A DNA stretch of 64,000 nucleotides, taken from NCBI GenBank assembly GCA_903877135.1, contig CAIRCN010000056.1, positions 1 through 64,000 on the forward strand. The letters are read 5' to 3'. The translations under genes were made by a program, and so were the position numbers. Of this stretch, positions 1-64,000 are shown piece after piece (the stretch's first letter is position 1; every line of letters begins with the position of its first letter). A model generated the notes under the pieces. That model searched no databases, had not been told where the DNA came from, and saw nothing but the letters and a program-made list of their open reading frames with translations. This DNA comes from an uncultured Opitutia bacterium. GTDB taxonomy: Bacteria; Verrucomicrobiota; Verrucomicrobiia; Opitutales; Opitutaceae.

Positions 1-43
1 CCTCCCCTGCACCCCTCCCAATATATTTGAGATGGATCAAACC

Positions 44-76
44 TTAAGGGGCGATGGCTTCGCCCTCTCCCCTTAA
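44..76. repeat. Nested inverted repeat (hairpin)
   Basis: TTAAGGGG at 44-51 pairs with CCCCTTAA at 69-76. A competing inner stem, GGGCGA (49-54) with TCGCCC (60-65), lies inside. It sits beside the truncated TonB-receptor remnant and could be a terminator relic or part of a dispersed repeat. No gene can be assigned to 1-124. Confidence 0.5.
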
Positions 77-90
77 AAACCCCTCTCCCC

Positions 91-138
91 GGTAACACCG
101 CTCGTGAGGCAACCGGTAACATTTTTACGTGAGGCAAC
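91..138. repeat. Two tandem direct repeats of about 24 bp
   Basis: Two head-to-tail units share GGTAACA at the left and CGTGAGGCAAC at the right: 91-113 and 115-138. The middle bases differ. The second unit supplies the stop codon of the adjacent TonB-receptor fragment, so the repeat begins exactly where homology to the receptor ends. Origin unknown; it could mark a recombination or insertion junction. Confidence 0.55.
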
Positions 139-310
139 ACGACCGGGTGACTTCGAATTTCTCCAATTTCTGCACTTCGTCACCCTTCTTTGGGTCAGGT
201 TTGTCAGTGGTCGTCACCGTTGGTTGGGCGACGACGAAGCCGACGCCAAACATGGCGATCAGCATGTAACGCAAAGCCGCAAACGCGGCTGAGAACAGCG
301 ATTTGTTCAT
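125..310 (-). pseudogene. Truncated 5' end of a TonB-dependent receptor gene
   Basis: The 61-residue reading frame starts MNKSLFSAAFAALRY, has a hydrophobic signal-peptide core, then an Asp/Lys-rich linker and KLEKFEVTRS. This closely matches the leader and N-terminal box (LEKYEVTGS) of the complete receptor at 3520-6294. The frame then ends after only three more residues (CLT), inside a tandem repeat, and no plug or barrel follows downstream. A start at 310 follows a purine-rich GAGAGATC. I read it as the leftover start of a receptor gene cut by rearrangement. It could instead be a tiny secreted peptide. The longer upstream extension of this frame to 466 has no family resemblance. Confidence 0.6.
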
Positions 311-787
311 ATGATCTCTCGTAGGGTTGGTTGGATAACCGGAAAATGCGGTGGCGCTTCTTCCGGCGTGTGTAGTCAGGCCTCCCGGTTGGTGGCCGGA
401 ATCCTGTGTTAGGGGCGATCGAAAGAGCCGATGCCATCCGGACTTGGCAATGCGCTTATGTAGCAATCCTAATCCAGTGAAATCCTTTCACCACCAAATC
501 AATCTGTCTTATACACTGGTCTTCCGTCCACACGCACGTGTCCTACTGGATTCGCTTCACGCGAATCCATAAACCTTCCGGGTAAACCCGAAGTTTCCAG
601 CCCACCAGCTTCGACGGTAGCAATTCCACTTCGGGATTCGCCCGCAAAGTGAAGAATCGGTTTTCCTTGTCGATTCCGTCACATATTTGATACACAGAAG
701 AGAACCAGCTCAGCCTGACCAGAGCGCAATACAATCAGCGCTGACAACCCCTTGGAAGTATCTTTTACTGTAGCCCAAAACGCTCAC
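311..787. other. 477-bp intergenic region
   Basis: It separates the leftward TonB remnant from the rightward S9 peptidase and must carry both promoters. It contains a perfect 8-bp hairpin (GGATTCGC 548-555, GCGAATCC 561-568) and an imperfect hairpin around 574-592. A small minus-strand frame (543-734) spans the hairpins but shows no recognisable family. No convincing promoter could be fixed by eye. Confidence 0.5.
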
Positions 788-2743
788 ATGAAAATGCCCC
801 TCGCCTGCTGCATTTTTGCAGCATTACTCATAACTTCGCTCCGGTCGGCAGGAAAACCGGTCGCTCCAGTAACCGTGGAGGATTTGTTTTCCGAGCCAGA
901 TTGCAAATCGATGCAGCTTTCGCCTGACGGTCACTATCTGGCATTTCTGACCACCTTGGGCTGGGGCAAAGTCGGAGTAGCCCTCATGGATCTGGGCACT
1001 GGCAAGGTCGAGCCGCTTACTGCGGCCATGGATGAAAATCTCAAGGCATACTTTTGGAAGGGTAGCGACTATATCGTTTACGGTGCAGATGTGGGAGGAG
1101 CGGAAAACTATGCGTGGCGTTCGATCGCGGTGAAGCCTCCAGCCCCGGGCGAAAAGCGCCGGGTGGTTTCGCTCGCCGCCGCTTATCAGGAGCGTTCCGC
1201 CACCGACGCCAATTTTATGGAGATCATCGATGCATTGCGCTTCGATCCGCAGAACTTCCTAGCGTTTGGACGTCTCGAAGCCGGCGGCAACTGGCTGAGT
1301 TTCTTTAAGGTGAATGTGCGCACCGGTCAGCGCCGCCAAATCGGCAGCTACTCTCCACTTCCGACCACCAGCTCATTTTCAGAGACGGATGACTATGCCG
1401 ACAACGCCGGCATCTTGCGCGCCCGTTCCTACCTCGACGGGAAAGACATGATCTATGAAGTGCGGCCGGAACCGGAAAAGCCCTACGTGCAGGTAGCACG
1501 TTTTCCCGCTCAAAGCGGAGGCTGGCAGTTCCTCCAGTTCGCAGCCGACAACGAGACGCTATATTTGCTTTGCTCGGATAAGACCGACACTCCCACGCTC
1601 CACACCTACAACATCCGCCGGCGTGAACTTAGCCAGCCTCTGTTCACCGCGCCCGACGGCGAGATCCAGAACGTCTTGACCTCTTGGGACCGGTCCAAGC
1701 TTTACGGAGTCAGCTACATGACCGACAAGCGGCATTATCATTTCTTCGATTCGACCCGAGCCCGCACCCAGGAACTAATCGACAAATCCCTGCCCGGTAC
1801 CGTGAACGACGTGGTCAGCACCTCCCAGGACGAAAAGCTGATGCTGGTTCTGGCGCACAGTGATCGCGATCAAGGCGCCTACTATCTGCTGGATCTCCGC
1901 CGCGGCAAAATGAGCCTGATCTTTCGGACAAACCGCCACATCAATCCCTCCACGACGCAACCGATGGAACCCATCAGCTTCCAAGCGCGCGATGGACTGA
2001 CGGTTCACGGTTACCTGACCAAACCCGCGGGCGCTGCCGGGCGGCGCGTTCCGCTGATCATCAATCCGCACGGTGGCCCCTACGGCATAAGGGACGAGTG
2101 GGGCTTCAATCCCGAAGTGCAATTCCTCGCGAGCCGGGGCTATGCCGTGCTTCAGGTCAACTACCGCGGCTCAGGCGGATACGGAGTCAATTTTCTGCAC
2201 GCCGGATTCCACGAATGGGGCGGGAAGATGCAGAATGACCTGACCGACGCCGTGCACTGGGCCATTACGCAAGGAATCGCCGACCCCAGGCGGGTGGTTA
2301 TTTACGGTGGCAGCTATGGCGGCTACGCCACGTTGGCCGGTCTGGTATTTACGCCTGAACTCTATTGTTGCGGCATCAACTATGTTGGTCCGTCCGACCT
2401 AAGCTTGCTGGTGGGATCTGGCAAAACCAGCGGCAGTGAGCGAATGGCTTTATTTTACCGCGAGTCCTTAGGCGATGATCGCGCGTATCTCACTTCACAT
2501 TCTCCCGCGAATTTCATCGAACGTCTGCAGGTTCCCCTGCTGAACGCCTACGGCTACAACGACCCCCGCGTGGACATTGAGCAGTGGAAGGTTCTCGAAT
2601 CCAAACTCAAACGCTACGGCAAGACATACGAGATCATCATTCAAGACAATGAAGGACACGGTTTTCACAACGAAGCCAACCGCATCGCTTATTATCAGCG
2701 ACTGGAAGCATTTCTTAAGAAATACGTCCCCCCGCAGGACTGA
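788..2743 (+). CDS. Secreted S9 family prolyl oligopeptidase-type peptidase
   Basis: A 651-residue serine peptidase expected to cleave short, often proline-containing peptides outside the cytoplasm. The first roughly 20 residues form a signal peptide. Residues 30-390 look like the beta-propeller that gates these enzymes (SPDGHYLAFLT and similar blades). The C-terminal third is the alpha/beta hydrolase. The nucleophile lies in GGSYGGYA (Ser509), the acid in YGYNDPRVD (Asp592) and the base in EGHGF (His624), so the triad is intact. I chose the ATG at 788; the TTG at 752 is in frame but lies upstream of the signal peptide. Next to a TonB receptor it fits peptide scavenging, but the two genes are convergent, not an operon. 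Confidence 0.93.
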   Translation: MKMPLACCIFAALLITSLRSAGKPVAPVTVEDLFSEPDCKSMQLSPDGHYLAFLTTLGWGKVGVALMDLGTGKVEPLTAAMDENLKAYFWKGSDYIVYGADVGGAENYAWRSIAVKPPAPGEKRRVVSLAAAYQERSATDANFMEIIDALRFDPQNFLAFGRLEAGGNWLSFFKVNVRTGQRRQIGSYSPLPTTSSFSETDDYADNAGILRARSYLDGKDMIYEVRPEPEKPYVQVARFPAQSGGWQFLQFAADNETLYLLCSDKTDTPTLHTYNIRRRELSQPLFTAPDGEIQNVLTSWDRSKLYGVSYMTDKRHYHFFDSTRARTQELIDKSLPGTVNDVVSTSQDEKLMLVLAHSDRDQGAYYLLDLRRGKMSLIFRTNRHINPSTTQPMEPISFQARDGLTVHGYLTKPAGAAGRRVPLIINPHGGPYGIRDEWGFNPEVQFLASRGYAVLQVNYRGSGGYGVNFLHAGFHEWGGKMQNDLTDAVHWAITQGIADPRRVVIYGGSYGGYATLAGLVFTPELYCCGINYVGPSDLSLLVGSGKTSGSERMALFYRESLGDDRAYLTSHSPANFIERLQVPLLNAYGYNDPRVDIEQWKVLESKLKRYGKTYEIIIQDNEGHGFHNEANRIAYYQRLEAFLKKYVPPQD

Positions 2744-2789
2744 ACGCCGCCGACTGAAGGCCAGGGAAACGTCTTTGTAGCCAAATCGC

Positions 2790-3389
2790 TCACTTGTCGC
2801 TTAGCAGCTTAACTCGGACGCGCGCATCCAAACCCGGAAAATACATCATGAACCCTCCGAGCGCCGCCTGCCGGATCTCTACCACGACATTTTCCTTAGG
2901 CGGCGTGAAGTAATGCTCGTCGCCATTGGCAACCTGCCACCGTTGGCCGTTCGCCAAGGTGAAAATGGCGCGCCCTTCCCAGCCTTCGAAACTTCCCACG
3001 ATCGTTGAAGTTATTTCGGCATATTCGATCTTTGTCCCCGGCGCCAACATGACTTTGGCTTTGGCGAAAAAACCCTGCGTGCTCTTCTTGGATTCTATCA
3101 CCTCAGCGTGAGCCGATTTCGCTTCGGACTGCGCGGCCTTGGCTTGGGCTTCCGCCACCTGCTTCGCCTTGATCGCCTCTTGGGCCGAATGCCGAGCCGC
3201 TGCTATCTGTCCGGATTTAAAGTTTAGCACCAGCTCGTCCAGCCGCCGGATTTGCTCTGGCGTCAGGTGATCAAGCCCTGCGGCCTTGAAATCCTCAGGA
3301 GAAATTGCCCGGGTAAAATTGGAGTCCTCCGACCGCCCTACCGCTGCGAAGATCATCCCGAATAAGCAGGCAACATAGGTCAACTTCAT
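2790..3389 (-). CDS. Secreted coiled-coil protein of unknown function
   Basis: A 199-residue protein with a signal peptide (MKLTYVACLFGMIFAAVG). A helical segment, residues 35-110, is rich in Ala/Lys/Glu/Gln (KAKQVAEAQAKAAQSEAKSA) and should form a coiled coil. A C-terminal beta domain has FTLANGQRWQV and VEIRQAALGGFMM. That last pattern ('ENGQ-W ... IRRGALGSF') recurs in small secreted proteins of many bacteria, but no activity is known to me. The start at 3389 is chosen because the signal peptide begins there; the open frame runs on to 3650 without any homology. Located downstream of the TonB receptor on the same strand, but a strong terminator separates them. Confidence 0.75.
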   Translation of the reverse strand: MKLTYVACLFGMIFAAVGRSEDSNFTRAISPEDFKAAGLDHLTPEQIRRLDELVLNFKSGQIAAARHSAQEAIKAKQVAEAQAKAAQSEAKSAHAEVIESKKSTQGFFAKAKVMLAPGTKIEYAEITSTIVGSFEGWEGRAIFTLANGQRWQVANGDEHYFTPPKENVVVEIRQAALGGFMMYFPGLDARVRVKLLSDK

Positions 3390-3462
3390 GATAAGAGCCC
3401 AGTGTAGCCTGACAAAGCCCCGCGGGGCAACGTCATTTTTGGCCTGCACTCGCCACACCGCC

Positions 3463-3493
3463 AAAAAAAAGCGCCCCTCGGATTGAGGGGCGC
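3463..3493 (-). terminator. Intrinsic terminator of the TonB receptor gene
   Basis: On the minus strand a perfect 9-bp GC-rich stem (3485-3493 with 3471-3479, loop 3480-3484) is followed directly by eight T residues (3463-3470). It lies 27 bases after the receptor stop codon. Confidence 0.92.
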
Positions 3494-3519
3494 GCGAGTT
3501 GGAAATATTTCGACCTAGA

Positions 3520-6294
3520 TCAGAACTTGATCTTGAAATCGAGATAGTAGGCCCGGCCGAAGAAGCTGTAGGCACTGGCGTCAAACGGCGGGCTGGCATA
3601 GTTGTTCCGGTCAAGTATCGGCTTCGTATTGGTAAAGTTGTTGATGCCAATATTTAGACTGATTCCCTTGAGAGAGGCATTGAGCTTGCCGAGCTCAACA
3701 CGGAACGAAGCGTCCATGGTATTGTAAGCCCCAATCTGGGTGCCGTAACCATCGTCAACCGAGTTGATGTGCGTATAGCCCAAGGATGCGCCATAGCCTT
3801 CGTAATCCCAGTCCACAGTCGTAAAGGAACGGGACTTGGGCAGAACGCCGTAGAGGTCATTGCCGGCATACTCGGTGCCCGGATCGGTCGGACCCGAAAT
3901 GAGGTAGAAGGATTTCAGGAGCGCCCATTTGCTATCGATCGTGATCCTTCCATACTGCTTCCAAGGCAGGGTATACTTAACATCAATATCGTAGCCTTTC
4001 TGATTCTCACTACCGATATTTACCAAACCTTGGAGAACATAGATGTTGGCCGGGTTTCCGTGGAGCTGACCGGGAGCCGTAACCGGCGTTCCACCCTGCC
4101 CGGGGAAGCCGTTCAGCGCGACATATTGAGCAAACGGCGAGGCCGCACCCAATTTTTCAGCCGACTGGATTATGGTCGTGGTGCCGGCCGCGCTGCCGAT
4201 CAGGTCTGTCTGGTCGATTTTGTAATAGTCCACGGTGACTTCTAGACCCTTGGCATATTTCGGGGAATATACAAAGCCCATGGTGTAGGATTTAGCGTGG
4301 GCGGGCTTTAGCATAGGATTGGAGCCGCCCAACTGATAACCTTGGAGGTTCGGGAAGTTGGTGCCCAGCGCGGCGCCCGAGCTGTTATAGGCCGCCAGAC
4401 CACCCAAACTGGTCGTGAAACCAGAGCTGCTCGGACCGTAGAGCGAATAGAGCTGGGGCTCGGTGAAGGACTTCGCGGTGGTGGCACGCAGGGCTAATTC
4501 ATCGTTAAACGGCAGCCAACGCAACGAGAGCTTCGGCGTTGTGGTCGCGTTGTGATCACTGTAGGCCTCGTGACGCGAGGCACCGTCAAGCGTGACGGTG
4601 TAGAGACCGGGAATACCCTGGTTCGGGCTGACGATCGGAACCTTCAGTTCGGCGAAATAGGAATTCGCCTTGCGGCTGCCATCAAACGGCGCCAGCGAGG
4701 TGCCGCTATTCCACAGGCCGGTGGTGCCACCAGCGGGAATGATGCTGTTGTAATCCGCGGTCGCGTGCAGGGTCTCTTTGCGGAACTCAATGCCGGCCGC
4801 GTATTGGATTGGACCGGCCGGCAGATCGACGATCTTGCCGTGGGCCATCGCATTGTAGGTGTAGAGTTCGCTCTTGTAGAGAGCTACCGAGGTGCCAAAA
4901 ATGTTGGCCTTGGCCATGAGCGTAGGATCTTGGGCTAGGGCGAACATGTTGACTTGGCCGGAGTAGATGCCGTTGAGGAGCGCGCTGTTGAGAATCAGGT
5001 TCTTGCCCAACGCGGTCTGATAGGACTGGTTGTAATTGGCATAGGCATCCAAGTTGAAATATTCGTTAAACTTGCCCGCCATGCCAACGGTCACCCGGTA
5101 GAAATCCGTCGAATTGTCATAAATTCGATTCGGGCCATAAAGGAAGCGATTGCGAATCGTGATGCCCGAGTCCGTAATCGTCGTGACGCCGTGGGCGTTG
5201 AGCGTGGTCGTCGAGGCGGTCACTGGCTGGGGGTTCAGCTGGTAATTCGTATTCGTATTGGCGTAAAGGAAGTCACCGCTAAACGTGATCTGATCACTGA
5301 AGATGTGGTTGACGTTGGCCGTCGCAATCCGCTTGTCGACCGCATTCATAATGGTCGGGCGACCGGACAGATTGAAGAGCTGGGTTACGGCCGACGACGA
5401 AATCGGCGAATAGACGCCAGCCGCCACCAAGCCAGCCAGAGTGTTGGGACCAGCCGGAGGAGCACTCAGGCCAGCCTTCATAACGTAAAACTGACCCGAT
5501 GAATCGTTGATGACGCCCGGAATGGAGGCCGTGCCGAAATAGGCATTGTCATAAGCCACATCACGCTCCCAGAGAGGGGCCGCCTTGGTCCACTCCGCCG
5601 AGAAGAGAACATTGGTCTTGTCGGTGCCGGCACCAGCGGTTACGGAAACCGAGCGCTGGCGCCAGTAACCACCGGTGTCATTGGGAGCAGCGGTATAGTG
5701 GAAGTTCATTTCCACACCACGATAGTCCTTCTTGAGGATGATATTGATAACACCCGAGACGGCATCAGAACCGTAGAGGGCGGACCCACCATCGGTCAGC
5801 ACTTCAATGCGATCAACAGCACCAATGGGAATGTTATTGAGGTCGACAAATTGATAACCGCCGTTGGCAGCGACAGGCGCAGAAGCCATGCGTTTGCCGT
5901 TCAACAAGACCAGCGTATCGGTGTTGCGCAATGCCACTTGGGAACCGCCGTTGGTCGATCCACCGGAGATGTTCGCATTTTCGACACCGATATTGTTGCC
6001 GCCTTGAATTTGGGGGACCGTCTTACGCAAGACATCCAAGACATTGGTGTTAACACCGCTCAGCTCGATTTGCTGCGAAGTGATAACCTGAACCGGCAGA
6101 GCTTTGGCCTCATCGGCAGCCGCAGCAATGTAGGAGCCGGTGACTTCGTATTTTTCAAGCACCTGGGGTTGGTCGGATTTCGTCGTAGTGGTCGAAGCGG
6201 TCTGGGCAGAGGCCGAGACCGCGAATAGGCTGAATGTCGCGCTGATAATCAACAGCGACAACGCCGCATACTTCCGCGAGCGGAGGTTGTTCAT
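3520..6294 (-). CDS. TonB-dependent outer membrane receptor
   Basis: A 924-residue outer-membrane transporter, energised by TonB-ExbB-ExbD. A signal peptide (MNNLRSRKYAALSLLIISAT) is followed by a linker with LEKYEVTGS. The plug domain runs from about 60 to 190 (VITSQQIELSG, VALRNTDTLVLLNGKRM, IERIEVL-like RIEVLTDGGSALYGSDAVSG, VINIILK). A 22-strand barrel then reaches the terminal aromatic residue (YYLDFKIKF). The start at 6294 is the one with a signal peptide; the open frame extends to 6351. Ligand is unknown. Carbohydrate or peptide-related substrates would suit the neighbouring secreted hydrolases. A tandem 20-bp repeat lies about 115 bp upstream and may be its operator. Confidence 0.95.
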   Translation of the reverse strand: MNNLRSRKYAALSLLIISATFSLFAVSASAQTASTTTTKSDQPQVLEKYEVTGSYIAAAADEAKALPVQVITSQQIELSGVNTNVLDVLRKTVPQIQGGNNIGVENANISGGSTNGGSQVALRNTDTLVLLNGKRMASAPVAANGGYQFVDLNNIPIGAVDRIEVLTDGGSALYGSDAVSGVINIILKKDYRGVEMNFHYTAAPNDTGGYWRQRSVSVTAGAGTDKTNVLFSAEWTKAAPLWERDVAYDNAYFGTASIPGVINDSSGQFYVMKAGLSAPPAGPNTLAGLVAAGVYSPISSSAVTQLFNLSGRPTIMNAVDKRIATANVNHIFSDQITFSGDFLYANTNTNYQLNPQPVTASTTTLNAHGVTTITDSGITIRNRFLYGPNRIYDNSTDFYRVTVGMAGKFNEYFNLDAYANYNQSYQTALGKNLILNSALLNGIYSGQVNMFALAQDPTLMAKANIFGTSVALYKSELYTYNAMAHGKIVDLPAGPIQYAAGIEFRKETLHATADYNSIIPAGGTTGLWNSGTSLAPFDGSRKANSYFAELKVPIVSPNQGIPGLYTVTLDGASRHEAYSDHNATTTPKLSLRWLPFNDELALRATTAKSFTEPQLYSLYGPSSSGFTTSLGGLAAYNSSGAALGTNFPNLQGYQLGGSNPMLKPAHAKSYTMGFVYSPKYAKGLEVTVDYYKIDQTDLIGSAAGTTTIIQSAEKLGAASPFAQYVALNGFPGQGGTPVTAPGQLHGNPANIYVLQGLVNIGSENQKGYDIDVKYTLPWKQYGRITIDSKWALLKSFYLISGPTDPGTEYAGNDLYGVLPKSRSFTTVDWDYEGYGASLGYTHINSVDDGYGTQIGAYNTMDASFRVELGKLNASLKGISLNIGINNFTNTKPILDRNNYASPPFDASAYSFFGRAYYLDFKIKF

Positions 6295-6696
6295 AGTTTT
6301 GGTATTTGTGTTGTGGACAAAGCAACCAGGCTTGTTCAGGGCCAAGTTCAACTTTCGGCGACGTTGGATGAAAAATCTGAGAATGCAATAACTGAGTTGA
6401 ATGGCTTTTATTATCAGTTGTTACGCACTTATTATCAGGGATTACGCATTTTGATTAACCATGCATCATCTCCTGCGCGCAGATTGTTGTACTCATAACA
6501 TCTGAAGCACTGCGCTCCCGCAGCGATGGGCGCCAACTGTGCGCAGACCGACACCTGAAGTTCCGTAAGGCACGTCGTGAAGCCAGCCCGCGAGTGCCTG
6601 CGGGAAGGGGGTTTCAGCCGTCGTAAGGGAATACCAAACCAAGCCGATCGCCACCGCACCAGAACGCCGGCAACGCAGATTCAGCCCAAACCGGTT
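6295..6696. other. 402-bp intergenic region
   Basis: Upstream of the TonB receptor and downstream of purE. It is AT-rich near 6380-6460, where the tandem 20-bp repeat lies, and GC-rich toward purE. Small open frames here show no family features. No clear terminator for purE was found. Confidence 0.5.
6408..6448 (-). promoter_or_regulatory. Tandem 20-bp direct repeat, candidate operator
   Basis: Two copies at 6408-6427 and 6429-6448 begin 21 bp apart, two helical turns. Read on the minus strand they are TGCGTAACAACTGATAATAA and TGCGTAATCCCTGATAATAA (16 of 20 identical). They lie 114 bp and 135 bp before the receptor start, on its coding strand. The same architecture occurs upstream of the multiheme cytochrome operon (22877-22917). 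TTGCGYAA-type half-sites resemble LacI-family operators, but the regulator is not known. Confidence 0.6.
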
Positions 6697-7182
6697 CTAT
6701 GGCAGCTTGGCTTCTGTGACCTTCTTGGTTTGCGCCGCGCGGTAGGCGTCCAGAGCCTGCTTCGTCGCTACGTCGCCGTGGGCGAGGATGGCGGCGGCGA
6801 ACAGGGCGGCATTGACCGCGCCGGGTTTGCCGATCGCAAAGGTCGCCACCGGCACGCCGCCGGGCATCTGCACCATCGAAAGCAGCGAATCGAGGCCCTT
6901 GAGTGACGCCGACTCCATCGGCACGCCGAGCACTGGCAGCGGCGTGAGCGCCGCGGCCACGCCGGCGAGATGGGCGGCTCCGCCGGCGGCAGCGATGATG
7001 ACCTTGAGCCCTCGCCCCTCCGCGCTGCCGCACCACTCGAAGGCCAGATGCGGCGTGCGGTGAGCGCTGATAACACGTTTCTCGTAAGCTATCCCAAGCT
7101 GGTCGAGCGTCTGCGTGCAGTGCTGCATCACGTCCCAATCGGACGTGCTGCCCATGATGATTCCAACGACAGGATTGGCCAT
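6697..7182 (-). CDS. purE: N5-carboxyaminoimidazole ribonucleotide mutase
   Basis: A 161-residue cytoplasmic enzyme of de novo purine synthesis that moves the carboxylate of N5-CAIR to give CAIR. Class I PurE motifs are all present: GSTSDW near residue 11, SAHRTP near 40, AAGGAAHLAG near 65, PVLGVPM and MPGGVPVAT. Length is typical. No purK is next to it here, so it is probably elsewhere. Transcribed in the same direction as the RDD/sigma operon upstream, but a short hairpin at 7224-7245 lies between. Confidence 0.95.
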   Translation of the reverse strand: MANPVVGIIMGSTSDWDVMQHCTQTLDQLGIAYEKRVISAHRTPHLAFEWCGSAEGRGLKVIIAAAGGAAHLAGVAAALTPLPVLGVPMESASLKGLDSLLSMVQMPGGVPVATFAIGKPGAVNAALFAAAILAHGDVATKQALDAYRAAQTKKVTEAKLP

Positions 7183-7223
7183 AGACCGGCAGCTTTTCGG
7201 GAACGGCCGCCGGGGGCCAGCCT

Positions 7224-7245
7224 GAAAATCGCCCGACCGGCCGGG
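7224..7245 (-). terminator. Weak candidate terminator after the RDD gene
   Basis: On the minus strand CCCG (7245-7242) and CGGG (7235-7232) close a short GC stem, followed by CGATTTTC. The T-run is only four bases, so this may be partial termination before purE. Confidence 0.35.
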
Positions 7246-7250
7246 AGTGC

Positions 7251-9020
7251 TCAGATCAGCGACGTGCCCTTGGGCACAATCACGATGGTGGTACCGGCGA
7301 TTTTGTCGTGCCAGGACTGCTTCTGGTCATCGAACCCCACCCAGATGAAGCCCAGGCAAGCCACGACGAACGACAGGAATGCGCCGAGCGCGCGGACGAT
7401 GGCCGTCACCCAGTCGATCGGGCGGTCGTCGAGCCGCACTACTTTGAGGTTGCAGACGATACCGCCGATGGTCGTGCCCTTGAGTGCCCAGAACACCACG
7501 CAATACGCCGCGAACACCAGCATCAGGTTGGGCCGCAGGATCGAGGGCAGCATCTTGACTGCGAGGGCCACGAGGAGGAAATCGAGCAGCGATGCCGCGA
7601 GGCGGATCCAAAAACCCGCCCGAGGCAGCGTGACGGCCGACACGAGGGCCGGCGGGATGCTCATCGCCGCTGCGCTCACGCCGCCCGCCGCCACAGCACC
7701 AGCCACTACGGGATCAACAGCCACCGCTCCAGCGGGAGCAACCGGTGGGATGACAGGCGGAGTTGGCGCGCGCTTTGCGCTGCTGCCAACCGTGTAAACC
7801 ACCACGCCTACTCCGAGCATGCCCAGGAGCATATAAACGATGAGGCCCAGCACCGGCACCAGATAAAGCCCGAGCACAATCACACCGCCAAGCAGCGTGG
7901 CCAACGCCGCATGACCAAACGCGCCAGCGCCGAAGAGCCTCAGCACGCGCCGGCCCAGCCAGGCAAGCAGCACCACTTTGCCGAAAATCTTGGCAAAAAA
8001 CAGTCCGGCGGCCACGAACGGCACCAGCGCGATGCCGATCACTGTGATGCAGAGCAGCACCACCAGCACTGGTGCCAGCAGTTGCGTAAGCAAAGCCACC
8101 AATACCGAGCGGCCGGGTCGCTCCTCCAGTGTGGCGATGCACTTGTCGACGCCACTGGGAAAAATGAGCGCTAGCATCACATAGAGTGCGAGAAATGAGA
8201 GTGCAATCCACCACGCCCAGGCGAGATGTGGCGCGATCGCCAGCGGCCGGGCGTAGAGCGCGCAGTTGTAGAACCAGGCGCGCAACCATTCCAGATTGCC
8301 CCAATGACCGCCGAAAAAAGTGACGTTTTGCACGTTGCCATGAACCACCGCCTTCGGGTCGCGGATCACGGTCCCACCCACGGAAACGGCATCACCACCA
8401 ATATCAGCGTCGGGCCCAAGTTCGACATCACCCATCACGGCCACGGCTTCGCCGCCGATCTTGCTGTTCACATAGGTGTTGCCGAGAACTGACACAACGG
8501 AGTCGCCAACAGGACCGGTGGCGCGAGAATTGCCGAGAACGGACACCACCGCGTCGGCCACTTCTCCCTCGGAGTTGGAAGAACCGAAGACCGAGACGAC
8601 GGCGTCGGCCTTCTCGCCCTTTGGCAGATGCATATCATGGCCGATAGAAACCCGCTCGTTGTTATTGCCGCCACCCTTTTTAACACGGACCGAGTGCAGA
8701 TGCTTCGTGCTTTTGACAGGCGTCTCGGGCCTAGTCTGATCGACGGCGGGATCAGCCGCAGTGCCAGAGGACACTTTCTCTTCGGCGGGCGCCTCGTCGG
8801 CTATGACCGCTGGAGTGGTTGGCGCGGCGTCGAGGTGGCGCAATTCGGGCTTGGCCGGTTCGGTCGACGCAGCGGGGGCCTTGGGTGTCTCGACGGAAGT
8901 AAGGGCCGGTTGCGGAGCGGGAGTGGTGGCGGGTTTTTCCTGCGCGAAGGCCACAATTGACAGCGTGAAAAAACACGCCAGGGCGGCGCTGAGGAAGAGG
9001 GTGCGAATCGGTGTTTTCAT
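7251..9020 (-). CDS. Membrane protein with bactofilin-like repeats and RDD domain
   Basis: A 589-residue protein. A signal peptide (to about residue 27) is followed by a Pro/Ala-rich linker to about 105. A right-handed beta-helix-like stretch of repeated (D/E)AVVSVxG units runs from about 135 to 235 (ADAVVSVFGSS, ADAVVSVLGNS, DSVVSVLGNT, EAVAVMGDV, DAVSVGGTV). This resembles polymer-forming bactofilin-type repeats. Several membrane helices occupy about 265-420 and a C-terminal RDD domain about 460-585 (GFWIRLAASLLDFLLV, GTTIGGIVCNLKVVR, WHDKIAGTT). Last gene of a three-gene operon with a sigma factor, 12 bp after its neighbour. It may be the envelope-stress or sensor output of that sigma system; this is inference. 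Confidence 0.8.
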   Translation of the reverse strand: MKTPIRTLFLSAALACFFTLSIVAFAQEKPATTPAPQPALTSVETPKAPAASTEPAKPELRHLDAAPTTPAVIADEAPAEEKVSSGTAADPAVDQTRPETPVKSTKHLHSVRVKKGGGNNNERVSIGHDMHLPKGEKADAVVSVFGSSNSEGEVADAVVSVLGNSRATGPVGDSVVSVLGNTYVNSKIGGEAVAVMGDVELGPDADIGGDAVSVGGTVIRDPKAVVHGNVQNVTFFGGHWGNLEWLRAWFYNCALYARPLAIAPHLAWAWWIALSFLALYVMLALIFPSGVDKCIATLEERPGRSVLVALLTQLLAPVLVVLLCITVIGIALVPFVAAGLFFAKIFGKVVLLAWLGRRVLRLFGAGAFGHAALATLLGGVIVLGLYLVPVLGLIVYMLLGMLGVGVVVYTVGSSAKRAPTPPVIPPVAPAGAVAVDPVVAGAVAAGGVSAAAMSIPPALVSAVTLPRAGFWIRLAASLLDFLLVALAVKMLPSILRPNLMLVFAAYCVVFWALKGTTIGGIVCNLKVVRLDDRPIDWVTAIVRALGAFLSFVVACLGFIWVGFDDQKQSWHDKIAGTTIVIVPKGTSLI

Positions 9021-9032
9021 GGGGAAAAGAGG

Positions 9033-9494
9033 TTAGCGGTTGTTGTAAAGAGTGCGGTAAGCGGCGGCGCCGAGGCCAAAGAGCGAAACGTAGAGCGAAG
9101 CCACGAAGGCCAAGCCGCCGTAGAGCCACAGCGAGGGGATACTGCGGAACAGCACAGCGAAGAAATTGCCGATGCCGCCCGCCACCGCCTGCGTCTGCTG
9201 AAACCAGGCATAGGGCGTGGCGAACGCGCTGGTGAACTGCGCGCTGTCGAAGCCGGCCATCACCCAAACCGCCACCATGAGTGCAACCTTCACAAGACCG
9301 CCCGACACGAGCAGGAATCCGCAGCGCACCGCGATAGGCCAGCTCGCAAACGACTGCCGCCACCACGGCAACGCGGCGCGTTGGTTGATCGCCGCCAGCA
9401 CTCGGGTTTCGAGCGTGTGCGGAGCCGTGCGATCCGGCAGGGCACGGAGGGTTTGGTGGATGAATTTTTCGAGTTCTTCGGGAGAGCGTTTCAT
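9033..9494 (-). CDS. Membrane protein, possible anti-sigma factor
   Basis: A 153-residue protein with a hydrophilic N-terminus (MKRSPEELEKFIHQTLRALP) of about 55 residues and two or three membrane helices (about 58-80, 105-118 and 122-148). It lies 14 bp after the sigma factor gene and 12 bp before the RDD/bactofilin gene. A cytoplasmic N-terminal segment plus membrane anchor, encoded directly after an ECF sigma factor, is the usual arrangement of anti-sigma factors. No zinc-binding HxxxCxxC motif is present, so it would not be a ZAS-type anti-sigma factor. The role is inferred from position. Confidence 0.72.
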   Translation of the reverse strand: MKRSPEELEKFIHQTLRALPDRTAPHTLETRVLAAINQRAALPWWRQSFASWPIAVRCGFLLVSGGLVKVALMVAVWVMAGFDSAQFTSAFATPYAWFQQTQAVAGGIGNFFAVLFRSIPSLWLYGGLAFVASLYVSLFGLGAAAYRTLYNNR

Positions 9495-9508
9495 GGCGGT
9501 TCAGGCGG

Positions 9509-10111
9509 TCAGGCGGTAAAGGTTTCGTGGCTGGCGCCGTTGCGCGTCAGGATCGGGGCAAGCGCCGTGCGGGCGCGCAGAATGTCGGTTTTCACCTTGG
9601 CAAGTGAGACGCGGAGGCGTTTCGCGATGTCCTCGTATGACATGTCTTCAAAATGGTAGAGCACCAATGGCACGCGCTGGTGTTCGGGGAGTTTTTCGAG
9701 GGCCTGCTCGACCCACGCGCGGCGTTCGTCGGCATCGACGCCGCTGAAAAACGTGTCGGGTGCGGCGAACTCCACCTCGGGCGTGTCGGCCTCGCCCGCC
9801 GAGTCGTCCTCGCGGCGGAACTCGGAGAAAAACCGCCAGCGGTTGCGGTAGCGCGAGAGGTGGTTGAGAGAGAGGTTGGTCGCGACGGTTTTCAGCCAGC
9901 CTCCGGCCGAAGGGCTGGACTGAAGGTTGTCGAAATGCTCATACGCTTTTAGGAAAACCTCCTGTGAAATGTCCTCCGCCTGCGCCTCGTTGCCGGTGAG
10001 GCGGACGGCGGTGGAGAAGACCATGTCTTGGTAGTTGCGCATGAACGTCGTGAAGTCGGCCGGGGGGATTAGTCCCGTGGTTGGTGTTTGCACTGGAGTT
10101 TCATCGTTCAT
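9509..10111 (-). CDS. ECF-type RNA polymerase sigma factor
   Basis: A 200-residue sigma-70 family protein of RpoE type. Region 2 is at residues 22-90 (NYQDMVFSTAVRLTGNEAQAEDISQEVFLKAYEHF), followed by an acidic linker of about 45 residues. Region 4 is at 132-185 (LEKLPEHQRVPLVLYHFEDMSYEDIAKRLRVSLAKVKTDILRAR). It should direct transcription of its own operon and unlinked targets. First gene of the operon with the small membrane protein and the RDD protein. Confidence 0.93.
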   Translation of the reverse strand: MNDETPVQTPTTGLIPPADFTTFMRNYQDMVFSTAVRLTGNEAQAEDISQEVFLKAYEHFDNLQSSPSAGGWLKTVATNLSLNHLSRYRNRWRFFSEFRREDDSAGEADTPEVEFAAPDTFFSGVDADERRAWVEQALEKLPEHQRVPLVLYHFEDMSYEDIAKRLRVSLAKVKTDILRARTALAPILTRNGASHETFTA

Positions 10112-10322
10112 GTCCAGAACACGGCCCGTGCCGATAAGTCGCAGAAAAACAACTGGGGGTGTTCATTAGCGGGGGCGAGCGCAGAGTGTTGGTTTCCGTC
10201 AACGTATAGCCCATTAGGAGCAAAGTGACCGCCAGGATGTAAATATCTGCCCCGTTACACCCACGATAAGAGAGTATTCAACCCTCCAGAACCGCCGTCC
10301 GACCCTTGCCAAGGGCCGCCGC
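10112..10322. other. Divergent promoter region
   Basis: These 211 bp separate the leftward sigma-factor operon from rightward putA and must hold both promoters. No operator-like repeat or hairpin stands out. Confidence 0.5.
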
Positions 10323-13300
10323 ATGGCAAAACTCCGAAAAAACGCCATGACTCCCTCCCCGTTTCTCGCGCCCGACCCCAAAATCGAAGCCGCCGTCCGC
10401 GCCAAGGGCGAACAGCTCTTCGCCCTCATGGACCAGCAGCCGCCCCCGGCCTTGTTCTCCAAGAAAGGCGCCTACGCCCGCCTCATGGACTGGTCGATGA
10501 AAGATCCGGTGTTCAAGACCCAGCTCTTCCGCTTCGTGGACGTCCTCCCGTCGCTCAACTCCTCGGCCGAGATCGTCCGCCACCTGCAGGAATACCTCGG
10601 AGACAAGGCCGTCGAACTCAACCCCGCGCTCAAGGCCGGCCTCGCCGCCTCGTCGTTCGCCCCCGCGCTCGTCGCTGGCCCGGTGAAGGCCCAGATCGTG
10701 GACATGGCCGGCCAGTTCGTCGCCGGCAAGACGGGCGAGGACTTGCTCCGGCAGATCAAGAAAAACATCAAGCTCGGTCTCGCCACCACCATCGACCTTC
10801 TCGGTGAAACCGTCGTCAGCGACGAGGAGGCCGAGGTGTTCCTCCAGCGCAACCTCGAGATCCTCGACTCCGTCTCGAAGTTCTACGCCCGGGAACCCGA
10901 GCCGTGCTTCAGCGATGTCGGTCCCTCCGGCCCGCTCCCGCGCCTCAATCTCTCCGTCAAAATCTCCGCCCTCACGCCCGACGTCCACCCGGCCGACCCG
11001 GAGAACTCGATCCAAGCCCTCAAGCACCGCCTCCGCCCGATCCTCCGCCGCGCCATAGCGGCCGGCGCGCTGATCAACTTCGACATGGAGAGCTACAAGC
11101 TGAAGGACCTCACGCTCGCGCTCTTCAAGTCCATCTTCGAGGAACCCGAGTTCGCCCAAAAACCCGCCATCGGCATCGCCGTCCAGGCCTATCTCCGCGA
11201 TTGCGAGGCCGACCTCCGCGACCTCGTTGCCTGGGCGCGGAAAAACCACCGCCCGCTGAACATCCGCCTCGTGAAGGGCGCCTACTGGGACTACGAAACC
11301 GTCATCGCCCAGCAGCGCGAATGGCCCATCCCGGTCTGGCAGAAGAAGCCTGAGTCCGACGCCAACTACGAGAAACTCACCGTCTTTCTTCTCGAGAACG
11401 CCGACCTCATCACCCCCAACTTCGCCTCGCACAATGTCCGCTCCTGCGCCCACGCCATCGTGCAGGCCGAGCGCCTCGGCGTCCACCCGAAGCACTTCGA
11501 GTTTCAGGCGCTCTACGGCATGGCCGACGAGCTGAAGGCCTCGCTGCTCCAGATAGGCCACCGCGTCCGCGAATACGGCGCCATCGGCGAACTGCTCCCC
11601 GGCATGGCCTACCTCGTGCGCCGCCTCCTCGAGAACACCTCCAACGAGGGCTTCCTCCGCATCAAAAACATGGGCGAGGCGTCGAAGGAGCAGTTGCTCA
11701 GCAATCCCGTTAATACCATCGCCAGCGCGCCCGAGCCGCTCGCCCGCAAACCGCGCACCACAGGCGCCTTCGTCAACGCCGCCAACACCGACTACACCAT
11801 CGCCGCCAACCGGGAAAAACAGCGCGCCGCGCTTAAAACCTTCGAGTCCACCCAGCTCGGCAAGAAGTGGCCGTGCATCATCAACGGTAAAAAAGTCACC
11901 GACCGGCCGTTCCTCCCCTCCGTCAATCCCGCGCGTCCCGCGCAAATCGTCGGCTACTGGGCCAAAGGCACCGTGCAGGACGCCGAGGACGCCGTCGGAG
12001 CCTCCGTCGCGTTCTTCCCGAAGTGGCGCGCCACGCCCGTCGATGACCGCGCCAAGATGCTCGAACGCGCCGCCGACCTCATGGAGTCGCGCCGCCTGGA
12101 AATCAACTCGCTTCTCATTCTCGAGGGCGCGAAGCCCTGGGTCGAGGCCGACGGCGACACCTCCGAGGCGATCGACTTCCTCCGTTTCTACGCCGTCGAG
12201 ATGCGCCACATGGCGAAGCCCGTCGTCACCCAGCACGTCCCCGGCGAGCGCTGCGTGCAGACGTGGACGCCCCGCGGTGTAGGCGTCGCCGTCGCACCAT
12301 GGAATTTCCCGCTCGCGATTCTTACCGGCCTCACGGTCGCCCCGCTCGTCGCCGGCAACTGCGTCATCATCAAGCCCGCCCGCCAGACCTCGATCATCGG
12401 CGCGTTCCTGATGAACATCCTCGCCGAGGCCGGCGTGCCCGCGGGCGCGCTGCACTACCTCCCCTGCTCCGGCGCCGACGCCGGCGCGCACCTCGTCGCG
12501 CACCCGAAGATCGACTTCATCGCCTTCACCGGCTCGCGCGAGGTCGGCCTCAACATCTGGGAGGAAGCCGGCAAGACCCGCGCCGGCCAGCTTAACCTCA
12601 AGAAGGTTGTCTGCGAAATGGGCGGCAAAAACGCCATGATCGTGGACAACGACGCCGACCTCGACGAGGCGATCCCCGCCGCGCTCTACAGCGCATTTGG
12701 TTTCGCCGGACAAAAGTGCTCCGCGCTTTCGCGCCTCATCGTGCTTGAGGACGTTTACGACAAATTCGTCGAGCGCTTCCTCTCCGCGTGCCCGGCGATC
12801 CCCGTCGGCGACCCGTCGCTGCCCGGCACCATCGTCAACCCCGTCATCGACGCCGCCGCGCAGAATTCCATTCTCGGCTACATCGAGGCCGGCAAACAGG
12901 AGTGCAAACTCGCCTGGCAGGCCCAGCTCTCGCCCGAGCTGCTCGCGAGCGGCGGCTACTACGTGCCGCCGACCGTGTTCACCGGCTGCAAGGTGGACCA
13001 CAAGATTGTCCGCGAGGAAATCTTCGGCCCCGTGCTCGCCATCCTCAAGGCGAAGGACCTCGACGAGGCGTTCGCGATGGCCAACGCCAACGAATACGCG
13101 CTCACCGGCGGCTTCTTCTCGCGCAGCCCGCGGGCGCTGGAGCGCGCGCAAGCGGAGTTCCTCGTCGGCAACCTCTATCTCAACCGCGGCTGCACCGGCG
13201 CCATCGTGCAGCGCCATCCGTTTGGCGGCTTCAAGATGAGCGGCGGCGGCACCAAGGCCGGCGGACGCGAGTATCTGGAAAACTTCCTCTTCCCGCGCCT

Positions 13301-13352
13301 CATCGCCGAGAACGTCCTCCGCCGCGGCTTCACGCCGCCGGAAGAAGAATAA
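10323..13352 (+). CDS. putA: Bifunctional proline dehydrogenase / P5C dehydrogenase
   Basis: A 1009-residue enzyme that oxidises proline to P5C (FAD domain) and then glutamate semialdehyde to glutamate (NAD domain). The proline dehydrogenase barrel covers about 130-470, with NIRLVKGAYWDYE and the GQFVAG and TPNFASHNVRS segments. The aldehyde dehydrogenase follows from about 515, with APWNFPLAILTG, FTGSREVG, the general base in CEMGGKN (Glu765) and the nucleophile in GQKCSA (Cys799). It lacks the N-terminal ribbon-helix-helix of E. coli PutA, so it should be catalytic only. A second ATG at 10347 is also possible. Convergent with the next gene, stop to stop 3 bp apart. Confidence 0.96.
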   Translation: MAKLRKNAMTPSPFLAPDPKIEAAVRAKGEQLFALMDQQPPPALFSKKGAYARLMDWSMKDPVFKTQLFRFVDVLPSLNSSAEIVRHLQEYLGDKAVELNPALKAGLAASSFAPALVAGPVKAQIVDMAGQFVAGKTGEDLLRQIKKNIKLGLATTIDLLGETVVSDEEAEVFLQRNLEILDSVSKFYAREPEPCFSDVGPSGPLPRLNLSVKISALTPDVHPADPENSIQALKHRLRPILRRAIAAGALINFDMESYKLKDLTLALFKSIFEEPEFAQKPAIGIAVQAYLRDCEADLRDLVAWARKNHRPLNIRLVKGAYWDYETVIAQQREWPIPVWQKKPESDANYEKLTVFLLENADLITPNFASHNVRSCAHAIVQAERLGVHPKHFEFQALYGMADELKASLLQIGHRVREYGAIGELLPGMAYLVRRLLENTSNEGFLRIKNMGEASKEQLLSNPVNTIASAPEPLARKPRTTGAFVNAANTDYTIAANREKQRAALKTFESTQLGKKWPCIINGKKVTDRPFLPSVNPARPAQIVGYWAKGTVQDAEDAVGASVAFFPKWRATPVDDRAKMLERAADLMESRRLEINSLLILEGAKPWVEADGDTSEAIDFLRFYAVEMRHMAKPVVTQHVPGERCVQTWTPRGVGVAVAPWNFPLAILTGLTVAPLVAGNCVIIKPARQTSIIGAFLMNILAEAGVPAGALHYLPCSGADAGAHLVAHPKIDFIAFTGSREVGLNIWEEAGKTRAGQLNLKKVVCEMGGKNAMIVDNDADLDEAIPAALYSAFGFAGQKCSALSRLIVLEDVYDKFVERFLSACPAIPVGDPSLPGTIVNPVIDAAAQNSILGYIEAGKQECKLAWQAQLSPELLASGGYYVPPTVFTGCKVDHKIVREEIFGPVLAILKAKDLDEAFAMANANEYALTGGFFSRSPRALERAQAEFLVGNLYLNRGCTGAIVQRHPFGGFKMSGGGTKAGGREYLENFLFPRLIAENVLRRGFTPPEEE

Positions 13353-13355
13353 GCT

Positions 13356-14123
13356 TCAAAAATCGATCGCCTTCAGTGGGCCGAACTGCACGCCGAAGCG
13401 CTCGGCGTAGGGTTTCACGCGTTTGAAGTCCGTCCGCTTCATGTCGTAGCTCCGGCCCACCGGCACGAACAGGATCGAGCCCGTCCCTCCGCCGTGCACC
13501 GCCGTCATTGTCGGGGCAAACTTCGGATTGACCGTCTCAAAGTCCAGCTCGCCCACGCCCGACTTGATCTTCAGAATCAGCTCCGCCCGCATCGGCGACC
13601 GCAATAGCACGAGAATGTTTTCAAACGCCTGCTGCTGCTTGTTTACCCGCGCCGTCACACGAAACTTCTCCGGCGGCAGTCGGTGGTTGCTGTCCTTCTT
13701 CAACGGCACTTCGTAGGTCACAGCCTGTGCCGACTCTTCAACGACGGCGGCGCGGTCGATGTCCATCAATTCACCCAGCGACTTGCGCGTGGGCTCGACG
13801 CCCTCACGCTCAGCCTTCTCGAGACGCTCACCCTTTTTTTCGCCCTGCTTGCGGTATTTTCGAATCTGGTGGTCGGATGGCGGCTTACCGTTGACCGAGA
13901 GCGACGTGAACTGCTCGGCGTAGGGCCGCGACGGGTCGAAACGGATGACCGCCTCGCTCACGACTTTGCCTTTGTCGTCCTTCTCGACCAGCGTCTGCGT
14001 GTAGGCCCAACGGTCGTAGTCAGCGGCGACCTTTTTCAAGGCGGCATCGAGCAAATCGGGCACCGCCGCACGCAGCGGCAGGGCGAGGCATCCGACGAGG
14101 AGAAGGCAAACGAAACGGCGCAT
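13356..14123 (-). CDS. Secreted protein of unknown function
   Basis: A 255-residue exported protein. A signal peptide (MRRFVCLLLVGCLALPLRA) precedes a largely beta, Lys/Glu-rich body with phrases such as WAYTQTLVEKDDKGKVVSEAVIRFD and ELDFETVNPKFAPTMTAVHGG. Lys/Arg/Glu-rich residues around 90-115 look helical. I do not recognise a named domain. The pattern of a strand-rich outer-membrane-facing domain with a 'DMKRTDFKRVKPYAERFG' tail suggests a lipoprotein-carrier-like or DUF-type periplasmic protein, without certainty. The ATG at 14123 is chosen over 14138 because the signal peptide starts there. Confidence 0.7.
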   Translation of the reverse strand: MRRFVCLLLVGCLALPLRAAVPDLLDAALKKVAADYDRWAYTQTLVEKDDKGKVVSEAVIRFDPSRPYAEQFTSLSVNGKPPSDHQIRKYRKQGEKKGERLEKAEREGVEPTRKSLGELMDIDRAAVVEESAQAVTYEVPLKKDSNHRLPPEKFRVTARVNKQQQAFENILVLLRSPMRAELILKIKSGVGELDFETVNPKFAPTMTAVHGGGTGSILFVPVGRSYDMKRTDFKRVKPYAERFGVQFGPLKAIDF

Positions 14124-14195
14124 GGTCGTTGGAACCATGCGGCGCAGGATTGGTTCCGCAAGCCGCCAGATGCGCTTGTCGGGCTGCGGCGGTGA

Positions 14196-16088
14196 TCAGG
14201 CGATTCCGCGCTCGAGCCAGGTATGCTGGCCGGCGACGATTTCCTGTGTGAGATCGTAGCCGTGCTGGTCAGCGTTGTGACCGACGCCGTAGAAATTCTG
14301 GTCGATGCGCGTCTGTGCCTGCGCGGCGAAGTCGTCCACGAGCGTCAGCACCTTCGCCTCGGCCTCGCCCTCCTTGATCAGCTTCTGCGCATAGACGCAG
14401 CTGGCCGAGATGGCGAAGAGGTCGGCGCCGATGTCGGCCAGGCGGCCGAGCAGCACCTGGCGTTTCTCCAGCTTCGGGCCGAATTTCACCATCTGGTGGA
14501 AGAGCGTGCGGGCGAGCCGGCGGCTGAGCGCCGCAACGCGGTTGAGGTGCGCGGCGAGGTGCGGGTGCATGCCGGCCGGTGCGCCGCCGCGCGGGAGCCA
14601 CTGCGCGGGATACCAGGTGAGGTAGAAACCCGCCGCCTTGAACGCACTGCGGATGCGCTCACCCCACGGACGCTCGGAGTTGAGTGCAATGCCAGCAATC
14701 TTCAGGTGTGGGTCGAGCGCCTCGCGCATGATGAAGAGGCGCATGATTTCGGAGGAACCCTCGAAGATTGTCGCCACTCGGTTGTCGCGCATCATGCGCT
14801 CGACCGGGTGTGGCTTTTCGCCGCGGGCTTTCAACGACTGCACGTTTTCGTAGCCGCGGCCGCCGCGGATCTGCATGACGTCGTCGAGGCACATCCACGC
14901 CTTCTCGGTGCCCCACATCTTGCACATCGAGGCTTCGAGGCGGATGTCGGCCTTCTTGTCGCGGTCCACGATGCGCGAGGTGGCGATGAGCATCGCCTCC
15001 ATCGCAAACGCGTGGGCGGCGATGCGGCGGATCTTGTCCGCGACGGCGGCGTGTTTGCCGATGGGCACGCCCCACTGGATGCGTTCGCCGCCCCACTCGC
15101 GCGCGATGGCGAGGGATTTTTTCGCCATGCCGAGCGATGACGCGGGGATGGAGAGCCGGCCGGCGTTGAGGGTGGAGAGCGCGACCTTTAGGCCGCGGCC
15201 CTCGCCGCCGACGATGTTGGCCTTGGGCACGCGGACGTTGGTGAAGCGCATGACGCCGTTGTAGAGCGCGTGCAGGCCCATGAACTGGCAGCGGTGCACG
15301 GTCTCGATGCCAGGCGAATTCGCTTCGACGACGAAGGTGGTGATCTGCGTGCGCGGTTTGCCGTCCACCATCTTTGGCGGCGTCTGCGCAGCGACGATGA
15401 AGAGGCCGGCGCGCGTGCCGTTGGAGCACCAGAGCTTGTCGCCGGTTATGAGAAAATTGTCGCCGTCGGCGACCGCCTTGGTCTGCATGCGCGCGGGGTC
15501 GGAACCGACGCCCGGCTCGGTGAGTGCGAACGCTGACAACTCCCCGCCAGCGACGCGCGGGAGGAATCGTTTCTTCTGTTCGTCGGTGCCGAAGAGCACC
15601 AGCGGCTGCGCCACGCCGACTGACTGATGCACAGAAATGTGCGCAAACGTGTTCATGCAGTGGCTCGCGATGAGCGTGCAGGCGCGGCAGTAGGTCGTCT
15701 GCGAGAAGCCGAGCCCGCCGTAGGCCTGGGGCACCTTGATGCCGTAGGCACCGAACCGCGCGAGGCCGGTCATTACGACGTCGGGGATTTCGCCGGTGCG
15801 GTCGATCTCGTCGGCATCGACGTGCGTGGTGAGGAACGCCGCGAGCTCGGCGAGAAACTTGTCGGCGCGCTCCTTTTCGGGAGAGGCAACCTCGGTCAAC
15901 GGATGGAGTTTTTCAGGGCGGAAGCGACCCATGAACAGGTGCGCGACGAAGCTGATGTCGTCGTGCGATTCGCGGGCGGCCTCAGTGACCTGGAGGGCGG
16001 CGCGCTGGCCCTCGTTCATCTTGGACATGTCGATAACCGAGCGGCCATCGTCGGGTTTGGGTGCGGTGGAGTGCGAAGCTTCTGCCAT
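14196..16088 (-). CDS. Acyl-CoA dehydrogenase family protein
   Basis: A 630-residue flavoenzyme, longer than typical short-chain acyl-CoA dehydrogenases (about 380) and close to FadE- or very-long-chain-type enzymes with an extra C-terminal helical region. The N-terminal helical domain is at about 75-185. The beta domain has FALTEPGVGSDPARMQT. The C-terminal helical domain has GGRGYENVQ and TIFEGSSEIMRLFI. Catalytic Glu is probably in 'IFEGSSEI' as in related families. It should introduce a trans-2 double bond into acyl-CoA, passing electrons to ETF. The start at 16088 gives MAEASHST; the longer open frame reads through the oxidoreductase gene in another frame and is not real. Confidence 0.92.
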   Translation of the reverse strand: MAEASHSTAPKPDDGRSVIDMSKMNEGQRAALQVTEAARESHDDISFVAHLFMGRFRPEKLHPLTEVASPEKERADKFLAELAAFLTTHVDADEIDRTGEIPDVVMTGLARFGAYGIKVPQAYGGLGFSQTTYCRACTLIASHCMNTFAHISVHQSVGVAQPLVLFGTDEQKKRFLPRVAGGELSAFALTEPGVGSDPARMQTKAVADGDNFLITGDKLWCSNGTRAGLFIVAAQTPPKMVDGKPRTQITTFVVEANSPGIETVHRCQFMGLHALYNGVMRFTNVRVPKANIVGGEGRGLKVALSTLNAGRLSIPASSLGMAKKSLAIAREWGGERIQWGVPIGKHAAVADKIRRIAAHAFAMEAMLIATSRIVDRDKKADIRLEASMCKMWGTEKAWMCLDDVMQIRGGRGYENVQSLKARGEKPHPVERMMRDNRVATIFEGSSEIMRLFIMREALDPHLKIAGIALNSERPWGERIRSAFKAAGFYLTWYPAQWLPRGGAPAGMHPHLAAHLNRVAALSRRLARTLFHQMVKFGPKLEKRQVLLGRLADIGADLFAISASCVYAQKLIKEGEAEAKVLTLVDDFAAQAQTRIDQNFYGVGHNADQHGYDLTQEIVAGQHTWLERGIA

Positions 16089-16252
16089 GGGGATACGGCG
16101 CGGCCTATAGCCGCTTTGAGGGTTGTGCGACCGGCGGGGTGCAGGTCGCGGAGTTTGTTTGCGGCGACTCAACTCCAAGCGCCGACGCAGGTCAACGCCC
16201 CCGCAGCCGGCAGTCGCAACCAACAGCCGCCAGCAATTCGCCGTAAAGAAAC

Positions 16253-17413
16253 CTAATCCTCGCCGGACGCCGGCCCGCCCAGATCGGGCACCGCCAATTG
16301 CACGCCTCCGCGCTCGGCCGACTCGTGTGCGATTAGGCCGGGGATCATGTAGCGCGCCGCGGCCCAGACGTGGTTGGGCGGCGGATCGTCGCCGCTGACG
16401 CACGCCTTCACAAAGTCGTCCACGAGGAACTGGTGCGCGCCCCAGTGGTTGTTGGGCAGCCCGGCAAACGCCGCCGGCAGCCGCGCCACATCCTGCACCG
16501 CCGCCGTGCCACCATAGAAGCCCGGCCGCAACGTGAGGATGTCGTCGAGCCGCTTCGTGTCCTCGAAGCCCTTGCCAATGACAACCCGGCCGGCCTGCGT
16601 ATACTCGAAACTGGCCTCGGTGCCGCACACCGTCATGAACTCGCCGCCGGGATGGCCAACGCGGCGGAATTCGTTGATGCGTGCCGCCGCACCGTCGCTC
16701 ATGGCGAAGAGTGCCGTCTCGTTGCTGAAGGCGTTGCGATATTTGTTCACAGCCGGGTCGTAGATGCCGTCGGGATGCCGGTCTCGCCAACCGAGGGCCG
16801 ACACGCGCGTCATGTGCGCACCAGTGACGCCTATTACCTGGCTCGTCGTGTGCGTCGGGTAGTGCATCGGTGGCTCGCCGGCGAGTGCCTCGAACTTGTC
16901 GCCGGTGCGTGCCTTGATGATACCGCGCGAGTCGATGCTCTTGATGTCCCAGTCGTGATGGTAGCTCGCCTCCGCGTAGGTGATGTCGCCAAACCCGCCG
17001 CGCCGATAGTGCTCCCGGCACCAAACGACGTGGGGATAATAGTAACTCGTCTCGCCCATCATATAGATGCGTCCCGTCTGCTCGACGGTGCGGACGAGCG
17101 CGGTGATTTCCTCCAGTGACACGCCACAGGGCACGGCGGAATAGACGTGCTTACCGGCCCGGAGGGCCTGGATCGCCTGCGGGCCGTGCATCCAGTGCTG
17201 GGTGATGATCGCTACCGCGTCGACGTCGGTGCCGAGGATGTCGTCGAGTGAGGGACAGGTGCACGCGATACCAAAGCGGTCCGCCGTGACGCGCAGTTTC
17301 GCGGCGTCGAGGTCGCAAAGCACGACCTCGTGGACCAGCGGATGCGCCTTGAACAGGGGAATGAAGCTCTGGGCAAACTGCCCGGTGCCGACCATGCCGA
17401 TTTTGATACTCAT
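16253..17413 (-). CDS. Gfo/Idh/MocA family oxidoreductase
   Basis: A 386-residue NAD(P)-dependent dehydrogenase acting on a sugar or cyclitol. The Rossmann fold is at 1-125 (IGMVGTGQFAQSFIPLF), with the helix-starting substitute for EKP at AVPCGVSLEE, which departs from the common EKPxA motif. The C-terminal alpha/beta domain binds substrate (YYYPHVVWCREHY, HHDWD). The start codon overlaps the stop of the DUF4091 gene (ATGA), so the two are probably translationally coupled. The pair suggests release of a sugar from a glycan outside the cytoplasm and oxidation inside. The exact substrate cannot be read from the sequence. Confidence 0.92.
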   Translation of the reverse strand: MSIKIGMVGTGQFAQSFIPLFKAHPLVHEVVLCDLDAAKLRVTADRFGIACTCPSLDDILGTDVDAVAIITQHWMHGPQAIQALRAGKHVYSAVPCGVSLEEITALVRTVEQTGRIYMMGETSYYYPHVVWCREHYRRGGFGDITYAEASYHHDWDIKSIDSRGIIKARTGDKFEALAGEPPMHYPTHTTSQVIGVTGAHMTRVSALGWRDRHPDGIYDPAVNKYRNAFSNETALFAMSDGAAARINEFRRVGHPGGEFMTVCGTEASFEYTQAGRVVIGKGFEDTKRLDDILTLRPGFYGGTAAVQDVARLPAAFAGLPNNHWGAHQFLVDDFVKACVSGDDPPPNHVWAAARYMIPGLIAHESAERGGVQLAVPDLGGPASGED

Positions 17414-19569
17414 TGTAAATTCCTCGCCGCCACCTCGATCGCCGCACGCATCGTTTCCACCTGGCGCAGCACGTTCGCGTCGTCGCCGAGATGCTTGGGA
17501 TCGCGAAAATTTTCGAGCTGCGCGGCGACGGCGGCGGGCAAAGCGCCGCGGTTGTGCTCGCGCAGCCAGAGGAGTTTTTCCCACTCCTCGATTCCGTCGC
17601 GCAGCATTTCCCAGTGGATCGAGCTGCGCGGTCCGGGATAGACGAGAAACTCGTCGCCCGGCGGCAAGTCGCGCCGATATGGATGGCAGGAATAGAGCGT
17701 CTCGTGCAGCGGGTTTTCCGGCCAGGTCGTGAACGCCCAGCGCGCCATGCCGTCGTAGCCATTCACCGCCGTATAGTAACCGAGCCACACCGCCTCGGCT
17801 GGCGGACTCAGGACGAAGGTGTTGGGCCGCTTCGGATCGAGGCAGACGTAGAACGTCGTCACGCGGCCCTCGGCGCGCCGCCGGGCGATGTCGCGCAGCA
17901 AGTCGTCGCTCGCGTGGTCGAGGATGATGGTGAAGTCCGCCAGATCGAGGCCAGTGTAGTGGGACGGCGCCTGATTGCCGGCGAGTGCGGCCTTTAGTCG
18001 TGGGGCGTTGGTGCGCATCAACTCCATCATCGCCTTCATCATCGGGGCTGACGCCTCGTCGACGGCGACACGCGTGCACTCGAGCCAGCCTTTGACGGCG
18101 AGGTGACTTTCGAAATCGCGGAGGAATGGCCCCCAGTAATCCGCGTATTCGACCGTGCCCGGCTCGCATATGGCGGTGCGCATGACGCCCGTCGCGGCAT
18201 CGGTATATTCCATGCGGCCAGACCACGTGAGCATCGAGTAACAGTTGATCTGCTTCGAAATCCCGCAGCTCATCGCAAACTCCACGTAGCGGTCGAACAC
18301 TGTGTAGTCGAATTTCCACGAACCGTCGGGCCGGCGCACATGGTCAACCATCGAGAGATAATCGTCGTAGTCGCGCTTGCCCCAGGGCAGGGCAGTGATG
18401 GTCGTCGTGATGACTTTCTGGCCGGCGTGCGCGAGTTCGAGCAGGTAGGGCCGCATGAGGCGGAAATGCTCCTCGCTCCACGGCGCGACGCCGTGCCAGC
18501 GCGCGATAGACCACGGGTGCTGGAAAATATCGAGGTGAAACTTCCAGTCGGCCGGGGCAGGCAGTGTCGCGGGCAAAATCTCCAGCGCGAGCGGGAACAC
18601 CTTCGGCTCCGCGTCATCGGCGCGCAGCGTGAGCGTGCCGGCATAACTGCCCGGGGCGGCGTCGCGCGGCGTCTCCAGCGTCAGCCACACGTCGCGATAC
18701 GAGCCGGCCGGCATGTCCACGCGCACGGCGTCATCTAGGACGTCGCCCGCGGGCTGGCCGTCGGCGAGGACGTTGCGCACGAAGCGCGTCCGCACCGCCG
18801 ACGCCTGCAGTTCCGGGCCGACGCCAACGGCGCGCAGCGGCGAAACCTCCGCGCGCAAGCCCGTGCGGGCGGCATCGGTCCACACCACGAACTGGCCATG
18901 CACGCGCTCGCCGCGCCAAGCCGTGGCGCACCACTCGGTCGCGCCTTGAGTGAGCGGCAAGTTCGTCGCGTCGTAGCGGCGGTGGATGTCGCCGACCGCG
19001 CCTCCTAGCGTGCGCGTTGTCGGGGTGGCAAAGGCGGCGATTTCGCAGACATAGGGTCCATCGCCGGTAGGGGTCACACCGGTGACGGTCAGCCGCAGCG
19101 CGCACAGGTGCAGCGGCGTCGGCAGCACAACCACGAGGCCGGTCGCCGGTATCGGTTCGGAGCCAGCGAGCCGGTCGTGGAGCATTTGCCAGTGTTCACC
19201 GTCGGCGGAGCCTTCGAGGGCAAACCGGTAGCGGCGCGAGCCCGGCGCCCGCAGGTGGAGGTTGACCTGCGCGATGGTGCGCAGTTCGGGAAGTTCTAAC
19301 TTCAGCCACGAGGGGAACGTCTTTGAGGTCCAAAACATCACCGTGTCGTCGGTGATGCCATCGTGCGCGAACTCCGGCCGCTGCTCGTCGTCGTGGCTCG
19401 ACGCCGTGATTTTCGCCCCGCGCAGGACATCGGAAAACGCCGGCGCGGCGAGCAGTGGTGGAGCGGCGTCATAGGGAAAGTGGCGCGCGGCGAAAGGCGC
19501 AGGCGGTGCGCCGGCGACGACCCCGGCGGCGAGGGCGAACGCGGACGCGAGCAGGCGGGGCGCTTTCAT
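17410..19569 (-). CDS. Secreted DUF4091 glycoside-hydrolase-like protein with discoidin-type domain
   Basis: A 719-residue exported protein. After the signal peptide (residues 1-20) comes a F5/8 type C (discoidin)-like carbohydrate-binding region at about 50-185 (AKITASSHDDEQRPEFAHDGITDDTVMFWTSK... and later LRLTVTGV). The remainder matches DUF4091 proteins, which have a TIM-barrel-like core. Recognisable segments include WKFHLDIFQHPWSIARWHGV, GWLECTRVAVDEA and the tail WEMLRDGIEEWEKL. DUF4091 members are often near sugar-degradation genes. Hydrolytic specificity is unknown. It overlaps the Gfo/Idh gene by 4 bp. Confidence 0.9.
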   Translation of the reverse strand: MKAPRLLASAFALAAGVVAGAPPAPFAARHFPYDAAPPLLAAPAFSDVLRGAKITASSHDDEQRPEFAHDGITDDTVMFWTSKTFPSWLKLELPELRTIAQVNLHLRAPGSRRYRFALEGSADGEHWQMLHDRLAGSEPIPATGLVVVLPTPLHLCALRLTVTGVTPTGDGPYVCEIAAFATPTTRTLGGAVGDIHRRYDATNLPLTQGATEWCATAWRGERVHGQFVVWTDAARTGLRAEVSPLRAVGVGPELQASAVRTRFVRNVLADGQPAGDVLDDAVRVDMPAGSYRDVWLTLETPRDAAPGSYAGTLTLRADDAEPKVFPLALEILPATLPAPADWKFHLDIFQHPWSIARWHGVAPWSEEHFRLMRPYLLELAHAGQKVITTTITALPWGKRDYDDYLSMVDHVRRPDGSWKFDYTVFDRYVEFAMSCGISKQINCYSMLTWSGRMEYTDAATGVMRTAICEPGTVEYADYWGPFLRDFESHLAVKGWLECTRVAVDEASAPMMKAMMELMRTNAPRLKAALAGNQAPSHYTGLDLADFTIILDHASDDLLRDIARRRAEGRVTTFYVCLDPKRPNTFVLSPPAEAVWLGYYTAVNGYDGMARWAFTTWPENPLHETLYSCHPYRRDLPPGDEFLVYPGPRSSIHWEMLRDGIEEWEKLLWLREHNRGALPAAVAAQLENFRDPKHLGDDANVLRQVETMRAAIEVAARNLQ

Positions 19570-19639
19570 AGTGCAACCCTACGCGGGCCGGCCAGGCGCA
19601 CAACGCGAAATCGGCGGCAGTCGGACTCTTTGCGGAAAA

Positions 19640-19675
19640 ACGAACCGGCCGCGGAGTGAACATCTCCGCGGCCGG
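19640..19675 (-). terminator. Second terminator of the cytochrome/porin operon
   Basis: A 12-bp stem (19645-19656 with 19664-19675, loop of 7) is followed on the minus strand by TTCGTTTTT. It backs up the hairpin at 19711-19740, so transcription from the porin gene should not enter the DUF4091 gene. Confidence 0.85.
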
Positions 19676-19694
19676 CATTTATGGGGTAGCCGAG

Positions 19695-19740
19695 AAAAAC
19701 TCAGCTGGGACTGCTGCCGGTGTTTGAGCACCGGCAGCAG
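19695..19740 (-). terminator. First terminator of the cytochrome/porin operon
   Basis: A perfect 12-bp stem, CACCGGCAGCAG at 19729-19740 with CTGCTGCCGGTG at 19711-19722, is followed after 11 bases on the minus strand by a run of five T (19695-19699). It starts 10 bp after the porin stop codon. Confidence 0.75.
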
Positions 19741-19750
19741 CGGGGGAGAA

Positions 19751-21970
19751 TCAGAGGCCGTATTCGATCGAAACGTAGCCGATGGGACCGTGGAAGTTGG
19801 TCAGGCCGCCGGTAGTGCCGTTCGTGCTGTCAAAGTAACCGAGCTTGGCGTTGCCAACCATCTTGTCCGAGAACTTGTGCTTCAGGCCGACGGTCACAGC
19901 CACGTCCTTAGCGACCACCCCGTAGGGCATCGTCCGGACGGCCAGAGCGGTGTTGCCATCGTCCGCCCGATAGTAGTTCCACTGGAGCTGGAGGTCGTCG
20001 GTCTTGGTCATCACCGCGCCGAGGAGCAGGGTGGTCGTGAGGTAGTTGTTCTTGGAATCCTGGAGAACCATGTTCACGTCCCAAGCTTGGCTGGTTCCGG
20101 AGGCGGGGGCGATGCCGGCATTGGGATAGACCGTGTTGATGTTGTTATACACGAGGTTCACGTTTGCCTGCGCATAGAACGAGGTGGCAGGCGTCCAGTC
20201 GATGGTCTCGCCGATGCTTTGGTTCTTCGCGTCGCAAGAATCGTAGGCCGGGAAGGTGGGCAGGAAGCCCGTGACCTTCATTTTGCCGGCCTGATTGAGG
20301 TAGCGCGTGGTGAAGGAGAGCGCTTCGTTGGCCTTGACGATGGCGGTCAACTTCACGCCGGTGAACCGGTTGTCGAGCAGGTAGTAATCGCCAAGACGGG
20401 TGCCAAAGCCGGTGGACTCGTTCTGGTGGTTTTTGCTGAACAGCTCGGCACGCAGGGTGAGGAGCATCGATTGCCGCCAGTTGGCGCCGACGGTGTAGTT
20501 GCCATGGTCTTCCGAGACATTGCTTGCGACGAGAGTACCAGCCGCTGCCGTGAGGGGATTGTAGGCCGACGAGTCGTATTCCGTGCCGCTCAAGCAGCGC
20601 TTGCTGGCGTTGGCGTAGAGCGCGAGGTTTTTGATGCCGGTGAAGCGAATTTCAGCCTCGGGGGTCGTCGCGTTCTGCGTGATGTTCGACCACTCAAAGC
20701 GCGGTGTGCTCGCGGTGGTGGTTGCGGGTGTGCCGCTGGCGGCCACTACGGTGTATGTGCCTGCACCAAGGACATATTCCTGTTCGCGTTTCACGGCTAG
20801 TTTCAGGGAGATATCTTTCGTGGCTGCATAGGTCAGGGCAGCGTTAAACTTGAATTCCTTGATGTGGGAACCGCCAGCAATACTTTGGTATTGATAAGTC
20901 TGAACTGGCACTACGCCCGTCGCCGCCGACAACCCGGAGCCGACAATCACGCCGGTAGCCGTCGTGGCCGTGCTGGTGATTATGGAGCGATCACCACTAT
21001 AATCGGAGTGGAGCAACTGGTAGCTGAAGCCGGTGTTCAGCTTGAGCTTATCGTTAAACGGAGTCTCCGTCGTCGCGAGGAATGAGGTCGCGCGAGAGGC
21101 AGTTCCATTACCCGTCTGCGCGATGACTTGGTTGTTCATGTTGAGCGCAGGCAGTAGGACCGTCGAGGCTGGAGCTGGATAAGGCTTAACCTCATTGGGG
21201 AATCTAGTGGTGTAGAGGGTGTCGAGGTTCTTGATATCTTCGCCAAGGAGCGTGACTTGGAAACTGGTCTTGCCAAGAGTGTGCTTCATGGAGAGTTCCA
21301 GCTTCTCGGTGCGCTCGCCGATGTTGATGTAGCTGGGCATGAATTTGCGCACCTGCGAGATGGGCGGGTTGTTATTGGGCATCCCCGTGAAGTCGCTGTC
21401 GCCCCATATGGTTGAGTCTTTCTGGCCGTTGCGTGTCTCGTTGCTGTAACGGAAGCTAAAGACGGGGGCGTTGGGCAGGGCGAGGGTGGCACTGACCCAG
21501 AGATTGCCGCGGTCGAGAAAGAGCAAACGTTGGGTGAGTGGCATCCACTGGCTGCTGGTCGGGAAGAAGCCGCCCACGCCGTCGTAGAAGGTGCGGAAGC
21601 GCTTGTAGCCAAAATCAACGGAGCCTACCTCGTTCTTGTTGATGCGGAACTGGGCGAGATAATCTTCGGTCCCGACCAGCGCATGGCCGTCGAACTGCAC
21701 GGTGGTGTCCTTGGACGCTTCTTTGGCGTAATGATAATCCTCGATGCCAGCGCCGCCGTTATGCTGCGTCTGCGTGCGAGTCTGGAACGAGCTGACATCG
21801 CCGGTCACAGAAGGAGCCTGACCGCTGATCTTGATGTAGCTCTCGAAGTTAGGGAAGGCGTCGTCGGCCACGGCCTTGTCCGCTCCACGGGTGGGAGCGG
21901 CGGCCAGGGCAAGCAAGGCACCGACCAACAGGCTGGTGCCGCGAACAACTGGAGAAAAAAAGAGTTTCAT
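19751..21970 (-). CDS. MtrB/PioB-like outer membrane beta-barrel porin
   Basis: A 739-residue outer-membrane protein. A signal peptide of about 29 residues is followed by strongly amphipathic beta strands to a C-terminal YVSIEYGL. Segments such as FRINKNEVGSVDFGYKRFRTFYDGVGGFF match the MtrB/PioB family, the barrel that sheaths a periplasmic multiheme cytochrome across the outer membrane. The gene is directly downstream of such a cytochrome (19 bp), as in mtrAB and pioAB. The N-terminal CxxC of Shewanella MtrB is not present; only two Cys occur, both internal. The start at 21970 is the one giving a signal peptide. Probable role: conduit for electrons across the outer membrane. Direction and partner outside the cell are unknown. 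Confidence 0.85.
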   Translation of the reverse strand: MKLFFSPVVRGTSLLVGALLALAAAPTRGADKAVADDAFPNFESYIKISGQAPSVTGDVSSFQTRTQTQHNGGAGIEDYHYAKEASKDTTVQFDGHALVGTEDYLAQFRINKNEVGSVDFGYKRFRTFYDGVGGFFPTSSQWMPLTQRLLFLDRGNLWVSATLALPNAPVFSFRYSNETRNGQKDSTIWGDSDFTGMPNNNPPISQVRKFMPSYINIGERTEKLELSMKHTLGKTSFQVTLLGEDIKNLDTLYTTRFPNEVKPYPAPASTVLLPALNMNNQVIAQTGNGTASRATSFLATTETPFNDKLKLNTGFSYQLLHSDYSGDRSIITSTATTATGVIVGSGLSAATGVVPVQTYQYQSIAGGSHIKEFKFNAALTYAATKDISLKLAVKREQEYVLGAGTYTVVAASGTPATTTASTPRFEWSNITQNATTPEAEIRFTGIKNLALYANASKRCLSGTEYDSSAYNPLTAAAGTLVASNVSEDHGNYTVGANWRQSMLLTLRAELFSKNHQNESTGFGTRLGDYYLLDNRFTGVKLTAIVKANEALSFTTRYLNQAGKMKVTGFLPTFPAYDSCDAKNQSIGETIDWTPATSFYAQANVNLVYNNINTVYPNAGIAPASGTSQAWDVNMVLQDSKNNYLTTTLLLGAVMTKTDDLQLQWNYYRADDGNTALAVRTMPYGVVAKDVAVTVGLKHKFSDKMVGNAKLGYFDSTNGTTGGLTNFHGPIGYVSIEYGL

Positions 21971-21989
21971 GGCAGGAAAGGTTCGGGGT

Positions 21990-22790
21990 TCAGTAACGGA
22001 AGTGATTGTTGGCGTTGGAACCGTGAGGCGCCTCGTGGCAAGCGGCGCTCCAGCAGGTGCCCTGCATGAGACGCGCGTTGTGATTTTGGACACCAGAGTT
22101 GATCGCGTTGGCGTTGATTACACCAGCAGGAGTCGCCCCGGGCGCTTCCAAGTGGCAGCGCAGGCAGAGGTTGGCGTCGCGGGCGACGAGCATCTTCTGG
22201 TTTACTGTGCCGTGCGGGTTGTGGCAGGCCGTGCAGCCTTCCTTCATCGCGGCATGTTCGAACACGAAAGGTCCCTTTTGGGCGGTGTGGCACTTGGTGC
22301 AGGTCTCAAGTTCGCTCTCGAGCGCCGCGCCCGAGCCCTTGACCGCGCTGCCCTCGTGGACGTCATGGCAGTCCACGCAGCCGATCTTGCCGGCCAGCAC
22401 CGGGTGGGTGTTGGGCAGGCTGAACTGGCCGCGCTTGTCGAGATGGCATTGGAAACACGTCTCGGGCGACTTGCGGGGGTTGATGATTGTGCCTTTGCCG
22501 CCGCCGGCCTTAACATGCTGGCTACCGGGCCCGTGACAGGCCTCGCAGCCGATGTCACCGACCTTGGGGTCGCTCAAGGCGAGACGGGCGTGCGTGGCAG
22601 ACGCGAAGTGATCAGTCTGATCGGAGTGGCACTGGGCGCACTCCTTAGTGCCGACATATGTTGCTCCGGCGATCTTGGCCGGCGCAACAATGGTGCGATT
22701 CGCCATCACACAGGAGATGAGCAGCAGGCCCCAGGCCGCGGCTCCTCCGAAGATGAGGGTTTGTTTGGTCCAACGTTGGCGCATGTTCAT
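21990..22790 (-). CDS. MtrA/DmsE-like multiheme cytochrome c
   Basis: A 266-residue exported cytochrome. Seven canonical CXXCH sites start at Cys51, 82, 112, 138, 164, 186 and 209. An eighth, probably atypical CX4CH site is Cys246-His252. Several extra His residues can serve as distal ligands. CHGPGSQH and the C-terminal HGSN match the MtrA/DmsE family, whose Shewanella members have ten hemes, so this one is smaller. The N-terminus has a hydrophobic stretch ending LLISC, a possible lipobox with Cys27. It precedes the MtrB/PioB-like barrel and should be its periplasmic partner. A lipid anchor, if real, would differ from soluble MtrA. Confidence 0.92.
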   Translation of the reverse strand: MNMRQRWTKQTLIFGGAAAWGLLLISCVMANRTIVAPAKIAGATYVGTKECAQCHSDQTDHFASATHARLALSDPKVGDIGCEACHGPGSQHVKAGGGKGTIINPRKSPETCFQCHLDKRGQFSLPNTHPVLAGKIGCVDCHDVHEGSAVKGSGAALESELETCTKCHTAQKGPFVFEHAAMKEGCTACHNPHGTVNQKMLVARDANLCLRCHLEAPGATPAGVINANAINSGVQNHNARLMQGTCWSAACHEAPHGSNANNHFRY

Positions 22791-22876
22791 AGCGATGTGA
22801 TTAGGGTAGCTTTCGGTTCGGTCCGGATTCGATTTATATAAGGAGTCCTGTTAGGGATGCCGGAGTATCTTGAATT

Positions 22877-22917
22877 TTTGCGTAACCTACTGCGCACATA
22901 TTGCCAACTGTTGCGCA
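22877..22917 (-). promoter_or_regulatory. Tandem 20-bp repeat, candidate operator of the cytochrome operon
   Basis: Two units at 22877-22896 and 22898-22917 are 21 bp apart. On the minus strand they read TGCGCAGTAGGTTACGCAAA and TGCGCAACAGTTGGCAATAT. The second matches a unit upstream of the TonB receptor at 14 of 20 positions; the first is weaker. The nearer unit ends 87 bp from the cytochrome start. It also contains the palindrome TTGCGCAA (22911-22918), typical of LacI-family operators. Confidence 0.5.
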
Positions 22918-23217
22918 AACCTTGGTGAATCTGACTGCACCAGAAACTGAAACAGGACACGGCAGCGGGATGTCATGTGTGTTTGCAGGTGTTGGGTGCA
23001 CAACCCGCCGCATCGGGTCGCCAGTGGCCCAGCGCGAGAACTCCTTCGCATCCAGCCAATCCAGCATAACTAACTCTCCTCTCCCGACTGTCTAACCCGA
23101 GGGGTCCGTCTCAGACAGCGGTGTCTATATGAGATTAACAACTGGTATGAGCCATAAATTGCCCAGCTGTAAGCTTGCGCGCTGAGACCATGAGTATGGA
23201 GTCGGTTTGAAGACCGT

Positions 23218-23234
23218 TGCGCACCTACGATAAC
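23218..23234 (+). promoter_or_regulatory. Single TGCGCA-type site upstream of the esterase
   Basis: TGCGCACCTACGATAAC lies 64 bp before the esterase start on its coding strand. It resembles the TonB-receptor repeat unit (TGCGTAACAACTGATAAT) with one gap. It is a weaker match than the tandem pairs. Confidence 0.35.
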
Positions 23235-23298
23235 AGGTGAGTCAACGATGCACTCGCTTGCGCCGGGAATGTTTTCAACATCGAATGCAGAGGTTCTC

Positions 23299-24810
23299 AT
23301 GCGCTCCTTTTCGTCTCTCGCCCTTCTGCTGTTCTCCGTCTCCGCCGCATGGGCCGAGGTCGCCTTGGCGCCGCTCTTCACCGATCACGCGGTCCTGCAG
23401 TGCGAAAAGCCCGTGCCCGTGTGGGGTCGCGCGACTGCCGGCGAAAAAATTGTGGTGACCTTCCGAGGTCAGACTCTCGCCGCTACCGCTGGTGCAGATG
23501 GACGCTGGAGCGTGACACTCACGCCACTGGCCGCCACCGCGGAGGGCGCCGATCTCGTGGCCTCCGGCACCAGCACGCTCACGCTCCACGATGTCGTGGT
23601 CGGCGAGGTGTGGCTCGCTTCCGGCCAGTCGAACATGGAGTGGCCGCTGGCGAAGGCGCACAACGCCGAGAAGGAAATCGCCGCGGCCAACTTCCCGCTG
23701 ATCCGACACATTCGCATTGAGCATGCCATCGCCGGCCAGCCGGCCGACACCGCCAAGACCAGTGGCTGGCAGAGCGCCAGCCCCGCGACGGCCGGGGTGT
23801 TCACCGCGGTCGGTTATTTTTTCGCCCGCGACCTGCACCGGAAACTCGGTGTCCCGGTGGGCATTATCAACAGCTCCTTCGGCGGCACGCCCATCGAGTC
23901 GTGGCTGAGCGACAGCACGCTGCGCGGCACCACGGCATTTCCCGCAATTGACGCGCGCTGGCAGAAAAATTTGGCGGAATTTTCCGAGCGGCAGGCGCGG
24001 TATCCCGTGGAGTGCGCGGCGTGGTTGGAGGCCGAGGAAAAGGCCAGAACCACCCACACCAAAAACACCGCGCCGAGGCCGCGCGCGCCGGTGGGCCCAG
24101 GCACGCCGTATGCGTTGTCCGGCCTGTTCAACGGCATGATCGCGCCGCTACAGCCCGGGGCGTTGCGCGGCGTGATCTGGTATCAGGGTGAGTCGAACTG
24201 GCCGCGCGCCGGTGAATACGCGGAACTGTTCCCAGCGCTCATCCGCTCGTGGCGCGCCGGCTGGGGGCGGGACGATCTGCCATTTCTCTTTGTGCAACTG
24301 GCCAACTTTGCGGACCCGGGTGATCCGACCGGCCGCGGTTGGGCGCCGCTGCGCGAGGCGCAGGCCAGAGCACTAGCGCTCCCGGCCACTGGGATGGCGG
24401 TGACGATCGACATCGGCGACGCGAAGGATATACACCCGACCAACAAGCAGGAGGTCGGTCGCCGGCTCGCGCTCATCGCCAAAGCCACCGTCTACGGTCT
24501 TGCGACCGACCACGCAGGGCCGACCTTCGCCAGCGCCACACGCGAGAAGGCCGCGCTGCGGGTGCGGTTTGCGCACGTCGCGACCGGGCTCGTGGCGCAC
24601 GACCGGACCGTGCAGTCGCTCGAACTGGCGGGAGCGGACAAGGTTTTTCATCCCGCCACGGCGAAGATCGAGCGCGGCACGCTGCTGGTTTCCTCGCCAG
24701 CGGTGAAGGAGCCGGTGGCGGTGCGCTATGCTTGGAGCAATGCCCCTGTGGCCAACCTCTACAACGGCTCCGGCCTGCCCGCAGTGCCTTTTCTCTCGGA
24801 CAACTGGTAG
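23299..24810 (+). CDS. Sialate O-acetylesterase family protein
   Basis: A 503-residue secreted SGNH-type esterase that should remove acetyl groups from glycans such as sialic acid or xylan. A signal peptide (MRSFSSLALLLFSVSAAWA) precedes a beta-rich N-terminal domain and the esterase core. The nucleophile is in ASGQSNMEWP, about 115 residues from the start. GVIWYQGESNW is the family's GES block, and the Asp/His pair is in DIGDAKDIHPTNKQ. The chosen start at 23299 puts the signal peptide at the N-terminus. The frame is open from 23248. It is monocistronic on this strand. Confidence 0.93.
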   Translation: MRSFSSLALLLFSVSAAWAEVALAPLFTDHAVLQCEKPVPVWGRATAGEKIVVTFRGQTLAATAGADGRWSVTLTPLAATAEGADLVASGTSTLTLHDVVVGEVWLASGQSNMEWPLAKAHNAEKEIAAANFPLIRHIRIEHAIAGQPADTAKTSGWQSASPATAGVFTAVGYFFARDLHRKLGVPVGIINSSFGGTPIESWLSDSTLRGTTAFPAIDARWQKNLAEFSERQARYPVECAAWLEAEEKARTTHTKNTAPRPRAPVGPGTPYALSGLFNGMIAPLQPGALRGVIWYQGESNWPRAGEYAELFPALIRSWRAGWGRDDLPFLFVQLANFADPGDPTGRGWAPLREAQARALALPATGMAVTIDIGDAKDIHPTNKQEVGRRLALIAKATVYGLATDHAGPTFASATREKAALRVRFAHVATGLVAHDRTVQSLELAGADKVFHPATAKIERGTLLVSSPAVKEPVAVRYAWSNAPVANLYNGSGLPAVPFLSDNW

Positions 24811-25058
24811 GGGAAATCCAAGTCTCGGAGGACGTGAACTAGCTTTGCGCGTTCACCGCATGCCCGACACAACGAAAGTCGCGCAGGCGTCCTCTTCGGA
24901 TCTTTGCTCAAGCATCAGTAGGTCGATTTGTCCGCCAATTTCGCTCGCTCCGCCTCACCGAGAGGGCACGGGCCAGCGTTGTTCTTTAAAACTGCGACCA
25001 GGTTGAACCTCGTCCTTATCCGGTTTCAGCGTATGTGGCGCCGTTGCATCGGCGCCCT
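24811..25058. other. 248-bp convergent intergenic region
   Basis: It lies between the stop of the esterase and the stop of the kinase gene. No clear terminator hairpin with a T-run and no supported gene were found. Confidence 0.4.
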
Positions 25059-26837
25059 TCAGTGCCGGGCGCGCATAAAAACCATCGCGATGAAGAACAG
25101 GACCACCTGCACGGCCACAATAACGCCGATGATGAGCCAAATTTGCCGCGGGCCGCGCGACACCTGCGGCGCGCGGAGATGCAGGTGGCGGTTGGTCTGG
25201 TCGACCGTCTCATAATCGTCGAGGTCGCGCTTCATTTCCGCGGCGCTGGCGTAGCGGCGGGCCGGGTCACGCTCGAGGGCGTGGAGCATGATCTCCTCGA
25301 TGACTGGCGTAAGGTTGGCGTTCAGTTGGCGCGGCGCCACGGGATCGCCGGTGACGCGGGCGTTCATCACGACGTAGGGGCTTTCGCCCGCGAACGGCGT
25401 GGAACCGGTGGTCATCTCATAAAGAATCGCTCCGAGGCTGTAGATGTCGGTGCGGTGGTCGCCGCGTTTGCCCTTCACCTGCTCTGGCGCCATGTAGTCG
25501 GGCGTGCCCATCGTGGGGGAAAAGCCGACGAAGGTGAGCCGGCGCGCCTGCTTCACGCCGGCAATGCCGAAGTCGAACAGGCGCAGGCTGCCGTCGCGGC
25601 ACACCATGATGTTCTGGGGCTTCAGGTCGCGATGGGTGATGCCGTTTGTGTGGAGGTAATCGAGCGCGCTGCAGATTCGGCTCGCATATTGGGCCGCCAG
25701 CGCTTCCGGGAGCGGTCGGCGCTCGCCGAGCAGATGGGCCAGCGTTTCGCCATCGAGAAACTCCATGACCAGATACGGCCGGCTTTTCGGCCGGTCCACC
25801 TTCACGACCTTGAGCACCGCCGGATGATTGAGGCGCGTGCCAATTTCCTCCTCCCGCTTGAACCGTTCGAAGCCGGCAACATCGCTCTCCAACGCCATGA
25901 GCGGCACCTTGACGGCGACGCTCTGGCCGGTCTGGCGGTCGTTAGCCTTGAAGATCGACGCCATGTTGCTGCGGGCAATCAGATCGGTGAGTTCGAAGCG
26001 GTCGTCTAGGACCTGCCCCGGGGCCATTTCTCCGAGACCGGCAAGGTTTGGGGTCGCAGAACGCGACGGCGAAGACGAATGCACGACTCTTTCCCAGTCA
26101 CGCACTGCGATAATCTGCAAGGAAATGTTGTCGTCGCTGCCACGTTTCTCAGCCAGCGCAACCAACTCGCGGCAGGCGTCGTAAGGATGATGGCGGACGA
26201 CGATCTCGCGAATCTCCTCGTCAAGCACGTAGGCGTGCAAGCCATCCGTGCAATGCACGACAAAATCCCCGTGATGGAGAAACTGCATGGTTACATCGGG
26301 TTGGCAGAAAGGCTCAAGCCCGACACTGCGGGTGAGCTGGCTGCGCTGCGGACTCGCCATCGCCTGCCGCTCCAGCATGAGGCCGAGTTTGACCGGCAGG
26401 GCGTTGGCGATATGATCCGACGTCAAGCGTTGAATCGTCTGCCGGCGAATGTGATAGGCTCGGGAATCGCCCACGTGCGCGACGGACACAGTTTGATTGC
26501 GAAACAGCGCGGCCACGAGCGTTGTCGCCATCGGTCCGCGGCGATCGGCTTGCGCGGTTTCGTTGATCTTCGCAGACGCCGCGGAAAACGCCCCGCGAAG
26601 GATTGCATAGGGATTGAGGTCGGGTGAAGCGCCGCGGAAAACGCGCAACACCTCGTCGACCGCAAGGCGGCTGGCGACCTCGCCGCGATCATAGCCTCCA
26701 ACGCCATCGGCCAGCACTGCGATGCTCCCCTGTTTTTCCCGCTCGAGCGGATCGTCGGGCTCCCAGAAATCGAGCGAGTCTTCGTTGATCTCGCGGACCG
26801 GACCCGTAGTGGTAAGCCGGGCGTAGCGGAGGCGCAT
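25059..26837 (-). CDS. PP2C phosphatase - Ser/Thr protein kinase fusion, membrane anchored
   Basis: A 592-residue signalling protein with both phosphatase and kinase. The PP2C domain (1-250) has metal-binding acidic residues in NEDS (19-22), DGVGG (44-48), HVGDSRAYH (121-129), TDGL (198-201) and GSDDN (233-237). The kinase domain (280-560) has VAVK (Lys310), HRDLKPQN (Asp404), DFG (422-424) and APE (450-452). The glycine-rich loop is replaced by LIARSNMASIFKA, an unusual P-loop that lacks the Gly residues. A single membrane helix (about 567-590) ends the protein. Fusions of this kind are known in Verrucomicrobia and related phyla. It is 80 bp downstream of a permease gene, likely the same transcript. 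Confidence 0.9.
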   Translation of the reverse strand: MRLRYARLTTTGPVREINEDSLDFWEPDDPLEREKQGSIAVLADGVGGYDRGEVASRLAVDEVLRVFRGASPDLNPYAILRGAFSAASAKINETAQADRRGPMATTLVAALFRNQTVSVAHVGDSRAYHIRRQTIQRLTSDHIANALPVKLGLMLERQAMASPQRSQLTRSVGLEPFCQPDVTMQFLHHGDFVVHCTDGLHAYVLDEEIREIVVRHHPYDACRELVALAEKRGSDDNISLQIIAVRDWERVVHSSSPSRSATPNLAGLGEMAPGQVLDDRFELTDLIARSNMASIFKANDRQTGQSVAVKVPLMALESDVAGFERFKREEEIGTRLNHPAVLKVVKVDRPKSRPYLVMEFLDGETLAHLLGERRPLPEALAAQYASRICSALDYLHTNGITHRDLKPQNIMVCRDGSLRLFDFGIAGVKQARRLTFVGFSPTMGTPDYMAPEQVKGKRGDHRTDIYSLGAILYEMTTGSTPFAGESPYVVMNARVTGDPVAPRQLNANLTPVIEEIMLHALERDPARRYASAAEMKRDLDDYETVDQTNRHLHLRAPQVSRGPRQIWLIIGVIVAVQVVLFFIAMVFMRARH

Positions 26838-26863
26838 GGTGGGGTTGGAAAGGAAATGGCCCC

Positions 26864-26881
26864 GCGGCACGGAAGTGCCGC
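26864..26881 (-). other. Hairpin between permease and kinase genes
   Basis: A perfect 7-bp stem GCGGCAC (26864-26870) / GTGCCGC (26875-26881) closes a 4-base loop. No T-run follows on the minus strand, so it is more likely an mRNA processing or stability element than a terminator. Confidence 0.45.
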
Positions 26882-26916
26882 AGAGCCAAAAGGAGCGGGA
26901 GCCGGTTACGCCGTCA

Positions 26917-28827
26917 TCAGGCGGTAACCGGTTTCTCGACGTAGATCGATTTGCTGCGGGCGCTGCTGGAGCGCTTGAAGTAAACCAGCCCGTAGATGCC
27001 CCACACGGCGGCGACGCCGAGCGCGATGTAAGGTTCCTTCCAACTCATGCCGGAAACCGTGAACGGTCCGATGAGGTAGAAGAGCATGCAGCCGAAATTC
27101 GCGAGCAGGCCGAAGATCGGCACGACCATGTGCTTGAAACCGTGAAAGGTGTGGTGCTCGCGGAAAGCCACGATCGCGATCGCGCACGTGAGCATGTAGA
27201 GCAAGAAAGTGCCGAAATTGCTGATGAGCGTGATAATCACGAGCGTGTTGGGCAGCTTGGCATAGGTCTCAGGCGAGAAGATGCCGAAGCTATACCAGAT
27301 GTTGTGGTATTTCGGATCAAGCGCCGCGGGAGTCGTGCCTCCGAGATAGATCAGCACCGTGATGATACCGATGACGATGGAAATGATCGCGAGCGACCAG
27401 ATAGCCCTGTGCGGCGAGAGGGTCCGGCCGTGCAGCACGCCGAAGTGAGACGGAACTTCCTCGTCGCGGCCCATCGCGTAGGTCACGCGAGCCCCGGTGC
27501 TCAGGCACGCGAGGGTGGTGCCGATAAGCGCAAGGAAAACCGTGAAGGCCTGCACGAGCATGAATGCACGGCCCGCGGAATAGCTGCCGAAAAGCCAGGT
27601 GCCGACGATCACCATCATGTCGCCGATAGGTGCGCCGGATGCGGCGGCATTCGGCATCGTGTAGCCGTTGTGCAGGAGATAATTGGCGGCGAAATATTCA
27701 AAGAGATAACAGACGGCGCCTTGAATCGCGAGAGAGAGCAGGATGGCGCGCGCTATGTCCTTCTTTGGGTTTTTCGCCTCCTCACCCATCGAGCTGACCG
27801 ACTCGAATCCGACGAGGATGAGAATCGCGATGCAGGCTTGGATGAAGATATAGTTGAAGCCGTGCGTGCCGACGACCGATTTCGCCGTCGGATGGAAATT
27901 GAACGTCGTGACGCCCTTGTCGTCCTTGGTGTAGGCTTCGTTGACATCGTAGCTCACGGTGAATGGCGCAGCGAGCTTCGGGTCGGTGACCGGTTTGCCG
28001 TCTTTGTCGGCCGCGACCGGGTTGCCGTCCTTGTCCTGCGAATCCTGCATCTGGAAGACTGGTTTCTTGTCGGCATCAAAGGTGGGTTTGCCATCGGCGT
28101 CGACGACGGGCGCGGGGTTGCCCTTGTCGTCTTTGACGACCTCTTGCGCGACCTGGTAATTCACGGCCACTCCGTTGGAGAGATGATAGCCGACGGAGCC
28201 CTGCTTATGCTGCAGGCGGTAGGCGATGGCGATGATGGAGAATACGACGAGAGCCGTGATCTGGATGACGTTGATCGCCATGTTCACGGCCGTCGTGCCG
28301 GTCACCCCGCGATAAGCGATGTAGGCGACGCCGAGCGCAAACACGACGCAGAAAAGAATCATGAACAGCGGACTGTTGTAGGTGCCGCTGAACGTGTCCG
28401 GAAAGAACTGATTCAGTAGGTAGCCGCTGAGGATAGCGGTTACGCCGACCATGCAGCCTGGATAAACCCAGTAATAGAGATGGCTCGCCCAGCCGGTGAA
28501 GAACTTGGCGATGCGGGCGAACTTATAGGCATGGGTCTTTGAAAGGAACGCCTGCTCCGCGTAAAAATACGACGAGCCGGCGCCAGGGTAGAGTTTCGAG
28601 AGCTCGGCGTAGCTGATGGCCGTTGCGAAACATAGCAGCAGCGCGGCGACGATGCCAAACCACATCGCACTGCCGGCCATCGGGGCCCCGTAAAGCGCTT
28701 GGATCTGGAAGGTGAGCCAGAGGAACGCGCCGGGTGCAATCAACGCCATGGCGTTGATGGTGAGACCGGTGAGGCCCAAGGTGGGCTTCAGAGATGGGTT
28801 CGACGGAGCGGGAGGTGAATTTGACAT
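26917..28827 (-). CDS. APC family amino acid permease with acidic insertion
   Basis: A 636-residue secondary transporter with about 12 to 13 membrane helices. The APC family signatures are TLGLTGLTINAMALIAPGAF in helix 1, YAELSKLYPGAGSSYFYAEQ and ILVGFESVSSMGEEAKNPKKD. Family members are usually 450-550 residues long. The extra length comes from an insertion at about 205-318 in one loop. It is hydrophilic and repeats DxDGxP-type motifs (DDKGNP, DADGKP, DADKKP, DKDGNP, DKDGKP). These look like calcium-binding loops. Substrate unknown; amino acid or GABA-type exchange would fit the family. The adjacent kinase-phosphatase may regulate it. Confidence 0.9.
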   Translation of the reverse strand: MSNSPPAPSNPSLKPTLGLTGLTINAMALIAPGAFLWLTFQIQALYGAPMAGSAMWFGIVAALLLCFATAISYAELSKLYPGAGSSYFYAEQAFLSKTHAYKFARIAKFFTGWASHLYYWVYPGCMVGVTAILSGYLLNQFFPDTFSGTYNSPLFMILFCVVFALGVAYIAYRGVTGTTAVNMAINVIQITALVVFSIIAIAYRLQHKQGSVGYHLSNGVAVNYQVAQEVVKDDKGNPAPVVDADGKPTFDADKKPVFQMQDSQDKDGNPVAADKDGKPVTDPKLAAPFTVSYDVNEAYTKDDKGVTTFNFHPTAKSVVGTHGFNYIFIQACIAILILVGFESVSSMGEEAKNPKKDIARAILLSLAIQGAVCYLFEYFAANYLLHNGYTMPNAAASGAPIGDMMVIVGTWLFGSYSAGRAFMLVQAFTVFLALIGTTLACLSTGARVTYAMGRDEEVPSHFGVLHGRTLSPHRAIWSLAIISIVIGIITVLIYLGGTTPAALDPKYHNIWYSFGIFSPETYAKLPNTLVIITLISNFGTFLLYMLTCAIAIVAFREHHTFHGFKHMVVPIFGLLANFGCMLFYLIGPFTVSGMSWKEPYIALGVAAVWGIYGLVYFKRSSSARSKSIYVEKPVTA

Positions 28828-28932
28828 GTTTGGTTTAGGTTGAGGTTCGGAGGAAAAGAAGGTCGTGAGTTTCGAGAGGACATTCGGCCGCCAAAATCTG
28901 GCGCCCAGAAACTGACCGCGCCGGCTGCGGAA

Positions 28933-28963
28933 GGGCGGCCCCCGGAATATACGGGGGCCGCCC
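28933..28963 (-). other. Strong 12-bp hairpin in the permease leader
   Basis: GGGCGGCCCCCG (28933-28944) and CGGGGGCCGCCC (28952-28963) are perfectly complementary with a 7-base loop. No T-run follows on either strand. It lies about 106 bp before the permease start codon. A dispersed palindrome or a regulatory leader structure are both possible. Confidence 0.6.
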
Positions 28964-29204
28964 AGTGCCGATGCAGTTCACCCGATTCTTCAGTTCGGAT
29001 GAAAAAGCTTGAGTCGTTGCCTTCTTGGCCGAGCTCATCCCACAGGATGAAATCCGTGTGCTGACCCAGTGACTGATGGTTTGGCGGAGGTTCGTGCGTT
29101 TGTTTCTGGCTGGATTCAAAGTGGTGCGCTTGAGGCACGATTACATACGCAGCCCACATACCACCCGGCGTTGATAGACCGTAGATAGTTTTGCCGAAAA
29201 TATG

Positions 29205-29238
29205 AACAAAACATAAACGAGCGCTGGGCGCGGCTCGT
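29205..29238 (-). terminator. Weak candidate terminator of the response regulator
   Basis: ACGAGC (29217-29222) and GCTCGT (29233-29238) form a 6-bp stem. On the minus strand it is followed by TTATGTTTTG, a poor T-run. It is 33 bp after the regulator's stop codon. Confidence 0.4.
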
Positions 29239-29271
29239 CATTCGACAGAAAACCTCACCGGCACCCGCCGC

Positions 29272-29982
29272 TCAGGCGGCGTCCGCCGGATCGCTCAGAA
29301 ACCGGTAACCAATGCCAGACTCGGTCTGGAAATGCCGCGGCGCCTCCAGATCACACTCAAGCTTCCGGCGCAGGCGCAGCATATAGGTCCGCACGTAATG
29401 GGTCTGTCCCTCGGCCTTCGGCCCCCACAGCTCGCGCAAAATCTGGCGGTGCGTGAGCACCTTGTCACGGTGCGTTATCAGCAGACATAGCAGCGCATAC
29501 TCGGTGGAAGTGAGTTTGATTGCGCGACCGTCCTTCGTCACGCTGCGGCCCGCCAGATCGACCTCGATCCGCCCAAAACGGAATCGGTTCGTGGCAACGG
29601 CGGGCTTGATGCGCCGCAACAGCGCGCGCAGCCGTGCCAGCAGCTCGGCGCCACCAAAGGGTTTTGTGAGATAATCGTCGGCGCCGGCATCGAGTCCGGC
29701 GACCTTGCTCCCTTCCTGGCCATGCATGGAAAGGATCAACACGGGAGTTGTGTTCCATTCGCGCAGGTGCCGGAGCACTTCAAGGCCAGGCTGGTCGGGC
29801 AGGCTGGGATCGAGGATGATCGCGGCGGGATCGTGACGGAGAATCTCCTTCAGGCCGGCCTGCCAGCTCTCTGCCTCACGCACGGCATAGCCAGCCTCTT
29901 CGAGAATCAGCCGAAGCAACCGGCGAATCTGTGTTTCGTCGTCGATCACTAAAACCTCTGACCTGGCGGCATCAGCATTCAT
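29272..29982 (-). CDS. OmpR/KdpE-type response regulator
   Basis: A 236-residue two-domain regulator. The receiver (1-125) has acidic residues at VIDDE, the phospho-acceptor in AAIILDPSLPD, the switch residue as Ser in VLILSMHGQ and Lys in LTKPFG. The DNA-binding winged helix (about 135-230) has TSTEYALLCLLITHRDKVLTHRQILRELWG and HYVRTYMLRLRRKLE. The pattern is nearest to KdpE. No histidine kinase or kdp gene is adjacent, so it is an orphan here. Confidence 0.93.
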   Translation of the reverse strand: MNADAARSEVLVIDDETQIRRLLRLILEEAGYAVREAESWQAGLKEILRHDPAAIILDPSLPDQPGLEVLRHLREWNTTPVLILSMHGQEGSKVAGLDAGADDYLTKPFGGAELLARLRALLRRIKPAVATNRFRFGRIEVDLAGRSVTKDGRAIKLTSTEYALLCLLITHRDKVLTHRQILRELWGPKAEGQTHYVRTYMLRLRRKLECDLEAPRHFQTESGIGYRFLSDPADAA

Positions 29983-30221
29983 CGTTGGTCACATCGCCAT
30001 TCACAACACTCATGATGCCCGGTCCACGGAGAAGCCCAGCGGACCTTTTATTAAACCTAACGAAGTGATATTTCTGAGAGTTTGCGGTCGCCACCATGCC
30101 CCATAACCGCAGTAACCATACCAAATTCCCAGCCACCCCTAAAATAGACGCAGGGTTGATGCAAGTCCAAGGCTTGCATGAGGTCACACTGCCCGGCCCA
30201 AACCCGACCGGCTGCCCGCCA
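29983..30221. other. 239-bp intergenic region
   Basis: It lies between the cytidylate-kinase-like gene and the response regulator, both minus strand. It includes a 7-bp inverted repeat, ATGCAAG (30159-30165) / CTTGCAT (30173-30179), without a T-run. No gene is supported. Confidence 0.4.
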
Positions 30222-30929
30222 CTACACCATGGCCTCCACCCGACTCCGCAACACCTCAAACACAAGCCCGGCCGCCTGCTCCACCGGAATCGTAGCGACA
30301 TTGATCACCAGATCGTAGCAGCTGGCGCAGTCGATCTCAGCGTCGAACACCGAGCGCACGTATTTGCGGCGTGCAACGTCGACCTTCGCGTTGTGCGCTG
30401 CGGCGGCCGTCGGCGTCTCACCCGGTTCGCCCGCCATGTGCCGGGCCCGGTGCTCAACCGGTGCCACCAAGCGCACATGGACGCCGTTGGCAATCGCGGC
30501 GGTGGCGCAGTTCGCCCCGCGGCCCACGAGAATAACGTGGCCGGCGCGCGCGAGGTGCCGCATCGTCTCGTTCGTGCGCTGGATTAGTTCCCAAAGGCTC
30601 GGATGCAGACCCATGATCTCGCCGACTGAAGCGTCGATCTCCGACACTTTGTCCTCGGGCAAAAACCGGGCGATGCGTGGCGAGAGATGGCGGGACTGCA
30701 GCATGGTCTCGACGAGGTTGCGGTCGAAGACTGTCCACGGTGTTTCGCCGGGCAGTTCGCTTTCCAAGCGCACTGCGAGGGCACGGGCAATCGTCGAGCC
30801 GCCGGTGCCGGATTCGCGGGAGATAGTGACAAACGGACCGACTGGTTTTCCGCGCAGACCCGGTCCGGAGCGTGAGAGATGGACGTTGATATAAGCCTCG
30901 GCATGTCCCAGCGAAGGTTGAGTGTGCAT
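30222..30929 (-). CDS. Cytidylate kinase-like family protein
   Basis: A 235-residue P-loop protein of the cytidylate-kinase-like family. The nucleotide-binding segment is FVTISRESGTGGSTIARALA at about 34-51, and ILVGRGANCAT is the later conserved block. The family resembles CMP kinases but its substrates are not settled. The true Cmk is probably elsewhere. The start at 30929 is backed by a strong ribosome-binding site (AAGGAGGAAA) directly upstream. It is divergent from the DUF2721 gene. Confidence 0.85.
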   Translation of the reverse strand: MHTQPSLGHAEAYINVHLSRSGPGLRGKPVGPFVTISRESGTGGSTIARALAVRLESELPGETPWTVFDRNLVETMLQSRHLSPRIARFLPEDKVSEIDASVGEIMGLHPSLWELIQRTNETMRHLARAGHVILVGRGANCATAAIANGVHVRLVAPVEHRARHMAGEPGETPTAAAAHNAKVDVARRKYVRSVFDAEIDCASCYDLVINVATIPVEQAAGLVFEVLRSRVEAMV

Positions 30930-31045
30930 ATTTCCTCCTTTGGCTGGCGTGAAGTGTAATACCAAATTTCGCCGACTTAAAGCCTGAACATGCGGAGCGT
31001 TCGCGATTGCCCGCGGGCGGCCGGAAGCCCAGCATTCACCCCGCC

Positions 31046-31516
31046 ATGCTACTGCAACAACTGGTCCCTGTCCTCCAACTCTCCGTCGGTCCCGTGATCA
31101 TGATCTCTGGAGTCGGCCTCGTCTTGCTGTCGATGACCAACCGCTACGGCCGGGTGATCGACCGGGCGCGGGAAATCTCGGCGCTGAAACGTCACGCCGG
31201 CGGTCCGGAGCGCGCACATTTTCAGGCGCAGTTGCTGATTCTCGTCCGCCGCGCGCGGCTGGTGCGGCTGGCGATCGCGCTCGCCTCGCTGAGCCTGCTG
31301 TTTGCCGCCGTGCTGATCATGACGCTGTTCCTCATCGCGCTCTTCACCCTCGAAGCCGCGCTGCTACTCGTGGTCTTGTTCATGGGCTGCACAGCCTGCC
31401 TCGTCGCCTCACTGGTGGTGTTCCTGCTGGACATCAATATTTCGCTGCGCGCCTTCGAACTGGAAGCACGGCACGAGGGCGCGGAACCGCATCCCGGCGG
31501 CGTCACAGCCGCGTGA
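31046..31516 (+). CDS. DUF2721 membrane protein
   Basis: A 156-residue inner-membrane protein with helices at about 5-28, 78-105 and 106-130. The family hallmark is MTNRYGRVIDRAREISAL after the first helix. Function is unknown. I chose the ATG at 31046; the frame is open from 31007, but the extension is outside the membrane topology. The stop is 72 bp before the SDR start. Confidence 0.82.
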   Translation: MLLQQLVPVLQLSVGPVIMISGVGLVLLSMTNRYGRVIDRAREISALKRHAGGPERAHFQAQLLILVRRARLVRLAIALASLSLLFAAVLIMTLFLIALFTLEAALLLVVLFMGCTACLVASLVVFLLDINISLRAFELEARHEGAEPHPGGVTAA

Positions 31517-31587
31517 GCCCGGGCCACGGGTTTTCCATTGACCCGCCCCGCCGCCCAGCCTCGCCTTGCTTTGGCCTCGTCGTCCCC

Positions 31588-32367
31588 ATGCCCACCGAGC
31601 TGCAAAACACCCCCGCCCCGCCCCTCGTGCTGCCCGATCTGCGTGAGAAAACCGCGCTCGTCACCGGCGCCTCGGCCGGCATTGGCCGCGCCACCATCGA
31701 GGCGCTCCTTGCCAACGGCGCGACCTGCCACGGGCTCTCCCCCGACTCGTCGCCGATCACGCACCCGGCGTTTCACCCGCTGCCGTGCGACCTGCGCGAC
31801 ACAGCCGCCATCGCGCGCGCCTTCGCCGTGCTCCGTGAAAAAACCGAGCACCTCGACTTCGTCGTCAACGTCGCGGGCATCGACCCAAAGCTCCCGCTTG
31901 CCGAGGGCGATGCCGCTCGTTGGGACGAGATCGTCGATCTCAACCTCCGCGGTTACTACCTCGTGATTCGCGAAAGCCTCGACCTGTTGCGCCACGGCAC
32001 GGGCCGCGCGATCGTGAACGTCTCCTCGATTAACTACAGGCTCGGCCTGCCCGGTCGCGCCATCTACTCCGCCACCAAGGCGGGCATCCTCGGCCTGACC
32101 ACCGGCCTCGCCCGCGAACTCGGCCGCGAGGGCATCCGCATCAACACTGTGACGCCGGGCTGGGTGTTCACCGAGCGCCAGATTCGCGAATATTTTTCCG
32201 GCGCCGACACAGGCAAACACCTCTCGCACCTCGCGACCGTGCAGTCGCTCCCGTGCCGCATCCAGCCGGCCGACGTGGCCAACCACATCCTCTTCTACCT
32301 CAGTTCCGCCAGCCGCGCCTCTACCGGGCACAACTGCGTGGTCGATGGCGGCTGGATTCTCGAGTGA
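31588..32367 (+). CDS. Short-chain dehydrogenase/reductase
   Basis: A 259-residue NAD(P)-dependent oxidoreductase of classical SDR type. The cofactor loop is TGASAGIG, with NVAG replacing NNAG, the catalytic Ser in NVSSINYR and YSATK (Tyr and Lys) after it. It ends GHNCVVDGGW, typical for family members. Substrate cannot be read from sequence. The ATG at 31588 is chosen. The GTG at 31513 would overlap the previous stop and add an unconserved extension. It is convergent with ptsI, 6 bp between stops. Confidence 0.92.
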   Translation: MPTELQNTPAPPLVLPDLREKTALVTGASAGIGRATIEALLANGATCHGLSPDSSPITHPAFHPLPCDLRDTAAIARAFAVLREKTEHLDFVVNVAGIDPKLPLAEGDAARWDEIVDLNLRGYYLVIRESLDLLRHGTGRAIVNVSSINYRLGLPGRAIYSATKAGILGLTTGLARELGREGIRINTVTPGWVFTERQIREYFSGADTGKHLSHLATVQSLPCRIQPADVANHILFYLSSASRASTGHNCVVDGGWILE

Positions 32368-32373
32368 CGCCGC

Positions 32374-34137
32374 CTACTCCACCGTCACCCGCGTGCGGTA
32401 GAATTCCTCGCAGCGCGCGTAGATTTCTTTCGGCGAACTGAGCGCGAGCGCCGCCGCGGCGAGCGCGCGAGCGTCCGCCATCGTCATGGCCCGCACGATG
32501 TATTTCACCGTGGGAATCCACGTGGGCGACATGCTCAGCGCATCCACGCCCAAACCAAGCAGCAGGGGCGCGAGCACCGGGTCGCCTGCCATTTCGCCGC
32601 ACACGCTCACTGGCACGTTCCGTTTGTGCGCCTCATCGACCACGTGTTTCAACGTGCGCAAGACGGCGGGGTGCGTGGGCTCGTAGAGATGCGCGATCCG
32701 TTCGTTTCCGCGATCGATGGCGAGAAGATATTGGATAAGGTCGTTGGTGCCGATGCTGAAGAACGCACAGTCGCGGGCCAGCAGGTCCACCGTCACCGCG
32801 GCGCTGGGGATCTCGATCATCGCGCCCACTTCGATGTTTTCGTCGAACGCTTGGCCGCGGGTCTTCAGCTCCGCCATGCACTCGCCGAGCACGGTATTGG
32901 CCCGCGCCAACTCCTCTTGCCCGCTGATCATGGGATACATGATGCGCACCTTGCCATGCGCGCTGGCCAGTAGGATGGCCCGCAGCTGGTCCTTGAAGAT
33001 GTCCTGATGTTCGAGGCAGAAACGGATCGCACGGAAACCCATGAACGGGTTGCTTTCCTTGGGAAACAGGCCGGGGTTGCCCGTCATCGGCTTGTCGCCA
33101 CCGAGATCGAGCGTGCGGATGACGACCGGATGCGGCGCCACGCCCTCGGCCACGGCTTTGTAGGCGACGAACTGCTCCTGCTCGGTCGGCACGCGCTGCG
33201 AATTCAGGTAGAGAAACTCGGTGCGGTAAAGCCCCACGCCCTCGGCCCGGTAGTCGCGCACCAACGCCACCTCGTCCACCTTCTCGATATTGGCCATCAG
33301 CGCCACCGCCACGCCATCCAGCGTGACCGCCGGCTGGTCGTTGGCCCCGAGGAGGCGCGTCTCAAAGGTCTTCTTGCGCTCTTGGATTTTGCCGTAGCGG
33401 AAGAGCGTCGCCTCCGACGGGTTGAGGATGACGAGGCCCTCGTAGCCGTCGACGAGCGCCCAGTCACCGTTTTTGACGCGGCTGGTGAAGTCGCGCACGC
33501 CGACAACGGCGGGCACTTTCATCGAGCGGGCGACGATGACGGCGTGACTCGTCTTGCTCCCGGTGTCGGTCACGATCGCGAGCGCGGCGCTGCGGTCAAT
33601 GCTCGCGGAATCGGAAGGTGAGATATCGTTGGCAGCGACGATGCGCTTGTCGGCAAGCCGGTTGAGCGAATTCTCCGCCTGACCGAGGAGATTTTGCAGC
33701 ACCCGTTGGGCGACGTCGCGAATGTCGCCAGCGCGTTCGCGCAAGTATTCGTCGTCGATCTCGGCAAAGGCCTGGATGTAGCGCGAAGAGATTTTGTTGA
33801 AACACGTCTCGATGTTGCGGCCCGTGGCCTCAAACTCGCGAATCGTCTCGCCGATCAGCGCCTGATCCTCGAGGACGAGCAGGTGCGCGTCAAAAATCAG
33901 CGCCTCCTCGGCGCCGAGGTTCTTCTCCACCTCGGCCTGAATCTTGGCGATCTGCTGCCGGGTGACCAGGAGCGCCTGATCGAAGCGGCTGATTTCGCTT
34001 TTGCGCTTGTCAGCATCGACCTGGTAGCTCGGCACCTCGACGTCGCTCTGGATGTAGACGAAAATCTGCCCATAGGCGATCCCCTGCGAGGCGGCGATGC
34101 CTTGCACGACGGTTTCTTGTGGGACGAGTGGATCCAT
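32374..34137 (-). CDS. ptsI: PTS enzyme I (phosphoenolpyruvate-protein phosphotransferase)
   Basis: A 587-residue cytoplasmic enzyme that takes phosphate from PEP and passes it to HPr. The phospho-acceptor is in GSKTSHAVIVARSMKVPAVVG (His198). The C-terminal PEP-binding barrel has GVGLYRTEFLYL, GDKP, NPFMGFRAIRF, IEIPSAA, FFSIGTNDLIQY and the Cys of VSVCGEMAGD (Cys513). Length is typical. No ptsH or EII genes are adjacent, so it may serve regulatory PTS or unlinked transporters. Confidence 0.96.
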   Translation of the reverse strand: MDPLVPQETVVQGIAASQGIAYGQIFVYIQSDVEVPSYQVDADKRKSEISRFDQALLVTRQQIAKIQAEVEKNLGAEEALIFDAHLLVLEDQALIGETIREFEATGRNIETCFNKISSRYIQAFAEIDDEYLRERAGDIRDVAQRVLQNLLGQAENSLNRLADKRIVAANDISPSDSASIDRSAALAIVTDTGSKTSHAVIVARSMKVPAVVGVRDFTSRVKNGDWALVDGYEGLVILNPSEATLFRYGKIQERKKTFETRLLGANDQPAVTLDGVAVALMANIEKVDEVALVRDYRAEGVGLYRTEFLYLNSQRVPTEQEQFVAYKAVAEGVAPHPVVIRTLDLGGDKPMTGNPGLFPKESNPFMGFRAIRFCLEHQDIFKDQLRAILLASAHGKVRIMYPMISGQEELARANTVLGECMAELKTRGQAFDENIEVGAMIEIPSAAVTVDLLARDCAFFSIGTNDLIQYLLAIDRGNERIAHLYEPTHPAVLRTLKHVVDEAHKRNVPVSVCGEMAGDPVLAPLLLGLGVDALSMSPTWIPTVKYIVRAMTMADARALAAAALALSSPKEIYARCEEFYRTRVTVE

Positions 34138-34220
34138 GAAGGGACAGGTGCCGCCATGCTCAGGGTGTTGCGGCGCCGCGCCACGATAACGCGCCCACCG
34201 GGCGAAGGGTCAATGCGGAT

Positions 34221-35165
34221 TTACTGCAATTGCGCCCCGACCACCAACGCCGATGCGCCCCACGCCTCGCGAATCGCCGCCGTGATCTCCGCCACCGGCG
34301 AATCGGCGTTGAGCAACGCGAAGCACGCACTGCCGCTCCCGCTCATCCGCGCCGTCACACCAAACCGTTCGTGCAATCGCTCGAGCAATGCCGGCAGCGC
34401 GATGAACTTGGCGAAAGCCACCGACTCCATATTGTTAAACAAGAGCTTCTCGGCCACAGCGTCGCCATCGGCGAGCCACGCCACTAACCGTGCTTCGGCT
34501 TCCGGCGCAGGCAGGTAGCTGCCGGGCGCGCTCTCCGCGAGTCGACCGTAGGCCCACGGCGTCGCGACGCCGAAGCTAGGTTTGAAAATCAGCACGCGCC
34601 GCCCGCGCAGCCGTGCCGCGCCCGACTCCGGCAGCGGTTCCACCCGCTCGCCGCGTCCGCGCATCACCACCGGCCCGCTGTGCAGAAAAAGCGCGCAATC
34701 CGAGCCGAGCCGCCCCGCAAGGTCCGCCAGCGCGGCGGGCGCGAGTAGCTCACCGGCGAGCCGGTTGAGCGCACGCAACGCCATCGCGCCGTTGCTGCTC
34801 CCGCCGCCGAGTCCGGCGCCCATCGGGATCCGCTTCGTCAGGACAAAGCGCGCCCCGCGGTCCCAGCCCGTCGCCGCGCGAAACAGCTCCGCCGCCCGCA
34901 GCACGAGGTTCGTGCCGTCGCGCGGCACCGCCGGATCGTCGCACTCCAGCGAAAATTCCTCTCTCGGGCTTCGCCCCTTGCCTCCCACTTCCCGCCTGCC
35001 GGCTCTCGGCCTTCGGTTCTCGACTCTCACCACCACCGTCAGCGTGTCGCCCCACATCACCGGCGCCACGACCGACACCAGCTCGTGAAATCCGTCCGCC
35101 CGCCGTCCTGTGACGGCGAGGAACAGATTAAGTTTCGCAGGGGAGAAAATCTCGAGGGCGCTCAC
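34221..35165 (-). CDS. ispE: 4-diphosphocytidyl-2-C-methyl-D-erythritol kinase
   Basis: A 314-residue GHMP kinase that phosphorylates CDP-ME in the MEP isoprenoid pathway. PAKLNLFLAVTGRRADGFHEL opens it, the GHMP ATP loop is PMGAGLGGGSSN, and MSGSGSACFAL is the C-terminal motif. Residues 47-70 form an Arg/Gly-rich insertion not found in E. coli IspE, encoded by a low-complexity stretch at 34956-35027. It is divergent from pyrF-ispD-ispF with 96 bp between. Confidence 0.94.
   Translation of the reverse strand: MSALEIFSPAKLNLFLAVTGRRADGFHELVSVVAPVMWGDTLTVVVRVENRRPRAGRREVGGKGRSPREEFSLECDDPAVPRDGTNLVLRAAELFRAATGWDRGARFVLTKRIPMGAGLGGGSSNGAMALRALNRLAGELLAPAALADLAGRLGSDCALFLHSGPVVMRGRGERVEPLPESGAARLRGRRVLIFKPSFGVATPWAYGRLAESAPGSYLPAPEAEARLVAWLADGDAVAEKLLFNNMESVAFAKFIALPALLERLHERFGVTARMSGSGSACFALLNADSPVAEITAAIREAWGASALVVGAQLQ
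34956..35027. repeat. Possible in-frame repeat insertion in ispE
   Basis: The segment coding for IspE residues 47-70 carries near-duplicated 13-mers, CTCTCGGGCTTCG (34961-34973) and CTCTCGGCCTTCG (35003-35015), and has a composition unlike its surroundings. Its length is a multiple of three. It looks like a small mobile or dispersed repeat inserted without breaking the gene. Confidence 0.4.
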
Positions 35166-35261
35166 GGCAGTAGCCCCACGAATGAACGCCCCTTAACCCG
35201 GATGCGAGCGGGTTTTGGCTTTGCTGATTTCGGCCCTTCGTGTCCATTGGTGGTGCTCACC

Positions 35262-35960
35262 ATGGCTTGCGACCTCATTCTCGCCCTCGACGTGCCCACC
35301 CGCGAAGACGCCGCGCCGCTTCTCCGCCAGCTCCGCGGTTCGCTCCGCTGGGTTAAAATTGGACTGCAAATGTTCACCGCCTACGGCCCCGACTACGTGC
35401 GCGCCGTCGCCGACGAGGGCTTCAACATCTTCCTCGACCTGAAACTCCACGACATCCCCAACACCGTCGCCAAAGCCGTCGAGTCGCTCGCGCCGCTCCC
35501 CATCGGTATGCTCACGCTCCACGCCGCCGGCGGACGCGAAATGATGGTCGCCGCCCGCGCCGCGCAGCAACAGACCAAGCCCGGCCTCCTCCTCCTCGGC
35601 GTCACCGTCCTCACCTCGATGGACGGCCCCGGCCTCGTCGAAATCGGCGTCGCCGCCACGCCTGACGCCCAGGTTTCCATCCTAGGCCGGCTCGCCGCCA
35701 CCGCCGGCCTCCGCGGCCTCGTCTGCTCTCCCCTCGAAGTTTCTCTCCTCCGAAACCAGCTCCCTGCCGACATTCAACTCGTCACCCCCGGCATCCGCCC
35801 CGCCGGCGAATCAGGTGGCGACGACCAAAAACGCATCATGACTCCCGCCCAGGCCGCCCGCGCCGGCGCCAGCTACATCGTCGTCGGCCGCCCCATTCTT
35901 AAAGCCCCGGACCCCGCCGCCGCCGCCCGCTCCATTCTCGCCGAGCTTTCGACGGCTTGA
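35262..35960 (+). CDS. pyrF: Orotidine 5'-phosphate decarboxylase
   Basis: A 232-residue enzyme that decarboxylates OMP to UMP, the last step of pyrimidine synthesis. The N-terminal Asp (LALDVPTRED), the catalytic FLDLKLHDIPNTV and the phosphate-binding IVVGRPI are present. The ATG at 35262 is chosen because MACDLILALDV starts the barrel. A longer open frame from 35085 would overlap ispE's start and is not conserved. It heads pyrF-ispD-ispF. Confidence 0.96.
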   Translation: MACDLILALDVPTREDAAPLLRQLRGSLRWVKIGLQMFTAYGPDYVRAVADEGFNIFLDLKLHDIPNTVAKAVESLAPLPIGMLTLHAAGGREMMVAARAAQQQTKPGLLLLGVTVLTSMDGPGLVEIGVAATPDAQVSILGRLAATAGLRGLVCSPLEVSLLRNQLPADIQLVTPGIRPAGESGGDDQKRIMTPAQAARAGASYIVVGRPILKAPDPAAAARSILAELSTA

Positions 35961-35995
35961 ATTTCACCCTTTTATTTTCACTCTTCTCACCTCAC

Positions 35996-36670
35996 ATGTC
36001 CCGCACCGCCGCCATCCTCCTCGCCGCCGGTAGCGGCACCCGCATGGCCGGCGCCGTCACCGACAAGGTGCTCGCACCGCTCGCCGGCCGACCCGTTTTC
36101 GCGCACACCGTGGCGGCGTTCATGGCCAGCGCCATTGCCGATTACTATGTCGTTCTCTACCGCGACCAACGCCAGATGACCGAGCTCGCCGCCTACGCCC
36201 CCACCCCGTCCGCGCTCGTGCACGGCGGTCGCGAGCGCCAGGACTCCGTGATGAACGCCCTCGCGGCGCTCCCGGGCGACATCGCCTACGTGTTTATCCA
36301 CGACTGCGCCCGGCCCCTCGTGCGGCCCGAGCAGTTGGTCGCGCTGCACAAAATCGTCCGCCGCGAAAACGCCGTCGTCCTCGCCCACCGCGTGACCGAC
36401 ACCATCAAGGAGCACCGTGACGACGCCCGCCTGCGCACGCTCGATCGCTCGCGCCTCTGGGCGATGGAGACGCCCCAGGTCTTCGCCCGCGACCTCATCG
36501 TCCGCGCCTACGCCCGCGTCGCCGCACGCGGCCTCAGCATCACCGACGACGCCGCGGCCGTCGAGTTGCTCGGCCACCCCATCGCGCTGCTCGAAAATCC
36601 GCACCCAAACCCGAAACTCACGACGCCCGACGATCTCTCCTACCTCGAGTTCCTGCTCTCGCGCCCATGA
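35996..36670 (+). CDS. ispD: 2-C-methyl-D-erythritol 4-phosphate cytidylyltransferase
   Basis: A 224-residue nucleotidyltransferase that makes CDP-ME from MEP and CTP. LAAGSGTRM is the CTP loop, HDCARPLV holds the metal-binding Asp and LWAMETPQVF contains the T/Q pattern. A start at 35996 follows 35 bp after pyrF. Its stop overlaps ispF's start by 4 bp. Confidence 0.95.
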   Translation: MSRTAAILLAAGSGTRMAGAVTDKVLAPLAGRPVFAHTVAAFMASAIADYYVVLYRDQRQMTELAAYAPTPSALVHGGRERQDSVMNALAALPGDIAYVFIHDCARPLVRPEQLVALHKIVRRENAVVLAHRVTDTIKEHRDDARLRTLDRSRLWAMETPQVFARDLIVRAYARVAARGLSITDDAAAVELLGHPIALLENPHPNPKLTTPDDLSYLEFLLSRP

Positions 36671-37146
36671 AATACCGCATCGGCCACGGCTACGACATTC
36701 ACCGCCTGGTCCCTGGCCGGCCCCTCGTCCTCGGCGGCGTGAAATTCGACACCGCCTACGGTCTCGATGGGCATTCCGACGCCGACTGCCTCACGCACGC
36801 CATCTGTGACGCCATTCTCGGTGCGGCTGGCCTGCCCGACATCGGCCATTTTTTCCCGAACACCGATCTCGCCTACCGCGACATCAACTCACAGCTCCTT
36901 CTCCAACGAGTGTGCTCCGAGGTCATCAAGCTCGGCTTCAACCTCGCCAACCTCGACGCCACCGTCATCGCCGAGAAGCCGCAAATTTACCCGCGCCTCG
37001 CCGAGATAAAGCTCACGCTCGCCCGCTCCGCCGGCCTCCTGCCCGACGAAATCGGGCTCAAGGCCACGACCAACGAGGGCGTTGGCGACCTCGGCCGCGG
37101 CCTTGCGATCGCCGCCCACGCTGTCGCCCTACTCAGCCGGTCCTGA
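36667..37146 (+). CDS. ispF: 2-C-methyl-D-erythritol 2,4-cyclodiphosphate synthase
   Basis: A 159-residue trimeric metal enzyme, third of the pathway's middle steps after IspD and IspE. GHGYDIHRL and HSDADCLTHAICDA provide Zn ligands, with DIGHFFPNTD and ATTNEGVGDLGRG later. ATG overlaps ispD's TGA. With ispE 1.5 kb away it gives a near-complete mid-pathway cluster. Confidence 0.96.
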   Translation: MKYRIGHGYDIHRLVPGRPLVLGGVKFDTAYGLDGHSDADCLTHAICDAILGAAGLPDIGHFFPNTDLAYRDINSQLLLQRVCSEVIKLGFNLANLDATVIAEKPQIYPRLAEIKLTLARSAGLLPDEIGLKATTNEGVGDLGRGLAIAAHAVALLSRS

Positions 37147-37174
37147 CACCTCTTTCCCGCCGGTTTAGCATAGC

Positions 37175-38791
37175 ATGTTTCTTCGCGGCCCCCGCCTCCT
37201 TTTTTTCCTCGTCGCTACCGCGCTCTCCCTTTCGTCGTGCGCCAAGCGCGTCTCACGCGTCGATGAAGCCACCCGCGCCGGCATTCTCCATATCGGCGTC
37301 GGCTCCGAGCCCTCCGACCTCGACCCCCACCTAGCCACCAGCCTGAGCGAAGCCCGGATCATCCCAGCGTTGTTCGATTCGCTGGTCAGCTTCGACCCCA
37401 GCACCCTCGCGCCCATCCCGGCGCTCGCCGAACGCTGGACCGTTTCCCCCGACGGCCTCACCTACACGTTTTACCTGCGCGCCACAGCCCGCTGGTCAAA
37501 TGGCGACCCGCTCACCGCGCAAGACTGCATCGACTCCTGGCATCGCATCCTCACACCCACGCTCGCCGCGGACTACGCCTATTTTTTCTACCTCATTCGC
37601 GGAGCCGAGGCATTTCACAAGGGCCGCACCACCGACTTTTCCACCGTCGGCCTCGCCGCGCCGGATGCCCGCACCCTCGTCGTCCAATCCACCCATCCCA
37701 CCCCCTACTTCCTTCAAATTCTTCTCAACTCCCCCTGGCGCCCCGTCCACGTCCGCAGCATCGCCGCCGTCGGCGATGCGTATCGCCGCGGCACACCGTG
37801 GACCCGGCCCGGCCACATGGTCACCAGCGGCCCGTTCGTTCTGAAAGCCTGGTCGGTCAACCAGCACGTCATCGTCGAAAAATCCCCCACCTACTGGGAC
37901 CGCGCCCATGTGCGCCTCAACGCCATCCACTTTTACCCGATCGACAGCGTCGACACCGAGGAGCGCGCCTTTCGCGCCGGCCAGCTCCACCTCACCTACA
38001 ACCTCTCACTCTCGAAGGTGACCGCCTATCGCCGCGATCCGTCCGGCGCGCTGCGCATCGATCCCTACGTCAACACCTTCTTTTTCCGTTTCAACACCCG
38101 ACGCGCCCCGCTCGATGACGCGCGTCTCCGCCGCGCCCTCTCCCTCGCGATCGACCGCGAGAGCATCGTGCAGCGCATCCTCCTCGGCGGTCAGCAGGCC
38201 GCCACAAGTTTCGTGCCGCCCAACATCCCCGGCTACACTCCGCCCGCCCAGCCCGCGCGCGACCTCGCCACCGCCCGCCGCCTGCTCGCCGAGTCCGGCC
38301 ACGCCGAGGGCCGCGGGCTGCCGCCCATTGAAATTCTCTACAACAATTCCGACATCAACCGCCAGGTCACCGAGTCCATTCAGGAAATGTGGCGCCGCGA
38401 CCTCGGCGTGAACGTCACCCTCCAGAATCAGGAATACAAGGTCGTCTTCGCCAACCGCCGCTCCGGCCAATATCAGATTCTCCTCTCCGACTGGGTCGCC
38501 GACTACCTCGATCCCACCACCTTCCTCGACCTGTGGCGCAGCGACTCCGGCAACAACCACACCGGCTGGACCTCGCCCGCTTACGACGCCCTCATGCGCC
38601 GCGCCGACGCCACCGCCGATCCCGCCGCCCGCTCCACGATTCTCGCCCAAGCCGAGGCGCTCATGCTCACCGCCGCGCCCATCGCCCCGATCTATTTCAA
38701 CACTCACATTTATCTCATACGTCCCGAGGTCAGAGGCTGGCATCCGAGCCCGATGGACCACATCGACTACCGCCAGCCCTGGCTCGAATAA
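37175..38791 (+). CDS. OppA-like peptide ABC transporter substrate-binding lipoprotein
   Basis: A 538-residue exported protein. A signal peptide with a lipobox (LSLSSC) gives a lipid-anchored binding protein. The body is family 5 (SBP_bac_5): GVGSEPSDLDPHLA at the N-terminus, LAERWTVSPDGLTYTFYLR, and ISYNN-like ILYNNSDINRQVTESIQEMW later. It should bind oligopeptides for an ABC importer. No permease or ATPase genes follow. A broken oppB-like remnant lies 12 kb away at 50226, so the partners are elsewhere or lost. Confidence 0.92.
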   Translation: MFLRGPRLLFFLVATALSLSSCAKRVSRVDEATRAGILHIGVGSEPSDLDPHLATSLSEARIIPALFDSLVSFDPSTLAPIPALAERWTVSPDGLTYTFYLRATARWSNGDPLTAQDCIDSWHRILTPTLAADYAYFFYLIRGAEAFHKGRTTDFSTVGLAAPDARTLVVQSTHPTPYFLQILLNSPWRPVHVRSIAAVGDAYRRGTPWTRPGHMVTSGPFVLKAWSVNQHVIVEKSPTYWDRAHVRLNAIHFYPIDSVDTEERAFRAGQLHLTYNLSLSKVTAYRRDPSGALRIDPYVNTFFFRFNTRRAPLDDARLRRALSLAIDRESIVQRILLGGQQAATSFVPPNIPGYTPPAQPARDLATARRLLAESGHAEGRGLPPIEILYNNSDINRQVTESIQEMWRRDLGVNVTLQNQEYKVVFANRRSGQYQILLSDWVADYLDPTTFLDLWRSDSGNNHTGWTSPAYDALMRRADATADPAARSTILAQAEALMLTAAPIAPIYFNTHIYLIRPEVRGWHPSPMDHIDYRQPWLE

Positions 38792-38805
38792 ACACCGGCT
38801 CGTTC

Positions 38806-39948
38806 ATGCCGCACCTATCACGATTCCTCCTGCTCGCTGCCGCCCTTCTCCCCGCGCTTCACGCCACTGCGCCAGCCGCCGCCACCGCGGAGGCCGCCCG
38901 GATCGCGCGCGTCGAAAACGGCCTGCTCCCTCCCGCGCGCATCGCCGGCACCCCGCCAGAAACGTGGACCATTCCGGCGCGCATGGCATTTTACCAAGTG
39001 CCCGGCGTGAGCATCGCCCTCATCAATCACGGCGCCATCGAATGGGCCCGCGGCTACGGCATGACTAACTCCAAAGCTCCCTCACCCGTCACGCCCGACA
39101 CCCCGTTTCATGCCGGTGTGCTCCGCGAGCCAGTGCTCGACATCGCCATCCTCACTCTGGCCGAGGCTGGCCAACTCACAGTCCACAGCTACATCGGCGA
39201 TCTGATCAAATCACCCAAATTCTACGCTAACATGGTCGGCAGCGCCAAGTTTTCCGCACTTCTTCTCAACCGCGTCCTGCACCCGCTCGAGATGCGCGCC
39301 ACCGCTTTCGATCCAAATCCCAGCATCGGCCTTCAGACCACGCCCAGCGATCTCGCACGCTTCGCCCTCGCCTTGCAGCAAGCCTACACCGGCCACCCCG
39401 GCCCGTTGTCACGCGCCTCGGCCGAAGCCATGCTCACTCGGCGGGATTCCCCCGGCGACCTCGGCCTCGAACTAAAGGGCGCGGGCGCGGATTTTTCCTT
39501 CCGGCGTGGCGATCACAGCGAAAACGCCTGCTCGTTCCTCGTCGCTTTTCCACGCACCGGCCAGGGCGCCGTCGTGATGATCAACTCCGGCGCAGGCGTC
39601 ATGCTCGCCGGCGAAATCCTCCGCGCCATCGCCTGTGAATACGCCTGGCCGGACTATCAGGTCGTCGAGAAAGCCACCGTCGCCCTCGCACCCGCGGCGT
39701 TCGACAACTTCGCCGGCATTTACGAACGCGACGACACCGTGCTGCGTATTTTCCGCGAAGGCGGTCGCTTCTACCTCAAACCGCGCAGCCAGCCGCGTCT
39801 GGAAATTTTCCCGCGCTCGGACCACGAGTTTTTCCTCCTCGACGAGGCCGACACCTTTTCCTTCGAGCGCAATGCAGAGGGCATCGTGACCCACTTCATC
39901 CGCCGCCACCCCGGCGGCGGCCCGCAGGTCTTTCGCCGCGCCGATTAG
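38806..39948 (+). CDS. Degenerate beta-lactamase-like protein with DUF3471-type domain
   Basis: A 380-residue secreted protein related to class C beta-lactamase/serine hydrolases. The N-terminal fold is recognisable (PGVSIALINHGAIEWARGYG, PVTPDTPFHAG). The catalytic SxxK is VLRE (Val105 to Glu108), the YxN loop and about 100 residues around it are absent, and HxG is RRGDHSENA. All three motifs are therefore lost. A terminal beta domain (about 295-375, FAGIYERDDTVLRIF...) is DUF3471-like. I infer a binding or scaffold role, or a decaying gene kept open. It sits 14 bp after oppA. Confidence 0.8.
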   Translation: MPHLSRFLLLAAALLPALHATAPAAATAEAARIARVENGLLPPARIAGTPPETWTIPARMAFYQVPGVSIALINHGAIEWARGYGMTNSKAPSPVTPDTPFHAGVLREPVLDIAILTLAEAGQLTVHSYIGDLIKSPKFYANMVGSAKFSALLLNRVLHPLEMRATAFDPNPSIGLQTTPSDLARFALALQQAYTGHPGPLSRASAEAMLTRRDSPGDLGLELKGAGADFSFRRGDHSENACSFLVAFPRTGQGAVVMINSGAGVMLAGEILRAIACEYAWPDYQVVEKATVALAPAAFDNFAGIYERDDTVLRIFREGGRFYLKPRSQPRLEIFPRSDHEFFLLDEADTFSFERNAEGIVTHFIRRHPGGGPQVFRRAD

Positions 39949-40012
39949 CGCGTCGGTCGCGGCCGTTCCGCGGCGGTGTTGCCAAGCCGCCCCGCGCGCC
40001 CATGCTGCTGCA

Positions 40013-41668
40013 ATGCGTTTTCCCCTGTTGGCCTGCTCATGGTTTGCCTGCACCGCCGCACTCGTCGCCGCACCCTCCCCCGCCATTTCCGCCGCGAGCA
40101 TCCTCGCGCGGATGAAAGTGCTCGCTTCGGACGAGTTCGAAGGCCGCGCGCCCGGCTCGGCGGGTGAGGACAAGACCATAGCGTTCCTTACCGCCGAGTT
40201 CAGAAAACTCGGCCTTCAGCCCGGCGCCCCCGGCGGGTCTTTCCTCCAAAATGTGCCCATGGTCGGCATCACGACAATGATGCGGCCCACCTTCGCCTCC
40301 GGTGGCCTCATGCTCGAGCCCCAGCCTATCACAGAATTCGTCGCGCGCTCACGCCGCACGGTCCCGCACCTCGTCGTGCAGGATACCGAGGTGATCTTCT
40401 GCGGCTATGGCGTCATCGCGCCGGAATACCAGTGGGACGATTTCAAAGGCGTCGACGTGCGCGGCAAAACCATCGTCGTCCTCATCAACGATCCACCGGT
40501 CGTCGATCCGAAGACTGGCCGGCTCGACCCGAAGGTTTTTGGCGGCAAAGCGATGACTTACTACGGCCGCTGGGATTACAAATACGAGCAGGCCTCCGCC
40601 CTTGGCGCCGCCGCCTGCATCATCGTGCATGAAACCGGGCCCGCCGGCTACCCGTTTGCCATCGTCGGCAGCCGCTCGGGCCAGGAGGAATTCGACCTCG
40701 CCACGCCCGACGGCAACGCCGGCACAACCGCCGCGCAGGGCTGGATTAGCCTCGACTTCGCCCGGAAATTTTTTCGCGCCGCCGGCCAGGACTACGCCGC
40801 GCTGAAAGCCGCCGCCAACAGCCGCGCCTTCCGGCCCGTCCCGCTCGCTGCGCTGGCCAGTTTCGACGTTGCCAACAAAGTCCGCACCATCGTCTCGCAC
40901 AACGTCGTCGCGAAACTCCCTGGCTCCGACACCCGTCTGAAGGACGAATATGTCGTCTACACCGCGCACTGGGATCATCTCGGCCGCGACCCGCGCCTGA
41001 AGGGCGACCAGATTTTCAACGGCGCCTTCGACAACGCCAGCGGCACGTCCACCCTCGTGGAGATTGCGGGCGGCTTCGCCGCGCAGGCGACCCCGCCGAA
41101 GCGCACGATGATTTTCCTTGCCGTCACCGGCGAGGAGCGCGGCCTGCTCGGCGCGAAATACTACGCCGAGCATCCGCTCTATCCGCTCGAACGCACGCTC
41201 GCCGACATCAACATGGACCGCATTCAGGTGTTCGGCCTGTCGCGCGACCTCGAGGTCATCGGCTACGGCAACTCCACTATCGACGACACCGCCGCGGCCA
41301 TCCTCGCCCGCTCACAGCGCGTGCTTGTGCCGGACACGCAGCCCGAGAAAGGTTATTTCTTCCGCAGCGACCATTTCGAGTTCGCAAAAAAGGGCGTGCC
41401 CGCTTTCTACACGAAATTCGGCAAAGACCTGATCGGCCTCCCCGCCGGTTCCGGGGCCAGGCTGGACGAGGATTACACCAACAACGACTACCACCGCGTC
41501 TCCGATGAGGTGAAACCGACGTGGAATCTGGCCGGGGCCGAGGCCGACGCCAATTTTCTCCTCGAACTCGGCGCGACCATCGCCAACGGGGACTCCTGGC
41601 CCGAATGGAAACCTGGCTGCGAGTTCAAGGCCCGCCGTGAAGCGATGCTGCGGGCCGCTCGAAACTGA
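40013..41668 (+). CDS. Secreted M28 family zinc aminopeptidase
   Basis: A 551-residue exported metallopeptidase. A signal peptide (to about 20) is followed by a catalytic domain interrupted by a PA-type insert (about 100-290). Zn ligands lie in YTAHWDHLG, GAFDNASG, VTGEERG (the Glu base), DINMDRI and NDYHRVSD. M28 enzymes release N-terminal residues. With the OppA-like lipoprotein and S9 peptidase it fits peptide feeding. The enzymes are on one strand with the two genes before it. Confidence 0.94.
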   Translation: MRFPLLACSWFACTAALVAAPSPAISAASILARMKVLASDEFEGRAPGSAGEDKTIAFLTAEFRKLGLQPGAPGGSFLQNVPMVGITTMMRPTFASGGLMLEPQPITEFVARSRRTVPHLVVQDTEVIFCGYGVIAPEYQWDDFKGVDVRGKTIVVLINDPPVVDPKTGRLDPKVFGGKAMTYYGRWDYKYEQASALGAAACIIVHETGPAGYPFAIVGSRSGQEEFDLATPDGNAGTTAAQGWISLDFARKFFRAAGQDYAALKAAANSRAFRPVPLAALASFDVANKVRTIVSHNVVAKLPGSDTRLKDEYVVYTAHWDHLGRDPRLKGDQIFNGAFDNASGTSTLVEIAGGFAAQATPPKRTMIFLAVTGEERGLLGAKYYAEHPLYPLERTLADINMDRIQVFGLSRDLEVIGYGNSTIDDTAAAILARSQRVLVPDTQPEKGYFFRSDHFEFAKKGVPAFYTKFGKDLIGLPAGSGARLDEDYTNNDYHRVSDEVKPTWNLAGAEADANFLLELGATIANGDSWPEWKPGCEFKARREAMLRAARN

Positions 41669-41674
41669 GCGGTC

Positions 41675-42490
41675 TCAACCCTGAACCGAGCGGCAACGCT
41701 CCGCCAACAGCTCGATCAATCCCAGGTGCTGTCCGAGCACCCGCGTGAACATCACGTCCGCCATCCCTCCGCGCACCCGCCGGCAGATCTGCTCCACGTC
41801 ACCGTCCGGGCCGGCGTGTCTCCCCGGCGCGATAAACAGACGTGCGACGACCAGCGGACCCGACTGCCACTCCGGTCGAGTTAGCAGCGTCTCCAGCAAT
41901 GGTTCGTTAAAATCAAACTCGGGCCCCGGCCGTCGCTCCATGCTGCACGCCGTGACCTCCGCAACCGAATCGCCGAGCAGCGCCCGCACTTGGGCGGTGA
42001 CTGCGTTCCGCACCTCGCTCACCGCACGCGCCGGGCTGCCGTGGTCCACGACCGCCACACGGGGCCGCACGCCGTCCGCTAGTTTCTCGCGCACTAGTTT
42101 GGTCACGATTTCGCCGATCGCCGCCTCGCCTGGCTCGTGCAACGGTCCGGCGACACTCACTCGAAGTTGCGGAAACGTTCTTTCGCATTCGGCGATCAGC
42201 GCCGGCACCTGTCGCGTCAGGGCGTGCGACGGTCCGACGAAAAGCGGCACCACCATCAACTCAGTCACGCCCTCGCGCCCGCAACGGTCCAGCGCCGCTT
42301 CGAGCAGCTCCGCCGGCCGACCATCGAGCTCAGCGGTCGGAATGCGCGCCGAGTGCGCCAGCGACACCGGCTCGACCCGTTGCCCTATATGCGCCGCCAG
42401 CGCCGTCGCCAACTCGCGCAGTTGGCGCGTGCTCGCTGGCTCAAGTGAACCGTTGTCGAGCAGTAGCACGCGCACGGCCGAAACCCTCAT
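41675..42490 (-). CDS. CbiX/SirB-type sirohydrochlorin chelatase
   Basis: A 271-residue two-domain chelatase expected to insert Fe into sirohydrochlorin. The C-terminal half keeps the metal-ligand pattern (VVDHGSP and SMERR). The N-terminal half has LLLDNGSLEP where GHGS-like loops contain His, so one repeat has lost the ligand. The last gene of cobA-orf45-cbiX, overlapping its predecessor by ATGA. It supplies siroheme for CysI across the divergent promoter. Confidence 0.88.
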   Translation of the reverse strand: MRVSAVRVLLLDNGSLEPASTRQLRELATALAAHIGQRVEPVSLAHSARIPTAELDGRPAELLEAALDRCGREGVTELMVVPLFVGPSHALTRQVPALIAECERTFPQLRVSVAGPLHEPGEAAIGEIVTKLVREKLADGVRPRVAVVDHGSPARAVSEVRNAVTAQVRALLGDSVAEVTACSMERRPGPEFDFNEPLLETLLTRPEWQSGPLVVARLFIAPGRHAGPDGDVEQICRRVRGGMADVMFTRVLGQHLGLIELLAERCRSVQG

Positions 42491-42624
42491 TTTCTGTCTC
42501 GCCTCACAAAAATTTTCGCCGGCAGTTCCGGCTCGATTAACCCCGTCGGTTCTTCCAGCGGCTCAAGCAGCCAGTCCATGAACCGGCGCCACCAGCCGCG
42601 ACGAATATCCTTTTCGGGGTTCAT
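42487..42624 (-). CDS. 45-residue protein of the siroheme operon
   Basis: Between cobA and cbiX, overlapping both by 4 bp (ATGA at each junction), an ORF encodes a basic and Trp-rich N-terminal half (IRRGWWRRFMDWLLEPLE) and an acidic/Pro-rich middle. No domain is recognised. The two exact stop-start overlaps argue for translation. Possible roles include an adapter or a membrane-associated helix; this is inference. It is shorter than most annotation cut-offs. Confidence 0.7.
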   Translation of the reverse strand: MNPEKDIRRGWWRRFMDWLLEPLEEPTGLIEPELPAKIFVRRDRK

Positions 42625-43412
42625 CCCACCGCCTCCCACGCCGGCACCGCTTCGCAAAACTCCCGCCAACGCACCACCTCGCCCACAACGATCAACGCCG
42701 GCCGCCGCTCCGGATTGGCAGTGAGCGTGTCGCCTTCGGCCAACGTGCCGAGGCGCACTTCCTGAGTCGGCAGCGTGGCATCGGCCACTACCGCGACCGG
42801 CGTGTGCCGCGAGAGTCCGCCGGCCACGAGTTCGGCTGCGATGACGCCAAAACGCTGCGTGCCCATGTAAATGCAGATCGTGGCATTCAGCCCAGCGAGC
42901 GCCCGCCAGTTCACGGGAGCTGCCCCGCGGTCCACGCAGGCGTGGCCCGTCGCAAAGACGACTGCCGATGCCAGCCCGCGCTGGGTCAGCGGAATCTCCG
43001 CCACCGCTCCCGCCGCCGCCGCCGCCGTGATACCGGGGACGATTTCAAACGGAATGCCTGCCTCGGCGAGCGCCTGTAATTCCTCCCCGGCGCGGCCGAA
43101 CGTCATCGGGTCGCCACCCTTCAGTCGCACCACCTGCCAGCCCTCGCGGGCATAAGTCACCAACCGGTCGCAAATTTCGGTTTGGGCAACGCTATGGGAG
43201 CCAGCGCGTTTGCCGACGTAAATCCGCTCGCACTCCGGCCGGCACAGTTTGAGCAGCTCTGCGTTGGCGAGGTCGTCGTAAAGCACCACGTCGGCCTCAC
43301 GCAGCGCATTTTGGCCGCGCACCGTGATGAGATCCGCGGCGCCTGGGCCGGCGCCGACGAGCCGCACGCGGCCGGGAAACGGCGACAAAGTTGCGAAGGT
43401 GGTTTGCGACAT
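42621..43412 (-). CDS. cobA: Uroporphyrinogen-III C-methyltransferase (SUMT)
   Basis: A 263-residue SAM-dependent enzyme converting uroporphyrinogen III to precorrin-2. VRLVGAGPGAADLITVRG, VVLYDDL, RLKGGDPMTFGRAGEE and GITAAAAAGA are hallmark motifs. Without the CysG dehydrogenase domain, oxidation to sirohydrochlorin needs another protein. It is divergent from cysI, 42 bp away. Confidence 0.95.
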   Translation of the reverse strand: MSQTTFATLSPFPGRVRLVGAGPGAADLITVRGQNALREADVVLYDDLANAELLKLCRPECERIYVGKRAGSHSVAQTEICDRLVTYAREGWQVVRLKGGDPMTFGRAGEELQALAEAGIPFEIVPGITAAAAAGAVAEIPLTQRGLASAVVFATGHACVDRGAAPVNWRALAGLNATICIYMGTQRFGVIAAELVAGGLSRHTPVAVVADATLPTQEVRLGTLAEGDTLTANPERRPALIVVGEVVRWREFCEAVPAWEAVG

Positions 43413-43428
43413 GACAGAGTTTTAATTT

Positions 43429-43446
43429 TACTTCTTTAGTGAAGTA
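43429..43446. promoter_or_regulatory. Palindrome between cobA and cysI
   Basis: TACTTC (43429-43434) and GAAGTA (43441-43446) flank TTTAGT in the 42-bp gap that holds both divergent promoters. It is AT-rich against a GC-rich background. The Rrf2-family regulator encoded at 48165 is the obvious candidate to bind it; this is inferred. Confidence 0.5.
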
Positions 43447-43454
43447 GTCAACTC

Positions 43455-45164
43455 ATGTCTTACGTTATGCCACAAACCGCCGCAGCGCCACTTTCCCGCA
43501 ACGAAATCCTCAAGGAAAACGACCCCATTCTCGCGGGTCATCTGGCGATCACGATGGCCGACCCCGCCGCGATGTGCTTTTCTGAAGATGACGAACAGTT
43601 TCTGAAATTCCACGGCGCCTACCAGCAGGACGACCGCGACCTCCGAAAAACCGCGAAAAAATACCAGATGATGGTCCGCGGCCGCATCCCGGGCGGCGTC
43701 ATGACGGCGGCGCAATGGATCGTGTTCGACGACCTCGCCACCCGTTACGGCAACACCACCCTGCGTCTCACCACCCGCCAGAGCATCCAGTTCCACGGCG
43801 TCCTGCTGTCCGGCCTCGGCCCGCTGGTCAAAAAAATCAACGACTCGCTCCTCTCCACCCTCGCGGCCTGCGGCGACGTCAGCCGCAACGTCACCGCCTC
43901 GCCCACACCCGCCTACACGAAGGTCCGCGAGCAGGTCTATGCCGACAGCGTCCGTCTCGCCCACGCCCTCGCGCCGCAGACGATGGCCTACCACGCCATC
44001 TGGATCGACAACGTGCAACTCAACCTCGACGACCCCGCCAACCGCGACTTCGTCGACCCGCTCTACGGCCGCACCTACTTGCCGCGCAAATTCAAGGCGT
44101 CGTTCGTCATCCCGCCGGTGAACGACATGGACGTTTACACTAACGATCTCGGCTTCATCGCCGCCGTCGAAAACGAGAAACTGCTCGGCTACAACGTCGC
44201 TGTCGGCGGCGGCATGGGGCGCAGTCACGGCAATGAGCAGACCTACCCGCGGCTCGCCGACGTGATCGGCTTCGTCCGCCCCGAGGACGTGATCGAGGTC
44301 GCCAAGGCCGTGCTCACCATTCACCGCGATTTCGGCGACCGCACCAACCGCAAGCACGCGCGCCTGAAATACGTCGTGCAGGAGCGCGGCGTGCCGTGGT
44401 TGATCGCGGAGATCAACCGCCGCACCGGCCACGCCCTCTCCGGTGTCCGCCGCTTCGAGTTCACCACGACGGGCGATCTCTATGGCTGGAACCGCGCCGT
44501 CGACGGCTCGTGGTTCCTCACGCTCTTTGTCGAGACGGGCCGGGTGAAGGACGTCGCCGGGCACGCGTTGAAAACCGCGCTACGCCAGGTCGCGGAGAAA
44601 CTGCCGCACCTCGAGTTTCGGCTCAGTGCCAACCAAAACGTCATCCTCGCCAACATCCCGGCTGCGGATCGCACGATGGTCGACACCTTGCTCGCCGCGC
44701 ACGGCGTCAAGACCGAGCGGCAGACTTCCGTGCTGCACGCCGCGTCAATGGCTTGCCCGTCCCTGCCGACCTGCGGCCTGGGCCTTGCGGAATCCGAGCG
44801 CATGCTGCCCGGCCTGATCGACCGCATCGAGAAACTCGGCGGCGAGATCGGCCTCAGCGGCGAGGAGATCATCATCCGCTCCACGGGCTGCCCCAACGGT
44901 TGCGCGCGGCCCTACATGGCCGAGATCGCCTTCGTCGGCAAAGCCCCCGGCCGTTACCAGCTCTGGCTCGGCGGCAACGCCGCCGGCACCCGCCTCAACC
45001 GCGTCTGGCGCGACACTGTGAAAGACCCCGACATCGAGAACGAGCTGCGTCCGCTATTCATCCGCTGGCGCGACGGGCGGCGCCCGGGCGAGCGCTTCGG
45101 CGATTTCGCCGCCCGCATGCTCTGGCCAGAAATTGTTCCCGCTGCTCCAGCCACCGCCGCCTGA
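43455..45164 (+). CDS. cysI: Assimilatory sulfite reductase hemoprotein
   Basis: A 569-residue siroheme/4Fe-4S enzyme that reduces sulfite to sulfide. The four cluster cysteines are in CPSLPTC (Cys434 and Cys440) and GCPNGC (Cys479 and Cys483), with the same numbering as in E. coli CysI. TTRQSIQFHG and KAPGRYQLWLGGN are further family blocks. No CysJ flavoprotein is next to it, so electrons come from an unlinked reductase or ferredoxin. First gene of the cys operon. Confidence 0.95.
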   Translation: MSYVMPQTAAAPLSRNEILKENDPILAGHLAITMADPAAMCFSEDDEQFLKFHGAYQQDDRDLRKTAKKYQMMVRGRIPGGVMTAAQWIVFDDLATRYGNTTLRLTTRQSIQFHGVLLSGLGPLVKKINDSLLSTLAACGDVSRNVTASPTPAYTKVREQVYADSVRLAHALAPQTMAYHAIWIDNVQLNLDDPANRDFVDPLYGRTYLPRKFKASFVIPPVNDMDVYTNDLGFIAAVENEKLLGYNVAVGGGMGRSHGNEQTYPRLADVIGFVRPEDVIEVAKAVLTIHRDFGDRTNRKHARLKYVVQERGVPWLIAEINRRTGHALSGVRRFEFTTTGDLYGWNRAVDGSWFLTLFVETGRVKDVAGHALKTALRQVAEKLPHLEFRLSANQNVILANIPAADRTMVDTLLAAHGVKTERQTSVLHAASMACPSLPTCGLGLAESERMLPGLIDRIEKLGGEIGLSGEEIIIRSTGCPNGCARPYMAEIAFVGKAPGRYQLWLGGNAAGTRLNRVWRDTVKDPDIENELRPLFIRWRDGRRPGERFGDFAARMLWPEIVPAAPATAA

Positions 45165-45172
45165 GACTTGCC

Positions 45173-45829
45173 ATGACTCCCGAAGAAATCTCCCGTGCCA
45201 ACGCCGAACTCCGCGACCGGTCCCCGCTCGCCATCGTCCGCTGGGCGCTCGCCCGGGCCGGCGGCCGCGCCATCGTCTCGACGAATTTCCGCCCCTACGA
45301 GGCCGTCGTCCTGCATCTGGCCACCCAGATCCAGCCGGACATCCCGGTCCTCTGGGTCGATCACGGTTACAACCGCCCCGCCACCTATCGCCACGCAGAG
45401 GAGCTGCGCCGGCGCCTCGACCTCAACCTGCGCCCCTATCTGCCCCTCCTGACCGCCGCGCACCGCGATGCCATCCATGGTCCGATTCCCTCGCTCAACG
45501 ATGAGGACGGCCTTAAAAAATTCAGCGCCGCGATGAAGCTTGAGCCTTTCCAGCGCGGCATGCGGGAGCTGGCGCCGACAATCTGGATCACCGCCCTGCG
45601 CAAGGTGCAAAACCCCAACCGCGCCGAGCTCGAAATCGTTTCGCGCGACGCCAACTTTGGCGCACTGAAGGTCAGCCCCGTTTTTCATTTCAGCGACGCC
45701 GAGATGGAGGCCTACCTCGTGGCGCACCAGTTACCCAACGAGTGGGACTACTTCGATCCGGCCAAGGCCGACGAGAAACGCGAGTGCGGCCTCCACGCCG
45801 CCTGGGGAAAAACCGCCGTCAACCAGTGA
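45173..45829 (+). CDS. cysH: Phosphoadenylyl-sulfate reductase
   Basis: A 218-residue enzyme that reduces PAPS to sulfite. VSTNFRPYEAVVLHL and WVDHGYN are PP-loop-like substrate-binding parts, and the active-site Cys205 is in KRECGLH. The extra Cys pairs (CC and CxxC) of APS reductases, which bind a cluster, are absent, so PAPS is the likely substrate and an APS kinase is needed from elsewhere. It starts 8 bp after cysI. Confidence 0.92.
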   Translation: MTPEEISRANAELRDRSPLAIVRWALARAGGRAIVSTNFRPYEAVVLHLATQIQPDIPVLWVDHGYNRPATYRHAEELRRRLDLNLRPYLPLLTAAHRDAIHGPIPSLNDEDGLKKFSAAMKLEPFQRGMRELAPTIWITALRKVQNPNRAELEIVSRDANFGALKVSPVFHFSDAEMEAYLVAHQLPNEWDYFDPAKADEKRECGLHAAWGKTAVNQ

Positions 45830-45855
45830 GCGACCAGCCCCGACCGCGTCTGACC

Positions 45856-46758
45856 ATGACCAACTACCACCTCGACCACCTCCAGCACCTCGAGACCGAG
45901 GCGATTCACATCATGCGCGAGGTCGCGGGCGAATTTGAGCGCCCCGCGCTCCTGTTCTCCGGCGGCAAGGACTCCATTTGCCTCCTGCGCCTCGCCGAGA
46001 AAGCCTTCCGCCCGTCCGACCTGCCGCTGCCGCTGCTCAACGTCGACACCGGCCACCATTTCCCCGAGCTGAATGAATTCCGCGACCGCCGCGCCACCGA
46101 GCTCGGCGCAAAGCTCATCGTGCGCAGGGTCGAAGACGCCATCGCCAGCGGCATCGCCTCGCCCGCGCCCGGCGAGATCAGCCGCAACAAGCTCCAGATT
46201 CCCACCCTGCTCGCCGCGATCGAGGAGTTTCGCTTCGATTGCTGCATCGGCGGCGCGCGGCGCGACGAGGAGAAGGCCCGCGCCAAGGAGCGTTTCTTCA
46301 GTTACCGCGACAGCTTTGGCCAGTGGGATCCCAAGAACCAGCGCCCGGAAATCTGGAACCTCTACAACGGCCGCCTCCATTCCGGCGAAAACATGCGTGT
46401 GTTCCCGCTCAGCAACTGGACGGAGATGGACGTATGGGAATACATCGGCCGCGAGCGCCTGGAGGTGCCGTCGATCTATTTCAGCCACCGCCGCGAATGC
46501 GTCCGCCGCCACGGTCAGTGGCTGCCCGTCAGCCCCTTTCTCCCCCTAAAACCGCAAGAGCAAACCCGCGAGCTGGTTGTGCGCGTCCGCACCATCGGCG
46601 ACATCATCAGCACCGGCCTCGTCGAGTCACCGGCCGAAACCGTCGACGACATCATCACCGAGATCGCCGCGGCCCGAGTGACCGAGCGCGGCTCCCGCTC
46701 CGATGACAAAGCCTCCGAGGCCGCCATGGAGGACCGCAAGAAGGCGGGTTATTTCTGA
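45856..46758 (+). CDS. cysD: Sulfate adenylyltransferase subunit 2
   Basis: A 300-residue ATP sulfurylase subunit that makes APS from sulfate and ATP. LLFSGGKDSICLL is the PP-loop; NVDTGHHFPE, GGARRDEEKARAKERFFS and FPLSNWTEMDVW are family blocks. The ATG at 45856 is internal to a longer open frame from 45742 and gives the usual N-terminus. The stop overlaps cysN's ATG by one base (TGATG). Confidence 0.96.
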   Translation: MTNYHLDHLQHLETEAIHIMREVAGEFERPALLFSGGKDSICLLRLAEKAFRPSDLPLPLLNVDTGHHFPELNEFRDRRATELGAKLIVRRVEDAIASGIASPAPGEISRNKLQIPTLLAAIEEFRFDCCIGGARRDEEKARAKERFFSYRDSFGQWDPKNQRPEIWNLYNGRLHSGENMRVFPLSNWTEMDVWEYIGRERLEVPSIYFSHRRECVRRHGQWLPVSPFLPLKPQEQTRELVVRVRTIGDIISTGLVESPAETVDDIITEIAAARVTERGSRSDDKASEAAMEDRKKAGYF

Positions 46759-48104
46759 TGTTCACCGAAGAAATCATGCCCCCGCCCGCTCCCGCGCACA
46801 CCCCAGTCGACATTCTCCGCTTCAACACCTGCGGCAGCGTCGACGACGGCAAGTCCACCCTCATCGGCCGCCTGCTCTACGACTCGAAATCGCTGATGGA
46901 GGACCAGGTCGAGGCGCTCGAGCGCTCGGCCGACATCACCAGCGGCGGCCAGATCAACCTCGCCAATCTCACCGACGGCCTCCGCGCCGAGCGCGAGCAG
47001 GGCATCACGATCGACGTCGCCTACCGCTACTTCGCCACCCCGCGCCGCAAGTTCATCATCGCCGACACCCCCGGCCACGTCCAATACACGCGCAACATGG
47101 TCACGGGCGCCAGCAACGCCAACGTCTCTATCATCCTCGTCGACGCCCGCCTCGGCGTCATCGAGCAGAGCCGCCGCCACACCGCAATCGCCTCGCTGCT
47201 GCGCATCCCGCACCTTGTCGTCGCGATCAACAAGATGGACATCGTCGGTTGGAGCGAGGCGCGCTTCAACGAAATCCGCGCACAATTCGAGGAGTTCCTC
47301 CCGCGCCTCGACATCAAGGACGTCAAGTTCATCCCCCTCAGCGCGCTCAACGGCGACAACGTCGTCACCGCCTCGCCCCACACGCCGTGGTATCCCGGCC
47401 CGCCGCTGCTCGGCCACCTCGAGTCGGTGCACATCGGCAGCGACTGGAATCTCCACGGTTTCCGCCTGCCCGTGCAGTGGGTCAACCGCCCGAACAACCC
47501 GCGCGACCCCGCACTCCACGACTTCCGCGGCTTCAGCGGCCAGATCGCGGGTGGCGTGGTCCGCGTCGGCCAAAAAATCCTCGCGCTCCCCGCGGGCCTC
47601 GCGACCACGGTGAAGCAGATCTGGACGCTCGACGGCCCGCTCACCGAGGCGTTCTGCCCGCAGTCCGTCACGCTCGTGCTGGAACACGACATCGACATCA
47701 GCCGCGGCAGCATGCTCATCGGCCTCGACGAAACGCTCCCCGGCGCGGGCACCGATCTGCACGCCAAAGTCTGTTGGATGCACCCGCGCCCGCTCCAACG
47801 CGGGAAAAAATACCTCCTCAAGCACACCAGTAGCACCGTGCAGGCCGTCGTCACCGAGATCGAGCACCGCCTCGACATCACCTCCCTGGAGCCCGAGTCC
47901 GTCCCGTCCGAGCTCGCCCTCAACGACCTCGGCGAGATCCGCATTCGCACGGCCCGCCCGCTCTTCTACGACAGCTACGCGACCAACCGCCTCACCGGCT
48001 CGTTCATCCTCATCGAGCCCGGCACCAACGCCACCGTCGCCGCCGGTATGCTCCTGCCCGCCCGCGAACTAGTGAAGCCCGAGGCCGCCGACTACATCAT
48101 CTAA
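46758..48104 (+). CDS. cysN: Sulfate adenylyltransferase subunit 1 (GTPase)
   Basis: A 448-residue translation-factor-like GTPase coupled to CysD. G1 CGSVDDGKSTLIG, G2 with EQGITIDVAYRYF, G3 DTPGHVQYTRNM and G4 NKMD are present, plus beta-barrel domains II and III. No APS kinase (CysC) is fused, unlike in many bacteria. Confidence 0.96.
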   Translation: MFTEEIMPPPAPAHTPVDILRFNTCGSVDDGKSTLIGRLLYDSKSLMEDQVEALERSADITSGGQINLANLTDGLRAEREQGITIDVAYRYFATPRRKFIIADTPGHVQYTRNMVTGASNANVSIILVDARLGVIEQSRRHTAIASLLRIPHLVVAINKMDIVGWSEARFNEIRAQFEEFLPRLDIKDVKFIPLSALNGDNVVTASPHTPWYPGPPLLGHLESVHIGSDWNLHGFRLPVQWVNRPNNPRDPALHDFRGFSGQIAGGVVRVGQKILALPAGLATTVKQIWTLDGPLTEAFCPQSVTLVLEHDIDISRGSMLIGLDETLPGAGTDLHAKVCWMHPRPLQRGKKYLLKHTSSTVQAVVTEIEHRLDITSLEPESVPSELALNDLGEIRIRTARPLFYDSYATNRLTGSFILIEPGTNATVAAGMLLPARELVKPEAADYII

Positions 48105-48164
48105 GCAACGCGCAGGCGTCAAAAAGCATTGCGCCCCCTTCGTGCCCGCTACCTAAGTCAAACA

Positions 48165-48578
48165 GTGAAGATTTCCGCCAAGGTCGATTACGCCTGCCGG
48201 GTGCTCGCCGAACTGGCGCGCCTGCACGGCACGGCCAACCTCGCGCAGATCGATCACCTCGCCCGTGTCGAGGCCGTGCCGGCCAACTTCCTCGCCCAGA
48301 TCCTCAGCGAGCTGCGCAACGGCGGCCTCATCACCAGCCGCCGCGGCATCGCGGGCGGCTACGCCCTCGCCCGCCCGCCCGACCAGATCTCCCTCTACGA
48401 CATCGTCGTCGTCATCGAGGGCGACATTCTTGAGCTCAGCGGCAACCACCAGGGCCGCACCGGCCGCCGCATGAAGCAGATCTGGCTGGAAGTCCGTGGC
48501 GCCCTCGAGGACAAGGCCCGTGCGATCACCGTGGACATGTTCGCCACCCGCACGCCCGAGGAAATGTATTACATCTAG
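48165..48578 (+). CDS. Rrf2 family transcriptional regulator
   Basis: A 137-residue winged-helix regulator. MKISAKVDYACRVLAELA and SRRGIAGGYALARPPDQISLYDIV match Rrf2 proteins. It lacks the three-Cys cluster motif of IscR/NsrR (only one Cys, in YACRVL), so it resembles CymR-like cysteine regulators. The GTG at 48165 gives the normal start; TTG at 48129 is less likely. Position inside the cys operon suggests control of sulfate assimilation. Confidence 0.88.
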   Translation: MKISAKVDYACRVLAELARLHGTANLAQIDHLARVEAVPANFLAQILSELRNGGLITSRRGIAGGYALARPPDQISLYDIVVVIEGDILELSGNHQGRTGRRMKQIWLEVRGALEDKARAITVDMFATRTPEEMYYI

Positions 48579-48647
48579 GCTTCCCCGGCCGAAGATTCCG
48601 CGCTTCCCACTCGCGCTGGGGCCGGTTCCGACTTTGCTTTCCCCCGC

Positions 48648-49550
48648 ATGAACCTCGACGACATCCGGCAGGCCCTGCTCGCCTCCTACGAACGCGATGG
48701 CGGCATCAACCACCTCGACGGCGTCAACCTCCCGACCCAGGACTCGGTGCAGCAGCTCGCGTCGGACTACATGCACCTCATCTTCCCCGGCTTTTTTGAG
48801 GAGGCCGGCCTCACCAAGCAGGACGTGCCCGCGCTGGTCGCCAAACTCCTCGCTCGCGTCGAGCGGCGCCTCGCCACCGAGATCGAAAAAAGCCTCCGCT
48901 TCGCCCAGGATCCTGCGCCCGCCCGCCGCGCCGAGGAGCTCACCATGGCCACACTCGACCAGCTGCCCGTCCTTCGCGAAATCATCCAGACCGACGTCGC
49001 CGCCGCCTTTCAAGGCGACCCCGCCGCCCGGAGCGTCGAGGAGATCATCCTCGCTTACCCCTGCGTGCTCTCGATTTCCCTGCAACGCTTCGCCCACGTG
49101 CTCTACGGCCTAGGCGTGCCGCTGCTGCCCCGCATGCTCACCGAATATGGCCACGAGCGCACCGGCACCGACCTGCACCCCGGCGCCAAGATCGGCTCGC
49201 ACTTCTTCATCGACCACGGCACCGGCGTCGTGGTCGGCGAGACCGCCGAGATCGGCTCCCACGTGAAACTCTATCAAGGCGTAGCCCTCATCGCCCGCTC
49301 CCTCGCCGGCGGCCAAGCTCTGCGCGGTGTGAAACGCCACCCCACCATCGGCGACAGCGTGACTATCTACGCCAGCACGACGATCATGGGTGGCGACACC
49401 GTCATCGGCTCGGGCTCAACCGTCGCGGGTAACGTCTTCGTCACCCACAGCGTGGCCCCCCGCTCGCTCGTCGTGATGGAGGAGCAGGGCGTCAAAGTCC
49501 TCAACAAAGATGCCCGCAGCATCCCGACCCAAGACGACTGGACGATTTAG
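48648..49550 (+). CDS. epsC: Serine O-acetyltransferase, EpsC type
   Basis: A 300-residue enzyme that acetylates L-serine to O-acetylserine, the sulfide acceptor. An N-terminal helical domain precedes the left-handed beta-helix: HPGAKIGSHFFIDHGTGVVVGETAEIG, KRHPTIGDSVTIYAST, IGSGSTVAGNVFV. Cys is often used in feedback control at the C-terminus; here the tail is short and polar (DDWTI). It ends the operon, 69 bp after the regulator. Confidence 0.94.
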   Translation: MNLDDIRQALLASYERDGGINHLDGVNLPTQDSVQQLASDYMHLIFPGFFEEAGLTKQDVPALVAKLLARVERRLATEIEKSLRFAQDPAPARRAEELTMATLDQLPVLREIIQTDVAAAFQGDPAARSVEEIILAYPCVLSISLQRFAHVLYGLGVPLLPRMLTEYGHERTGTDLHPGAKIGSHFFIDHGTGVVVGETAEIGSHVKLYQGVALIARSLAGGQALRGVKRHPTIGDSVTIYASTTIMGGDTVIGSGSTVAGNVFVTHSVAPRSLVVMEEQGVKVLNKDARSIPTQDDWTI

Positions 49551-49635
49551 TAATCTGGCTCTATAAAATTTACCCATGCACCCCCGTGGGTGAGGCAATC
49601 GAGTAAGGCCGAATAACGCTGTTAACCAAAGAAGC

Positions 49636-50148
49636 ATGCACCGGGTGATCACTGTTCTACTTTTGCTTCTTGCGACCACATACGCCAGCGAGTCGCCCGG
49701 GCAGTATTCGTTCCATATCAACTGGGTTTTCGTCACGCCAGAGTCACTGAAAAAGACGCAGGTCCCATTTCAGTTCGATGTAGTGGAGCGCGACGCGGGA
49801 CTGTTTTCGCTATCCCTCGTGCTCCCTGCGCCTAGCAAGGACTTCGGGACGGTCGCTAAGTGCGAAGTTCTCGTTTCGACGCTCCTCCTTCCTGCTGAAG
49901 GCGAAGTTGTGTTTGCAGACGTGAACGCGTCAGTCGCAGAGAAGAATCGTAAACGGACGATAGAGGTGTCCGTGCCATCTGAGACTCAAGAGAGTGTTTC
50001 TCGGAATTGGATGCTTTCTAAGGCGGAGATTGAGCATGCACTTATTCGCGTTCACTTCCATAGGCACGGCTACGTGGAGACGTTTATTGGGTGTTGCTGC
50101 GTCGCTTCCTGCAGACGAAGGCTAACCAGTAGGAATGAGAAGTCGTAG
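49636..50148 (+). CDS. Secreted protein of unknown function
   Basis: A 170-residue frame with a good signal peptide (MHRVITVLLLLLATTYAS) and a beta-rich body (FQFDVVERDAGLFSLSLVLPAP). Four Cys cluster near the C-terminus (CCCVASC). GC content is visibly lower than in neighbours, which suggests recent acquisition. The last 20 residues read as if beyond a natural end. It is followed directly by a decayed oppB fragment. I recognise no family, so this is only moderately supported. Confidence 0.55.
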   Translation: MHRVITVLLLLLATTYASESPGQYSFHINWVFVTPESLKKTQVPFQFDVVERDAGLFSLSLVLPAPSKDFGTVAKCEVLVSTLLLPAEGEVVFADVNASVAEKNRKRTIEVSVPSETQESVSRNWMLSKAEIEHALIRVHFHRHGYVETFIGCCCVASCRRRLTSRNEKS

Positions 50149-50225
50149 GTGGCGGCATCGCTTCGTTTCCGCCCCGGCGCTTGCCATCGTTTCCCATCCC
50201 GGATCGTGTTGGCTGACCCACCGCC

Positions 50226-50378
50226 ATGCTCCGCTTCATCGTCCGCCGCCTGCTTTAGACCATCCCGGTCCTCCACATCATCGTCACGGCGAGGTTCTTC
50301 ATGATCCGCTTCGAGCCCGGCGCGGCTCCACCTCCGATGCAGGCCGGGACGCCTGCCAGAGAGCACGGCAGAGCGTAG
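50226..50378 (+). pseudogene. Remnant of an oppB-type ABC permease gene
   Basis: The frame reads MLRFIVRRLL, then a TAG stop, then TIPVLHIIVTARFFMIRFEPGA. This is the typical N-terminus of OppB/DppB permeases (MLRYILRRLL-TIPVL...) with the usual Gln or similar codon mutated to TAG. Similarity stops near 50325 and the frame ends at 50378. It is a decayed leftover of a peptide ABC importer. Confidence 0.75.
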
Positions 50379-50379
50379 C

Positions 50380-50931
50380 TCAATCGACCAACTGGATCGC
50401 GACGACTTTGCCTGAGTAAAAGAGAACCTTTAGGGTGTGGATATCGACCGAGCCCCCCGCCAACCCCATCGGGGGATCTCGTGATGGCAGGGTGAAGATC
50501 TTCGCCGGGCCATTCATTACGACATCTTCGCCGTTGCGGTAGGACGAATTTACTTCCGGCGGAGGTGGGCGCATTTCCCCGGGCCGCGGCATATATTTGG
50601 CATAGATCCACTCCTCTACCGGCACCTTGGATTCATTCGCGGTGCCAACACCCGAGGCCTTGCCTTGCGCCATGGAAGCCAAGGAGAGCTTGTGGCCGAT
50701 CTCTGTCTCGGCCGGAGTGCGCACGCTGGAGGGTTTGCCCAGCGCGAGGTAAACCATGTCGGACGTATAACCGACTTTAATCTGCCCAGCCTTGATTTGT
50801 TTCTGCTGCTTGGACGTCAGCAACTGATAAACTGCGCATTTTTCTTGGATGCGGGAATCCAGCGTCGACTCACAACCTGCCATCAGCAGGACGGCCACCG
50901 AAAGGGCGAAACAATGTGCGGAGATATTCAT
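50380..50931 (-). CDS. BamE/SmpA-like lipoprotein
   Basis: A 183-residue lipoprotein. The lipobox (LLMAGC, Cys20) ends a signal peptide. The segment KAGQIKVGYTSDMVYLALGKPSSVRT matches the 'GMTxxxVxxxLGxP' core of BamE/SmpA/OmlA-type domains. A Pro-rich segment follows (MRPPPPEVN). It may assist envelope assembly or bind a partner, but it differs in the remainder from E. coli BamE. Its stop is 2 bp from the oppB remnant. Confidence 0.75.
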   Translation of the reverse strand: MNISAHCFALSVAVLLMAGCESTLDSRIQEKCAVYQLLTSKQQKQIKAGQIKVGYTSDMVYLALGKPSSVRTPAETEIGHKLSLASMAQGKASGVGTANESKVPVEEWIYAKYMPRPGEMRPPPPEVNSSYRNGEDVVMNGPAKIFTLPSRDPPMGLAGGSVDIHTLKVLFYSGKVVAIQLVD

Positions 50932-51000
50932 GGTTCACCCTGAAGACACGAAACACCCGTTGGCTAAATCGGTCAAGTGACAGCCGTCAGGGTAACGGCA

Positions 51001-51840
51001 TTACTTCAGTTCCGGCCAAGTTGGCGCGTTGCCCGTGAGCTCGGTGAGCAGTCGCCGGGTGGCGGCGAGCGCGGTGATCGTCGCCGCGCGCAGCGAGTCG
51101 GCGTCGAGCCGCACCTCAAACCGCACCGTCGCGAGTTCGCCGGACGCAAGCAGTCGCTCGACCCGTCGTCCGTCGGGAAATGAAATCTGGCCGTGCCGCA
51201 CCCGCAGCTCGTGCAAGAGCCGGAAATTCGTCTCGATCACGGAACGGTGCAGCCAGCGTTGCGCCGCCACAAACTCACCGCGTGCGATCTTGCTCAGGAC
51301 CGACACCGCGTCCACGTATGCAATTTCGCAGATCGTGACGGCCTCCTCGTCGGTGAGGTGTGCCAGCGGCACTTCCGCCACCGCGCGGGAGTAGAAACGC
51401 TGCCAGCCCGGACCGCCTTTCAGCACCTTCTGACCAAAGCTCATCACGAGCGCGAATTCGCCGAGACCGCGGCGAATCCCCGCCACCCGCCGGTGCAATC
51501 CCAGCGTGAACGCGATGCGCCCCAGCAGCAGCCGTCGGTAGGGCACGATAACGAAGTCCGCTTCTCCGCCTGAGAAAAGCGCCGTCACTTTCTGCGCGCC
51601 GCCGAAAACCGGTCGCACCGCGTAGGCCTGCAACTCCTGTCTCGCCAGCTGCGCCGTCCACGCCCGGTTGAGATAGAGTTCGGGCCGCGTTGTGACGATT
51701 TGCAGATCGATGTCGGACCACGGGTCGGCCGGTTGGCCTTCGCCGGAGAGCGTTCGCGCATGCGAGCCAAACACGGCCGCGACACGGACGTCGGCCGCAC
51801 CCCTCAACCATTGTTGCAGGGACTCGAACAGCGTCAGCAT
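51001..51840 (-). CDS. Nucleotidyltransferase-fold protein (AadK-like)
   Basis: A 279-residue protein with a polymerase-beta-like NTase core. AAVFGSHARTLS contains the Gly-Ser pair (25-26) and DPWSDIDLQIV the metal-binding Asp43 and Asp45. The C-terminal helical region resembles aminoglycoside 6-adenylyltransferases, but the match is remote. Its start overlaps the end of the preceding kinase-like gene by 7 bp. Last gene of the signalling operon; it could adenylylate a protein or small molecule. Confidence 0.78.
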   Translation of the reverse strand: MLTLFESLQQWLRGAADVRVAAVFGSHARTLSGEGQPADPWSDIDLQIVTTRPELYLNRAWTAQLARQELQAYAVRPVFGGAQKVTALFSGGEADFVIVPYRRLLLGRIAFTLGLHRRVAGIRRGLGEFALVMSFGQKVLKGGPGWQRFYSRAVAEVPLAHLTDEEAVTICEIAYVDAVSVLSKIARGEFVAAQRWLHRSVIETNFRLLHELRVRHGQISFPDGRRVERLLASGELATVRFEVRLDADSLRAATITALAATRRLLTELTGNAPTWPELK

Positions 51841-53621
51841 TGCCGGACCGAAATGAGAATCTCCGTCCCCTCTAGCCCGGGACCGGCGTGGATTTCACCG
51901 TGATGCAGGCGGAGGATTTCCTTCGCGAGAAATACCCCGATGCGCCCCTGGTTGGGCACCGCCTCCTCCGCGGGTTCGGGCAGTATGCCTTCAAGCTCCA
52001 AATTACCGCCTTTCAGCGACAGCAGCGCGGTCAGTTCGGAGCCCGTGCCCGTCGAGCGCACCTGTAGGGCGAGTTCACGCGACCCGAGTTCGCCGCGGTT
52101 TTCGATGATGACCTCAAACAGGGCGCGCAGCGCGAATTCGAGCAATGTCTGGCTGACCGCTAGCAGCACCGGCTCGGATGGAATTTCGACCCGTAGCCCG
52201 AGCGAATGCCCCAGAGATTTCGCCAGTTCGGCGATATCCTCCGGCTTCATAGTCACCTCATGCAGCATCTGCATGACGCCAAGCTGGCGGTTCAGTTTTT
52301 CCAACTTGGTGATGTCACCCTTGACGGTTTCAAGCAACGGCGGTGGCAGCGATTGTGCAGGACCGGCCTGGCGAAACATCGCCAGTGAGACGAGTGCGTT
52401 GCCCAGTTCGTGGCTGAGGGTGAGCGCGAGTTCACGCAGGAGTTGGCGGCGGTTGGCGCGCTGCTGCCCGGTTGCATCGTGAACTTCCGAACTCGCCTCC
52501 TCCCAGAAAGCCCACACACCGCCGGTCTCGGCGATGAGACCAGCGCTGGCGCGAAATGGCTGCGCATCGGTCGGAGCAGCGCGACAAACCTCGTGCGACT
52601 GGCGGGCCCGGCCGATGAGGTCGCGCACCACCAGCGGCACATGTCGCGGTGCAGCCTCATCCGCACCCAGCACCAAAGTGCCGGGCAGATATTTCTCGCC
52701 AAGCCGATGCTGCTCCGCGAGCGAGTGCAGCCGGCCAAGTTGGGCCGATTTGGCGAGCAGGTGGCGCAGCAGCCGCGCAAAAAATACGGCGCGCATGCGG
52801 TCGGGCTCGTCGTAGGACTGGCCGTCGTCCCGCACGCCGAGCGCGATGAGCCCGAGCAAGCGGCCGTTGTCGTGGATCGGCACGAGCAGCCGCGCGCCCC
52901 ACATGGCGAGCCGGTTGCGCACCGCCAGCTCCGCGACCGGATCGGCCGGGCTGTCCCAGTTGGTGCCGTCAATCACAGCCGGATGCCGCTCGAGAAACGC
53001 CACCATGGGGTCGTCGGCCGGAAAAAAAGACGTGCCGCGATCGGCCCGGAACCCTTCGGCTTCGCGCAGAAAAAACACCGCGTGGGAAGCGCGCAGCAAC
53101 TGTCGCGAGGCCCGCCGAAACTCGGCGATGAGCCGGTCGCGCGTATCGAGATTCTCCACCGCGCCTTCCAGAAAGTCCCACAGTTCGGCCGGGTCGCCCG
53201 CGCCGGCGGCCACCGGTCGCACCGCCGGACGGGCGGACTCTACCCGCCGCGCCTTATTGGCCAGCAATTCCACCATCGACTGCTTTTCCGCCACTTCCTC
53301 CAGCAACGGCAAAAACTCGCGCAAGCGTGTGGCACTCTCCTCGTAGGATAGATAAACCCTCGCTCGCCCGCTCTGGCGCGCCTGCTCAAACGGCAGGCTC
53401 CGCGGCTCGCCGACGTAAATCGTCGGGCTCCGGACGAAAGTGGCAGGCAGCTGCGCCTCCGCCACGGCATCGAGCACGACCACCGCGGAGACACTCGCCG
53501 GCGGACCGGAGGAAAAAGCCGGCGCGGCGAGCCGGACCGCGGTGCGCCCCGGGGGCAGCTGGCGTTCCCACGCCGCCGCCAGCTCCGCATCAGCCGTCGC
53601 TAGGAGGAAAAGGGTTGGCAT
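51834..53621 (-). CDS. GAF protein with degenerate histidine-kinase domains
   Basis: A 595-residue cytoplasmic protein. Residues 1-115 look like a receiver-type fold without acidic pocket. A GAF domain covers about 160-290. A dimerisation helix has LALTLSHELGNAL (His404), then an ATP-lid-like tail with NQGRIGVFLAKEILRLHHGEIHAG. The standard N box and DxGxG/GxGxGL motifs are missing, so ATP use is doubtful. It could be a phosphotransfer or scaffold partner for the other kinases in the operon. The gene overlaps the 7TM kinase start by 22 bp. Confidence 0.8.
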   Translation of the reverse strand: MPTLFLLATADAELAAAWERQLPPGRTAVRLAAPAFSSGPPASVSAVVVLDAVAEAQLPATFVRSPTIYVGEPRSLPFEQARQSGRARVYLSYEESATRLREFLPLLEEVAEKQSMVELLANKARRVESARPAVRPVAAGAGDPAELWDFLEGAVENLDTRDRLIAEFRRASRQLLRASHAVFFLREAEGFRADRGTSFFPADDPMVAFLERHPAVIDGTNWDSPADPVAELAVRNRLAMWGARLLVPIHDNGRLLGLIALGVRDDGQSYDEPDRMRAVFFARLLRHLLAKSAQLGRLHSLAEQHRLGEKYLPGTLVLGADEAAPRHVPLVVRDLIGRARQSHEVCRAAPTDAQPFRASAGLIAETGGVWAFWEEASSEVHDATGQQRANRRQLLRELALTLSHELGNALVSLAMFRQAGPAQSLPPPLLETVKGDITKLEKLNRQLGVMQMLHEVTMKPEDIAELAKSLGHSLGLRVEIPSEPVLLAVSQTLLEFALRALFEVIIENRGELGSRELALQVRSTGTGSELTALLSLKGGNLELEGILPEPAEEAVPNQGRIGVFLAKEILRLHHGEIHAGPGLEGTEILISVRQC

Positions 53622-55621
53622 GGAAAAATCACTCGGAAGATCGCGCCGCGCCCGGAAACAGAGGAATCCACCGTGATGGACGCGTTCAGCCCGGTCAGAA
53701 TGTCGCTGCAGATGGCCAGGCCAAGTCCAAACCCGGAAGACTTGGTGGACTGAAACGGCTGGAACAGCCGCGGCCGGATCCCAGGGGCGATGCCGGGGCC
53801 GCTATCCTCGACCGCCATTTCCAAACCAGTGGAGACATTGCGGGTCGAGATCTTCACCCACCGGTCGCCCTCGCATTTCTCCACGGCTTGGATGGCGTTG
53901 AAGCAGAGGTTGAGCAGCACCTGTTTCGCCGCGGTGACATCGGTGCAGACGCGGTCGGGGCGCGCCTGCAAGTCGGACTCGACGCGGATGTGCTTGTCCA
54001 GTGCCTTGGTCGCCACCAGTTCGATGCTCGCGCTCAGCACCGGGTGCAAATCAACCATCTGTGCCGTGTAGGTGCGGGGAGCCGCGAGGTCGAGCAACTG
54101 TTCGGTCAGCCGGTCGATGCGCGTGACCTCCTCGCCGATGAGGTGGAAAAATTTCTCCCGAAACACAGGGTCCTGGTGGTGCTTTGGCAGCAATTGCACG
54201 AACGTCTTGATCGTGACGAGCGGGTTGCGAATCTCGTGGGCGAGGCTAGCGCCGAGGAGGCCGACCGTGGCGAGTTGCTCGGCATGCTGGGCTTTCACCG
54301 AAAAATGTGCGCGCTCCAGCGCACTCTCGATGATGGAAGCCAGCTCGAGCAACTGCGTCACCTGCGGAAAAGTGAAGGGCCGGCGGGAAGCCGGGATGCC
54401 GACGCCGACCAACACGGTGAGAGTCGGCCCTTCGCCAATCACCAGCGCGCCGAGGCCATGCTCCGCGAGAAACCGCGCCAGAGCCTCGCGCTCCACCGTG
54501 GACCGCTCGCGGGCCAACCGCTCCGGAGTGGCCCAGCGGAGCAAGCGCATCGACCGGGCAATCGTGCAGTCTTCTGGCAGCACAATGGCCCCGCCGCGTA
54601 GGGCTCCCTTCGTGCCCGAGAGCAGAAGCGCGTGGTCGGTTTGCCCCCACCCCTTGAGAATTTCCAGGAAGGATTGCTCCAGGCTGTCGACCCGCGATTC
54701 GCGCCGGGCGACAGCAAAGGCCGCCTGCCGGGCGGCTGTTTCCTGTGGGTAGAAATGAAAGATGCGGTTGAGCCAGCCATTGAGCGTTGCGGCAAACCAC
54801 AGGGCAATCGCCGTCGTCGCAAAAAAGGCCAGCGGCTCCGGCAGCAGGGTGCCGAACAAGTCGTCGAGCACATAGGCTGCACCCATCACGATCGCGACCA
54901 GCATAAATTTTTGCAGACCGACGAGGATGATCTGCCGGGCATCGAAGATCCGGCTGGTCGTGATCGCGACCACCATGCTCGTGTAGAATAGCAAAATCAC
55001 GAGCGGCTGCAGCCCGATGAGCCAGGGCAGCGCCAGCAACGCGCGCAGCGCCATGAGCAACAGCACGGTGACCGCAGCGGCGCTGCCACCTAGCAGGACA
55101 ATCTGCAATTCCAACCGGCTTACCCCGGTCCGCGCGCGCATCTTCAGCACCGTCGCATGGCATTGCAGCGCATAGATAAGCACGAGGCCGACGTAGTAGA
55201 GATGATAGCCGGTGCCATATACCTGCTGGGCCGCGGCGCGGAGCGTCGAATGCGCGGGGATAAACCACTCCGTGAGCGTGACAGCAGAGAGCATCGCCAT
55301 CGCGAGCAACCACCAGCGGCGGTGGACCATCACTGCCATCAGCGTGGGACGGGCGCCCACGATACTGTCTTTGATCAGCCACAATTGCATCGGGAAGAAA
55401 GCCCCGACCGCGGTGGTGGCCCGCAGCCAGAAAAGCCCTTCGCTACTCGTAGTGGCCTGGTGCAGCATGAACAGCCACACCGCCACGTGCACTGACGCCG
55501 AGAAGAACGCGCGGTTGATCATGCGGTGCGGATTCGACCAGACCGCGACAAAGCCCACTCCGACAGCGGCAGTCGCCGCCACCACGGTGGAACTGAACGT
55601 CAATGTGCCAGCACCAAGCAT
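53600..55621 (-). CDS. Membrane histidine kinase with 7-8 TM helices
   Basis: A 673-residue sensor kinase. Membrane helices occupy about 8-290. A GAF-like region follows (about 310-440). The DHp box is GASLAHEIRNPLVTIKTF (His462), and the ATPase domain has NLCFNAIQAV, DSGPGIAPG and GFGLGLAIC, all intact. It resembles PEP-CTERM/PrsK-type kinases in layout. It should sense a membrane signal and phosphorylate the receiver of the gene at 56810. It overlaps the ketosynthase-like gene's end by 22 bp. Confidence 0.9.
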   Translation of the reverse strand: MLGAGTLTFSSTVVAATAAVGVGFVAVWSNPHRMINRAFFSASVHVAVWLFMLHQATTSSEGLFWLRATTAVGAFFPMQLWLIKDSIVGARPTLMAVMVHRRWWLLAMAMLSAVTLTEWFIPAHSTLRAAAQQVYGTGYHLYYVGLVLIYALQCHATVLKMRARTGVSRLELQIVLLGGSAAAVTVLLLMALRALLALPWLIGLQPLVILLFYTSMVVAITTSRIFDARQIILVGLQKFMLVAIVMGAAYVLDDLFGTLLPEPLAFFATTAIALWFAATLNGWLNRIFHFYPQETAARQAAFAVARRESRVDSLEQSFLEILKGWGQTDHALLLSGTKGALRGGAIVLPEDCTIARSMRLLRWATPERLARERSTVEREALARFLAEHGLGALVIGEGPTLTVLVGVGIPASRRPFTFPQVTQLLELASIIESALERAHFSVKAQHAEQLATVGLLGASLAHEIRNPLVTIKTFVQLLPKHHQDPVFREKFFHLIGEEVTRIDRLTEQLLDLAAPRTYTAQMVDLHPVLSASIELVATKALDKHIRVESDLQARPDRVCTDVTAAKQVLLNLCFNAIQAVEKCEGDRWVKISTRNVSTGLEMAVEDSGPGIAPGIRPRLFQPFQSTKSSGFGLGLAICSDILTGLNASITVDSSVSGRGAIFRVIFPCQPFSS

Positions 55622-56802
55622 GCGTTTGTGCCCGACAGACCGTGGGCGTTGACCAGCGTTGTGCGATGCGAAATAAAACGTGTCTGTGAGCTGAGGTTAA
55701 GCGGACAAGCCGGATCGGGGAACTGCCAGTTGACCGTCGGGGGCACTACGCCGGCCCCGAGACACAGGGCCGCACAACCCACCTGCATGGCGCCGCCGGC
55801 ACCAAGCGGATTGCCTATCGCGCCCTTGAGCGACACCGCCGGAATCGTTGCCAGCTCCGGTCCGAATATCGCTGCCAGCGCACGACACTCAGCGGCATCG
55901 ATCAGCTTGTGCCCAGGACCCCAGGCGTTGATGCATTCGATATTGCGCGGGTTCAGGCCAGCGTTGGCCAGCGTGAGGCGGATTGACTCGGTGAGTCCGC
56001 CCGCTGGCTCGTCCGCCGGATCCGAGGCGAACGCGTAGCCATCAATGTAAGCGTAGCCGGGCCGTGGACTTTCCTCCGGCTCAAGCACGATCACACACGC
56101 ACCCTCGCCGATGACCCCCGTGGTGCGCCACAAATCGAACGGCCGGCTCTGGCGCTCCGGGTTCTCAGGATTGCCCGGGGCCAGGCCCGCGAGTTTCAAT
56201 TCGATCATAGGGTGGAAAAACAGCGGCGCCTCCGTGCCACCGCAAACCGCGATGTCAGTCTCACCGTTCGCCACCATCGCCGCCGCATGCCCAATGGCGT
56301 CCGCCCCCGCGCAGCAAGCGCTCTGCAACGCCAGCGTCCGTGTCGTGCCGCCGATCGCTTCACCAATCGCTCCGCCGATCGAACTCACTGACGCCGAAAA
56401 GACTGATGTTGGCAGTCCGCTCGCCGGTCCTTTGCGAAGGATCATATCCACGCCCTTGTTGATCGCGCCAAAATCCATCAACGACGCACCCACAATCACT
56501 ACCGGTGACCGGCCAAGCAGTTCCGGCAGGCTCAGCCCCGCGTCTGCCACGGCAAGGGCCGCCGCTGCGAGCGCAAACTGCGTGTGCCGCGGCATGCGTT
56601 TGCTCGAAACCCCCGCCACATAGTTTTCGAGTTTAAAGTCCTTAACCTCAGCCGCGACAAACGACCCCGCCTCCTCGGGAAACCGCTTGACCCGCACCAC
56701 CCGGCTCACGGGTTCAAGGATACCCCGCAGAAATGCCTCGCGCCCGATGCCGGCCGGTGTCACCGGACCGATGCCCGTGATCTTTACGCGACGGCGCTTC
56801 AT
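55600..56802 (-). CDS. Beta-ketoacyl synthase-fold protein lacking catalytic His residues
   Basis: A 400-residue thiolase-fold protein of KAS I/II type. The nucleophile Cys163 is kept in QSACCAGADAIG. The first His (NAHG in relatives) is Trp294 (NAWGPGHK) and the second His (KxxxGHxxGA) is Asn331 (SLKGAIGNPLGAG); Lys326 remains. The G-loop is NAHGLSGTN. Condensation and decarboxylation of malonyl-ACP are therefore unlikely. It may bind or transfer an acyl group, or act structurally. It lies inside a kinase operon without ACP or other fatty acid genes. The chosen start at 56802 follows 7 bp after the receiver-kinase stop. Confidence 0.88.
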   Translation of the reverse strand: MKRRRVKITGIGPVTPAGIGREAFLRGILEPVSRVVRVKRFPEEAGSFVAAEVKDFKLENYVAGVSSKRMPRHTQFALAAAALAVADAGLSLPELLGRSPVVIVGASLMDFGAINKGVDMILRKGPASGLPTSVFSASVSSIGGAIGEAIGGTTRTLALQSACCAGADAIGHAAAMVANGETDIAVCGGTEAPLFFHPMIELKLAGLAPGNPENPERQSRPFDLWRTTGVIGEGACVIVLEPEESPRPGYAYIDGYAFASDPADEPAGGLTESIRLTLANAGLNPRNIECINAWGPGHKLIDAAECRALAAIFGPELATIPAVSLKGAIGNPLGAGGAMQVGCAALCLGAGVVPPTVNWQFPDPACPLNLSSQTRFISHRTTLVNAHGLSGTNACLVLAH

Positions 56803-56809
56803 CGCGCGC

Positions 56810-57949
56810 TCACGCTGTCGCCGGAAAGACGATCCGCACGGTCGTGCCCTTGCCGGGCGTCGACTCAAGGCTGATGGTCGCTCCGTGCGCGCCGAGCAGG
56901 TGCCGGCAGATGCTCAGTCCCAGGCCCGTGCCGCTCTGCTTGTTGCTAAAGCCGCCCTTCATGGCCCGGCGCACATGGTCCGCCTCCATCCCCGCGCCGT
57001 TGTCCGTCACAATCATTTCGATGTTGCCAGCGCTGCGCGCGACCGAGACGAGGACCTGCTTCGCCCCTGCCTCCAGTGCGTTTTTGAACAGATTTTGAAA
57101 CACGCGCATGAGCTCGAATTTCGATCCGCGGATGAAAGCGGAGGGCAGGCCGGTGAACTGCACCGCCACCTCCCCGAAAAACACCACTTGCCGGACCTCA
57201 TGCGCCACCTGCACCACATCCAACCGACTGAACGCGATCGCCTGTTTCGAGGCTTGCCGCCAGTTTTCTGAGAGATGGTGGCAATACTCCGCCGCCTTCT
57301 CCACGATGGCCGCGTAGTCGTGCAACCGCCGCCCATGCACCGGATCGAGCGCGGCCACGGCGCGGGCCTCCTCGATCATCAGCGTGGCATAACCCACAAC
57401 AACCGTGAGTGGATTGTTGAGATCGTGCACGAGTTCCACCGAGGCGCGCGCCTGCCAGATCTGCGGCTCGTTCTGGTCAATCTCGCGCTTGAGCGCGGCG
57501 TTCAGTTCCCGCACTTCCTCGGCCAGCTTGGCCTGATGGCGCCGCCACCGCGTCGCCTCGGCCTGTTTGCGCACCGCATCAATCAGCTCCGCGACATCGG
57601 GCGGCTTGCGCAAATACTGGTTCGCGCCGGCCACCATCGCCTGTTGGGCGGTGAGCAAAGTGCCATAGCCCGTCAGCATCACCACCGCCACGATGGGATC
57701 GATTTTGCGCAACTCCTCCAACGCCCGGATGCCGTCCATCTCCGGCATGCGGATGTCGAGCACCACCACGGCGTAGGCCTGCGCCCGGATCTTCGCCAGC
57801 GCCTCGGTCGCGCGCTCCGCCGTGTCCACGGCAAATTCGGACGAAAGGGTGAACGCGATCGACTCGCGCGGGCCGTATTCGTCATCGACCACGAGCACAC
57901 GGGGTTTCGTGCTGATCGCCTGAGGTGCGAGGGCTGTTTCGGTTAACAT
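56810..57949 (-). CDS. Receiver - histidine kinase hybrid
   Basis: A 379-residue cytoplasmic protein. An N-terminal receiver domain has VVDDE, the phospho-acceptor Asp65 in VVLDIRMPEMDG, Thr93 and Lys115. A helical linker leads to a DHp box with HDLNNPLTVVVG (His175), and the ATPase domain has NLFKNALEAGA, DNGAGM and GTGLGLSIC. Receiver-first order differs from classical hybrid kinases. It is the first gene of the five-gene minus-strand operon. The start at 57949 gives the receiver its usual N-terminus. It is divergent from rmuC. Confidence 0.9.
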   Translation of the reverse strand: MLTETALAPQAISTKPRVLVVDDEYGPRESIAFTLSSEFAVDTAERATEALAKIRAQAYAVVVLDIRMPEMDGIRALEELRKIDPIVAVVMLTGYGTLLTAQQAMVAGANQYLRKPPDVAELIDAVRKQAEATRWRRHQAKLAEEVRELNAALKREIDQNEPQIWQARASVELVHDLNNPLTVVVGYATLMIEEARAVAALDPVHGRRLHDYAAIVEKAAEYCHHLSENWRQASKQAIAFSRLDVVQVAHEVRQVVFFGEVAVQFTGLPSAFIRGSKFELMRVFQNLFKNALEAGAKQVLVSVARSAGNIEMIVTDNGAGMEADHVRRAMKGGFSNKQSGTGLGLSICRHLLGAHGATISLESTPGKGTTVRIVFPATA

Positions 57950-58068
57950 ACGGCGTGGGGAGAGCTTAAGACCGGTTTCGCTGGGCAAAAAATAGCCTGG
58001 GAACATCCGCTGTTTGCCGTGCGGGCCGGGGCCTGTCAAGGAACGCATCGGGAATTGATTTGCACTAA

Positions 58069-59373
58069 ATGACCTCCAATCTCCCTCCCGTGATTATCAC
58101 CACTGTCGCCCTGCTGTCGGCTCTGCTGACCGGTGCGTTTGTCTGGCTGTTCTTGCGCGGCCGTCAGGCCGCGATCTGCGAGCGCCTCCGCGCCAAGGAG
58201 GAGGAAAACGCCCGGCTCGCGGCCGACATCGCCGAGTTGCGCACCGAAGCCGCGCGGCTCTCCTCGCTGAACACCGAGTTCTCCACCCAGCTTGCCGCCG
58301 AGCGTGACGCCCAAACCCGCCTAACCAACGAGTTCAAGGCCCTCTCTGCCGACGCCCTCAGCCGCAACAACACCTCCTTCCTCGAACTTGCCCGCGAAGC
58401 GTTCACCAAGCTCCAGCAGCAGTCCACCGGCGATCTCGAGAAACGCCAGCAGGCCATCGACGCCCTCGTGAAACCCCTCCGGGAATCGTTGGAAAAAGTG
58501 GACACCAAGATTGGCGAGATCGAAAAAGCCCGGGCTTCCGCCTACGGCCAGCTCTCCGAGCAGCTCAAGTCCCTCGGCACCTCGCAAAATCAGTTGCAGG
58601 CCGAGGCCGCCAAACTCTCCACCGCCCTCCGCTCCACCACCACCGCCGGCACCTGGGGCGAACTGCAGCTCCGCCGCGTCGTCGAGATGTCTGGCATGAC
58701 CGCCTACTGCGATTTCACCGAACAGCAGACCGCCGGCGCCCTTCGCGCCGACCTCGTCGTGCGCCTCCCCGGCGGCCAGCAGATCGTCGTCGACGCCAAG
58801 GCGCCCAACGACGCCTACCGCGAGGCCGCCGGCGCCTCCGACGAAAACGTCCGCACCGCCAAGCTCGCCGAGCACGCCGCCAAGGTTCGCGGCCACATCG
58901 ACGCCCTCGGCGCGAAAAACTATTGGGAGCAATTCCAGCCCTCGCCCGAGTTCGTCGTGCTCTTCCTGCCCGGCGATCAGTTCCTCTCCGGCGCCCTCCA
59001 GTCCGACCCCACGCTCATCGACCGCGCCATCACGAAGAAAGTCCTGCTCGCCACTCCCGCCACCCTCATCGCTCTGCTCAAAGCCGCCGCTTACGGTTGG
59101 CGTCAGGAATCCGTCTCGAAAAACGCCGAAGCCATCGCCGCCCTCGGCCGCGAACTCCACGACCGCGTCGCCACCTTCGCCGAGCACATCGAAAACGTCG
59201 GCACCGGCCTCAAGTCCGCGCTCACCCACTACAACAAGGCCGTCGGCTCCTACGAAAGCTCGCTCCTGCCCGGCGCGCGCAAACTCTCCGAGCTCGGAGC
59301 CAAGGGCGCGAAGGAACTCCCTGCCATCATCCCGCTCGAAATCGCCCCGCGCGACGTCGCGAAGCGGCCCTGA
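58069..59373 (+). CDS. rmuC: DNA recombination protein RmuC
   Basis: A 434-residue protein implicated in limiting recombination at repeats. A membrane helix (7-28) is followed by a coiled coil (about 35-190), then the RmuC core (WGELQLRRVVEMSGM, VVDAKAPNDAY and FLPGDQFL), which is nuclease-like. Start at 58069. Length is typical. Confidence 0.93.
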   Translation: MTSNLPPVIITTVALLSALLTGAFVWLFLRGRQAAICERLRAKEEENARLAADIAELRTEAARLSSLNTEFSTQLAAERDAQTRLTNEFKALSADALSRNNTSFLELAREAFTKLQQQSTGDLEKRQQAIDALVKPLRESLEKVDTKIGEIEKARASAYGQLSEQLKSLGTSQNQLQAEAAKLSTALRSTTTAGTWGELQLRRVVEMSGMTAYCDFTEQQTAGALRADLVVRLPGGQQIVVDAKAPNDAYREAAGASDENVRTAKLAEHAAKVRGHIDALGAKNYWEQFQPSPEFVVLFLPGDQFLSGALQSDPTLIDRAITKKVLLATPATLIALLKAAAYGWRQESVSKNAEAIAALGRELHDRVATFAEHIENVGTGLKSALTHYNKAVGSYESSLLPGARKLSELGAKGAKELPAIIPLEIAPRDVAKRP

Positions 59374-59395
59374 TCTCTCGCGCCTCTATCTCCCG

Positions 59396-59752
59396 ATGTC
59401 CGACTCCGCGCTGCTTTCTGGCCATTGGCATTTGATTAAAGCCGAGCTGGGCGGCGAGAATTCCCCGGAGCTGCTCGCGCTCTGCGTCGAACTCGAATTC
59501 GACGCCGTCACCTACGTGGTCCGCTTCGCCGGCGAAATCGCCGACCACGGCATCTACACACTCGCCGGCTCCGCGCTCACTCTCACCGGAACGGCAGGTC
59601 CGAACGAAGGCCGCATCATTCCGTGCCTCTGGCAATGCATCGGCGACCGTCTCCGCGTCTGCTACGGCCTCGACGGCACCGCCCCCGCCGCGTTCGCCAC
59701 CACCGCCGGCTCGCCCCACTACCTCGCCACCTACCGCCGCAAGGCGACGTGA
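59396..59752 (+). CDS. TIGR03067-like small protein
   Basis: A 118-residue protein resembling the TIGR03067 family of planctomycetes and verrucomicrobia. It has LSGHWHLIKAELGGE near the start, HGIYTLAGSALTL in the middle and a C-terminal ATYRRKAT. It has no signal peptide. Predicted lipocalin-like beta barrel; function unknown. It begins 22 bp after rmuC. Confidence 0.7.
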   Translation: MSDSALLSGHWHLIKAELGGENSPELLALCVELEFDAVTYVVRFAGEIADHGIYTLAGSALTLTGTAGPNEGRIIPCLWQCIGDRLRVCYGLDGTAPAAFATTAGSPHYLATYRRKAT

Positions 59753-59761
59753 CAGTTCGTT

Positions 59762-59797
59762 TGTCATTGCGAGGAACGGCAGGCGACGAAGCAATCC
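59762..59797. repeat. TGTCATTGCGAGGA-type dispersed palindromic repeat
   Basis: The run TGTCATTGCGAGGAACGG then AGGCGACGAAGCAATCC matches the widespread 'CATTGCGAGGAGCGAAGCGACGAAGCAATC' element found in many environmental genomes. ATTGC (59766-59770) pairs with GCAAT (59791-59795). It lies between two genes and does not interrupt either. Confidence 0.75.
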
Positions 59798-59815
59798 ATC
59801 TGTCACTCACAAGCC

Positions 59816-60637
59816 ATGGACCTCTCCGGCCTCTTCATCTACCCCGTCAAATCGCTCCGCGGCCTCGCGGTGGAATCGGCGACGGTGGATGCGCTCGGCT
59901 TGGTCGGCGACCGGCGTTTCCTGGTGGTCGATGAGCAGGGCCAGTTCCTCACTCAACGCACTTTGCCGCGGATGGCGCTGATCGAGACCGCCCTCACCGC
60001 CCGCGACCTCGTGCTCCGCGCGCCCCACAGCGGCTCTTGCGCCGTGCCTCTCGTCGACGCCACTCCCGCGCCGCTGCTCCAAGTCCGCGTCTGGAAAAGC
60101 GAGGGACTGCTCGCCGAGGACTGCGGCGTCGAGATCGCCGTCTGGCTGTCGGAATTTCTGCGCACGCCATGCAGTCTCGTCCGCATCGGCGCGGCGTTTC
60201 AGCGACCGGTCCTGAAACCTTGCAAGGCGCGCCCCGGCGATTTGGTCAGCTTCGCCGACGGTTTTCCGTTCCTCCTCGCGAGCGAGGCGTCGCTCGCTGA
60301 CCTCAACGACCACCTCGTCGCGCGCGACGAGGACGCGCTCCCGATGGACCGTTTCCGCCCCAACCTCGTCGTGACCGGCTGCGCCGCCTTCGCCGAGGAC
60401 TGCTGGCCGCGCCTGCGGATCGGCGACATCGTATTTCGCGCCGGCGGCCCCTGCGGTCGCTGCGTGGTGACGACGACCGACCAACTCACTGCCGAACGCG
60501 GCAAGGAACCGCTCCGCACACTCGCGACCTACCGCCGCGACGCCACCGAACCCACCGACGTCAACTTCGGCCAGAACCTGATCCACGAGACGAAGTCCGG
60601 CACACTCCGAGTCGGCGATGCGGTGGAGCCGCTGTAA
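59816..60637 (+). CDS. MOSC domain protein (mARC-like)
   Basis: A 273-residue protein with an N-terminal MOSC_N beta-barrel (FIYPVKSLRGLAVESA) and a C-terminal MOSC domain (DRFRPNLVV, GPCGRCVVTTTDQ). The Cys in PCGRC is the probable molybdenum ligand as in mARC and YcbX. It could reduce N-hydroxylated substrates with a ferredoxin or flavodoxin. The C-terminal 2Fe-2S domain of some YcbX relatives is absent. Confidence 0.9.
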   Translation: MDLSGLFIYPVKSLRGLAVESATVDALGLVGDRRFLVVDEQGQFLTQRTLPRMALIETALTARDLVLRAPHSGSCAVPLVDATPAPLLQVRVWKSEGLLAEDCGVEIAVWLSEFLRTPCSLVRIGAAFQRPVLKPCKARPGDLVSFADGFPFLLASEASLADLNDHLVARDEDALPMDRFRPNLVVTGCAAFAEDCWPRLRIGDIVFRAGGPCGRCVVTTTDQLTAERGKEPLRTLATYRRDATEPTDVNFGQNLIHETKSGTLRVGDAVEPL

Positions 60638-60670
60638 GGTGGAAAGCGTTGCATCGGCGAGGGCGACAGG

Positions 60671-60719
60671 TTTTCCTGGAAAATAACCCAACCCCAGTTT
60701 CTCGCGGGGGTCATTTTCC
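60671..60719 (+). promoter_or_regulatory. Competing hairpins, possible terminator/antiterminator
   Basis: TTTTCC (60671-60676) can pair with GGAAAA (60678-60683). A longer alternative pairs 60678-60689 with 60708-60719 at 11 of 12 positions. The two structures are mutually exclusive. It lies between the MOSC stop and the following small gene. No strong T-run follows. Confidence 0.4.
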
Positions 60720-60761
60720 CGGATATCCGCCTAGGCCGACCGCAAGCAGCACTCCGTAATC

Positions 60762-60974
60762 GTGAAGACATTCTTCCTCTTTATTGCGATCCTCGCGACA
60801 GCCGCAGCTATCCTCACTGTCTTGTTCCTTAATCGCTCAGAGTGGGTGCCGAAATTGAGGAAGTCTATCGGCGCTGCCGTCGCTAATTTTGGTCTCTACC
60901 TCTTTCTTCGCTACGCCGAAAAGAATGGAAAGGAACGAGAGAAGTTGGAGCTTGGAGAGGGACGCGGCAGATGA
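60762..60974 (+). CDS. Small membrane protein
   Basis: A 70-residue frame starting with GTG. One membrane helix (about 3-23) is followed by a second weaker hydrophobic segment (36-50) and a basic/acidic tail (EKNGKEREKLELGEGRGR). No family is recognised and the ribosome-binding site is weak. It could be spurious. Confidence 0.4.
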   Translation: MKTFFLFIAILATAAAILTVLFLNRSEWVPKLRKSIGAAVANFGLYLFLRYAEKNGKEREKLELGEGRGR

Positions 60975-61049
60975 AAAAGCCTCCTGGCCAAACGCTGGAA
61001 CCGACTCCCGTGGCTGACCTCAAACGTTCCCCAAGGCCCCATTGACTCC

Positions 61050-61985
61050 ATGAACGGGCGACAAAGGTTGGCCGCCGTTTTTAGCGGCCAGATCCCTGAC
61101 AAGGTGCCGCACATGGAACTTGTCTTCCAACTGGATGAAGAGGCGTTCCAGACGCACTGGCCTAGCAAGGCCGAACTCGACGCCGCCACGCCGGCGGAGC
61201 GCGAGCGGCTACTGCACCATCACCTCGACATTTGGGAAAAAATCATCGTCGCCTACGATTGGGCCGGCATCCAGCTGCCCACCGACTTGTGCGGCTATTT
61301 CACTGACCAAGTGATTCCGCTGGGCCGCCGGCGTTTCGGCGACCGGGTGATGATCTACGATTTCAACGGGCAGGGCACGTTCTGGATGCTGCCGGGCGAC
61401 GAGATGATGGAGTTTGCCATCAAGCTCTACGAGCGTCCCGAGGAACTGCACGCCGAGGCCCAGCGGAAGCGCGACGCCTCGATCGCGCTGGCCAAGCGGC
61501 AGGTGGCCCAGGGGGTGGATTTCATCTGCATCAATAGCGATTACGGCTACAACCGCGGGCCGTTCATCAGCCCCACGATGTTCGCCGAGTTCGTCACCCC
61601 GTATCTGGCGGAGATCGTGGACGCCATCCACGGGTTGGGCGTGAAGGCCATTCTGCACTCCGACGGCGACCTGCGGCTGCTCCTGCCGCAACTGGTCTCG
61701 ACGGGGCTGGACGGTTATCAGTCGATCGACCCGCAGGGGTTTATGGACATCGCGGAAGTGAAGCGTGAATACGGCGACCGGCTGGTGCTGATGGGCAACG
61801 TGCAGACATCGCTGCTGCAGGAAGTGCATGAGACACGGATTCGCGAGTCGGTCCGCTACTCCATGACTCACGGTAAGCCGGGCGGGCGGTTCATTTTTTC
61901 CAGCTCGAACTGCATCTTCAAAGGCCTGCCGCTAGAGAGCTATCACCTCATGCTGGATGAGTATGAGCGGCTGGCGTGGTATTGA
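61050..61985 (+). CDS. Uroporphyrinogen decarboxylase (URO-D) family protein
   Basis: A 311-residue TIM-barrel protein. MNGRQRLAAVFSGQIPDKVP is the URO-D family's N-terminal pattern; GVDFICINSDYGYNRGPFISPTMFAEF, KAILHSDGDLRLLLPQL and LVLMGNVQTSLL follow. Such proteins include methyl-cobalamin:CoM methyltransferase-like enzymes as well as true HemE. The missing HemE N-terminal signature makes the methyltransferase-like group more likely. Substrate unknown. Confidence 0.88.
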   Translation: MNGRQRLAAVFSGQIPDKVPHMELVFQLDEEAFQTHWPSKAELDAATPAERERLLHHHLDIWEKIIVAYDWAGIQLPTDLCGYFTDQVIPLGRRRFGDRVMIYDFNGQGTFWMLPGDEMMEFAIKLYERPEELHAEAQRKRDASIALAKRQVAQGVDFICINSDYGYNRGPFISPTMFAEFVTPYLAEIVDAIHGLGVKAILHSDGDLRLLLPQLVSTGLDGYQSIDPQGFMDIAEVKREYGDRLVLMGNVQTSLLQEVHETRIRESVRYSMTHGKPGGRFIFSSSNCIFKGLPLESYHLMLDEYERLAWY

Positions 61986-62095
61986 AGGTAACCAGAAAAA
62001 GGTGGCAGTCACAGTGGTGATGTTGCTTGATGCCAAGGTCACAAACTCCGATTCAGTGGCAATTGAGGATCGTCAAACTCTAAAATAATTTTCCC

Positions 62096-62953
62096 TTGAA
62101 AATAAAAATCTGGGGCTGTCGCGGGTCACTGATCACCCCGGGGAAAGAAACCCTGCGGTATGGCGGCAACACCACCTGCGTCGAGGTGCGCAAGCAGGAT
62201 GGCCGCGTGATCATCTTGGATGCGGGCTCCGGACTGATGAACCTAGGCAAGGCTCTGGTGACCAGGCAGGAGTTGACTCTGCACATGCTGCTCACGCACG
62301 CCCATTGGGATCACCTGTGCGGGTTTCCGTTTTTCGCTCCGGCTTATCTACCCCAATGCCATATCATGCTTTGCGGCGGCCCCACAGCTCAACAATCGCT
62401 GGAACGCTATTTCAAACACCAGATGGAGCCGCCCTTTTTTCCAATACCGTTTGAAGGTTTGAAGGCCCGGTTTGAGTTCGGCTGTCGCTGCGATCAACCC
62501 TGCGCGGGCAAAATCACCGCGATGTCGGACGGGCCGGGCTGTCACTCGGTGCGCCTGAATCATCCCGATGGCGGTTACGGGTTCAAGCTGGAGGAAGACG
62601 GCAAGACTTTTGTCTTCCTACCCGACAACGAACTGGGCGTTCACCATGAAAACGGCCCGGATTTCGCCGAGCACGTTGATTTTTGCCGGGGCGCAGACCT
62701 GCTTTTCCATGACGCCCAATACACCGAGGCTGAATACCAGCGGACGCGAGGCTGGGGCCATTCCACCTATGCCGCTGCGCTTCGTCTGGCGACCGCCGCG
62801 GGAGTGAAACGGCTCGGGCTGTTTCATCATGATCCGGCGCGGACAGATGACGATTTGGACCATCAGGTGGAATGGTGCCGGCAGCAACTGCGCGCTGCGG
62901 GCAGCACGCTTGATTGTTTTGCCTGCGCCGACGAAATGGTCATCGATCTGTGA
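62096..62953 (+). CDS. MBL-fold metallo-hydrolase
   Basis: A 285-residue metallo-beta-lactamase-fold enzyme. MKIKIWGCRGSLITPGKETLRYGGNT opens it and LTHAHWDH carries the HxHxDH metal motif; later ligands are FHDAQYTEAEY and GLFHHDP. The start is TTG (no ATG is available before the conserved block). Such proteins include phosphodiesterases and RNases Z. Substrate not evident. Confidence 0.88.
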   Translation: MKIKIWGCRGSLITPGKETLRYGGNTTCVEVRKQDGRVIILDAGSGLMNLGKALVTRQELTLHMLLTHAHWDHLCGFPFFAPAYLPQCHIMLCGGPTAQQSLERYFKHQMEPPFFPIPFEGLKARFEFGCRCDQPCAGKITAMSDGPGCHSVRLNHPDGGYGFKLEEDGKTFVFLPDNELGVHHENGPDFAEHVDFCRGADLLFHDAQYTEAEYQRTRGWGHSTYAAALRLATAAGVKRLGLFHHDPARTDDDLDHQVEWCRQQLRAAGSTLDCFACADEMVIDL

Positions 62954-62990
62954 CGCAGCGCGCGGGACTGGCCGGCGCAGCGCGCTGCGC

Positions 62991-63899
62991 TCATTCGTAT
63001 GCGCCGCGGTATCTTTTCTCGCCCGCCGTCACCGCCAGCGGCAGCCGGTTTTCCTTCGGCGGCAGCGGACACGTTGCAAACGGCGTGAACGCGCAGGGCG
63101 GATTTTGCGCCCGGTTGAAATCGAGCACGAGCTTTCCGCCCTGCGGCGGATCGGCGTAGAGAAACCGCCCTGCCGCATAGGTCTGGTCGCCACTCGTAAG
63201 ATCTGCGATGACGAAGAAGAATGGCTCATCCGGCGCCTCCTGAATCGGCAGCAGTTCATAGGTGTGCCCAGCGCGTTCAAACACCGCCTTGCCGAGGACT
63301 AGCGCCGGTGATTCCTGCCCAAGGACATTCTTGACAGGAATCTCGCGCGGGTGCGCGAACGGCACCCACCGCGCCTCAATCCGCCACGACGGATCGATGG
63401 CAAAATAATCGACTCCGAGAAAATGCGTGCGCCGCTCCGACTCGCGGTCCTTGACGCGCAGCGCCTTTCGTCCGCCACGGTCGATCACGAAAAAACTGAC
63501 CGACCCACAAGAGACGAGAGTGGGTCTTCCCTGCCGGCCTTCGTCCAGTTCGGCGGAGAACCGTGACTGCCCGTCGATGAAGGCTCCGGCCGCCGGATTT
63601 AGCGTGAGTGTGACTTTCCCATCCGCCCCCAGCACTACGGTGCCGAAGTGCGCGGGGCCTTGGGAGAGGACAACGCTGTTGCCGGGCGCAGTGCCAATTG
63701 TGTTCGCGCCAGGTTTCAGAAAATGCAGCCCGATCAACGTTAGCCAGCCGTCCGGCGCGGTCAGGCGCTGCACCCGCTGCGCCCGCCAGGTTTCGATCGT
63801 CTTCACGTAGTCCGCTCCGGTGGTGGGCTCCACCGCCGCGCCGGCAGACAGCACAGCCGCCAGCACGAGACCCAGAACCGCACAGAGGCTTGTTTTCAT
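62991..63899 (-). CDS. Secreted DUF1684 protein
   Basis: A 302-residue exported protein. A signal peptide (MKTSLCAVLGLVLAAVLSAGA) leads to a DUF1684 body: WRAQRVQRLTAPDGWLTLIGLHFLKPGANTIG, ESERRTHFLGVDYFAIDPSW and LVLDFNRAQNPPCAFTPFATCPLPPKENRL. Function of the domain is unknown. It is convergent with the MBL gene. The ATG at 63899 is preferred to the TTG at 63905. Confidence 0.9.
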   Translation of the reverse strand: MKTSLCAVLGLVLAAVLSAGAAVEPTTGADYVKTIETWRAQRVQRLTAPDGWLTLIGLHFLKPGANTIGTAPGNSVVLSQGPAHFGTVVLGADGKVTLTLNPAAGAFIDGQSRFSAELDEGRQGRPTLVSCGSVSFFVIDRGGRKALRVKDRESERRTHFLGVDYFAIDPSWRIEARWVPFAHPREIPVKNVLGQESPALVLGKAVFERAGHTYELLPIQEAPDEPFFFVIADLTSGDQTYAAGRFLYADPPQGGKLVLDFNRAQNPPCAFTPFATCPLPPKENRLPLAVTAGEKRYRGAYE

Positions 63900-64000
63900 G
63901 TGCAACTGGTAACATCAGCGCTGGTGCCGTCACAAGCTTGGAGCCGTGTTGATCTCCGCCATTTCAGGTTCAGCCATGGCTCACCGCCGCGCTCCCGGCC

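Follow-up and report, generated by a model that had tools for sequence, protein, structure and literature searches.

An altered ketosynthase linked to histidine kinases in Opitutaceae: a possible lipid-sensing signalling module of Verrucomicrobiota

The window, by which we mean the whole stretch of 64,000 nucleotides analysed here, comes from an uncultured Opitutia bacterium of the family Opitutaceae and carries five overlapping or nearly touching genes on the minus strand, all of them present as an earlier note made from the sequence alone had described. These genes, their promoter and the codons of the critical residues of the ketosynthase-fold protein are as follows:

58011..58039, minus strand: conserved sigma-70-type operon promoter, with TTGACA at 58034-58039, a 17-nt spacer and CAAACA at 58011-58016
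56810..57949, minus strand: HYB, soluble receiver-histidine kinase hybrid with REC, HisKA and HATPase domains, 379 aa (Pfam and orthologue alignment)
55600..56802, minus strand: KAS, ketosynthase-fold protein with an ATG start, 400 aa (Pfam, alignment to a solved FabF, 17 orthologues and tree)
56314..56316, minus strand: codon of Cys163 of KAS, the nucleophile, kept in every relative read
55921..55923, minus strand: codon of Trp294 of KAS, at the first catalytic His position (solved FabF alignment and orthologues)
55909..55911, minus strand: codon of His298 of KAS, which stands in place of the second Thr of the TxT pantetheine motif and does not vary among Opitutaceae
55810..55812, minus strand: codon of Asn331 of KAS, at the second catalytic His position (solved FabF alignment and orthologues)
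53600..55621, minus strand: HK, membrane histidine kinase, 673 aa (Pfam HisKA and HATPase)
51834..53621, minus strand: GAFdHK, protein with a pseudo-receiver, GAF and PAS-like domains and a kinase core, 595 aa (Pfam finds GAF)
51001..51840, minus strand: NT, nucleotidyltransferase of the LinB/ANT(6) fold, 279 aa (weak Pfam Polbeta match, E 0.007)

The gene order HYB-KAS-HK-GAFdHK-NT is syntenic in at least a dozen genera of Opitutaceae, a recurrence that places the arrangement far beyond chance and rules out a strain-specific artefact. Moreover, TTGACA occurs within 250 nt upstream of HYB in 21 of 25 Opitutaceae loci (3% in shuffles); no sigma-54 site was found upstream of the window operon. 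The lack of ACP and fatty acid synthesis genes nearby, pointed out in the earlier note, is borne out by the 40 main open reading frames of the window that were scanned, none of which belongs to either class, and a fatty acid or polyketide cluster is thereby ruled out. Elsewhere in the window, about 35 kb from the operon, lies an acyl-CoA dehydrogenase gene.

Pfam detects both the N- and C-terminal ketoacyl-synthase domains in KAS, which assigns it to the thiolase/KAS fold, and its best match among solved structures is a FabF (E 7e-51), with which it shares the scaffold and the active-site Cys and Lys. Mapping on the solved FabF 4ls5 together with orthologue alignments places Cys163, Trp294, Lys326 and Asn331, exactly as previously noted, where FabF has Cys-His-Lys-His. 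Among the Opitutaceae proteins, Cys163 and Lys326 are invariant, Trp is fixed at the first His position and position 331 is Asn, Ser or Thr but never His, such that both histidines are replaced and both Cys and Lys kept in 24 of 24 rows. KAS further departs from FabF in a TxT to PxH change, which suggests that pantetheine binding is altered, in a His at the gate-loop residue, and in its linkage to kinases rather than to fatty acid synthesis. Its score against the NCBIfam fabF model (229 bits) is below the curated cutoff of 494, and, with five other KAS genes in the genome and KAS itself in a separate clade, the role of housekeeping FabF can be dismissed. A chain length factor (KS-beta) is likewise rejected, given the invariant active-site Cys and the absence of a KS partner gene from the operon.

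Among the kinases, HYB is the best-conserved member of the operon (mean column identity of 73% in an alignment of 19 orthologues) and has all its catalytic motifs intact; the kinase and receiver motifs of HYB and HK are invariant. HK combines a hydrophobic N-terminal half with intact HisKA and HATPase domains and is homologous to kinases of loci outside Opitutaceae that carry a Pfam HisKA_7TM region. Assignment of HK to the PEP-CTERM kinase PrsK was considered and rejected (98 bits against an NCBIfam cutoff of 300), as was that of the regulator in one outside locus (L088) to the PrsR type (383 bits against 503). The kinase motifs of GAFdHK had been called degenerate, and this is true of the ATP-binding D and G motifs, which are lost in 15 of 15 Opitutaceae and intact in 35 of 35 outside relatives, but not of the phosphoacceptor His404, which is invariant. 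RetS is among the fold matches of the predicted GAFdHK structure. As in Spo0B/RetS-type proteins, the ATP domain is degenerate and both the phosphoacceptor His and the domain for dimerisation are retained; GAFdHK differs from these proteins in its sensor domains and is a putative phosphotransferase or modulator.

Among the matches listed in structure comparisons, the predicted structure of NT aligns with LinB over the full length of the fold (Z 17.1 over 243 residues, rmsd 3.1) and also ANT(6)-Ib (Z 15.0), and the GS...DxD...D motif of these antibiotic nucleotidyltransferases is invariant in the orthologue alignment. Unlike them, NT is encoded in a signalling operon, and its identity to them is only about 13%.

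Beyond Opitutaceae, kinase-linked KAS proteins were detected in 20 other groups at family level within Verrucomicrobiota (21 in all), sampled here as 39 outside loci, and in the tree they form together with the window protein a single clade with 100/99 support, apart from ordinary FabF. By an automated rule, a homologous 7TM-type kinase is the next gene after KAS in 37 of the 39 loci; of the two exceptions, one is accounted for by the end of its contig and the other by a long gene overlap. A second kinase is present in 36 loci, HYB in 33, an outer-membrane channel of the FadL type in 27, where it belongs to a divergent fadL-HYB unit, and an NtrC-type sigma-54 regulator in 19; four ordinary FabF loci have none of these partners. 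No further partner is consistent across the outside loci, with methyltransferases and the like occurring in few. The window operon contains the core of the proposed module, namely a KAS of the kinase-linked clade adjoining a 7TM-type kinase and a GAF kinase. The earlier proposal of a signalling system joining KAS, a phosphorelay and a nucleotidyltransferase is partly supported: the KAS-kinase adjacency holds, but the nucleotidyltransferase is an Opitutaceae-specific addition rather than part of the core.

The conserved adjacency and Trp/Asn substitutions that the earlier note had put forward as a check were found across Opitutaceae genera, and the converse, KAS homologues with both histidines kept within fatty acid or polyketide clusters, was not seen. 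The alteration of both histidines is nevertheless a derived state: most outside relatives retain the first His in a FabH-like Cys-His-Asn triad, which is absent from the Cys-Trp-Asn protein of the window, and this older form could still be catalytic. Compared with it, the window version has lost the first His of KAS, the ATP motifs of the second kinase and the linked fadL and NtrC genes, and has gained NT; the sigma-54-like promoter seen in many outside loci is also missing. No FadL was found in the Opitutaceae genome of the window, and no NtrC orthologue could be assigned in the family because all genomes searched gave only paralogue-level matches of about 460 bits.

With respect to the signal perceived, 17 of 26 loci have sigma-54-like sites ahead of fadL (against 8% of random windows), and only 3 of 26 have them in the KAS direction (p 1.4e-4). 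Both the fadL genes and the sites that precede them favour a ligand that is an acyl compound or hydrophobic in some other way. Thus, an altered ketosynthase linked to sensor kinases, accompanied in the older form by a fatty-acid-type channel that the system apparently switches on, gives the module the look of an undescribed lipid-sensing signalling system, most likely a phosphorelay in which KAS is the acyl-binding subunit and the ligands are acyl or other hydrophobic compounds. We hypothesize that, in the older form, an acyl group is loaded on the invariant Cys of KAS, which would then signal to the 7TM histidine kinase encoded by the neighbouring gene and to the soluble GAF/PAS kinase; both kinases would phosphorylate the NtrC-type regulator, which together with sigma-54 would switch on the divergent FadL-type channel/HYB unit, with HYB potentially providing feedback or a phosphate sink. 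In the window lineage, KAS is predicted to have no decarboxylative condensation activity because the first His is lost and the second replaced, and might serve the system as a subunit that binds or transfers acyl groups, the second kinase relaying phosphate through its retained His or modulating the other kinases, while the operon would be transcribed from its sigma-70-type promoter and a small-molecule-type nucleotidyltransferase would have been recruited as effector. We give about an even chance to this explanation as a whole, that is, a sensor module for lipids or hydrophobic compounds, spread across the phylum and rewired in Opitutaceae. Points against it are the possible enzymatic activity of the older Cys-His-Asn form, the substituted TxT pair, the lack of FadL and of a recognisable NtrC orthologue in the Opitutaceae genome, and two genomes (G005 and G034) in which the kinases persist in the absence of KAS; that KAS and NT are missing together from these two genomes counts in its favour. 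More tentatively, and with rather less than even confidence, KAS can be proposed to be the cytoplasmic acyl receptor of the phosphorelay, in which acylation of the Cys sets kinase activity and hence FadL expression, and which in Opitutaceae has become a pure sensor with output through NT.

The older module resembles AtoS-AtoC, a system controlling the use of short-chain fatty acids, in its PAS kinases and NtrC-type regulator, and at 308 and 447 bits, respectively, AtoS and AtoC rank among the models that it matches best in NCBIfam; it differs in scoring below the curated cutoffs (646 and 714 bits), in comprising two kinases, HYB and KAS, and in having FadL as its apparent target.

Alternatively, KAS could be an enzyme making a diffusible signal or a modified lipid whose product is sensed by the kinases, as PqsBC, a condensing enzyme, makes the Pseudomonas quinolone signal; the older Cys-His-Asn form would condense and the Opitutaceae form would transfer acyl groups without decarboxylation. 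The Cys is invariant, Cys-His-Asn is the triad of FabH and chalcone synthase-type enzymes, PqsBC functions with an incomplete triad (PMC4807248), and uptake of such a signal could proceed through a FadL channel. Nevertheless, we consider this unlikely: the first His was lost in three lineages, one of which (f76) also has Lys replaced by Arg, although every row retains the Cys, and genes for biosynthesis, such as those for an ACP or a CoA ligase, do not recur in the module loci. KAS also differs from FabH and PqsBC in being FabF-like in sequence and scaffold and, in the window, in lacking the His.

That the signalling unit is HYB-HK-GAFdHK only, with KAS and NT as passengers that share its transcript but serve metabolism in some unrelated way, would accord with the genomes G005 and G034, which retain these three genes and lack KAS and NT together, such that the kinases can evidently work in the absence of KAS, and with the displacement or inversion of NT in some deep Opitutaceae; yet KAS is fixed beside the 7TM kinase in all 21 family-level groups and its active site changes together with the module, making this quite improbable.

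In the toluene system TodX/TodST, as in the older module, a FadL-family channel is encoded together with sensor kinase genes; there is no KAS in that system, and the module has sigma-54/NtrC output and no recurrent degradation genes. PMC7728783 describes TodX as a FadL-family channel and monoaromatic compounds as carried by such channels, and the outer-membrane protein of the older loci matches the broad OMPP1/FadL/TodX family while falling far short of the FadL equivalog cutoff (91 against 585 bits), but a non-acyl ligand such as an aromatic or alkane, entering through a TodX-like channel and bound non-covalently by KAS, is the least probable reading, since nucleophile-bearing KAS-fold proteins bind acyl thioesters as a matter of family chemistry, the Cys is never lost and degradation genes do not recur.

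Literature searches on Verrucomicrobia that combined KAS with FadL and kinases returned nothing relevant, and no description of the system was found in the searchable literature. If correct, our proposal would add an undescribed, phylum-wide form of bacterial lipid sensing, in which a biosynthetic-enzyme fold was turned into a kinase partner, in a phylum whose signalling has been little studied. Furthermore, the three lineages that lost the first His while keeping the nucleophile could offer a natural series for the change from enzyme to sensor, and the FadL linkage and sigma-54-like sites lead to the direct prediction that fadL is under kinase and NtrC control. As a minor observation, KAS matches in a plasmid search were all below 40% identity and annotated as fabF or KAS-family.

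The five minus-strand genes that the earlier note had described as overlapping or nearly touching are all found at the locus, with their domains backed by Pfam:

56810-57949, minus strand, HYB, receiver-histidine kinase hybrid (Pfam)
55600-56802, minus strand, KAS, ketosynthase-fold protein (Pfam)
53600-55621, minus strand, HK, membrane histidine kinase (Pfam)
51834-53621, minus strand, GAFdHK, GAF protein with a degenerate kinase core (Pfam)
51001-51840, minus strand, NT, nucleotidyltransferase-fold protein (Pfam, weak support)

Seven bases separate the end of HYB from the start of KAS, and HK, GAFdHK and NT each overlap the preceding gene. A set of 57 related genomes that includes the window's own yielded GAFdHK in 13 genomes and KAS and NT in 12 each, all from a single family; three of the named matches (L038, L040 and L041) are labeled Opitutaceae. 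Nearly all loci free of contig-end cuts keep the order HYB-KAS-HK-GAFdHK-NT, and in most of them a divergent rmuC adjoins it. Two genomes (G005 and G034) retain all three kinase genes and lack both KAS and NT; some deep Opitutaceae have either an inverted NT lying between HYB and KAS or an HYB located elsewhere. KAS and NT are gained or lost jointly in the genomes seen. The divergent neighbors, namely rmuC, a gene for a small conserved protein (118 aa) and a MOSC gene (window 58069-60637), adjoin the operon in most Opitutaceae, so its location is ancient and fixed. In L038, the HK gene is split over two frames (11290-13280; two overlapping tblastn pieces in a MAG), reflecting either a frameshift or an assembly error.

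Mapping of the window KAS on solved FabF bears out the proposed active-site assignment: Cys163 and Lys326 occupy catalytic positions, and Trp294 and Asn331 replace the two catalytic histidines. Moreover, His298 replaces the second Thr of the TxT pair of FabF, and His387 immediately precedes the gating loop. The genome encodes five further KAS proteins, at 30-32% identity. Cys163, Trp294, His298, Lys326 and His387 are invariant in 24 Opitutaceae KAS sequences. The expected adjacency with Trp/Asn substitutions in many genomes holds for gene order and Trp294, but position 331 is Asn, Ser or Thr rather than Asn alone. Given the established chemistry of FabF and FabH, a Cys-Trp-Asn site most likely does not support decarboxylative condensation.

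Searches at class and phylum level within Verrucomicrobiota recovered, from many families, KAS proteins that score far higher than ordinary FabF does. The 43 non-Opitutaceae loci read comprise four with ordinary FabF and 39 with a distinct KAS type, the latter spanning 20 further family-level groups. In 37 of these 39 outside loci, an automated rule identified an HK-homologous kinase next to KAS (of the two failures, one reflects the end of a contig and the other a long overlap); a homologue of GAFdHK comes next as the second kinase in 36, and 33 have a divergent HYB. Genes for a FadL-family outer-membrane protein and an NtrC-type regulator occur in at least 27 and at least 19 of the 39, respectively, both lower bounds because several loci reach contig ends. 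None of the four ordinary FabF loci has a linked HK-type kinase, second kinase, HYB, FadL or NtrC. Pfam confirmed the HisKA_7TM, PAS, GAF and Sigma54_activat domains in representative outside-locus proteins, along with OMPP1/FadL/TodX (E 8e-63). In a maximum-likelihood tree, all 63 kinase-linked KAS sequences form a single clade (support 100/99) separate from ordinary FabF, within which the Opitutaceae KAS are nested on a long stem. The literature searched, which covered few subscription papers, contained no description of this KAS-kinase module. In some families, the fadL-HYB unit has a gene for a SAM methyltransferase in its vicinity (L088:5460-6254 and six other loci).

The Cys is kept in all 39 outside loci; the first His position holds His in 33, Tyr in four (group f30) and Asn in two (group f76), and the second holds Asn in 32, Cys in three, Ser in two and His in two. 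Judging from these counts, the older state looks like Cys-His-Asn, a FabH-type triad on a FabF-type scaffold (for the roles of these residues in FabH, see PMC4807248). The two f76 proteins (L120:8112-9359 and L121:8133-9548), which alone retain His at the second position, have Asn for the first His and Arg for Lys; this Cys-Asn-Arg-His site is a third route of active-site alteration. KAS of the older Cys-His-Asn type may be catalytic, and the chief rival to the sensory role proposed below is that KAS produces a signal, as PqsBC does.

Motifs are retained in HYB and HK. GAFdHK, modeled (pLDDT 79) as a pseudo-receiver, GAF, a PAS-like part and a kinase core, has an intact core in all 35 outside relatives (HE[IV]xNP, DxGxG and GLG motifs). 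The degenerate motifs noted earlier recur in all 15 Opitutaceae proteins, which have lost the D motif and carry an altered G motif; H-box His404 and Asn408 remain in every one. This combination fits a phosphotransferase resembling Spo0B or a modulating pseudokinase resembling RetS. The nucleotidyltransferase fold ascribed to NT is upheld by a GS...DxD...D motif invariant in 13 sequences and by a model (pLDDT 88) whose full length aligns with LinB (Z 17.1, 243 residues, rmsd 3.1) and with ANT(6)-Ib (Z 15.0), ahead of a next group near Z 10. NT is most likely a small-molecule nucleotidyltransferase.

Upstream of fadL, in its direction, a -24/-12 site agreeing at 9 or more of 12 positions occurs in 17 of 26 loci. 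The KAS direction shows such a site in only three of 26 (Fisher p 1.4e-4), and the rate in random 400-nt windows drawn from these loci is 8%; scores of 11 or 12 occur in five of 26 fadL upstreams versus 0.5% of random windows. These sites, along with the linked NtrC regulators and the GAFTGA in their consensus, suggest sigma-54 control of fadL-HYB in the outside loci. The region upstream of the Opitutaceae operon contains no -24/-12 sigma-54-like site, and 21 of the 25 Opitutaceae loci have TTGACA ahead of HYB (3% in shuffles), prevailingly as CTTGACA, a 17-nt spacer and CAAACA (window copy 58011-58039); hence the operon appears to have switched promoter class. Directly upstream of this strongly conserved promoter is a conserved GATGCG(T) stretch, possibly a regulator site.

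The best reading, in our view, is a lipid-supply phosphorelay, for which we infer the ligand, the KAS-kinase contact and the phosphate flow. An acyl group would be loaded on KAS, which would then inform the phosphorelay kinases of lipid supply; in its full form, the phosphorelay would control the FadL-type channel.

Elsewhere in the window, a single protein (25059-26870) combines a PP2C phosphatase domain with a following Ser/Thr protein kinase domain, and a 942-aa ORF (14196-17024) contains an acyl-CoA dehydrogenase, with no Pfam match to the first 380 residues of the ORF.
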